DNA from: Synechococcus sp. AG-670-B23
GTDB taxonomy: Bacteria; Cyanobacteriota; Cyanobacteriia; PCC-6307; Cyanobiaceae
Direction: 5' to 3'
NCBI GenBank assembly: GCA_003209165.1
Contig: QCSL01000022.1
Span: 1-35,457 of the forward strand
DNA length: 35,457 bases
The notes beneath the pieces were generated by a model. It was not told the origin of the DNA. It ran no database searches and saw nothing but the letters and a program-made list of their open reading frames with translations. This document shows positions 1 to 35,457 of the stretch, one piece after another; position 1 is the stretch's first letter, and every line of letters begins with the position of its first letter. Both the position numbers and the translations under genes were made by a program.

Positions 1-484
1 GGGTTGTGCCGCTGGTGACCCCAGCGTTTTCGACGCGTTCGTCCCACCCTTTTTTATTGCTTGTTGGCGAACGAACCTGATCCGCACGCACTACCAAAAC
101 TGTCGGATCCCCTACTCCTCAGGGGAGACCCTCAGGGGAGGATGAATGGGTTGAGTAATCGAGGGCGCTGACCTCTGGGAGTTGGGAGACACCTAGGGGT
201 CTTTTTTGGGGTCCCGGGAGGTCCCACTAGATGTTTGGGTGGAAATTAGAGCCGATCTCAGGGAAACGTCTAAAACAGTTTCAGGAAGTCGCACCCAATC
301 CCCAAATTTACTGATACACCCCCCGTTGTGAGCAGTTCTTTCAGGGGCACGTGAAGACCCAGATAGATTGCCCTGGAATGGATCTCAAGGCATTAAAAGA
401 CCTGCCAAGTGTCACTTAGTCCTGAACCGCGGTCGGTGTAGAGGGCAGGGTAGAAATTAAAAGTTAGGTATTTTTGTATTTTGG
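1..484. other. Gene-free left edge
   Basis: I see no convincing gene here. The stretch holds a short direct repeat (CTCAGGGGAG at about 118-127 and 131-140), a weak hairpin followed by six T at about 187-207, and at 250-261 a copy of the GCCGATCTCAG arm that also forms the inverted repeat at 854-893. The first bases could be the end of a gene cut off by the window edge, but no frame is long enough to judge. Confidence 0.4.
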
Positions 485-640
485 ATGCCTTTCTTTGACA
501 GCAATTTACTAGCGCTTGATTTCATGGGCCAACCTTATCTTGTTGCGGCGGTAAATGGTTTGTTTGTAGACGTTTACCCAGGTTCAGGTAAGTACTTCAT
601 CTTGAAATATCGGTTTCCACCTCGTCATTCAGGACTGTAG
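485..640 (+). CDS. Possible small protein or gene remnant (51 aa)
   Basis: A 51-codon frame from ATG to TAG. Its translation looks protein-like, with a hydrophobic stretch followed by a Gly/Tyr-rich part (PYLVAAVNGLFVDVYPGSGK). There is no recognisable Shine-Dalgarno sequence and I do not recognise the family. It lies alone in a gene-poor region beside other decayed frames, so a remnant of a longer gene is as likely as a functional small protein. Confidence 0.22.
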   Translation: MPFFDSNLLALDFMGQPYLVAAVNGLFVDVYPGSGKYFILKYRFPPRHSGL

Positions 641-853
641 CGGTCGCATCAGATCGGACCGTACGGACGAGGGTTAGGGCAACGGACCCTGAAGAATGCG
701 TAGGATGAACAATTGACAAGACCTACTGCGTAAGTAGGGACCCAACTCTTTGACTGATGCACTGAGTACTTTGTGACATAATTTCAACTCACTAATTAAA
801 AGTTTGACTAAAAATAGTACAAACATCTTTCTTTGCCTAGGCTCAATGCAACG

Positions 854-893
854 TGAGATCGGCCTAATAGATATATCCGTTAGGCCGATCTCA
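854..893. repeat. Perfect 14-bp inverted repeat with 12-nt loop
   Basis: The arms TGAGATCGGCCTAA (854-867) and TTAGGCCGATCTCA (880-893) are perfectly complementary, separated by an AT-rich 12-nt loop. The run GCCGATCTCAG recurs at 250-261, about 630 bases away. No T tract follows, so it is not a normal terminator. It may be a mobile-repeat (MITE-like or REP-like) relic, a recombination or attachment site, or an RNA hairpin. Confidence 0.8.
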
Positions 894-1023
894 GGTTCAA
901 ATGCAGGTAGGACTGAACGCACTGCTGTGCAAAGGGTGAAGCTGGAGGTATGGAAGTGATGCTGAAATCACAAACATCGCAATTGAGGTGGGAAACTTAA
1001 AGTGATTATTTGATGGTCGGTAC

Positions 1024-1041
1024 AGCCTTCCTAGGCTTTTT
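1024..1041 (+). terminator. Weak intrinsic terminator-like hairpin
   Basis: AGCCT and AGGCT form a 5-bp stem around a TCCT loop and are followed by five T. It lies about 115 bases upstream of the outer-membrane protein start. It could end a short upstream transcript or attenuate the leader. The stem is short, so confidence is low. Confidence 0.3.
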
Positions 1042-1154
1042 GAGATTTCTATAAGTAATTGGCTGCATCATGCAAGCTAATTATTTAGGAATGCTGAAGA
1101 TTTTTCCAGGCTGTGCTCCTCTCGTTAACATTCGCTGGACTTGGTTTATTAAGC

Positions 1155-1937
1155 ATGCCCCGCTTGCGCACTCCACTGCTCCTGGGTCTGATTGGTAGTC
1201 TCGTCTCCACTGGTGCTGTTGCACAGGAGGCAGATTCTTCTATGATTCAAATGCTTATCCAGCAAAATGAGGAGCTGCGTGAGCGCATCGAGAAGCTTGA
1301 AGCTGCCTCAAGCTTTACTAGCGCCGAACCTGATGCTTTAGTGCCTAAAAACGGTTTATACGTTCAGGCTGATATTGGCGGCCAGTATCGTGATCTTGCT
1401 GGTGAAGATGGAGACACTGCTACTTACTTTGAGCGTGGCTTCTATGGATCAGCTGGAATAGGTTATAGGTTCTCTCCAAATTTTCGTCTGAGCGCAGAAT
1501 ATGCAAACCAAAGCAGTGACGCAGATAAGGTCTCTGCCGAAGATGCAGGTGGTGGTGTGCCCTACCCAGGGTTGGGTGCTATCACACTAAATCAATATAC
1601 TATCAATGCCTATTATGATGTACCTGGTTTTGGTTATAAAAAACGCATCAGACCATATGTTGGTGTAGGTGTTGGAACTCAGAAGAGCTCACTTATTGGG
1701 ATCTCCAACAGTCTAGCCTCTGAATTTAATCTTTATGCTTTTGGAGAGACATGGGCTCCCCTCGTAACTTTCCAGGCAGGTGCTTCTTACATCGTAAATG
1801 AGAATACTGAGATCTACGCTGGTGGTAAGTACGCTCATGGCAGTGAAATGCTTTTTAGGGGTACTGCCTTTGGAAATCTCCTTCCACAAAGCTCTCGCAA
1901 CTGGAGTGTGAGCGGCGGCGTCCGCTACACCTTCTGA
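1155..1937 (+). CDS. Outer-membrane beta-barrel protein (opacity/OmpA-barrel type)
   Basis: Probably a small exported beta-barrel of the outer membrane. The ATG at 1155 is preferred over an in-frame GTG at 1113 because it gives a compact signal peptide: two Arg, a Leu/Gly-rich core and a cut near VAQ (residues 22-24). Residues 28-51 form a short heptad-like coiled coil (MLIQQNEELRERIEKLEAA). From about residue 65 the chain alternates polar and aromatic/hydrophobic residues in strand-like blocks. It has the Gly-rich signatures of the OMP_b-brl fold (GSAGIGYRFSPNFRLSAEYA, RPYVGVGVGTQ) and ends in the typical C-terminal barrel signal with a final Phe (SVSGGVRYTF). The mature protein is about 236 aa, enough for eight or so strands. 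The coiled coil before the barrel is unusual and could mediate oligomerisation or peptidoglycan contact. The gene stands alone and is followed by a strong terminator. The cargo or role is unknown. Confidence 0.85.
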   Translation: MPRLRTPLLLGLIGSLVSTGAVAQEADSSMIQMLIQQNEELRERIEKLEAASSFTSAEPDALVPKNGLYVQADIGGQYRDLAGEDGDTATYFERGFYGSAGIGYRFSPNFRLSAEYANQSSDADKVSAEDAGGGVPYPGLGAITLNQYTINAYYDVPGFGYKKRIRPYVGVGVGTQKSSLIGISNSLASEFNLYAFGETWAPLVTFQAGASYIVNENTEIYAGGKYAHGSEMLFRGTAFGNLLPQSSRNWSVSGGVRYTF

Positions 1938-2052
1938 GCCCTCAACAAACCTTCTTCACGTCTGGTTCCTCTCTCTAAGGGTCTAAGGGGTTCCTCAGCT
2001 GGACATCAAATCGAAGTAAGGAGTTATGGTCCCAGTACTCGGGGTTTTGTAA

Positions 2053-2083
2053 AGGCAGGACGTTTAGGCGTCCTGCCTTTTTA
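2053..2083 (+). terminator. Strong intrinsic terminator of the OMP gene
   Basis: A perfect 10-bp stem (AGGCAGGACG / CGTCCTGCCT) around a 6-nt loop, followed by TTTTAT. It lies about 115 bases after the stop of the outer-membrane protein gene, the only gene it can serve. Confidence 0.92.
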
Positions 2084-2353
2084 TGTGCCTGACTGAATTT
2101 GTCCTCGACCCGAAATCCTCCAGGGCGATATCCTTCCTTGAGTTGGACGAAAGGGTGACCCGTAAACCTGATGGTGGTGCTCTCCAAACCCAGATCACAG
2201 TGCCCGTCCGCCACTGATGTGCTCCAGTAAATCACGACGGGAGTGGACCTCTGGGTGGGATTGTTGCTGGAGGTTTGCTCCCAATAACAGGATGTTGATA
2301 ATCAACTTCTTTCATAAGACCTTCGGCATACCCCTTACGAAATTCCCTAGGAA

Positions 2354-2455
2354 TTATTCGAGAAGTCTATCGATGCAATATTTTAGAGTTGAGCTGATGC
2401 TCACTGTTGAAGCTTTAAAGTTTGATGATATCTCTACTGCTACTTTCTTTTTCAT
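2354..2455 (-). CDS. Possible small protein (33 aa) or remnant
   Basis: ATG-to-TAA frame starting MKKKVAVEISSNF, a basic start followed by Ser/Thr-rich sequence. There is no clear ribosome binding site. The segment sits in the minus-strand graveyard and could be the C-terminal piece of a broken gene. I do not recognise it. Confidence 0.2.
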   Translation of the reverse strand: MKKKVAVEISSNFKASTVSISSTLKYCIDRLLE

Positions 2456-2580
2456 CTTTGGGGCGAGGACTTTTCTTCTGTCCGTTGATTCACGTTATCT
2501 TTGCAAACAAGTTTTACTTCTTTAAGCAATACCTTCTCTTGCTTTGTTTGAGAAGATCGGTATTGATATTCGAAAAGTAG

Positions 2581-2835
2581 TTAGGGCGTTGCCCTAACTC
2601 TGGCTCTTGAAATCTGCATTCTATAGTTTTCACGCGAGTGTGCTATCAGGTTGTTTCCTGCTGATGCGCCGATGTGACTGAAGAACTCAACATCATCGTG
2701 AGTATGTAGACCGTATTCTTAACCTCTTGATCTGATAACCCACGCTGTATCTCGATAAACTTTGCTATCTGATTCGTGATAAATAAAGTCAATTTGTATC
2801 TTATAAAGTTTGTCATCGTGTCTGCCCATAATCAT
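2581..2835 (-). pseudogene. 84-codon frame with one internal TAA
   Basis: A good start is visible: ATG at 2833-2835 preceded by AGGAAAGGA, one of the best Shine-Dalgarno sequences in the window. The frame reads 38 codons (MIMGRHDDKLYKIQIDFIYH...VIRSRG), meets TAA at 2719-2721, and continues in the same frame for 45 more protein-like codons (EYGLHTHDDVEFFSHIGASA...) to TAA at 2581-2583. The composition on both sides of the stop is alike (charged, aromatic, no low complexity). That points to a formerly intact protein of about 84 aa with a nonsense mutation. A 38-aa truncated product could still be made. Family unknown. Confidence 0.55.
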
Positions 2836-2985
2836 TCAAGTCCTTTCCTCAGTGCCCTCTCTTTAGGTCGCGGATCTTTACCGATCTGTCATCCATCGGT
2901 TCTGCTCCTGGTGGTTTTGATTTCCCTTTGCACTTTGATTTTCATAGTTTTACTGCTTCCTCGTACATGAAACCTCTTTTTTCAC

Positions 2986-3168
2986 TTACTGATTCATGAA
3001 CTCTTGAATTTCCTTGAACTGCTTCTCTTCCCAGTGTTTTCATATTTCTGGTTTGACCACATCAAACTTTTTTTTCTGAGCATCAGTTAGCGAGGTTTCC
3101 AGTTTTGCAAAATCACTGTTAGGAAAGTATTTCTGCGGTGTCGGCAACCCTAAATCTTGATAGTTCAT
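2986..3168 (-). pseudogene. 60-codon frame with one internal TGA
   Basis: Starts at an ATG (3166-3168) with AAGAGG six bases upstream, reads 42 codons (MNYQDLGLPTPQKYFPNSDF...), meets TGA at 3040-3042 and continues in frame for 17 lysine/glutamate-rich codons (KHWEEKQFKEIQEFMNQ) to TAA at 2986-2988. The distal part reads as an amphipathic helix, so the TGA looks like a nonsense mutation in a small helical protein. Family unknown. Confidence 0.5.
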
Positions 3169-3460
3169 CGCTCTGCCTCTTGATTCGTTCTGATTGGTCT
3201 TCAATGACGTTTTTCAAAACCCCATCAGATCAATGCAGTTATGGACTAGGTCTGTCCTGGAGTATTTCGCCGGACTTTCCTCGCCGTGCATTTCATCTAT
3301 ATATAGAGATTGGTCGTCATATCTTCGATGGCCTGGTTTAACTTTCGCGATGCTTCTTCACGATGTCGTTCGGCATGGAATTCGTGGTGTCATCGATGTG
3401 TTCATTCTTCCTTTGCTTGACTCCGCTTTCTTGACTTGTTGATTCACCCTTTGTTTTACG
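3119..3460 (-). pseudogene. Multiply frameshifted remnant of a hydrophilic protein
   Basis: Minus-strand segments follow one another in different frames without gaps. First comes a Lys/Ser/Glu-rich part ending MPNDIVKKHRES, then EEASRKLNQAIEDMTTNLYI, then DEMHGEESPAKYSRTDLVHN, then LKNVIEDQSERIKRQSDELS, which ends at TAA 3119-3121. Each has coding-like composition and each ends soon after the next begins, the pattern expected when indels accumulate in a dead gene of about 110 aa. It overlaps the start of the next small pseudogene (2986-3168). No family recognised. Confidence 0.45.
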
Positions 3461-3734
3461 AATCTAGATATGGTGAAGTAGTTTTTCTTGCGGTGTCGAG
3501 TGAACTCCTCGATAAGATCTACTCATCTTCGCTAAAATGGATACTAATATCCTTTCATGTTAAAAATTTGTGCATAGTTATTGCTAATTAATGTTGTGAA
3601 CTCGACAAGCTTGTTTGCGAATTTCATCCTCTAGCCAGGAATGTAACTACTCCCAGCGCAGACTTATTGCTTTTTCCACGCAGTCTTCGCATAACTCAGA
3701 TACATACAAATACGATATATTTTTGCGAGACATA

Positions 3735-3768
3735 GACCCCCTGTCCCGCGCTTCGGAGGGGGCCTTTT
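3735..3768 (+). terminator. Terminator-like GC hairpin
   Basis: GACCCCCT (3735-3742) and AGGGGGCC (3757-3764) pair with one mismatch around a 14-nt loop and are followed by TTTTGCTTT. It resembles the GC-rich terminators of marine picocyanobacteria. No intact plus-strand gene lies upstream, so it may be an orphan of a lost gene or end a small RNA. Confidence 0.45.
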
Positions 3769-3861
3769 GCTTTCAACCACAAACTCCATTCTTTTGCATA
3801 AAATCTTTCGCCTAGTATCGTTAAGAATACTAGTATTGATGTAACTTTTGGTATTGAAAGA

Positions 3862-4272
3862 CCATTTATCGATAACGCGGTCGCTTAGAAAGAACACGCC
3901 ACTACATCTTTCACTATATTCCATTTGACTCCGAAATGTAGTGAAATTAGTGCGTAAACCCCTCTTCTCATATGTATTACGCTTTAACAGTGAGTACTGC
4001 ATCCATTCATCAAGCCTTTTGAGGCCTTCACTGCGAACTGCTAATGCCGTTCTGTGACCTTCTTCGTGATTCTGCAGGAGTTGAAGCCTGCCCCCTGCTG
4101 TCGGTCTTCAGGTATTCCGGGCCGATCTTGTGGAGCTAGTCTCGTGAGCATGGAAGGTCCAGAACCCTTCACGGCCTCCTCCTCAGACTTTGTTGAGTTA
4201 ACCAGTAAAGGTGCCCAACGCTGACTGAACTAGGTCCTAAAGGGATTCGAGTTGGAACTGCGCCCTACCTCT
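3862..4272 (-). pseudogene. Degraded minus-strand ORF(s)
   Basis: The frame open from 4107 down gives a protein-like stretch (LLQNHEEGHRTALAVRSEGL, then KRLDEWMQYSLLKRNTYEKR) that fades into unlikely sequence near 3862. Upstream, other frames supply matching pieces: a Ser/Glu-rich piece ending near 4100 (SEEEAVKGSGPSMLTRLAPQ) and a short piece at about 4200-4270 with an internal TAG (QFQLESL, stop, DLVQSALGTFTG). A CCCCC tract at about 4090-4094 lies near the likely frame change. The original gene cannot be named. Confidence 0.35.
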
Positions 4273-4297
4273 TCCTCTCATCCCTACCAGGTGGATA

Positions 4298-4573
4298 TCA
4301 AATGCTGGAGGAGTATTGCAAGGACTTCCTGAGTCGTTTCTTGTGACCCCTGCTGTAAGAGGGAAGTATCGTTTCTATACCCTCATATTGGGTCTTCAGA
4401 CCATACACACTTGCCAGCTTTTCAGGTCTCCCTTGAAGCGGTTCAGGGTGTCCTAGGGATGTCGTAAGGACCAAGTACCTCGAACCAAGCACCTGTGCCA
4501 ATTTGGTGAAGTACTCGGGTGGTTCTTGGTCATTCCCTATGACCCTGTAGTCCTTCAACCAACGGTTGAGCAA
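4298..4573 (-). pseudogene. Unrecognised 91-codon ORF, probably a remnant
   Basis: An uninterrupted frame from a TTG codon, beginning with plausible protein sequence (LNRWLKDYRVIGNDQEPPEY, then FTKLAQVLGSRYLVLTTSLG) and ending in a basic tail. It has no good start codon or ribosome binding site and lies directly downstream of the broken gene at 4588-4911. It may be the tail of the same gene family or a separate small protein. No domain is recognised. Confidence 0.3.
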
Positions 4574-4587
4574 CCATAGGGTAAGTG

Positions 4588-4911
4588 CTATGTAAAAAAT
4601 TCCTCTTCCTGTGCTGCCTTGAGTTCCTCGTTGGTCAGGCAGAGGATCTGATGAATGCTCGAGTGTTTGGGCGGCAGTTTGCCTTCCAGTGCATACAGGC
4701 TGTCGTCGATATCGATCTGAAGGAGTTTTGACCAGACCTGTGTATTGATGCCGCTTTGGTCCCTGAGGTCCTAGAAGAGGTCATCGGACAGCGTGTCTTT
4801 TGCTGCTCTGCTCTAATCAGAGCATAGGTCAGATTTGGGTTATCGAACCAAGAGAGAACTGATCGACCCGCCAACCATTCTTTAACCGCTCAGAATCTCA
4901 GGAAGTTTCTT
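4588..4911 (-). pseudogene. Small protein gene broken by two frame changes and a stop
   Basis: The best-preserved dead gene of the graveyard. Reading leftward: a first piece (LKKLPEILSG) up to about 4883; a second frame (AVKEWLAGRSVLSWFDNPNL, then TYALIRAEQQ) to about 4800; then a third frame with a TAG at 4771-4773 (DTLSDDLF, stop, DLRDQSGINT) continuing through QVWSKLLQIDIDDSLYALEG and KHSSIHQILCLTNEELKAA to a TAG at 4588-4590. Joined, the pieces give a continuous acidic helical protein of about 105 aa. I do not recognise the family. Confidence 0.5.
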
Positions 4912-5050
4912 CAGTGGATTTGCAAATAGTCACTATCTCAAAGGAGAATGCCCCACAACGTATCCACTGATTTTATTAAGCAATATCCGCGTCAGCTCAC
5001 ATGCTTAACGCATGCTCCCGGTGTCATGCAATGGCTGCTATCTAGGGAAA

Positions 5051-5067
5051 GCTGAAATCGTTTCAGC
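5051..5067. promoter_or_regulatory. 17-bp palindrome, candidate operator of the glgX-like gene
   Basis: GCTGAAA-TCG-TTTCAGC is a perfect palindrome with 7-bp arms, ending 62 bases before the start of the debranching enzyme gene. Short palindromes with a central CG and A/T-rich half-sites of this kind are typical binding sites of LacI-family sugar regulators; the odd spacing is less common. It could also act as a leader hairpin. No regulator gene is visible in the window. Confidence 0.4.
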
Positions 5068-5129
5068 CTTGGTGAACCACGACGGCTGTTGACTCGTCCC
5101 TCGTTCAAACCTCTACTTCGATTGCCTCT

Positions 5130-7292
5130 ATGACGATTAGCGCTCCTCCTGTTACTGCATCACTTCGGGGCAATCCACTCGAACCACAGGGCACAGCATT
5201 TCGTCGTTACAAGGGCTCGGCGCATCCATTTGGAAGCACTCCGGAAGCAAAAGGGACGAATTTCTCCCTATTCAGCGCGAATGCAACAGCAGTTCAGCTT
5301 TTGCTTTTTACGCATCCAAGCGACAAGACCCCAGTCAAGGTGATCGACCTGGACTCAGGTGACAATCGGAGCTTCAATATCTGGCATGCCTTTATTGAGG
5401 GCGTGAAGCCAGGAATGGGGTATGCCTACAGAGTTGATGGACCCCGGGAACCCTGGAATGGGCACCGCTTCGATCCCGAAAAAGTCTTGATCGACCCGTA
5501 CTCCAATGGAAATTCTCTGGAGTTGTGGGAACGGGGGCCAGCCTGCGTCCCTGGTGACAACGTTCAGACAAGCATGCGAAGCGTGGTGATTGATCTCGAC
5601 GACTACGACTGGGAAGGAGATCTTCCGATCAACCGCGATATGGCTGAAAGTGTCATTTATGAGATGCACGTTGGGGGATTTACAAAGAGTCCCAGTAGTG
5701 GAGTGAAACACCCTGGAACATATTTAGGTCTTATCGAGAAAATTCCCTATCTCAAATCTCTCGGGGTGACTGCAGTTGAACTGTTGCCATGTTGCAGTTT
5801 TGATCACACTGATGTGTTCAAAGAACACGATGGAAGGAAGTTGGTGAATTACTGGGGGTATAGCACGATGGGCTATTTTTCCCCTCATCAGGGATATTGC
5901 GTTTCAGAATCAGAAGGCAACCATATCAAGGAATTCAGAGATATGGTCAAAGCCCTGCACCAAGCAGGAATCGAAGTTATTCTTGATGTAGTTTACAACC
6001 ACACCGATGAGGGCAATCACCAAGGCCCTATGTTTTGTTTCAAAGGTATTGACAATGCAACTTACTATTATTTAACTGGAGCAGATGGCTCGAAAGAATT
6101 TTATTATGACTATACCGGCTGTGGCAATACATTCAATTGCAATCATCCTGTAGGAGAAAAACTAATCCTTGATTCACTGCGTTTCTGGGTTGAAGAAATG
6201 CATGTGGATGGCTTTAGGTTCGATGAAGGTTCCGTTCTCAGCCGAGGTGAAGACGGTGCACCAATGGAACACCCTCCTGTGATCTGGGCAATTGAACTGG
6301 ACGATGTTCTTGGAAAAAGCAAGGTAATCGCAGAAGCGTGGGATGCTGCAGGGCTTTACCAGATTGGTTATTTCCCGGGAGCGCGTTGGGCAGAATGGAA
6401 TGGAAAATATCGTGATTGTATAAGAAGCTTCATCAAAGGAGAGCCTGGAATAATTAGCGAAGTGTCTTCAAGGATTACTGGCAGTTCAGATCTGTACCAA
6501 GGTCGGCATGAACAACCCATCAACAGTGTCAATTTTGTGACAGCTCATGATGGATTTACGTTATACGACCTCACGGCTTATAACGAAAAACACAATTGGG
6601 CCAACGGAGAGGGGAATAATGATGGAATTAATGACAACCTAAGTTGGAACTGCGGAGCTGAAGGTGAAACCAACGACCAATGGATCAATGATCTAAGGAA
6701 GCGTCAGGTTAAAAACTTTGCAACTATCCACATGCTGTCCATGGGTGTCCCCATGATCGTTGGTGGAGATGAATTCATGAGAAGCCAGGGTGGCAACAAC
6801 AATACGTATTGCCATGATAACGAAATTAATTGGTATAACTGGGATCAGATTGCAAACGAAACCAGTGTGGAAATGATTCGTTTTTGGTCAATGCTAATTA
6901 AAAAAAGAGCGAGATACATTAATAATTTCAAAGGTCGCTACTTCACAGGAAAAACTAACAAATATGGACTAAGTGAGGTGGCATGGCATGGAACACAGCT
7001 GAACAACCCCGGCTGGGATGATCCAGAAGCACGTTGCTTTGCCGTGACCTATGGAGACACTGCGGATGACACTGACCAGACAGCCAATATCCACTGCATG
7101 TTCAACATGTACTGGGAAGGTATTGAGTTTCAACTGCCACAGCTTGAGGGCTTGAATTGGTATCGATCGATTGATACCGGCCAACCAACACCAAACGATA
7201 TTACCGAGCCGGAAAACATGGTCAAGATCACAGATAACAGCTACACAGTTGGGGGCAGAAGCATTGTTGTCCTTGTCAGCAAGCCGACATGA
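5130..7292 (+). CDS. glgX: Glycogen debranching enzyme, GlgX/isoamylase type (GH13)
   Basis: Hydrolyses alpha-1,6 branches of glycogen or limit dextrins in the cytosol. The N-terminal CBM48-type domain lies at about residues 30-110 (HPFGSTPEAKGTNFSLFSAN), followed by the GH13 barrel. Catalytic regions are all present: region I DVVYNH (286-291), region II GFRFD with nucleophile Asp365, region III AEAWD with acid/base Glu402, and region IV TAHDGF with Asp474. At 720 aa the length is typical of GlgX/TreX enzymes. Region II continues EGSVLSRGEDG, where isoamylases usually have a DLA-type sequence, a mild deviation. No signal peptide is seen. ATG 5130 is chosen because the CBM48 starts soon after. 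The next gene follows after 63 bases without a terminator, so co-transcription is likely. Many cyanobacteria carry a second debranching enzyme; this copy sits among accessory genes, so its substrate may differ from housekeeping glycogen. Confidence 0.92.
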   Translation: MTISAPPVTASLRGNPLEPQGTAFRRYKGSAHPFGSTPEAKGTNFSLFSANATAVQLLLFTHPSDKTPVKVIDLDSGDNRSFNIWHAFIEGVKPGMGYAYRVDGPREPWNGHRFDPEKVLIDPYSNGNSLELWERGPACVPGDNVQTSMRSVVIDLDDYDWEGDLPINRDMAESVIYEMHVGGFTKSPSSGVKHPGTYLGLIEKIPYLKSLGVTAVELLPCCSFDHTDVFKEHDGRKLVNYWGYSTMGYFSPHQGYCVSESEGNHIKEFRDMVKALHQAGIEVILDVVYNHTDEGNHQGPMFCFKGIDNATYYYLTGADGSKEFYYDYTGCGNTFNCNHPVGEKLILDSLRFWVEEMHVDGFRFDEGSVLSRGEDGAPMEHPPVIWAIELDDVLGKSKVIAEAWDAAGLYQIGYFPGARWAEWNGKYRDCIRSFIKGEPGIISEVSSRITGSSDLYQGRHEQPINSVNFVTAHDGFTLYDLTAYNEKHNWANGEGNNDGINDNLSWNCGAEGETNDQWINDLRKRQVKNFATIHMLSMGVPMIVGGDEFMRSQGGNNNTYCHDNEINWYNWDQIANETSVEMIRFWSMLIKKRARYINNFKGRYFTGKTNKYGLSEVAWHGTQLNNPGWDDPEARCFAVTYGDTADDTDQTANIHCMFNMYWEGIEFQLPQLEGLNWYRSIDTGQPTPNDITEPENMVKITDNSYTVGGRSIVVLVSKPT

Positions 7293-7355
7293 GCTAGCTC
7301 GACATCCCCACACACCAACAAAACTGACAAAACCACCCTCTTTTTTACACGAATC

Positions 7356-9515
7356 ATGGGCACCCAGAACCAACTAAATTTTCCATTTTCAGACTTGATT
7401 GCTGGTTACATCAGAAAAGTTTCGTATCCGGATGTATTTGATTGCAAGGGTGAAATTGAGCTCGAAACATCCGACGGTCGGATGTACACAGTTAAGATCA
7501 CGGATGCTGCATACGCAGAATTAGTCAGGAACTTAGGTGAGCCATTCCAAATGGCCCCTGACCTCGGCCAGATTCTTGTCGAGGATCGATTCATACATGT
7601 CTATGGCCTGTTCTATCCAGAATCAGACGGACTGAAGTTTGAAGCCAAGCACATGTTGCTGTTTGGACGTGGGAAAGATGACCTCAGATTTGAAGATCAG
7701 AACTGGTGGATTCATCAGATTCAGCAACTGTTGAACTTCTACTTGGAAGCACAGTTTCGTGTGGTTGAGGGAGAAGCCATTGACTTCAAGAAGTTTAGAA
7801 CTGATCTGAGTGCTGAAGGCAAAAAACAGGATGGTGTTCAAAACCTTGACACCATCTCACGCCTGATCTATGGCTTTGCGACGGCCTATATGATCACCGG
7901 CGACGAACGTGCCTTAGAGGCAGCCAAGAACGGCACTGAATATATGCAGCGTCATTTCAGGCACCAGAACAAGTCTGAAGGTATTTGCTATTGGTACAGT
8001 CAAATTGACATCCAAGACGATGGAAGTGTACGCAAATATATGGGTTCAACTGCAGGTGGTGATGAAGGCGGTAATGCCATCCCTTGCTATGAGCAAATTT
8101 ATGCACTAGCAGGCCCCACACAAACTTGGCGTCTGATTGGTGGTGAAGGAATTAAACAGGATATCGACGACACTATTTCCTTCCTCAATAGGTTTTACAA
8201 AGACCATGGACCTTATGGTGGCTACTATTCTCACGTTGATCCTGTTACTTTTGACGCGAAGGCAGAGTCTCTCGGTGTCAACAAAGCAAAGAAAAATTGG
8301 AACTCAGTTGGTGACCACGCCCCGGCCTATCTCATCAATTTGTATTTAGCTACTGGGGATGAGAACTATGGGAAGTTCCTTGAAGATACCTTCGACACGA
8401 TCTGTGAGCATTTCCCTGATTATGGTTATAGCCCCTTCATGAACGAGAAGTTCTATGAAGACTGGACTCACGATCTCAAGTGGGGTATTCATCAGGCACG
8501 CTGTGTTGTTGGTCACAACCTCAAAGTTGCCTGGAACCTCACCAGGATGCACAGCTTGATGCCCAAAGAGAGCTACAAAACCTTCGCCCACCAGATTGCA
8601 GATGCAATTCCAGGTGCAGGGTGTGATAACCAGCGCGGTGGCTGGTACGACATGATGGAGCGGACCCTCAAGGACGGGGAAGAGCATTACCGTCGTGTCT
8701 GGCACGACAGAAAAGCCTGGTGGCAGCAGGAACAGGGGATACTTGCGTATTACATCATGGCTGGTGTCTATAACGACAAGCCTGAATATCTCAACTACGC
8801 ACGGGAAGGTTCTGCCTTCTACAACGGCTGGTTCCTCGATTACGACGCCGGTGGCATTTATTTTAACGTTCTCTCGAATGGTCAACCTTATGCATTGGGA
8901 GGAGAGCGAGGAAAAGGCAGCCACTCTATGGCTGGCTATCACTCCTTTGAACTCTGCTTCCTTGCGGCGATTTATTCAAACCTGCTGGTGAACAAGGAAC
9001 CGATGGACTTCTACTTCCAGCCGGATCCTCACGCTTGGCCGGAAAATAAACTCCGGGTTGCTCCCGATCTACTACCCGCTGGCAGCGTTGAACTGTCGGA
9101 AGTATGGATTGACGACAAGTCCTACACTGATTTCGATCGTGCTAACTTGATTGTCAATTTACCTCAATCGGATAAGCCGGTACGGGTACGTGTCAGGATT
9201 GAACCTGCAGGATTGGGTTTCAGTGCTGATCTGATGAGCTATCAGAACGGCATTGGCAACTTTGCATTGGATGGTGATCTGACGCGCTCTCAACTGCCAA
9301 GTTTCAAGAAGGAAGTGGAGAAACTCAGCGGACTGAAGGGTATGGTTCTTGACATGACCAATCTGAAATCTGTTGACGATACAGGCTGGAACTATATGTT
9401 GTTCACAAAGCAGCAAAGAGGTGCTGACTTCAGCTTGTCTCTCAAGGGGATGAATCCAGAAATTACACAGTCGCTGAAGGACGCTGAACTGGATGAGGAG
9501 TTTACAACTCTCTAA
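7356..9515 (+). CDS. AGE-family (N-acylglucosamine 2-epimerase-like) protein with C-terminal STAS-like domain
   Basis: 719 aa. After about 110 residues of beta-rich N-terminal sequence, residues of about 120-560 form an (alpha/alpha) barrel of the N-acyl-D-glucosamine 2-epimerase / cellobiose 2-epimerase superfamily. Supporting motifs are GHNLKVAWNL (the usual GHxxExAW helix), KAWWQQEQGILA (the usual WWxQxE motif) and YHSFELCFLA near the barrel end. These enzymes isomerise sugars at C2. Residues of about 632-719 read as a STAS (anti-sigma-factor-antagonist-like) domain: FALDGDLTRSQLPSF, a central strand GMVLDMTNL, SVDDTG (672-677) at the usual DSSG loop, then a strand and a final helix. Family AGE enzymes are about 400 aa, so the two added domains are unusual. 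It is probably co-transcribed with the glgX-like gene and a strong terminator follows. The STAS domain could regulate or localise the enzyme. Whether it epimerises, and which sugar, is unknown. Confidence 0.8.
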   Translation: MGTQNQLNFPFSDLIAGYIRKVSYPDVFDCKGEIELETSDGRMYTVKITDAAYAELVRNLGEPFQMAPDLGQILVEDRFIHVYGLFYPESDGLKFEAKHMLLFGRGKDDLRFEDQNWWIHQIQQLLNFYLEAQFRVVEGEAIDFKKFRTDLSAEGKKQDGVQNLDTISRLIYGFATAYMITGDERALEAAKNGTEYMQRHFRHQNKSEGICYWYSQIDIQDDGSVRKYMGSTAGGDEGGNAIPCYEQIYALAGPTQTWRLIGGEGIKQDIDDTISFLNRFYKDHGPYGGYYSHVDPVTFDAKAESLGVNKAKKNWNSVGDHAPAYLINLYLATGDENYGKFLEDTFDTICEHFPDYGYSPFMNEKFYEDWTHDLKWGIHQARCVVGHNLKVAWNLTRMHSLMPKESYKTFAHQIADAIPGAGCDNQRGGWYDMMERTLKDGEEHYRRVWHDRKAWWQQEQGILAYYIMAGVYNDKPEYLNYAREGSAFYNGWFLDYDAGGIYFNVLSNGQPYALGGERGKGSHSMAGYHSFELCFLAAIYSNLLVNKEPMDFYFQPDPHAWPENKLRVAPDLLPAGSVELSEVWIDDKSYTDFDRANLIVNLPQSDKPVRVRVRIEPAGLGFSADLMSYQNGIGNFALDGDLTRSQLPSFKKEVEKLSGLKGMVLDMTNLKSVDDTGWNYMLFTKQQRGADFSLSLKGMNPEITQSLKDAELDEEFTTL

Positions 9516-9550
9516 CAGTCTGACGAATGTTGACTTTAATCGTTAAATTA

Positions 9551-9581
9551 AGAGGGCATGTTGATCATGCCCTCTTTTTTT
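9551..9581 (+). terminator. Strong intrinsic terminator after the AGE-STAS gene
   Basis: A perfect 10-bp stem AGAGGGCATG / CATGCCCTCT with a 5-nt loop, followed by six or seven T. It ends the glgX-like/AGE transcript 36 bases after the stop. The T run reaches to within about 10 bases of the next start codon, so the following gene needs its own promoter in or before this element, or depends on read-through. Confidence 0.93.
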
Positions 9582-9591
9582 GCTCACAGTC

Positions 9592-10992
9592 ATGACAGGA
9601 AGCATTACATCTAACAACAAGAAGGGCGTGGAGGCTGCGATGGCAGGAAACCATGTTGAAGCAGAAAGCTTCTTTCGTCAAGCAATAAAGGATAATAAAA
9701 CCGCGATAGAAGGACGCATGAACTTGATCCGCCTGTTGCACATGCAAGGAAGACATGCTGAGACAATTAGTATATTCAAAGAGCTTAAAAAAAAAGCTCA
9801 ACTAGTACAGATACACCCACAAATTTTGTATATTGCCACTCAAAGTGCATTAGATGTTCGTGATCACAAAATGGCAATACAGAATCTGCAAATACTAGCG
9901 CCTCAGAATCCTGGAAATAGTGATATTCAATGCATGCTGTCCAGGGCATTGATCGAAAGCGGTCGACTTTTGGATTCTAAAAATGTGCTCGAGAAAGCAA
10001 TGCTTGCCAACCCAAATAACCCTAGTATTGCTACACAACTAGCCATTACAGAAAGTGAGCTTGGAAACTACGATAAAGCAGAGAATTTGCACAAAAAACT
10101 AACTCAGCAATACAGTAATGCTTTTTTGAGCCACTTCAATTATGGACTTTTTTTGGTACATATAGGTGAAAAGGAAAGAGCGCTGAGCTGCTTTGAACGA
10201 TGCAAGCAACTTGTTCCGAATGCACCGGAAGCACAGGAGCAAATCGATAAGCTACTCATAAGCGGCAACGATACATTGACAGACATTTATAAAGACATCG
10301 AGAAAGAACAGTGGGATAAGGCCGAAATAAAGCTCAGAGAGAATCAAGAGTCGATAGAACCAATCCAGTTTTGGGCAGCGGTTAACGAGCTACCAACAGA
10401 ACTGCAGGGAAAACTAGGAGAAGTTGTAGCTTTTGACGAAGCAGTACAGGTTAAAACGGTTGAACTCTATTCAGAACTTGAAAGAGAAAGTTTTTTAAAT
10501 GATCTTGCTGATACCGTAAAAAAAACTGAAAGCTTGATATGGAATCGGGCAGGTAAACCAACACGATATGGTTTTCAAAGCCATGAAATGTTGAATGGCA
10601 TTCAATCACCAAACATTCAAGATTTATGCAAACGACTAAAGTTGGTGGTTTACGATTACATCAAAGATAAACCGCTTCTCCAACAGCTCAGAGATCAAAA
10701 GGAGGTGAACAATGTATTGAGCGGTTGGAGCGTTGTGCTTAGGAAAGGAGGGCACCAAAAACGACACATACATCCAGAATCAGTTGTTAGTGGAGTCTTG
10801 TACATTCAACTTCCAGAAGAGAGCGCTGATGAGGGGAAAAAAGAAGGGAACCTGTTGTTCCCCTCAAATAATATGAAAATGGTGACTCCGAAAGAAGGAA
10901 TGCTAGTGCTATTCCCTAGTTATCTTCCCCATGAAACAATACCGATAAAGAGTAAAGAAGAACGCATCTGTATCGCTTTTAACTGGACATAA
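9592..10992 (+). CDS. TPR protein with C-terminal 2OG-Fe(II) oxygenase domain
   Basis: 466 aa from ATG 9592; an upstream in-frame TTG lies inside the terminator T run and is rejected. Residues of about 1-230 are tetratricopeptide repeats (helix pairs such as AMAGNHVEAESFFRQAI, and YGLFLVHIGEKERALSCFER). Residues of about 370-466 match the 2OG-FeII_Oxy_5-type fold: HIHPESVVSG with His392/His394, a central strand and Gly turn, FPSYLPHET with His447 as distal iron ligand, and ERICIAFNW with Arg458 as likely 2-oxoglutarate contact. Such proteins hydroxylate a peptide or small-molecule substrate using O2, Fe(II) and 2-oxoglutarate; the TPR part would bind the partner. The substrate is unknown. The gene is AT-rich by eye and its stop lies 2 bases from the stop of the convergent next gene. 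Confidence 0.8.
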   Translation: MTGSITSNNKKGVEAAMAGNHVEAESFFRQAIKDNKTAIEGRMNLIRLLHMQGRHAETISIFKELKKKAQLVQIHPQILYIATQSALDVRDHKMAIQNLQILAPQNPGNSDIQCMLSRALIESGRLLDSKNVLEKAMLANPNNPSIATQLAITESELGNYDKAENLHKKLTQQYSNAFLSHFNYGLFLVHIGEKERALSCFERCKQLVPNAPEAQEQIDKLLISGNDTLTDIYKDIEKEQWDKAEIKLRENQESIEPIQFWAAVNELPTELQGKLGEVVAFDEAVQVKTVELYSELERESFLNDLADTVKKTESLIWNRAGKPTRYGFQSHEMLNGIQSPNIQDLCKRLKLVVYDYIKDKPLLQQLRDQKEVNNVLSGWSVVLRKGGHQKRHIHPESVVSGVLYIQLPEESADEGKKEGNLLFPSNNMKMVTPKEGMLVLFPSYLPHETIPIKSKEERICIAFNWT

Positions 10993-10994
10993 AA

Positions 10995-12638
10995 TCAACT
11001 ATATGGATATACAGAATAGCCACCATGTACAACATCGACAAAGAAACGATAATTGCCAGTGTGAGTGGGGGTGAACTCTAATGCAGGAGGATTGCCGTGA
11101 GATGTCAGCTGCCCGAACCGTTTGAGAGAACGCTTTGACGGATCTGCAGCTTCAGGATTACTGCCACTGAAATCAAACCCATAACAGTCAAGTTCATAAT
11201 CCGCAAAAACTAGTGCCCACGGTGAACGATTGGCAACATATTTGTAGTTGTAGGTTTGACCAGCAACTAAAGGAATTACCCTATCAAAACAACCAGGTTG
11301 TAGGGGGTTCATTAGATTTAACGGGGACTCAGGATTCCAAGCTTCGAGAGTGTCCGTGTTATCAAATGATCCAACAAGAGACATCGACTCAAGAGATGAA
11401 ACCGGAATCAGCTGACCAGAACCGGAAACGACTTGGATAGAAAGCCGATCAGTCTCAGTATCAAAGATGAATTCAAGATTACTTTCAATGTCAAGCTTGA
11501 AGCATATATTTAATTCATGCGGTTTACCATGCCAAGTAACACACTCGAGTGACGAAGAAGGTACACCATCATTAATATCAAGCCAACAGCCAAGCCCCAT
11601 CGTATCAAGAAATAGCTCAGTGCTGATTCCAATATTGACAACATGAAAGCCGGGCTTAACTTTAGCCCTTAGTGAAACTTTGTTAGATCCTGCAATCGGC
11701 TTCATTGACCGATCAGGATCGGTGGGGTCAAATTGATTGGATTCGAAGATACTTCCAAGAAGCTGAAATGAACTTCTATTGTTCAAAATATCAGGGTTTC
11801 TGAGAGAAGGGTTGGCAGGAGTTGGAATGACACTGAAGTGCGGTTTGTCAGACAACGGATCGTGGAGATTAAAACGATACTCGCCATCGTCAAATACTTG
11901 AATTGTGCAGCCTGAATGCATAGAAGAACCATGGCTGCTACCAAAACCAGTGCCTTGTACAAGTGATGCCTGGCCGTCATTTAAAGCAGAGAAACCAAAG
12001 TCTTCATCATGATTTGCAGAAATCAAGAACTGGTAAACACCATCGGCACGAAAGTCAATTCCACCACTCTTCAAAAGCGGAACATCAATGGTCCAGAGGT
12101 CTTCAGATTGCTTGACAAATTCACGCCCTTTAAGACGAGGGTCAAATTTGTCAAACATGTTTAGGCTATCCCAGGGGAAACCATTTAATTGAAAGGAATC
12201 AAACGAATCAATATGGTGAAATGTATCAAAACCAGCGCTTGGAGTCAAAGACAATTGCATAGACTCGGAGTCGAACTCAAAGACAATCAGCTGAGCAACA
12301 TCAACACGAAAATTGATATTATAAGTTGATTGTCCATCACGAGTTTCAATTAGATCAAAAATTCCAGGCTGCTTCTTTGATAAAGATGTTTTAAGTGCAC
12401 GCTTGGGAGAATGATTAATTACAAGGCGAAGACTATATAGACCATTCACATCTGGTGGTTGTGGGCCATCAACCGCGTGACAAACGCGCCAAATCTTATC
12501 CGAAACTCTGATCATGTCCAGAGCTGTTTCAAATGGATTCCATCGCCAACGACGTCGATGGATTGTGCCTAGCAGGCTGACTGATTCAATCGACTCAGAG
12601 TCAATATGCTGTTGAGTGAAGCGAGGCAACAAAAACAT
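10995..12638 (-). CDS. Four-repeat Ig-like, carbohydrate-binding-type protein
   Basis: 547 aa made of four divergent repeats of about 120-130 residues, starting at about residues 15, 142, 286 and 414. Each begins with a hydrophobic strand and Gly (SLLGTI, FQLNGF, FQLLGSI, SLVGSF), passes a WNP/DP-rich loop, and ends with a strand closing LSLTPS, FSVIPT, LSIQVVS or YSVYPY. The pattern, notably GNYRFFVDVVHGGYSVYP and DGEYRFNLHD, resembles the beta-sandwich starch-binding repeats of the SusE/SusF and pullulanase-associated type. No catalytic domain, signal peptide or membrane segment is seen, so it is either cytosolic or exported by an unrecognised route. Next to a debranching enzyme and a sugar epimerase, binding of glycogen or another glucan is a reasonable inference, not shown. 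It is transcribed toward the TPR-oxygenase gene, tail to tail. Start ATG 12638. Confidence 0.7.
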   Translation of the reverse strand: MFLLPRFTQQHIDSESIESVSLLGTIHRRRWRWNPFETALDMIRVSDKIWRVCHAVDGPQPPDVNGLYSLRLVINHSPKRALKTSLSKKQPGIFDLIETRDGQSTYNINFRVDVAQLIVFEFDSESMQLSLTPSAGFDTFHHIDSFDSFQLNGFPWDSLNMFDKFDPRLKGREFVKQSEDLWTIDVPLLKSGGIDFRADGVYQFLISANHDEDFGFSALNDGQASLVQGTGFGSSHGSSMHSGCTIQVFDDGEYRFNLHDPLSDKPHFSVIPTPANPSLRNPDILNNRSSFQLLGSIFESNQFDPTDPDRSMKPIAGSNKVSLRAKVKPGFHVVNIGISTELFLDTMGLGCWLDINDGVPSSSLECVTWHGKPHELNICFKLDIESNLEFIFDTETDRLSIQVVSGSGQLIPVSSLESMSLVGSFDNTDTLEAWNPESPLNLMNPLQPGCFDRVIPLVAGQTYNYKYVANRSPWALVFADYELDCYGFDFSGSNPEAADPSKRSLKRFGQLTSHGNPPALEFTPTHTGNYRFFVDVVHGGYSVYPYS

Positions 12639-12892
12639 AGAGACTGGTGTGAAGGCTCAATCCCACTGATAGCCATAAGCAAGTGATAACGCAATCATTG
12701 AGGGATATCGCAACCTATTGCGAGCAACACTCATAGAAAGGCTGAAGAAAACACAAAAATGCAGTTAGCGATTCAACACCATATGGGCGAGAATATTGAA
12801 AGCATATGTGGCTTGAACGATGCCAAATTCGAACCCCGTGACTATGGTTGCCTTGAGTGATAGCAACACTCCGACTTTATCCACCATTGGCT

Positions 12893-13750
12893 ATGGCAAA
12901 AAGAATTCTTGTCGTCCTGTCTGAGTGGGGCTACTGGGGCGAAGAGCTGATTGGCCCCCTTGATGTTCTATCGAAAGCTGGTTACCAGCTTGATTTCATG
13001 ACAGCGTTTGGGCGGAAGCCGCCGGCGTTGCCCCCGAGCATGGAAGAAGGATATCTGGATCCACCACTTAACAAGGTTGTAACCGACGCACACTACGCCA
13101 AGCGAACAACCGAAGTTCATGAATCAAATCTTCTCGACAATCCAATTAATTTGTCAGAGAAGATTTCTTTGATGCCATATTTTAACGGACCTAACTTTGG
13201 ATTAGAGCTAGCAGCCTTTCATGAAAGGCGTGAAGAATTCTGGAAAGAGTTTGTTGATCCCTACGATGCTTTGCTTATGCCTGGAGGAAGCGGGCCAATG
13301 GCAGATATGGTCAACAATGAAAGATTACACAATCTAATTCTTGGATATGTTGATCGTGACAAGCTAATTGCGGCTGAGTGCTACTGCGTCACCTGCCTTG
13401 CATTTGCCAGGGACTGGACCGAGAGGAAGAGCATTATCTGGGGCAAAAATGTCACAGGTCACGCCAGGGAATACGACTATAAAGAGGGTACTGGTTTTGC
13501 ACAAATGTACGGCTACGATGGAGAGCCAATGAATACCTCGGCCAACTTTGGGCCTCCGTTCTATCCTCTGGAATATATCCTTCGAGATGCCACTGGTCCT
13601 GAGGGCAAGTACCACGGCGGAGTAGGAAAGAATTTATCTACCATCCTTGATTACCCATTCCTGACAGGTCGTTCCACACAGGATTCGGCACTTGTCGGAG
13701 AGTTGGTACGCAAGGTTCTGGAAGAGGGTCTGCGCCGTTACGGCTGGTAA
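12893..13750 (+). CDS. DJ-1/PfpI (class I glutamine amidotransferase-like) family protein
   Basis: 285 aa from ATG 12893 (MAKRILVVLSEWGYWGEELI); an earlier in-frame start at 12857 would add 12 unlikely residues. The fold signature is clear: strand RILVVLS, the GPLDVLSKAGYQLDFMT helix-strand unit, LLMPGGSGPMADM (the GGHG-like loop), and the nucleophile elbow AECYCVTCLA with Cys163 and Glu162 instead of the usual ACHG. The family includes glyoxalase III/Hsp31-type hydratases, protein/nucleotide deglycases and isocyanide hydratases. The second cysteine (Cys165) in the elbow and the missing His set it apart from canonical members, so the activity cannot be assigned. It is followed by its own terminator and by a TPP enzyme gene on the same strand. 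Confidence 0.8.
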   Translation: MAKRILVVLSEWGYWGEELIGPLDVLSKAGYQLDFMTAFGRKPPALPPSMEEGYLDPPLNKVVTDAHYAKRTTEVHESNLLDNPINLSEKISLMPYFNGPNFGLELAAFHERREEFWKEFVDPYDALLMPGGSGPMADMVNNERLHNLILGYVDRDKLIAAECYCVTCLAFARDWTERKSIIWGKNVTGHAREYDYKEGTGFAQMYGYDGEPMNTSANFGPPFYPLEYILRDATGPEGKYHGGVGKNLSTILDYPFLTGRSTQDSALVGELVRKVLEEGLRRYGW

Positions 13751-13764
13751 ACCACACAATTTAA

Positions 13765-13795
13765 GGGCGCCTTAGCTTAGTAGGCGCCTAGTTTT
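13765..13795 (+). terminator. Intrinsic terminator after the DJ-1/PfpI gene
   Basis: GGGCGCCT and AGGCGCCT form an 8-bp stem (one G-U pair) around a 9-nt loop, followed by AGTTTTC. It lies 14 bases after the stop codon and 24 bases before the next start, separating the two genes at least in part. Confidence 0.75.
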
Positions 13796-13818
13796 CTTCA
13801 CTCACATCTCTGGCAATT

Positions 13819-15540
13819 ATGAAAGGACATGAGGCGATCCTGAGGCAGTTTCTTGCCAACGACTTGGACCATATGTTCGGGAACCCGGGGACTGTGGAAC
13901 AGGGGTTCCTTGATGCTTTGGCTGATGTGCCAGAGATGAAGTATATCCTCACCCTTCAAGAATCAATTGCGGTGCTTTGTGCAGACGGTTACGCGAGAGC
14001 ACGATTGAAACCAGCACTGGTGCAGATCCATAGTTCACCTGGACTCGGCAATGCGATCGGTAATCTTTACCAAGCAATGAGAGGTCAGGCTCCCTTGGTC
14101 GTTATCGGTGGGGATGCGGGAATCAAGTATCAGGCCATGGATGCACAAATGGCTGCTGATCTCGTCGCGATGGCAGAACCCGTTACCAAATGGTCTGCAA
14201 TGGTTCAGCACCCGTCCAGCCTGCTGCGGATGGTTAGACGAGCCATCAAGATTGCCGCTACACCGCCCTGTGGCCCTGTATATCTATGTCTACCTGAAGA
14301 TATTCTGGACGCAGAAGTAACTGAAGAGATTTTTCCAGCCCATGTCCCCAGCTTGGCAACTAAGCCGTGCGAGAATGATCTAAAGCAATTAGCTTCAGCT
14401 ATTGAGCAGGCCAGCAATCCAATCATTCTTGTTGGAGATGGGGTGGCCTGGACCGGCGGAGTTGACCCTGTGGTTGAGTTGGCGGAAACCATTGGAGCAA
14501 AGGTCTATTCAGCAGACGGAGGTGAGATTAACTTTCCCGATGATCATTTGCTCAATTACGGCAGTACAGGTCACATGTTCGGGGATGCAAGCCTACCGAT
14601 TATGAGAGGTTGTGATCTCTGCATCACTCTTGGAGCCTACTTATTACCAGAAGTATTTCCCCATCTGGGAGACATCTTTGATCCGAAAGCAACTGTCATT
14701 CATGTTGATACCGATGTCAATAATATTGCCAAGAATCATCGGGTCGACATTTCCTACGTCGCGCAACCACATACTGTGATCGAGGGTTTGATTCCCCTCG
14801 TTCAGCAGCTGCCACAGGATTGGCACAATGCTGCACAGGAAAGAAAAAAAATACTAGAAAGCGCATCTCCTGTGATCAATAATGACGTCGACGTCAATTA
14901 CGAAGTTGTACCTAAACACTCAAGTGAGGAGTATGATGGGAAGAATTTATCTATGAAGTCGGGATATTTCATCAAGACTCTTTCTGAGATGCTTCCTGAA
15001 AACAGAATTGTATTTGATGAAGCATTGACCAATTCCCCTCCAGTCAACAAATATCTCCCAGGGCGTGCACCTGGTGAAAGAATGTTGACACGGGGTGGTT
15101 CCTTAGGAACCGGTTTCCCCGGTGCTATTGGTGCAAAGATCGCCCACCCTGATCGATGCGTTGTTGGTTTTTCCGGAGATGGGGGAAGTATGTATACAAT
15201 CCAGTGCTTATGGACAGCAGCTCGTCACAATGTTGCAGCCAAATTTGTGGTTTGCCAAAACAGGTCTTACAAGCTGTTGCAGGCAAACATCAGCAAGTTT
15301 TGGGAGGAGAGAGGAATTGAAGGTCGGGAGTTCCCGATTCCTTTTGACCTTTCCAAACCTGAAATATGTTTCAATGAAATAGCGAACAGTTTCGGTGTTT
15401 CAGGTGAACGAGTTGTTAGTCCTGATCAGGTGAAAGGTGCAATTGAACGAATGCTTTCCCATGATGGGCCTTATCTGATCAATCTTGTGCTTGATGGTGC
15501 AATTAGACCCGATCTCATTGGCGTTCACTGCGGACAATAA
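13819..15540 (+). CDS. TPP-dependent 2-oxoacid decarboxylase-like enzyme (benzoylformate decarboxylase/acetolactate synthase superfamily)
   Basis: 573 aa with the three-domain layout of the family. The N-terminal PYR domain has the activating Glu48 in LTLQES and an FGNPG motif (residues 20-24, as in benzoylformate decarboxylase: FGNPGS). A central Rossmann-like domain lies at about 185-340. The C-terminal PP domain has GDGG at 453-456 and Asn481 25 residues later, the TPP/Mg binding motif. No FAD-loop Leu/Arg signature of acetolactate synthase is evident, and ilvB would normally pair with a small subunit gene, absent here. Benzoylformate, phenylpyruvate or a similar decarboxylase or carboligase is most likely; the substrate is open. 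It lies between a DJ-1 protein and NTF2-like/VOC genes. The frame continues protein-like past the TAA (next entry). Confidence 0.85.
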   Translation: MKGHEAILRQFLANDLDHMFGNPGTVEQGFLDALADVPEMKYILTLQESIAVLCADGYARARLKPALVQIHSSPGLGNAIGNLYQAMRGQAPLVVIGGDAGIKYQAMDAQMAADLVAMAEPVTKWSAMVQHPSSLLRMVRRAIKIAATPPCGPVYLCLPEDILDAEVTEEIFPAHVPSLATKPCENDLKQLASAIEQASNPIILVGDGVAWTGGVDPVVELAETIGAKVYSADGGEINFPDDHLLNYGSTGHMFGDASLPIMRGCDLCITLGAYLLPEVFPHLGDIFDPKATVIHVDTDVNNIAKNHRVDISYVAQPHTVIEGLIPLVQQLPQDWHNAAQERKKILESASPVINNDVDVNYEVVPKHSSEEYDGKNLSMKSGYFIKTLSEMLPENRIVFDEALTNSPPVNKYLPGRAPGERMLTRGGSLGTGFPGAIGAKIAHPDRCVVGFSGDGGSMYTIQCLWTAARHNVAAKFVVCQNRSYKLLQANISKFWEERGIEGREFPIPFDLSKPEICFNEIANSFGVSGERVVSPDQVKGAIERMLSHDGPYLINLVLDGAIRPDLIGVHCGQ

Positions 15541-15675
15541 CAAGATCATCCAGAGGGCTATACCTCCCTGACGGCCGATTTAGTGGTCGATCCTCAAACT
15601 CTAGCTATGCTCAAAATGGTTCAAAAGCTTGGAGCTGCGATATCCATGATCACTTACGGGCAACAGTTCGTTTGA
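15541..15675 (+). other. 44-codon in-frame open stretch directly after the TPP enzyme stop
   Basis: In the same frame as the preceding gene, the sequence past TAA reads 44 sense codons before TGA 15673-15675 (EGYTSLTADLVVDPQTLAML, then KMVQKLGAAISMITYGQQF). Composition is protein-like. It could be a lost C-terminal tail, a remnant of a further gene, or chance. Internal ATGs exist at 15607 and 15616 but give a peptide of only about 22 aa. Confidence 0.35.
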
Positions 15676-15798
15676 CCTCATGGAAAGTGTTCATTCTCAA
15701 TTTGTTCAACTATGAGCAAATGCATATCGAGTAGATCACTCGGACGTCAAACCAAGCAGCCTCACACCATCTTTATTGAACTTCACCACTCTTGATCC

Positions 15799-16224
15799 AT
15801 GTTTACTCATCCCGAGCTCTGGTCTTTTGCTTCAAACTGGTATCGACTCCTTGATATCCACGCTCCACTGGAAAGCTTTCGACCACTATTAACAGATGAC
15901 GTGCAACTGGTTTTTCCTGAAGCCACTGTGACGGGCTTCGAAGGCTATACAGGATGGTACAACAATGTCGTTAATATCTTTTTTGATGAGGAGCACACAC
16001 TTAAGGTTGCGGATATCACCAAGCAATCTGACTCCACTTGTGAGGCACATGTTGTTGTGAACTGGCATGCCAGTATCTGGAACGCTCCTGAAGCACGAAG
16101 CACGCGTTTGATGATGGACGCAGATCAAACATGGGAAGTCAAACGACTCAGCGATGGCAAATTGGCTGTTGCCAAATATATTGTTAACGGAATGACTTAC
16201 GAGCAGGGTTCTTGCAAGCTTTAA
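15799..16224 (+). CDS. NTF2-like / SnoaL-like small protein
   Basis: 141 aa, one domain of the cone-shaped NTF2-like superfamily. Evidence: an N-terminal helix pair with WYRLLDIHAPLESFRPLLTD (a variant of the usual 'aYaaalnagDldal..l'), a strand with DVQLVFPEATVTGFEGYTGW, then alternating strands (AHVVVNWHASIW, KYIVNGMTY). Members act as hydrolases, isomerases, dehydratases or polyketide cyclases, or bind small ligands. Start ATG 15799 follows a gene-poor 120 bases. The second NTF2-like gene begins 42 bases downstream, so the three genes to 17080 form an apparent operon. The ligand is unknown; Asp/His pocket residues cannot be assigned safely. Confidence 0.72.
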   Translation: MFTHPELWSFASNWYRLLDIHAPLESFRPLLTDDVQLVFPEATVTGFEGYTGWYNNVVNIFFDEEHTLKVADITKQSDSTCEAHVVVNWHASIWNAPEARSTRLMMDADQTWEVKRLSDGKLAVAKYIVNGMTYEQGSCKL

Positions 16225-16266
16225 GGCTTCAGGCACCACATCTTTAATTCAACCCCACATCCAATC

Positions 16267-16662
16267 ATGAAAAACGTTCCAGATTCTAAACTTGGCAATT
16301 TCTACAGAGAGCACATTAATTTAATCCTTAAGAAAGATGTTGACGGCCTGCTGGCTCAGTACGCCGATGACGGCCTTCTGATTTCAAGTTTTGAAAAGAC
16401 TCCAAAATATTTTCGTGGTCGCAAGGAATTGGAAGTGCACTTCCAAGGTATTCTTGGAATTCAGGGATTAGACACTGAAATAGCTTTCTGGGCGGAAACA
16501 GAAAACCCGACAACTCTTATGATTGTTGAAGCTATCACAATGCAAACCCCAGACGGAGATGCAAAAATGCGTTTTGCCGACAGTTGGGTACTGAACGACG
16601 AGGGTCGTATCCAAATTCACTTTGCTGGTATGACTCAGTATCCTGATGGTTCCGTAGCCTGA
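16267..16662 (+). CDS. Second NTF2-like / SnoaL-like protein
   Basis: 131 aa with the standard pattern: FYREHINLILKKDVDGLLAQ, then YADDGLLISS with a charged turn, FRGRKELEVHF, and late strands SWVLNDEGRIQIHFAGMTQ. It is distinct in sequence from the neighbour at 15799, so the pair is not a recent duplication; they may form a heterodimer, as NTF2-like proteins often dimerise. The VOC gene starts four bases after this stop, which suggests translational coupling. A role in the same small-molecule reaction as the VOC protein is an inference from position. Confidence 0.75.
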   Translation: MKNVPDSKLGNFYREHINLILKKDVDGLLAQYADDGLLISSFEKTPKYFRGRKELEVHFQGILGIQGLDTEIAFWAETENPTTLMIVEAITMQTPDGDAKMRFADSWVLNDEGRIQIHFAGMTQYPDGSVA

Positions 16663-16666
16663 TCCC

Positions 16667-17080
16667 ATGACTCTTCAAACTATTTCACAACTTGCACTTA
16701 CTTGTAAAGACCAAAAAGTAACCGAAGATTGGTATTCTCGCAATTTTGGTTTCCGACGTGCAAGAGTTGCAGCTTTACCAGATGGAAAAGAAATCATTTT
16801 CATCAAAATGGCTGATTCATGTTTTTACTTAGAGCTATTCGCGGCTGATGAAGCAAATCCACTTCCTGATCCCAAAAATGATGGCCCTTCTTATCCTGGC
16901 TTTCGTCATCTAGCCTTCAAGGTCAATGACGTAGATAGTAAACTTGCTGAAATTTCATCCCTAGATATTACATTAGGCCCCCTGGACTTTGATGCCTTTA
17001 TCCCGGGATGGCGTACTGTTTGGATTAGAGATCCTGATGGTCGTATTGTTGAAATTAGTCATGGATTCCAAGATGAGTAG
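16667..17080 (+). CDS. VOC superfamily (glyoxalase/dioxygenase-type) protein
   Basis: 137 aa, two beta-alpha-beta-beta-beta modules. The first runs SQLALTCKDQKVTEDWYSRN to ELFAADEA, the second FRHLAFKVNDVDSKLAEISS to IRDPDGRIVEISHG. The second-module metal ligands are visible (His in FRHLAF, Glu in IVEISH). In the first module the Glu of CFYLELF is present but the usual early His is replaced (SQLALTC), so metal binding may be incomplete. Families with this fold include glyoxalase I, extradiol dioxygenases, methylmalonyl-CoA epimerase and antibiotic-binding proteins. It is the last gene of the NTF2-NTF2-VOC operon. No terminator is seen after it. Confidence 0.85.
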   Translation: MTLQTISQLALTCKDQKVTEDWYSRNFGFRRARVAALPDGKEIIFIKMADSCFYLELFAADEANPLPDPKNDGPSYPGFRHLAFKVNDVDSKLAEISSLDITLGPLDFDAFIPGWRTVWIRDPDGRIVEISHGFQDE

Positions 17081-17838
17081 TTTGTACCTTGTTCTTGCTA
17101 TGTATCACATTTGATACTCAACATACGCTTATAATTGATTAAATCTTTTATCTGTACAGTAATTTAGGGACATCAGTCCTATTGATTGCCTTATCCCTAT
17201 GTTATTTATATTGAACGGTTACTTCAGTACGGTATCCTTAGGTTCTCTTATTTTACATCCTCAGTATTAATAATCGTTTAATTTGCTACATTACAATAGA
17301 TTGGTCTCTGGTATTTTGGCTTTCTGGTTCGATTGCCATGCTATCGCGGCAACTATATTTGTATCGTCATTCATCTTTAGAATCAATCCTAAATAGTCCC
17401 ACCACTTCATGACATCTGGGACAACTTCTATCCTAAGTCTGTCTTTTTAATCTCTGCCTAATATCGAAGCATCAATACTTTACGCTTTAAACTTCTTTGA
17501 TATTTATGATCGTGATCAAAAGCCTTATTTATAACTTGCTTAGTCTGCCTTGGTAGTTGAAGGTAAGATATTTGTTTATATGTCCATCAACTCTCATTTA
17601 TTAATAATATATTTGCTTATATTTTGGTGGCTTATCTTGATTTTTGATTTATATCATGGGTTTCTGCCATTGATAATATTGTTCTAACGCTATTTTATTG
17701 TTTCCTGGACACTGTGCTGAAGACGAATCAGTAATAATTGATAATAGTAATTTGTAACTCTTTCTTTCCTGCCTTAAGTTCTTTTAGCTTTTGTCGATCT
17801 TAGGTAGTACTCTAAGATTATTTTTGGGCTCACTTTTT
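17081..17838. other. AT-rich gene-free stretch
   Basis: About 0.75 kb of low-complexity, T-rich sequence without a convincing gene, RNA or terminator. A few short minus-strand frames look mildly protein-like (one of about 40 codons near 17640-17760) but have no start signal. This is the most AT-rich part of the window by eye, typical of a decayed or insertion-prone spacer. Confidence 0.5.
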
Positions 17839-18942
17839 TTATTTAATACGAGCTGGTTGGTATTTTGCGATTCCTATGCTTCTTTGAAAATCAGTAATAC
17901 CTTTTGGATCCCATACGCCCGGCGAATCAATTTCTCTATCTTTAGGGACTATGCCGATTTCCAGTCTTACGTCTTCGATGTTCCAGTCTTTATACTTAAA
18001 ATAGTCTATTCCGTACATCACATCTCGATTGCATATCCTGCCCCGACGAATTGCATCTGCTACTCTTTCCGGCATTCCCGGCAAATCAAGGTGTCCCTTA
18101 TCTGCATTTAATACACCTCCACCCCAGGATTCGAGACGTCCGGTCTCAAATAAACCAACAATGGCAACTAGGAATGAAAATCCCTTCACATCAGGAATTG
18201 CAGAGCCTATAAAAGAGAACACTTCCAGTTCTCCCTCGATTGTTGTGTTGTAGTCACAAAGCAAATGAATCCAGTCGTGCTGAGCTATTGAAGGATTAAC
18301 GCTCCCTTTCTGCCCTGTGAAAATAAAGCCCCGGCCTTGGTAGTACTCCCAAATATTGCGACCAAGTGAATCTTTTTCACAATGTTCAAGTGCCAACCAT
18401 TGATTTAATAATTCTGGATCATCTTCATCCGTCTCAAACGGATCAGTCAATGTTTTATGAACATGCATTAGTTTTCCGCCATGCTTCACCAATTCTGGAT
18501 TTCCCAAATATCCCTTTCTGGCTAGATCTGCTGCTGCTATTCCGTAGGCCCCTTGGCTGTATTCACGCGCAATTTCAATGAAATTATCTTCAACACCCAG
18601 GGCCTTTGCTGCGCGCCTTAACGTGTCGGTCGCTTCTTCAGGTAGGGGGTCAAGCACTAGCTCAGCCAGTGTAAAAAGTTGAAATAGACGGTGACGTACG
18701 GGTCTGTCCACACCCTTGAACGCTTTTCGAAGGGAAGTTATGGAATTGTGTTCGATAGCTGCTTCTTTAACATCCAGATCCACTCCGAGTAGTGTCGTAC
18801 CGATGGCATGAATCAGGCGGATTTGTGTAAGCCCCGATGTTCGCTGTTCGTTTGCGTGTCGCGTCAAGCTATACATGCAACGCAACGCAATGGTACGCTG
18901 ATGCTTACTTAGGCTCTGGAAGTCTGGATCAAGATGAATCAC
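17839..18942 (-). CDS. COQ4-like protein with N-terminal TerB-like helical region
   Basis: 367 aa from a GTG start. The C-terminal half carries the COQ4 signature HDxxH-x11-E exactly (His222, Asp223, His226, Glu238 in QHDWIHLLCDYNTTIEGE). It also has the upstream DSLGRNIWEYYQGRGF stretch matching the SLGxxYxxF region of COQ4, and the Gly/Ala helix (LVAIVGLFETGRL) after it. COQ4 binds a divalent metal and acts in ubiquinone head-group synthesis at C1. Residues 1-130 are helical with a TerB-like look (RTIALRCMYSLTRHANEQR, then TLAELVLDPLPEEATDTLRR). Cyanobacteria use plastoquinone and do not need the ubiquinone route, so the substrate is open: another quinone, a prenyl-phenol, or none. The gene lies alone between AT-rich spacers. 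Fold assignment is firm; function is unknown. Confidence 0.72.
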   Translation of the reverse strand: MIHLDPDFQSLSKHQRTIALRCMYSLTRHANEQRTSGLTQIRLIHAIGTTLLGVDLDVKEAAIEHNSITSLRKAFKGVDRPVRHRLFQLFTLAELVLDPLPEEATDTLRRAAKALGVEDNFIEIAREYSQGAYGIAAADLARKGYLGNPELVKHGGKLMHVHKTLTDPFETDEDDPELLNQWLALEHCEKDSLGRNIWEYYQGRGFIFTGQKGSVNPSIAQHDWIHLLCDYNTTIEGELEVFSFIGSAIPDVKGFSFLVAIVGLFETGRLESWGGGVLNADKGHLDLPGMPERVADAIRRGRICNRDVMYGIDYFKYKDWNIEDVRLEIGIVPKDREIDSPGVWDPKGITDFQRSIGIAKYQPARIK

Positions 18943-19070
18943 TTTAATGACAGAATTAGTTTTGGATTTATGGTAAAGCTTGATTTCAATGTTTTGGCAG
19001 GTTTTTGATATGAAGTTTTCATTTCATCCTAGTGCTCACTTTTGCACCTTAGCGACATTGGTGAGGAGTG

Positions 19071-19377
19071 TCAGCATCCGTTTGGCACCCGATTGTTAAG
19101 CATGCGCGTTTGCAGTTCCAGGGCCTTTTCCTGGCACCTGTTGCTTTTTTCGAATTCCTCCAACTTCCCCTTGGTCTCATCCAAATCAATACATGGCGTA
19201 GGATTTTTCAACTCACCAAATTTCTGGTGTTGTTGGCGCAATATCTTTGCCTCGCGCCCCCCCCTCCCTATTGCTTCTTCTGAGTCTTGTGAGCTCCTCA
19301 GGAGTGGAACAAAAGCACCAGTCCTTGCTCCACTTGATGGAACTCTCGTTCCTCTCGGCTGAGGTCAAGCCCCACAT
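19071..19377 (-). pseudogene. Small gene interrupted at an eight-G tract
   Basis: From ATG 19377 the frame reads MWGLTSAERNESSIKWSKDW, then STPEELTRLRRSNREGG, reaches eight consecutive G (19257-19264, plus strand C), and then leaves frame. Removing one G gives an uninterrupted continuation (REAKILRQQHQKFGELKNP, then DETKGKLEEFEKSNRCQ) to TGA 19071-19073. The total is exactly 102 codons including the stop. The repaired product is a 101-aa, charged, helical, coiled-coil-prone protein. Either the gene is dead, or the tract makes it phase-variable or slippage-dependent, or the sequence has an assembly error. It overlaps the 3' end of the next upstream minus-strand frame (19298-19567) by 80 bases. 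Family unknown. Confidence 0.5.
19257..19264. repeat. Homopolymer tract, eight C (eight G on the minus strand)
   Basis: CCCCCCCC on the plus strand, directly at the point where the small minus-strand frame 19071-19377 loses its reading frame. It is a candidate slippage or phase-variation site. Confidence 0.9.
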
Positions 19378-19567
19378 TGAGCCCTTCTTTTAATGCGTCC
19401 TCAAAGGGAGGAGTTGATGGTGGAGAGTTGTCAATCCAAAGCGCTGCGATACCCACCGCAGTGGCATGCCAGCGGAATCGGCTCGTTGTGCCGATGTCCG
19501 GTTCGTTCAACGCTTCCTCCAGGAGGATGTTGATGGTTAGGTTTGTGCTGGACATGCTCACTAGCAT
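19298..19567 (-). CDS. Hypothetical small protein (about 89 aa)
   Basis: The frame reads from candidate starts at 19567 (MLVSMSSTN...) or 19555 (MSSTNLTINILLEEALNEPD) to TGA 19298-19300. It has coding-like composition throughout (FRWHATAVGIAALWIDNSPP, then FEDALKEGLNVGLDLSREER) and an acidic, helix-rich C-terminus. No domain recognised. It is divergent from the GT4 gene at 19633, and its 3' end overlaps the start of the G-tract-interrupted small gene, so the two could be parts of one ancestral gene with a second frame change. Confidence 0.45.
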   Translation of the reverse strand: MLVSMSSTNLTINILLEEALNEPDIGTTSRFRWHATAVGIAALWIDNSPPSTPPFEDALKEGLNVGLDLSREEREFHQVEQGLVLLFHS

Positions 19568-19632
19568 CGTGAGCCTGGTCTGGTCCCGCAATTAGCTGAG
19601 AGACTTCGTAGTGTTCGCCGCATTCCAGCTGG

Positions 19633-20862
19633 ATGCTCTCGGCTTCGGACCACTTCCCGCAGCGCATCGCTCTGGTTCATGAGTGGTTCTCGCCCCGTTC
19701 AGTCGGGGGTGCTGAACAGGTTGTTCGAGTCGTTGATTCTCTTCTGCGCAACCTCGGCTGTGAGCCGCAGCTGGCGGCCCTAATTGATTCGGAATCCTGC
19801 AGATTGGGCAGCTGGTTGCATGGTCGATCCGTTCTCACCAGCCCAATCCAGTACCTGCCATGGGGGCCCAGCCATGTGCAGCAGTACCTGCCGCTGTTGC
19901 CGTTTGCCATCGAACAAATTGACCTTGGTGCAGCCGAACTGGTTATCAGCAGCAGCCACCTCGTGGCAAAGGGGGTGCTGACTGGTCCTGAACAGTTGCA
20001 CATCAGTTATGTGCATACACCGGTGCGTTACGCCTGGGATCAGATGCACGCTTACCTTCAGCGCTCGGCACTCGCACGGCGCGGCTTGGAGCCCTTGATT
20101 CGCTGGCAGTTGCATGCCCTTAGGCAATGGGATCAACTCAGTGCCCAGCGCGTGGATCACCTCATTGCCAATTCCCGCTTCACGGCCCGCCGAATCCGCA
20201 AGTACTGGGGTCGTAAGGCCTCTGTGATCCATCCCCCTGTGGAGGTAAACCGTTTTCGCTGGAATGCACACAGAGACGACGTTTACCTATGCCTGTGCCG
20301 TTTGGTTCCTTACAAGCGGGTGGATTTGGTGGTGGAAGCCTTCAACCGGTTGGGTTTACCTTTGCTTTTGGTTGGCGATGGTCCGGAACGCTCGCGCTTG
20401 GAAGCCTTGGCAGGTCCAACTGTCACCTTGCTCGGCCGGCAGTCCGGGCAACAGGTGGAGCAGCTCATGGCCCGTTGTCGTGCTTTTGTCTATGCCGGTC
20501 TTGAGGATTTCGGTATTGCGCCTGTTGAAGCCATGGCCTCCGGCGCACCGGTGATCGGGCTGGGGCGGGGTGGGTTATTGGACACCGTTCGCTGTGCATC
20601 GGCCGGGTTGCGGGAGCCCACCGGGGTTCTGTTCCCGGATCAGAGCGTGGGGTCGATTGTTCAAGCTGTGGAGTGGTTTGAGCAAGGACGGATTTGGCGT
20701 TCTCTCGATGCGGAAGCCATTCGTGTGTGGGCTGAACGCTTCCGGCCGGAGGCCTTTTCGGCACGATTTGAATCAGCTCTGCGAACGGCCTGGCATGCCC
20801 ATCAATGCGGCTGTGACGTTGCAGCGAGTGACCCTGCGGAGATGCCAGGGCTGCGTCTGTGA
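19633..20862 (+). CDS. GT4 family glycosyltransferase
   Basis: 409 aa with the GT-B double-Rossmann layout. The N-terminal domain starts RIALVHEWFSPRSVGGAEQV (the usual GGxE acceptor-side loop). The C-terminal donor domain starts VYLCLCRLVPYKRVDLVVEA (the 'vgRl.~~Kr.dlli.a' signature), followed by LLLVGDGPERSRLEALA and GLEDFGIAPVEAMASGAPVI, the EX7E-type nucleotide-sugar motif. Such enzymes add a hexose from a nucleotide sugar to a lipid-linked or polysaccharide acceptor. It is followed after 31 bases by an undecaprenyl-phosphate sugar transferase, so the pair likely acts in surface polysaccharide assembly at the inner face of the cytoplasmic membrane. The specific sugar is unknown. This is the first GC-rich, core-like gene after the AT-rich island. 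Confidence 0.9.
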   Translation: MLSASDHFPQRIALVHEWFSPRSVGGAEQVVRVVDSLLRNLGCEPQLAALIDSESCRLGSWLHGRSVLTSPIQYLPWGPSHVQQYLPLLPFAIEQIDLGAAELVISSSHLVAKGVLTGPEQLHISYVHTPVRYAWDQMHAYLQRSALARRGLEPLIRWQLHALRQWDQLSAQRVDHLIANSRFTARRIRKYWGRKASVIHPPVEVNRFRWNAHRDDVYLCLCRLVPYKRVDLVVEAFNRLGLPLLLVGDGPERSRLEALAGPTVTLLGRQSGQQVEQLMARCRAFVYAGLEDFGIAPVEAMASGAPVIGLGRGGLLDTVRCASAGLREPTGVLFPDQSVGSIVQAVEWFEQGRIWRSLDAEAIRVWAERFRPEAFSARFESALRTAWHAHQCGCDVAASDPAEMPGLRL

Positions 20863-20893
20863 CGTTGAGTGTGTTGAGTCCCAGGTTGAGCCT

Positions 20894-21652
20894 TTGACCA
20901 CGGCCTCTCGGCCCTCTTTGATTCAGTCCGCTGGGCGTGCAGTTCGCCGTGGCAAATACAAGCCACATCTTGCACTGATCTCGGCTCCTCCATCGGTTCT
21001 GTCGACCGGCACTCTGATTCGCTATCAGAACCGTTGGGGCCGTGTCTTCAAGCGCACTGGAGACATCGTTTTTTCCCTTGCGGTACTTAGCATTGGTTCA
21101 CCAGTGCTTTTGCTCCTGGCGGGCTTGGTCAAGCTCAGTTCATCGGGGCCGGTGTTTTACACCCAGCGCCGGGTTGGCAGGAACTACCAACCTTTTGGTT
21201 GCATCAAGTTCCGCACGATGCGCGCGGATGCCGATGTTGTTTTGGCTCGCTATCTGGAGGCGGATCCCTCTCTGCGAGCTGAGTTCGAGCGTGACTTCAA
21301 GCTGAAGCGTGATCCCCGTATCACCGTTGTGGGCCGCTTTCTCCGCCGCTCAAGTCTCGATGAGCTTCCACAGTTCTTGAATGTTCTACGGGGTGAGATG
21401 AGTGTTGTTGGGCCCCGCCCGATCGTTGATAAGGAACTCGTTCGTTATGGCCCATACATGGATGAAGTCGCATCGGTCCGTCCGGGCTTGACTGGTCTTT
21501 GGCAAGTCAGTGGCAGGAACAACCTGAGCTACAAGAAAAGGGTCAAGCTCGATCTGGCCTATGCCCGTGGTCGTTCGTTACGCCTGGACTTCGCCATCAT
21601 CTTGCGCACCTTTGGTGTGTTGCTCCTACCAGTGGATCGGGGTGCTTACTGA
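20894..21652 (+). CDS. Polyprenyl-phosphate sugar transferase (WcaJ/PssY-type initiating glycosyltransferase)
   Basis: Transfers a sugar-1-phosphate to undecaprenyl phosphate, the first step of lipid-linked polysaccharide synthesis. Signature motifs of the bacterial sugar transferase family: a membrane segment [71 protein letters not shown] with VVGPRP, and [13 protein letters not shown]. The length (about 250 aa) fits the short PglC-like/WcaJ C-terminal type with one membrane segment. The start is uncertain: the frame is open further left into the previous gene, and TTG 20894 is chosen as the first start after the upstream stop at 20862. Its 3' end is 8 bases from the stop of the convergent cbiB. 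Confidence 0.88.
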
Positions 21653-21659
21653 TTCGTGT

Positions 21660-22679
21660 TCAAAGACTGATCGCCAATTGGATGATCACAAGAGCACTTA
21701 GCCAGAAAACCTCAAGCCGGCTTGATGCATTCAGAACAGCTCTAACGAGGGGTACTTCGGCGGTTGGTTGACCAGCTCCGAGCAGCGGTTTCTGCACAAG
21801 GAGCTCTCCATAGCGGTTTTCACCGCCGAGTTGGATTCCGATGCAGTGGGCAAAGATCGCTTCTGAACGACCTGCATTGGGAGATGGATCTGCCGCTCCA
21901 TCCCGTTCTGCGGCTTGCACCCGTTCCGCCCAGAGCGACCAGGGTGGGCAGACCAGGGGTAGCGTCAGCATGACCAGACGGCAGGGCAACCAGGTGAGCA
22001 GATCATCGAGTCGCGCGCCCGCCGTGCCCAGCCAGCGCAGGCGACCGGTGCGGTAGCCCAGCATGGAATCGAGTGTGCTGCTGGCCTTGAAGGCCCAGGC
22101 CATGGCCAGAGGTCCAGGGCCCTTGGGCAGGACCATCCAAACCAGCGCACCGAGGCCCATCCAGAACAGTGGTGCAAACACGCCATCCACAGCATTTTCC
22201 GCGGCTGTTTCGGCTGATGCTCTGAGCAGCCCCGCGCGATCCAGGGTTTGAACATCGCGTCCGACGATCCAACTCAAGTTCTTGCGGGCCGGCTCGAGGC
22301 CCCCCTCCTTTGCTGAGGGCAGTGCAATTAGCACCGCCAGCACGCTGTCCCTCAGGCTGCGGGCTGCCAGGGCGCTGGCGAGGCTCAATGTCAGCGCTGA
22401 GATGCATAGCCACCGCCATGGGAAGGGAAGCCACAGCAGTCGCTCCAGGCACCATCCCGTCAGGGCGCTTCCCAGCACCAGGATCAGTGTGATCAGGCTG
22501 CCACCGACCCGCAGCTTTATCGGATCGTCTCCAGCACATCGCTCCACCCAGTAGCGCAACCGCCCAATGATCCAGCCCATAACAACCACGGGATGGAGAA
22601 TCTGACGTGGGTCACCGATCAATTGATCCAGCAGTGCTGCTGCAAGCACCAGCAGGACTCCCATTGCTTCGGGGGTCAT
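21660..22679 (-). CDS. cbiB: Adenosylcobinamide-phosphate synthase CbiB/CobD
   Basis: 339 aa integral membrane enzyme that attaches the aminopropanol linker to adenosylcobyrate in cobalamin synthesis (pseudocobalamin in picocyanobacteria). Family features: DQLIGDPRQILHPVVVMGWI near the start (the conserved D-PxxxHPV motif), many hydrophobic helices, KNLSWIVGRDVQTLD (the 'R..l..iVGRDt..L' motif), AETAAENAVDGVFAPLFW, and the STLDSMLGYRTGR segment. Start ATG 22679. It is the last gene of a minus-strand run after ilvC, 119 bases downstream of it. Length and motifs are normal. Confidence 0.93.
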   Translation of the reverse strand: MTPEAMGVLLVLAAALLDQLIGDPRQILHPVVVMGWIIGRLRYWVERCAGDDPIKLRVGGSLITLILVLGSALTGWCLERLLWLPFPWRWLCISALTLSLASALAARSLRDSVLAVLIALPSAKEGGLEPARKNLSWIVGRDVQTLDRAGLLRASAETAAENAVDGVFAPLFWMGLGALVWMVLPKGPGPLAMAWAFKASSTLDSMLGYRTGRLRWLGTAGARLDDLLTWLPCRLVMLTLPLVCPPWSLWAERVQAAERDGAADPSPNAGRSEAIFAHCIGIQLGGENRYGELLVQKPLLGAGQPTAEVPLVRAVLNASSRLEVFWLSALVIIQLAISL

Positions 22680-22798
22680 GGGAGGGGAGTGCCCATGATC
22701 CAGTTGAAATGATCGCTCTGAGCAGTCGGGGCTACAGAGCGGGGAGTGAGGGAAGTGATGGTGTTAGATCCCACCGGGTAACTAGCGCTTGCACTGGA

Positions 22799-23830
<1,032 letters not shown>

Positions 23831-23856
23831 TTACGCAGCGGCCTGCCCCGTTCGGT

Positions 23857-24459
23857 TTATGCCTCGTTCGGATGGGAGATGACGCGGTCGATCAGTCCGT
23901 ACTCCTTAGCTTCTTCTGCACTTAGGAAGTAGTCCCTGTCGGTGTCCTTCTCGATCTTCTCGAAGCTTTGCCCACTCATGTCGGACAGGGAGCGGTTGAG
24001 CATCTCCTTCATCCGCAGGATCTCTCGTGCCTCGATTTCGATGTCACTGGCCTGGCGACGGCTGGTCCCCCCGAGGGGCTGGTGGATCATGATCCGGCTG
24101 TGGGGCAGGGCGACCCGTTTTCCCTTGGTGCCAGCGGCCAAGAGGAAGGCACCCATGGATGCGGCGAGCCCAACACAGATGGTCACCACCTCGCTTTTGA
24201 CGTACTGGATTGTGTCGTAGATCGCCAGCCCAGCAGTGACTGATCCGCCGGGAGAGTTGATGTAGAGGTAGATCGGCTTGCTGCTGTCTTCCGAGTCGAG
24301 ATAGAGCATTTGGGCCACCAGGCTGTTGGCAATGCCGTCATTGACTTCAGAGCCGAGGAAGAGGATCCTTTCCACCCCAAGACGGGTGTAGATGTCGACC
24401 CAGCGCTCCATCTGGCTGCCGGGCAGGCGGTAGGGGACGCTGGGGGTACCGATCGGCAT
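23857..24459 (-). CDS. clpP3: ATP-dependent Clp protease proteolytic subunit, ClpP3 type
   Basis: 200 aa serine peptidase subunit. Catalytic triad visible: Ser101 in [10 protein letters not shown], His126 in [11 protein letters not shown], and Asp176 in [11 protein letters not shown]. The oligomerisation handle and N-terminal loop are normal ([12 protein letters not shown]). It is directly downstream of a ClpR-type inactive paralogue (52-base gap), the usual cyanobacterial order; the two form the mixed ClpP3/R core that works with ClpC. ATG start at 24459. The '3' is inferred from the pairing with clpR. Confidence 0.93.
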
Positions 24460-24511
24460 GGTTCAGGACGTTGAAGAAAGGGTGCAAGAGGTTTGGATCT
24501 GACGCCGTCGG

Positions 24512-25189
24512 TCAGACAGGGGGGTTGCCGGGAAGGTCTTTGCGGCTGCTGAGCACTCGGTCGATGAGTCCGTAATCAACGGCTTGCTGGGGGTTCAAGT
24601 AGCTCATCCGGTCGGAGTCCTTGCTGAGCTCTTCTACAGATCGTCCGGTGTTGGTGGAGAGGATTTCGAGCATTGCCTGCTTGTTGTGCAGCACTTCCTT
24701 GGCTCGAATCTGAATGTCGGTGGCCTGGCCGCGGGCACCGCTGCGCGGCTGGTGGAGAACGATGGAAGAGTTCGGAAGAGCGGCTCGTTGACCTTTCGTC
24801 CCTGCTGAAAGGATCACCGCGGCCGTACCCATGGCTTGACCGATACAGATGGTATGTACCGGGGGCTTCACATACCGGAGGGTGTCGCAGATGGCGAAGG
24901 CTTCGGTCTCAAAGCCGATCGCTTCACCTGAATACCAGCTGGTTCCAGTGGAGTTGATGTAGAAGTAAATTGGCTTCTCTGGATTGTCGAACTCCAGATA
25001 AAGCAGCTGAGCAATGATCAGCTCAGTCACGTCGATGCCCATCTGACGCTTGGCGTCGTCGTCAGAGAACAGGGGCAAGCCCAGGTAAACGATCCTTTCC
25101 TTGAGCAGTAGTGACGGAAGGTCAGGAGGCGGTGTGCGCATAACGGCGCTGTCGCCGTAGTACGGGGCCGAAGTTGTCATCTCCACCAT
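24512..25189 (-). CDS. clpR: ClpR, inactive Clp protease core subunit
   Basis: 225 aa ClpP homologue lacking the catalytic Ser and Asp. Where ClpP3 has GLAASMG, this protein has GQAMGTA (Gly121 in place of the catalytic Ser). The His is retained (SSIVLHQPRSG, His146) but the Asp position (DSDRMSY) is Met. A family-typical insertion TGTSWYSGEAIGFETEAFAI is present. It is structural in the ClpP3/R core. The N-terminal extension, about 30 residues before the first conserved strand, is typical of ClpR. Start ATG 25189; 15 bases after the PIN/TRAM gene, so probably co-transcribed. Confidence 0.95.
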   Translation of the reverse strand: MVEMTTSAPYYGDSAVMRTPPPDLPSLLLKERIVYLGLPLFSDDDAKRQMGIDVTELIIAQLLYLEFDNPEKPIYFYINSTGTSWYSGEAIGFETEAFAICDTLRYVKPPVHTICIGQAMGTAAVILSAGTKGQRAALPNSSIVLHQPRSGARGQATDIQIRAKEVLHNKQAMLEILSTNTGRSVEELSKDSDRMSYLNPQQAVDYGLIDRVLSSRKDLPGNPPV

Positions 25190-25204
25190 CTCGGTGGGGC
25201 GAGC

Positions 25205-26362
25205 CTAGCCGGGGTCAGCGGGCTTGCGGTTGCTGGTTTTGGCCGGTTTTCCCTGACTTTTCGATTTGTTTGAAGTCTTGGTGTCGGTTGTTGCATCTTT
25301 CTCGTCCAGCCGTGCAAACACCATGCGGCCGGTTGGGGTTTGCAGAGCACCGGTCACCACCACCGGCTTGCGTTGGCCGATCAGCGATTTCGCCTCGTTG
25401 ACGACCACCATCGTTCCATCGTCGAGGTAACCGACGCCCTGGCTTTCCTCCTTGCCCTCACGGACGATCTTGAGTTTGAGTTCGTCGCCGGGTTGCACTT
25501 CAGGCCGCAACGCGATCACCAGCTCACTCAGATTCATCACTTTTAGGTCTTTGACCTGGGCAACCTGCGCCAGGTTGAAATCCGCCGTAACCAGTGTCCC
25601 GCCGGTGTCAGACGCAAGCTGCAGCAGTCGGTCGTCCGTTCCTTTGCCGCCGTAACGGGTGCTGTTGATCACCAACCGCCGTCCGTAGGTGTCACGTAGA
25701 TCTTTCAGAAGCTTCAGACCACGCCTGCCCTTTGCTCGCTTCTCGACGTTGGTGGAATCCGACAGCTGCTGCATCTCATCGATCACCGATTCGGCAACTA
25801 TCACCTGCCCTTCAAGCAACCCGCAGGCAAGCATGCCGCGGATCCGGCCGTCGATTATCACACTAGTATCCAGGATCTTGGCTGTAGCAGGGGTCAACAC
25901 CCCATCGGCCACCAGCAGCGCTTCCGTGCTGGCTGGATTGAACAGCCGCAGCAATGTGCGGCCATGCACTTCCGCCAGGTTGCTTCCAAGAATTCCGAAA
26001 AAGACGTTGCTCACCACCGCCAGCAGTGGTTTGAGTAGAACAATTCCCCCGGAGAACGGGAGCAGCAGAACCGGCAGCAGCAGAAGGTTGGCCACCAGCA
26101 GCCCCAGGATCAGGCCAACAGCTCTGCTCACCAGTAAATCGGTGGGCATGGTGCGCACCTGTTGCATCAGGCGCACCCGCAGCTTTTTGAAAACCAGGCC
26201 TGCAATCAAGCCAATGCCGCCGCCAGCTCCGCTGAGCTGGAGACGCAACTCTTCAGCATTGGTGGTTGCACTCACCAGGCCATCGGGCAGCAAGTGAATT
26301 CCCATCCATCCGGCAGCTGCACCGGAGACGACAAACAGAAGCAGGATGAGCGGATCCACCAT
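25205..26362 (-). CDS. Membrane-anchored PIN/TRAM-domain protein
   Basis: 385 aa from ATG 26362; the frame is open further upstream but that part overlaps the divergent hemW. Residues 1-128 hold hydrophobic, membrane-spanning segments. A PIN-fold nuclease domain at about 160-285 has its first acidic residue at Asp165 (ILDTSVIIDGR), further acids in ESVIDEM and TDDR, and TADFNL. A TRAM domain at about 290-352 (ELKLKIVREGKEESQGVGYL) is of the RNA-binding type. The end is Lys/Ser/Thr-rich and disordered. This architecture (also seen as YacL-type in Firmicutes) suggests a membrane-bound RNase or RNA-binding factor; the RNA target is unknown. It heads the clpR-clpP3-ilvC-cbiB run. Confidence 0.85.
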   Translation of the reverse strand: MVDPLILLLFVVSGAAAGWMGIHLLPDGLVSATTNAEELRLQLSGAGGGIGLIAGLVFKKLRVRLMQQVRTMPTDLLVSRAVGLILGLLVANLLLLPVLLLPFSGGIVLLKPLLAVVSNVFFGILGSNLAEVHGRTLLRLFNPASTEALLVADGVLTPATAKILDTSVIIDGRIRGMLACGLLEGQVIVAESVIDEMQQLSDSTNVEKRAKGRRGLKLLKDLRDTYGRRLVINSTRYGGKGTDDRLLQLASDTGGTLVTADFNLAQVAQVKDLKVMNLSELVIALRPEVQPGDELKLKIVREGKEESQGVGYLDDGTMVVVNEAKSLIGQRKPVVVTGALQTPTGRMVFARLDEKDATTDTKTSNKSKSQGKPAKTSNRKPADPG

Positions 26363-26401
26363 GGGTTCAGGTCGTGGCAGATCGATCCGGATGCCAGAAG
26401 C

Positions 26402-27601
26402 ATGCCTTATCCCACCCCGCCCCGCAGCGTCTACCTCCACATTCCCTTCTGCCACCGGCGCTGTTACTACTGCGATTTCGCCGTTGTTCCCCTGGGAGAC
26501 CAAGCCCGTGGCGAACAGGGGCCTGGCAGTCGATCCATCCGTGAGTATCTGAGCCTGCTGCATCGGGAAATCGCCTCTGCCCCAAGTGGTCCGCCCTTAT
26601 CGACGGTGTATATCGGTGGGGGAACGCCATCGCTGTTGTGTCCGGATCAGATCGGAGCACTACTCGACGCCTTGGCAGACAAGTTTGGGCTTCAACCAGG
26701 TGCGGAAATCACCCTGGAGATGGATCCGGCCACCTTTAATTCCTCGCAGCTGTCCTCCGTTCTGGCCCATGGAGTGAATCGCATCAGCCTGGGGGGACAG
26801 AGTTTTGATGACGCGGTGCTCGAACAGCTAGGGCGCCGGCATCGATGGAGCGACCTCCAGGCGGCGATCGACTGGCTGATGCAGGCCTGGCGCGATGGAG
26901 CACTCCGGTCCTGGAGTCTCGATCTCATTCAAAACCTGCCGGGCCAGGCCTTGGCCGGGTGGGATGCTCAGTTGGATCAGGCCATTGCCAGTCAGGCTCC
27001 CCATCTCTCGATCTACGACCTTTCGGTAGAACCGGGCACGGTTTTTGATCGCCAACGCTCGCTTGGTGTGTTGAAGCTTCCGGAGGACGACCTTGCCGTT
27101 GCGCTGATGGAGCGGACCACGCAACGGCTGGCGGATGCCGGCCTCAGTCGCTACGAGATTTCCAATTACGCCAGTCCAGGCCATGCCTCCCGTCACAACC
27201 GGGTGTATTGGAGCGGTGCCGGTTGGTGGGGATTTGGCATGGGAGCGACATCAGCGCCCTGGGGTGTGCGCTTGGTGCGACCCCGCACCCGGGCTGCTTA
27301 TGCGGCCTGGCTCGACAACCCTCCGGAGGAATCGATCGCAGAGGTTGGTCTTCCCTTGGATGATCAATTGCTGGTGGGTCTGCGGCGCCGGGAAGGGGTG
27401 AACCTGCAGGGCCTTGATGCTGATGCGCTGGTGCGCCGTTGGCAACCGTTCGTTGAGCGCGGATGGCTGAAGCAGAAAGCAGGGCGTTGGTGCCTAACCG
27501 ACCCAGAGGGCATGGCCCTCAGCAATCAGGTGCTGATTGAGGTGATTCTGTGGTGGGAAGAGGTTCTGGAAGACCAAAGCCACTCACACCAATCGATCTG
27601 A
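26402..27601 (+). CDS. hemW: HemW-type radical SAM protein (heme chaperone)
   Basis: 399 aa from ATG 26402, chosen because SVYLHIPFCHRRCYYCDF with the CxxxCxxC iron-sulfur motif (Cys17, Cys21, Cys24) follows at once; the longer frame upstream would overlap the PIN/TRAM gene. Further family motifs are TVYIGGGTPSLL, HGVNRISLGGQSFDD, LIQNLPGQ and YEISNYASPGHASRHNRVYW. The HemW subgroup (formerly called oxygen-independent coproporphyrinogen oxidase-like) binds heme and inserts it into partner proteins. A shared divergent promoter with the PIN/TRAM gene must lie in the 39 bases between the two starts or inside the genes. HemN itself has a longer N-terminus, which supports HemW. Confidence 0.9.
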   Translation: MPYPTPPRSVYLHIPFCHRRCYYCDFAVVPLGDQARGEQGPGSRSIREYLSLLHREIASAPSGPPLSTVYIGGGTPSLLCPDQIGALLDALADKFGLQPGAEITLEMDPATFNSSQLSSVLAHGVNRISLGGQSFDDAVLEQLGRRHRWSDLQAAIDWLMQAWRDGALRSWSLDLIQNLPGQALAGWDAQLDQAIASQAPHLSIYDLSVEPGTVFDRQRSLGVLKLPEDDLAVALMERTTQRLADAGLSRYEISNYASPGHASRHNRVYWSGAGWWGFGMGATSAPWGVRLVRPRTRAAYAAWLDNPPEESIAEVGLPLDDQLLVGLRRREGVNLQGLDADALVRRWQPFVERGWLKQKAGRWCLTDPEGMALSNQVLIEVILWWEEVLEDQSHSHQSI

Positions 27602-27656
27602 TCGATAAGCGGCTGCTGTTGCGTTTGGCTCAAATAGCAACGGAATTGCGATCTTT

Positions 27657-27839
27657 ATGGCTATCTGGATGGGATACGTGAATGACTACTTCGCCCAGAA
27701 ACCCCACAAAAAAAGAGGTAGGCCCCTCAGCCCACCCCCAAACGACGCATTGAAGGCACCACTGCCTTCAGATCCATCTTCACTGATGGATGGGCCCTCA
27801 CTGGGTATCAAATACACCTTATTAGGCATTAATGACTAG
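27657..27839 (+). CDS. Possible small protein (60 aa)
   Basis: ATG to TAG, MAIWMGYVNDYFAQKPHKKR, then a Pro-rich, Ser-rich middle. It is basic at the start and otherwise not recognisable. There is no clear ribosome binding site, though many small picocyanobacterial genes lack one. It lies between hemW and a minus-strand small gene. The sequence has two short hairpins (TCCATC / GATGGA near 27772-27790). It could be real or spurious. Confidence 0.35.
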   Translation: MAIWMGYVNDYFAQKPHKKRGRPLSPPPNDALKAPLPSDPSSLMDGPSLGIKYTLLGIND

Positions 27840-27899
27840 TCAGAACTTCTTAAGTTGGCTGTGAAGATGTTGTCGGCGCTAGCACCACTGCAAACGCTT

Positions 27900-27939
27900 G
27901 GGAGATGGAATGTTCGCGGGTTTCCTCGCCCGCGTCTCC
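27900..27939 (-). terminator. Nested GC hairpin after the small gene at 27940
   Basis: Outer GGGAGA / TCTCCC and inner CGCGGG / CCCGCG stems form a nested hairpin immediately beyond the minus-strand stop codon. No T run follows on the minus strand, so it may be an RNA-stabilising structure or a rho-type end rather than an intrinsic terminator. Confidence 0.4.
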
Positions 27940-28161
27940 CTAGGGCTTGAAGCAGTTGAGCCATGCCTCGATGGCAGGCCCCATTCCTCCTGTCGAGCAG
28001 ATCAAGCAGGGATCAGCCAATAACTCTGAGATATTGAGCAGGGGATCACCCTTCCCATCAGCAATCGCACGGGCACGAAGGTAAAACCAGCTCTCGCTAT
28101 CGCCCTTTGCTTCCATGCTCTCGGCGATGGATTTCCAGTTGTTGATCTCAGCTTGATCCAC
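27940..28161 (-). CDS. Small hypothetical protein (73 aa)
   Basis: From GTG 28161 the frame reads MDQAEINNWKSIAESMEAKG to a C-terminus with CLICSTGGMGPAIEAWLNCF. The N-terminal half is an amphipathic helix; the C-terminal half holds two Cys in CLIC and a further Cys near the end, which could bind metal or form a disulfide. No domain recognised; I judge it a conserved small picocyanobacterial protein from composition and the clean frame. It stands alone, followed by a GC hairpin. Confidence 0.6.
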   Translation of the reverse strand: MDQAEINNWKSIAESMEAKGDSESWFYLRARAIADGKGDPLLNISELLADPCLICSTGGMGPAIEAWLNCFKP

Positions 28162-28389
28162 AGGAAAGCAGATTAAAATAACCGGAACTCCTCAGAGCCG
28201 GAGATGGTTCAACTGTCTAGTTACAGCTCTGCATACAGACTCCCAGAGACTAAAAATCGAGAGCAGACGATGAAGGTACGGGTGACCGTTGTCGCATCTC
28301 AAAACTCAGACTCTCCTATTCAGGCTTCGCATCACTCACAGCCCTGTGGCGCAGCGCTCTTCAGGGTTTAATTGGAAATTTTAATCGGC

Positions 28390-29187
28390 TTAGTTGTTCC
28401 TTTTGATGGGAGGAGTGTTGTTTCGGGTCTGGTTGACCCATCCTTTCAACGCGTCAATGAACAGCTGGCGACCATCCACGAGCGCTGGGCTGAAGGGAGG
28501 TTGTTTGGGGGTGAGCCCCAGCAGGTCTGCCGTGACTCGCACCTGGCCGTCGCAGCCTTCACCCGCTCCAATACCGATCACAGGGATGGTCAGGTCCTGC
28601 TGCACCCGGCTCGCCAGCTCTGAAGGCACATGTTCCAACACCAAGGAGAAGCAACCCTTCTGTTCGAGGGTTCGCGCCTGATCGATCAGGCGTTCCTGGC
28701 TGATGGTGTCCGTGGCCTGGCGGCGATAACCCAGACGATGCACGGCCTGTGGGGTTAGACCCAGATGCCCCATCACAGGAATGCCCATCCGCACCAGACG
28801 GTCGATCACGGCAACGACCTCCGGTTCCGCTCCCTCCAACTTGACTGCAGCAGCACTGGATTCCTTCAGCAGTCGTCCTGCGGCGGCCACGGCGCGGTCT
28901 TCGCCGCACTGGTAGCTGAGAAAAGGCAGGTCACAGACCAGCAGAGGTTGATCGCTAGGCATTGCTGTTAACCCCCGCGCCACCGCCTGGGTGTGATGGA
29001 GCATCTGATCCAGGCTCACCGGGAGTGTTGTGGCATGGCCCAGCGCCACCATGGCCAGTGAATCGCCGATTAGCACCACATCTGCACCGGCGGCTTCCGC
29101 CAGAGCCGCGGAGAGGCTGTCCCATGCGGTGAGCACGGCGATGGGTTGGCCCTTCTGCTTGAGGCGGGTCAGATCCGAAGGACGCAT
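28390..29187 (-). CDS. panB: 3-methyl-2-oxobutanoate hydroxymethyltransferase
   Basis: 265 aa enzyme of pantothenate/CoA synthesis; transfers a hydroxymethyl group from methylenetetrahydrofolate to 2-oxoisovalerate. Motifs: [20 protein letters not shown], the Mg loop [14 protein letters not shown] with Asp42, [21 protein letters not shown], and the C-terminal [16 protein letters not shown]. Length is normal. ATG start. It lies downstream of ftsZ on the same strand but is separated from it by the plus-strand SRP RNA. The 2-oxoisovalerate it uses comes from the branched-chain pathway that includes ilvC in this window. Confidence 0.95.
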
Positions 29188-29230
29188 GCGGTTTCAAAAC
29201 CCCTCTGGGGGTCATTGCTAACATTTGGAC

Positions 29231-29325
29231 GATTCGGGCCTATGCGGCTCTGACGCCCAAATCTGGTCAGGACCGGAAGGGAGCAGCCACACGGGATGCT
29301 CAGGGCAGGCGTGGGTTCCGGGTCA
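29231..29325 (+). ncRNA. ffs: Signal recognition particle RNA (4.5S-type)
   Basis: Contains the near-invariant apical domain GGACCGGAAGGGAGCAGCC (about 29270-29288). It is flanked by pairing arms (CGGGCC / GGTTCCGGG and GACGCCC / GGGCAGGCG), giving the short bacterial hairpin of about 95 nt. It binds the Ffh protein and directs membrane proteins to the translocon. A TAACAT -10-like box at 29219-29224 agrees with a start near 29231; exact ends are approximate. It is encoded against the flow of the adjacent panB and ftsZ genes. Confidence 0.93.
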
Positions 29326-29370
29326 CCAACTTGAGGTTGAGCTGCCAGATCCTGCTGTCTGACAGGTCTC

Positions 29371-30480
29371 TCACGTCGGGCCGTTGTCTTGTTGCTGACG
29401 GCGACGAAGGAATTCCGGAATTCTGGCGCCGTTCTCTTCGGGTTCCGCACGGCTTGCAATTGAAGGCATGGAGCGGCTTCGCTCGCTGCGGTAGGGCTGC
29501 TTGTTCTCGAATCCAGTGGCAATCACCGTGACGTGAATTTCGCCCTCTAGGGCCTCATCCACCACGGCGCCCACGATGATGTTCGCTTCGGGATCGACTA
29601 CGTCGTAGATCACCTCTGAAGCGGTGGTCATGTCCTCCAGGGTCATGTCCTTACCGCCGCTGATGTTGATCACACAGCCCTTCGCGCCATCGATGCGTTC
29701 GGTTTCCAGCAGTGGACTGGCAATCGCCGCTTGGGCTGCCTCCACGGCTCTGGAGCGGCCGGAGCCGATGCCGATGCCCAGCAATGCTGTACCAGCTTCG
29801 GTCATTACAGAGCGAACGTCAGCGAAGTCAACGTTCACAAGGCCTGGGCAGGTGATGATGTCACTGATGCCTTTGACGCCCATGCGAAGGACGTCATCTG
29901 CGCTACGGAAGGCCTCCTGAAGGGGGGCTCCGCCAATGGCCTCCCGTAGACGATCGTTGGGGATCACGATCAGGGTGTCCACATGTTCCGCCAATCGAGC
30001 GATGCCTTCGTCGGCCTGACGCATGCGACGGCGGCCCTCGAAGCTGAACGGCTTGGTCACTATGCCGACGGTGAGAGCCCCGACTTCGCGGGCGACTTCA
30101 GCAACTACCGGTGCTGCCCCAGTTCCCGTTCCACCACCCATGCCAGCGGCAATGAACACCAGATCGGAGCCCTGCAGTGCGTCGTGCAGATCTGTACGGG
30201 ATTCCTCGGCTGCCTTCTGACCGATGGTGGGATTGCCGCCTGCACCCAGCCCACGGGTCAGAGTTTGCCCCAACTGCAGCCTCTGCTGGGCTTGCGACTG
30301 GATTAGGGCCTGGGCATCGGTGTTGAGGACGCGATAGCCAACTCCCTCAAGGTCACTGAGGATCATGCGGTTAACGGCATTGCTACCTCCGCCGCCAACT
30401 CCGATGACCTCGATGCGTGCGGACTGACTGGGCTGGATTCCCGCTGCCGTGTAAGACCCTGAGCCGCTCACCATCTCCAT
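29371..30480 (-). CDS. ftsZ: Cell division protein FtsZ
   Basis: 369 aa tubulin-like GTPase that forms the division ring. The GTP-binding signature GGGTGTG is at residues 115-121 ([20 protein letters not shown]). The N-terminal strand is [18 protein letters not shown], and the T7 loop is [10 protein letters not shown]. The C-terminal domain is present and the tail ([12 protein letters not shown]) is basic and short. The length is close to that of other marine picocyanobacterial FtsZ. It follows ftsQ on the minus strand after 117 bases, without ftsA, as is normal in cyanobacteria. Confidence 0.97.
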
Positions 30481-30597
30481 CGTCGTGGCTGAACCGTTTG
30501 GTTGCGTTGCATTATGTCCCTGAAGCCTGGTATCGGCTTCAACTGATCACAAACCAGACCCCGAGGTTGTGGTCTCCAGATTTTCAACGTTTTAGTC

Positions 30598-31443
30598 TCA
30601 GGGTTGGGTCTTGGCCTTTTGAGGGTTACGTGGCGCCGGCAGTTGCAATTCCGGACGGTCGGGATTGCTCAAATCAAGACTGCTCTGATTGGTCTGGCGC
30701 AGGTGCTCCGGCAGCGTGTCGTTGAGATGGACGATGGTTGCGATCTGGGCATTTAGTAGGGCTGGTTCGCCGCCGAGATCGATCTGGCCCAGCCCCTTGA
30801 TGATGAGACTGATGTTGCCGTCGGGGTGAAGCACAATGGCTTTCAGCATCCCCTCGAAGCGATTCCGTTGTTGCAGCAGCGCAGCAACCTGGACGCGTTG
30901 CTGGTTGTTCCAACCACGCACGACGATGTTCGTCAGTGGTTCTGGTGATGCTTCGCTCAGCGGAATCCACTTTCCTTCTGCGTTCAGCAGCCCACGTTCT
31001 CGTCCAGAGGGCCCCTGACGCACCGCTTTGGCGACGGGAATCTCTGGCTTCAGGCTTACGATGAGACGAGCGGGCAGTATTCGTCGCTCCACCTGAGCGC
31101 TTCGCACTGGCAGAGCCCTGATCAGCTGTTGTTCAAGGGCCCTGGGGCTGACCTCCAGCAGAGGTTGTGGAAAGCTGAGCTTGGCAGCCTCGATGACTTG
31201 ATTGGTCTTAAGGGCAGCACCACCGTTGAGGACAAGCGCCTCTGGCCCCCGCAACGTCCAGCCATGGCGCAGGAGGATCCAGGCGAATCCACCACTGAGC
31301 AGCAGCAAGGCCACAAAGCGCCAAAGTTGAAGCAACAGGGTCTGGCGACGCTGCCGGCGCAACTCCCGGCGGCGCTTGACCTGAGCGGAAACGGGCCGTT
31401 GGGAAGATTTGTCCTTGGCAGAGACGCGGCTCAAAGGTCGCAC
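30598..31443 (-). CDS. ftsQ: Cell division protein FtsQ
   Basis: 281 aa bitopic inner-membrane divisome protein. A basic cytoplasmic N-terminus (about 36 residues) precedes a membrane segment at about 36-58 (LLLQLWRFVALLLLSGGFAW), then a POTRA domain (VLNGGAALKTNQVIEAA, then ALPVRSAQVERRILPARLIV) and the beta domain (LNAEGKWIPLSEASPEPLTN). The C-terminus is Pro/Lys-rich. The gene overlaps the upstream hypothetical gene by 13 bases. Divergent family; the assignment rests on topology, the POTRA pattern and its place between ddl and ftsZ. Confidence 0.9.
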   Translation of the reverse strand: MRPLSRVSAKDKSSQRPVSAQVKRRRELRRQRRQTLLLQLWRFVALLLLSGGFAWILLRHGWTLRGPEALVLNGGAALKTNQVIEAAKLSFPQPLLEVSPRALEQQLIRALPVRSAQVERRILPARLIVSLKPEIPVAKAVRQGPSGRERGLLNAEGKWIPLSEASPEPLTNIVVRGWNNQQRVQVAALLQQRNRFEGMLKAIVLHPDGNISLIIKGLGQIDLGGEPALLNAQIATIVHLNDTLPEHLRQTNQSSLDLSNPDRPELQLPAPRNPQKAKTQP

Positions 31444-31841
31444 CGGGCCCTTGCCATCAGTTGCTCACCCCAGCTGCGAGCGCGGTCGGCATCCGAAAAG
31501 GGCACATCCATCTGCTGATCTTTGCCGACGAGGCGAAGCCGACAACGGCCCTGGGATTCATCGGTGAGGGGAGCATCACCGGAGGCCAGCGACATCAGTT
31601 CCACAAGCTCGAGCCTGCAGACATCAAACGAGCCTTGATCCTGAAAACTGCCCGCTTCAAAGCTGCTCCATTTTAGTTCACCATCTTTCAAGCGGGCACC
31701 ACCGCAACCGTCGAGCTTGGCCAGCTCCGAACCTTCTGCCCAGGCACGGAACAGGTTTTGGCGCCTCCGTTCCAGCCATCCGAGCGAGGCCAGCAGCACA
31801 AAGGCCAGCAGCAAGGGAAACCAGAGCAGCCCGTGGCTCAT
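31431..31841 (-). CDS. Membrane-anchored hypothetical protein in the division cluster
   Basis: 136 aa with one N-terminal membrane segment (residues about 4-22, GLLWFPLLLAFVLLASLGWL), a basic LERRRQ stop, and a soluble domain rich in Gly, Arg and acidic residues with Cys near both ends. No family recognised. It sits between ddl (23 bases upstream) and ftsQ (13-base overlap), so it is translationally coupled to ftsQ. A division or cell-wall role is inferred from position only. Confidence 0.75.
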   Translation of the reverse strand: MSHGLLWFPLLLAFVLLASLGWLERRRQNLFRAWAEGSELAKLDGCGGARLKDGELKWSSFEAGSFQDQGSFDVCRLELVELMSLASGDAPLTDESQGRCRLRLVGKDQQMDVPFSDADRARSWGEQLMARARCDL

Positions 31842-31864
31842 GGGTCAGGCGAAGGACGCTGCGT

Positions 31865-32917
31865 TCATTCTCCTGCTGTTTGGATCAGTTGGTGCACCAA
31901 CTGTTCGAGTGTTACGCCACTGGCCGCCCAGAGCATTGGGAACATGCTCTGCGCTGTAAAACCAGGCAGGGTATTGATTTCGTTGATCCAGAGCTGATCG
32001 GCCGCCTCGTCGTAGAAGAAATCCACTCGACCCATGCCGTTGACGCCAACGGCAGCACAGGCTTGCAAGGCCTGTGCGCGGATGCGGTGACTCACTTGAT
32101 CGGGCAGGGGAGCTGGAATCAATGTGGTGCTGCGCCCAGCAGTGTATTTCGTGTCGTAGTCGTACCACTCGGCATCAAAACGAACCTCGCCGACCACCGA
32201 CGCTTCAAGCGTGCGTCCCCCCAAAACGCCGCATTCCACTTCTCTTGCGTTGACGCCCTGCTCAACCACCAGCCTCGGATCCAGCGCTGCTGCCTGGTTG
32301 AGTCCTGCTTCCAGTTCGGGGCGCGAACGCACCTTGCTGATTCCAACCGAAGAGCCGAGATTGGCCGGTTTAACAAAGCAGGGGTAGTTCAGTTCCGTTT
32401 CAATTCGATCCAGGAGGGCCGATCGGCTGTTGGCATGCTCGAGTTCGGAGGCGTGAAGGGCCACATAGGGCACTTGGGACAGCCCTGCATTCGAAAAGGC
32501 GGACTTCATCGCCTGCTTGTCCATGCTGACGGCTGAGCCGAGAACGCCAGCGCCCACAAAGGGTTTTCCGGTCAGTTGGAATAACCCCTGAATGGTTCCG
32601 TCCTCTCCATTGGGGCCATGCAGAACCGGATACCAGATGTCGATTCCATCGCATCCCTCAGGAAATCCTTGGAATCCCAAGGGGGGCTGAGGTGGAGACA
32701 GCTCCGGCGCGGTTTCAGAGGCCAGGGTTGCCTCGGCCAGATCCTTTCCCCACCAGCGACCATCACGGTCGATGTAGATCGCTAGGACCGTGTAGCGCTT
32801 TTTGTTGTGCCCGCTACGCAGGCCTCGGACGACGGTCGCCGCAGATCGGATCGACACGTCGTGCTCTCCAGAGCGGCCTCCAAAGACGAGTCCGACCGTG
32901 ATGGGACTGGACGACAT
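31865..32917 (-). CDS. ddl: D-alanine-D-alanine ligase
   Basis: 350 aa ATP-grasp enzyme that makes the D-Ala-D-Ala dipeptide for peptidoglycan. Motifs: [19 protein letters not shown] (N-terminal phosphate/substrate loop), [33 protein letters not shown], and the metal and ligand region [20 protein letters not shown] followed by [14 protein letters not shown]. Length and motif order are normal. Start ATG 32917, 51 bases after miaB; it is the first clear cell-wall gene of this run. Confidence 0.96.
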
Positions 32918-32968
32918 GAATGCTGCAACCCCTGAGCACTGGGAGCGCCAAAGGTATCAGCGTTGTGA

Positions 32969-34363
32969 TCAGCGGGGCAGGGGGCTGCCGCTGAGTGAAA
33001 AGGAGCGCACAGCATCGATGCGCATCTGCACAAGATCGCCGGATTTGTAGATATGGCCATCCGGTCCAGTGGAATTGAAGAAGGTCAGGCGATTGGTCCG
33101 GGTTCGCCCCATCAGCTGCGATGGGTCCTTGGGATTGATGCCCTCCGCCAGCACTTCTTCGGTACGGCCCTCGTAGCGGGCATTGGCCTTGCGGGCGCAG
33201 CGTTCCACCAAGGTATTAATTTCGCGCAGGCGTTCCACCTTCACCTCTTCCGGCAGCTGGTTGTCCCAGTTGGCGGCAGGAGTGTTGGGCCGAGGTGAAT
33301 AGGCCGCCGTGTTCACCTGGTCGAAGCCGATTTCTTCGATTAGGTCAAGGGTGCGGCGGTATTGCGCATCGGTTTCGCCAGGGAAGGCAACGATCACATC
33401 GGCACTGATGGAGGCATCAGGCATGCGCTCACGGATGCGGTCGATGATCCGCCGGTAGCGCTCCACGGTGTACCCCCTGGCCATGGCCTGCAACACGTCG
33501 TTGTCCCCGCTCTGGAACGGAATGTGAAAGTGTTCACAGAGCTTGGGCAGATCGGCACAGGCATCGATCAACCGCTCGGTGAAGTAGCGCGGATGACTGG
33601 TGGCAAAACGGATCCGTTCAATGCCCTCAACGTCGTGGACGTGATGGAGCAGATCGGTGAGGGTGTTTTGGCGGCGACCCTCCGGCGTGATGCCTGGCAG
33701 ATCCCGGCCATAGGCATCAATGTTCTGGCCGAGCAGGGTGATCTCCCTGTATCCCTGGGCGGCGAGACCCTCCATCTCCAGCTTGATTGCCTTGGGCAGC
33801 CGCGATTGTTCTTTGCCGCGCACTGAGGGCACCACGCAGTAGGTGCAACGCTCGTTACAGCCGTAAATCACGTTCACCCAACCGCAGATGCTGCTGTCCC
33901 GGCGGGCCGTGGTGATGTCTTCAAGGATGTTGTGGTCTTCGGTGGCAACCACCTGCTGGCCGCTGTCCACCTGCAGCAACAGGGTTTCAAGCCGATTGGC
34001 GTGTTGCGGTCCCATCACTAGATCCAGCTCTGGCACCCGCCGCAGCAGTGATTCGCCCTCCTGCTGGGCAACACAGCCCGCCACCACCAGAGTGAGGTTG
34101 GGGTTGTTGCGTTTTCTCTGAGCCTGTCTGCCCAGGTAGCTGTAAACCTTCTGCTCGGCGTTATCCCGGATGGTGCAAGTGTTGTAGAGCACTAGGTCGG
34201 CATCCATTTCAGCTGACGCCTCCTGGTAGCCCATGGCCTCCAGGATTCCCGCCATCCGTTCGGAATCCGCCTTGTTCATCTGGCAGCCGAAGGTGGTGAT
34301 CCAATAGCTGCCCCGCTGGGGATTAGCGGTGGCGTTAGTGGCGAGGGGGGCGGAGGCGACCAA
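32969..34363 (-). CDS. miaB: tRNA-2-methylthio-N6-dimethylallyladenosine synthase
   Basis: 464 aa radical SAM methylthiotransferase acting on A37 of tRNAs read with U-starting codons. N-terminal UPF0004 domain cysteines are at 27, 63 and 97 ([20 protein letters not shown]) for the auxiliary cluster. The radical SAM CxxxCxxC motif is at 169, 173 and 176 ([10 protein letters not shown]), and a C-terminal TRAM domain ends the protein. Length is normal. The start at 34363 is TTG; no better ATG keeps the first cluster Cys in place with a sensible leader. Divergent from the epimerase gene at 34432 across 68 bases. Confidence 0.95.
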
Positions 34364-34431
34364 GTCTCTGGCTCAAGCCTTCTCAGTCTGAGTCACAGGG
34401 GTGTTGTGTCAGTTTGGAGATTGACAACCGG

Positions 34432-35457
34432 ATGGCGATGGGCTGGGCCCTCAGGCGGTTTTCGCTCACCAAGGCCGTGCCCCTCACGATCAGCAGGGGC
34501 ACCACTGCATCTGTGGTTCGATTAGAAGTCAGGATTGAGCAGGATGGGCTCATCGGCCTAGGTGAGACCGGTGGATTTGAGACCGGCCATCGTGCCTTTG
34601 CCCTTGAGGCAGTGGAACAGGATCTGCTGGAGCTGTTGCCCCAGCTTGAGACACTCGATCCCGACCGACCGCAACGGTTCGAGCCCCTGCTGGCAACCCT
34701 GAGCCCGCCGGCCCGTTGTGCCATCGACCTGGCGCTGTGGGACTGGCATGGGCAACGGCTCGGCCATCCGCTATGGCGGCTCTGGGGGTTGGACGCAGAT
34801 GAGGGTGTGGCCACGAGCGTCACCCTGGGACTGGCTTCAGTCCCTGCGGTGCTGGATCGTCTGGACCGCTGGTGGACGCAGCTGCCAGCAACGCGGGTGA
34901 AGCTCAAGTTGGGTAGCCCCGATGGGGTGGACCACGACCTCAGCCTGCTTGAGGCTGTGGCCCAAGCCATCACCGAACGATCCCAGCAGCAGGGCGTGGC
35001 GATCGAACTACAGGTGGATGCCAACGGTGGATGGACCCTGGATCAGGCCAGGCGGATGCTGGAGCCCCTGGCATCACACCGGGTGGTTCTGTTGGAGCAA
35101 CCTCTGGCTCCCAATCTGGATCCGACGCAGGATGCGGCGGGGTTCGCGGCGCTGCACCCGCACTGTCCGATGTCCTTAGTGGCGGATGAAAGTTGCTGGG
35201 ATCTGGAGGATCTGCTGCGCCTTGCTCCTGTGGTGGATGGCGTGAATCTCAAGCTTCTGAAGAGTGGGGGGCTCAGTCAGGCCCTGCTGATGGCCCAAGT
35301 AGCGCAGCGGATGGGGCTGGACCTGATGGCGGGCTGTTATTCCGACAGCTCTTTGTTGAACGGTGCAGCGGCTCAGTTGCTGCCCCTGATCCGTTGGCCT
35401 GATCTCGACAGCCATCTCAACTTGGTAGATGACCCCTTTGTTGGTCTTGAGTTGCGG
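34432..35457 (+). CDS. Dipeptide epimerase-type enolase-superfamily enzyme (partial, runs off the right edge)
   Basis: At least 342 aa. Mandelate racemase/muconate lactonising subgroup, most like L-Ala-D/L-Glu (dipeptide) epimerase. Family motifs: the N-terminal capping domain starts LRRFSLTKAVPLTISRGTT, with the first catalytic Lys motif KxK at Lys157/Lys159 (RVKLKLG). Mg ligands are Asp196 (VDANGG), Glu222 (LEQPL) and Asp252 (VADESC). The second catalytic Lys is in VNLKLLKSGG (Lys277). Epimerases of this kind convert L-Ala-D-Glu from recycled peptidoglycan for reuse, which fits the neighbouring ddl and fts genes. The start (ATG 34432 or 34438; an upstream TTG also exists) is uncertain. No stop is reached. 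Confidence 0.88.
   Translation, partial: MAMGWALRRFSLTKAVPLTISRGTTASVVRLEVRIEQDGLIGLGETGGFETGHRAFALEAVEQDLLELLPQLETLDPDRPQRFEPLLATLSPPARCAIDLALWDWHGQRLGHPLWRLWGLDADEGVATSVTLGLASVPAVLDRLDRWWTQLPATRVKLKLGSPDGVDHDLSLLEAVAQAITERSQQQGVAIELQVDANGGWTLDQARRMLEPLASHRVVLLEQPLAPNLDPTQDAAGFAALHPHCPMSLVADESCWDLEDLLRLAPVVDGVNLKLLKSGGLSQALLMAQVAQRMGLDLMAGCYSDSSLLNGAAAQLLPLIRWPDLDSHLNLVDDPFVGLELR

Follow-up and report, generated by a model that had tools for sequence, protein, structure and literature searches.

We analysed a 35,457-nucleotide stretch of DNA from Synechococcus sp. AG-670-B23 (contig QCSL01000022.1; hereafter the window) and found that one forward-strand reading frame encodes a 719-aa protein joining an AGE-type enzyme to a STAS domain (the AGE-STAS fusion; for coordinates of all features, see Table 1). 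The protein begins with a beta domain, continues with an AGE-type (alpha/alpha) barrel that contains a conserved His pair and then with a beta-rich segment, and ends in the STAS domain. The full-length AlphaFold2 model, built from 44 sequences, has a mean pLDDT of 82.8 and a pTM of 0.80. Close relatives of the protein are present in records of marine Synechococcus and Prochlorococcus. The N-terminal domain is common to fused and unfused relatives (alignment A1 and the model), and the beta-rich segment at residues ~548-617 also forms the C-terminal end of the unfused enzymes. A sequence-only reading of the same DNA had proposed an AGE barrel followed by a STAS domain of about 88 residues. Both domains are present, but the enzyme is not a bare barrel, since it carries the flanking beta domain and beta segment, and the STAS domain is longer than proposed, at about 100 residues (618-719).

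Table 1. Features of the AGE-STAS locus, with positions in the window
Feature	Position	Strand	Basis
GlgX-type glycogen debranching enzyme, 720 aa, first of the gene pair	5130..7292	+	TIGR02100
AGE-STAS fusion protein, 719 aa	7356..9515	+	ORF, Pfam, model, Foldseek, relatives
N-terminal beta-rich domain, residues ~14-102	7395..7661	+	secondary structure of model, alignment A1
AGE-type (alpha/alpha) barrel, residues ~115-545	7698..8990	+	model, Foldseek
His387, GHN motif	8514..8516	+	aligned with GH of N-acylglucosamine 2-epimerase 8bry; invariant 44/44
His529, GYHS motif	8940..8942	+	aligned with YH of cellobiose 2-epimerase 5zig; invariant 44/44
Beta-rich segment between barrel and STAS, residues ~548-617	8997..9206	+	model, alignment, neighbourhood tables
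STAS domain, residues 618-719, STAS2 (Slr1859-type) branch	9207..9512	+	Pfam, model, Foldseek, tree, profile
Asp675 codon, at the phosphoserine position of stand-alone STAS proteins	9378..9380	+	alignment
Terminator-like hairpin, 11-bp stem then T run	9550..9576	+	consensus match
TPR / 2OG-Fe(II) oxygenase-like protein, mechanical TTG start	9580..10992	+	Pfam 2OG-FeII_Oxy_5, E = 1.8e-23

The gene upstream encodes a GlgX-type debranching enzyme (NCBIfam TIGR02100, 691.8 bits against a cut-off of 640.9) and ends 63 bp before the fusion gene. Because of this short gap and the terminator-like hairpin just after the second gene, the two look like a single two-gene transcription unit. The hairpin is the probable end of the transcript, as a consensus match and not a proof: terminator-like sites number seven in positions 4700-11200, against a mean of 5.6 in shuffled sequence. 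The link to a co-transcribed glycogen debranching enzyme had been drawn correctly in the sequence-only reading, and a survey of relatives bears out the association. Of the 33 fused loci with at least 2.5 kb of sequence before the gene, 31 have GlgX upstream at a distance of no more than 1.5 kb, a count made by hand from the neighbourhood tables with gaps of up to ~1.4 kb (the automated count is 24 of 33, because stop-to-stop frames overlap). The two fused loci with no GlgX nearby (L046 and L047) belong to Prochloron relatives.

The TPR / 2OG-Fe(II) oxygenase-like gene that follows the hairpin is a recurrent neighbour in picocyanobacteria and is probably transcribed separately. Beyond it, on the reverse strand (10995-12638), lies a gene for a 547-aa protein with a weak match to a pullulanase X25 domain (E = 0.09); several picocyanobacterial and Prochloron-type loci also have it close to the cluster, and it is perhaps a glucan-binding protein. 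Positions 12857-17080 hold, in a row, genes for a ThiJ/PfpI-like protein, a thiamine-diphosphate enzyme, two SnoaL-like proteins (matches below threshold), and a glyoxalase-family protein; DJ-1/ThiJ relatives recur near fused and split clusters alike. GC content is 0.39-0.50 in positions 1-20000 against 0.58-0.60 in 20001-34000, the right-hand part, which holds ftsZ and a CobD/CbiB gene. The GlgX/AGE-STAS cluster falls inside the low-GC stretch, which may be an island, given the low GC at the cluster and a similar dip in three relatives (L024, L027, and L037).

The enzyme core matches the Pfam family GlcNAc_2-epim (E = 8.7e-10; 38.8 bits, cut-off 23.4), and Foldseek ranks AGE enzymes first for the full model, with E values down to 9.2e-15. 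Matches to the barrel include glucose 2-epimerase (8h1n), cellobiose 2-epimerase (3wkg/5zig), and D-mannose isomerase (5x32), with TM scores of 0.74-0.83 by target length and rmsd of ~4-5.5. His387 and His529, which we take to be the catalytic His pair of AGE enzymes, are invariant and align with histidines of 8bry and 5zig, the sequence matches behind the His529 alignment being weak (E = 0.72 and 4.1e-4); on this basis, the fusion enzyme probably works as a sugar epimerase or isomerase. Its gene neighbourhood suggests glycogen-derived sugars as the substrate. Some profile matches to PDB sequences are out of register along the barrel. We considered a circular permutation and do not claim one, since the barrel consists of similar helical repeats and the structural match extends over ~450 columns.

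The C-terminal region is assigned to the STAS family by sequence and structure. PF01740 matches residues 631-717 with E = 5.5e-4 and 20.1 bits in the whole-protein Pfam scan (cut-off 22.6), and the same stretch exceeds that cut-off, at 25.8 bits, in a six-frame scan of the genome, so that its Pfam score is borderline. Modelled separately, residues 609-719 have the order beta-beta-alpha-beta-alpha-beta-alpha (mean pLDDT 85.7). The first PDB matches of this model are anti-sigma antagonists (TM ~0.7-0.8, E down to 1.1e-6): SpoIIAA (1til, 1tid, 1th8), RsfB (8ih8), and TM1442 (1vc1), with RsbV (6m36) at rank eight. A profile of 22 fused domains finds SpoIIAA by sequence as well (E = 1.2e-4). The alpha/beta layout on which the earlier STAS assignment of the last ~90 residues had been staked is thus what the model and Foldseek return, and we reject membership in another family, since fold and family scans agree on STAS. 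Leucine-rich-repeat chains also appear among the matches (E = 0.0021 and weaker; 2.9), matching only a ~35-residue piece. The SVDDTG loop singled out in the sequence-only reading corresponds to residues 672-677, with Asp675 occupying the phosphoserine position.

A chance fusion or an assembly error in one genome can be rejected because the fused proteins include 44 distinct C-terminal sequences. Matches occur in 22 of 98 relatives, the window's own genome included. Among the 47 genomes of the class that have a match, 14 carry the fusion and 33 do not, a division made by reading the table; the 33 include a few copies that are distant or broken. The 37 fused rows in a tree of 73 enzyme cores lie on one side of a single branch (support 94/98), and a single change suffices in 92% of bootstrap trees; from these sequences, the window form appears to be a fusion of single origin. 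A tree of 81 STAS sequences unites 30 fused domains in one group (100/99), placed with the STAS2 (Slr1859-type) rows and not with STAS1. This tree has only 113 columns and gives long-branch warnings, and support is 91/87 and 86/72 at the forks that put the fused domains inside STAS2; we therefore regard STAS2 ancestry as moderately supported and the exact placement as unsure. The early fused branches (L118-L120) retain a resemblance to STAS2, the fused domains of their genomes being 36-41% identical to the STAS2 protein P0002.

One genome (G340) holds both forms (L114 and L115), with kinase and phosphatase matches beside the split copy, and offers a natural test case for a division of labour between fused and split forms. 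Members of the family also appear in records with noncyanobacterial names: fused under Rhodobacterales (L044, L045, and L076), split under Treponema and a deltaproteobacterium (L055 and L058). These records suggest either transfer out of cyanobacteria or misbinned contigs. Four further loci (L021, L028, L036, and L056) are Synechococcus-like copies in "uncultured proteobacterium SRR4030075_bin.2," which is probably a mixed bin, since several such copies of the gene occur in one record set. A pattern scan of viral contigs for a viral origin gave no match.

Many cyanobacteria encode the enzyme as a separate protein of ~615 aa that ends where the STAS domain begins. The usual order at the split loci examined is enzyme, STAS1, GlgX, STAS2, and kinase, often with a PP2C phosphatase. 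Among the 34 split loci with at least 4.5 kb of downstream sequence, we find GlgX downstream in 31, the kinase in 31, STAS1 in 32, STAS2 in 32, and PP2C in 26; among the 27 fused loci with as much downstream sequence, the kinase, STAS1, STAS2, and PP2C are each found in none, and no icfG-type cluster is seen there. (In these counts the repeats L080, L116, and L117 are dropped, the partial loci L069 and L071 are left out, and near-identical strains are counted apart; the split rows include L067 and L074, whose enzyme genes are broken, and the distant L073 and L131.) At one locus (L064), the enzyme is followed by STAS1 only, with matches to GlgX, STAS2, kinase, and phosphatase absent from the locus.

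From gene content, gene order, and matching phosphoserine numbers, we identify the split cluster with the icfG cluster of Synechocystis (slr1855-slr1861). The phosphoserine positions are Ser54 in P0001 and Ser57 in P0002, the numbers reportedly given by Shi et al. in 1999. Published work places Slr1855 (annotated as N-acetylglucosamine 2-epimerase) with Slr1856, GlgX1, and IcfG in the salt-repressed operon slr1852-1862 (PMC8670252) and names Slr1856, the isoamylase slr1857, Slr1859, IcfG (slr1860), and Slr1861 for the icfG system (PMC12329169). Slr1861 is reported to be the kinase of both Slr1856 and Slr1859, IcfG to dephosphorylate Slr1856 and not Slr1859, and mutants of icfG and of slr1859 to show impairment when carbon is low and glucose is supplied (PMC12329169). 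In a further paper, growth in carbon-limited medium with glucose is attenuated by deletion of slr1859 and not of slr1856 (PMC11619594).

The fusion is accompanied by loss of the icfG switch. In a genome-wide search (E = 1e-3) of 27 genomes that we chose from those already examined, the cluster kinase (Slr1861-type) is present in all 10 split-only genomes and in the one genome with both forms, and is found in none of the 16 fused-only genomes, the window's own included; the query came from one genome (G063), its matches in split picocyanobacteria are 27-39% identical, and a very divergent kinase could be missed. Completeness of the window's own genome is 87.7%, but the kinase is likewise not found in six fused genomes of the genus that are near-complete (G003, G007, G020, G023, G029, and G032). 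These six have a single SpoIIE-type phosphatase, and only one was found in the window's own genome at its 87.7% completeness; a split-cluster genome of the genus (G009) has a second, adjoining the cluster. Since genomes of the genus with neither form also have one, this count sets G009 apart, and not the fusion. Counts of HATPase_c_2 proteins separate the fused and split forms poorly: two to four in the six near-complete fused genomes, six in the split G009, and six in a genome with neither form (G010).

The phosphoserine position has changed as well. Serine occupies it in all 26 STAS1 and all 24 STAS2 stand-alone proteins, a set of 50 that leans toward the two L077 copies, which served as BLAST queries; it was drawn from loci numbered no higher than L081 and so contains none of L112-L131. 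When the 59 fused loci are collapsed to 44 distinct C-terminal sequences, the position is Asp in 26, Ser in eight, Thr in six, and Asn, Gly, Ile, and Glu in one each. In the 27 picocyanobacterial domains among these (picked by the motif just after the position, a choice that yields the same set as the picocyanobacterial loci), it is Asp in 25, Asn in one, Gly in one, and Ser in none. The window's domain, with Asp675, thus lacks the serine of a phosphorylatable antagonist. An interface Asp is retained in 49 of the 50 stand-alone proteins vs. six of the 44 fused domains. In a paralogue from Synechocystis, Ssr1600, replacement of Ser59 and Ser60 by Asp is reported to have abolished binding of the kinase Slr1861 (PMC12329169). 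With these residues lost, and given the behavior of the Ssr1600 mutant, switching of the fused picocyanobacterial domain by an Slr1861-type kinase seems unlikely. Since Ser persists in eight fused domains and Thr is present in six with no cluster kinase found nearby, it seems that the kinase was lost first and the phosphoserine position varied afterward, with Asp nearly fixed in picocyanobacteria only.

These results divide the earlier suggestion that the domain is a partner-switching sensor. Its descent is supported, through the STAS2/Slr1859 branch; a working sensor in this organism is not, because the cluster kinase was not found, a single SpoIIE-type phosphatase was, and the phosphoserine position is Asp. 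Regulation here is more likely to be locked or intramolecular. The domain is nevertheless still under selection. Among pairs with finite dS (the only ones quoted, dS being near or beyond saturation for many pairs), dN/dS is 0.03-0.11 for the STAS part vs. 0.014-0.032 for the enzyme core; on these estimates the fused STAS domain evolves faster than the enzyme, yet is clearly under purifying selection. Within the fused clade of the core tree no domain loss is seen, the STAS domain being kept in 37 of 37 rows.

The explanation we favor, with a confidence that stands about evenly between acceptance and doubt, is that an Slr1855-type AGE enzyme has been permanently joined to a STAS2 (Slr1859-type) domain that was formerly like an anti-sigma antagonist and would now be a phosphorylation-independent subunit fixing one regulatory state. 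Split relatives keep the ancestral arrangement, in which free STAS2 would dock onto the enzyme at times set by the cluster kinase and phosphatase. Fusion would have made the docking permanent and the kinase useless; the kinase would then have been lost, its contact residues on the domain would have eroded, and in marine picocyanobacteria the phosphoserine position would have settled on Asp. The fused domain would hold the enzyme in one regulatory state independently of phosphorylation, and the adjoining GlgX may supply the enzyme's sugar. Since gene fusion is used as evidence to predict protein contacts, the joining of STAS2 to the enzyme suggests that the icfG switch acts on Slr1855; both a STAS-enzyme contact in split genomes and an effect of the domain on enzyme activity are inferred. 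A stronger form of this reading, which we think possible but would not bet on, is that the icfG protein Slr1859 directly controls the epimerase Slr1855, instead of or in addition to a sigma factor, and that picocyanobacteria made this control permanent with an Asp phosphomimic and discarded the kinase.

Several observations weigh against this explanation. Gene fusions also occur between proteins that have only a pathway in common; the gene after the split enzyme is usually STAS1 and not STAS2; and the eight Ser and six Thr among 44 fused domains indicate that the phosphoserine position may be drifting and not selected for phosphomimicry. Moreover, the published target of the paralogue Ssr1600 is a sigma factor (SigC), and two serines were changed in the published phosphomimic.

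An alternative is that the fused domain took on a new role in docking or ligand binding, keeping GlgX or a metabolite beside the enzyme, for example, and that its earlier part in switching no longer matters. The domain is under purifying selection even though the switch residues are lost, which fits this idea, as does the usual position of GlgX upstream. MlaB, found in MlaFB structures among the Foldseek matches of our STAS model, is likewise a STAS domain that serves as a stable subunit. However, GlgX is a neighbour also where the STAS protein is separate (downstream in 31 of 34 split loci), so that adjacency fails to single out a GlgX-STAS contact, and two fused loci lack a nearby GlgX; we consider repurposing unlikely. 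The domain might instead be a structural leftover that only stabilizes or dimerizes the enzyme, as its faster evolution and the variation of switch residues between lineages would allow; its retention throughout the fused clade at dN/dS well under one makes this improbable. We give least credence to continued partner switching with the one remaining stand-alone RsbW-like kinase, a scheme in which the enzyme would pass information on sugar state to a sigma-factor circuit. The window's own genome does retain one HATPase_c_2 protein and one STAS protein that stand alone, the latter with DSSGLG, and a two-hybrid test is reported to show PmgA interacting with both Slr1856 and Slr1859 (cited in PMC12329169). 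But the fused domain has Asp in place of the phosphoserine and has lost the interface Asp, BLAST gave no match between the remaining kinase and the cluster kinase even with E values as high as 10 allowed, and the more likely partner of this kinase would be the canonical stand-alone STAS protein.

The component parts and the icfG cluster were already known. A literature search that covered few subscription papers returned no description of the fusion or of an enzyme target of Slr1859, and no paper joining "STAS domain" and "N-acylglucosamine 2-epimerase"; the available excerpts of papers naming slr1855 give no activity for Slr1855. A 2025 paper lists the sigma factors targeted by Slr1856 and Slr1859 as unknown (PMC12329169), and the fusion, together with the absence of the kinase, names a concrete candidate target of the icfG system, Slr1855. 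If our reading is correct, a bacterial partner switch controls carbohydrate metabolism at the level of an enzyme, and abundant ocean phototrophs carry a locked version of it.

The Synechocystis icfG operon and the window are alike in the type of enzyme core, the GlgX partner, and the Slr1859-type STAS domain, and one split locus (L124) has the very order implied by the slr numbers: enzyme, STAS1, GlgX, STAS2, PP2C, and kinase. In contrast to icfG, the window has its STAS domain fused to the enzyme and Asp at the phosphoserine position, and no STAS1, kinase, or IcfG-type phosphatase turned up in its vicinity. Its GlgX is of another subtype than that of icfG-type clusters (43% identical to the L077 GlgX) and lies upstream of the enzyme. 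SpoIIAA and RsbV, among the best structural matches, share the STAS fold with the fused domain; unlike them, the window's domain is joined to an enzyme, lacks a phosphorylatable Ser, and stands in a genome where no cluster-type kinase was found. The AGE enzymes 8h1n, 3wkg/5zig, 5x32, and 8bry have the barrel and the conserved His pair in common with the window's enzyme, at only ~14-18% identity in the structural matches, and to this shared core the window's protein adds the N-terminal beta domain, the beta segment after the barrel, and the STAS domain.
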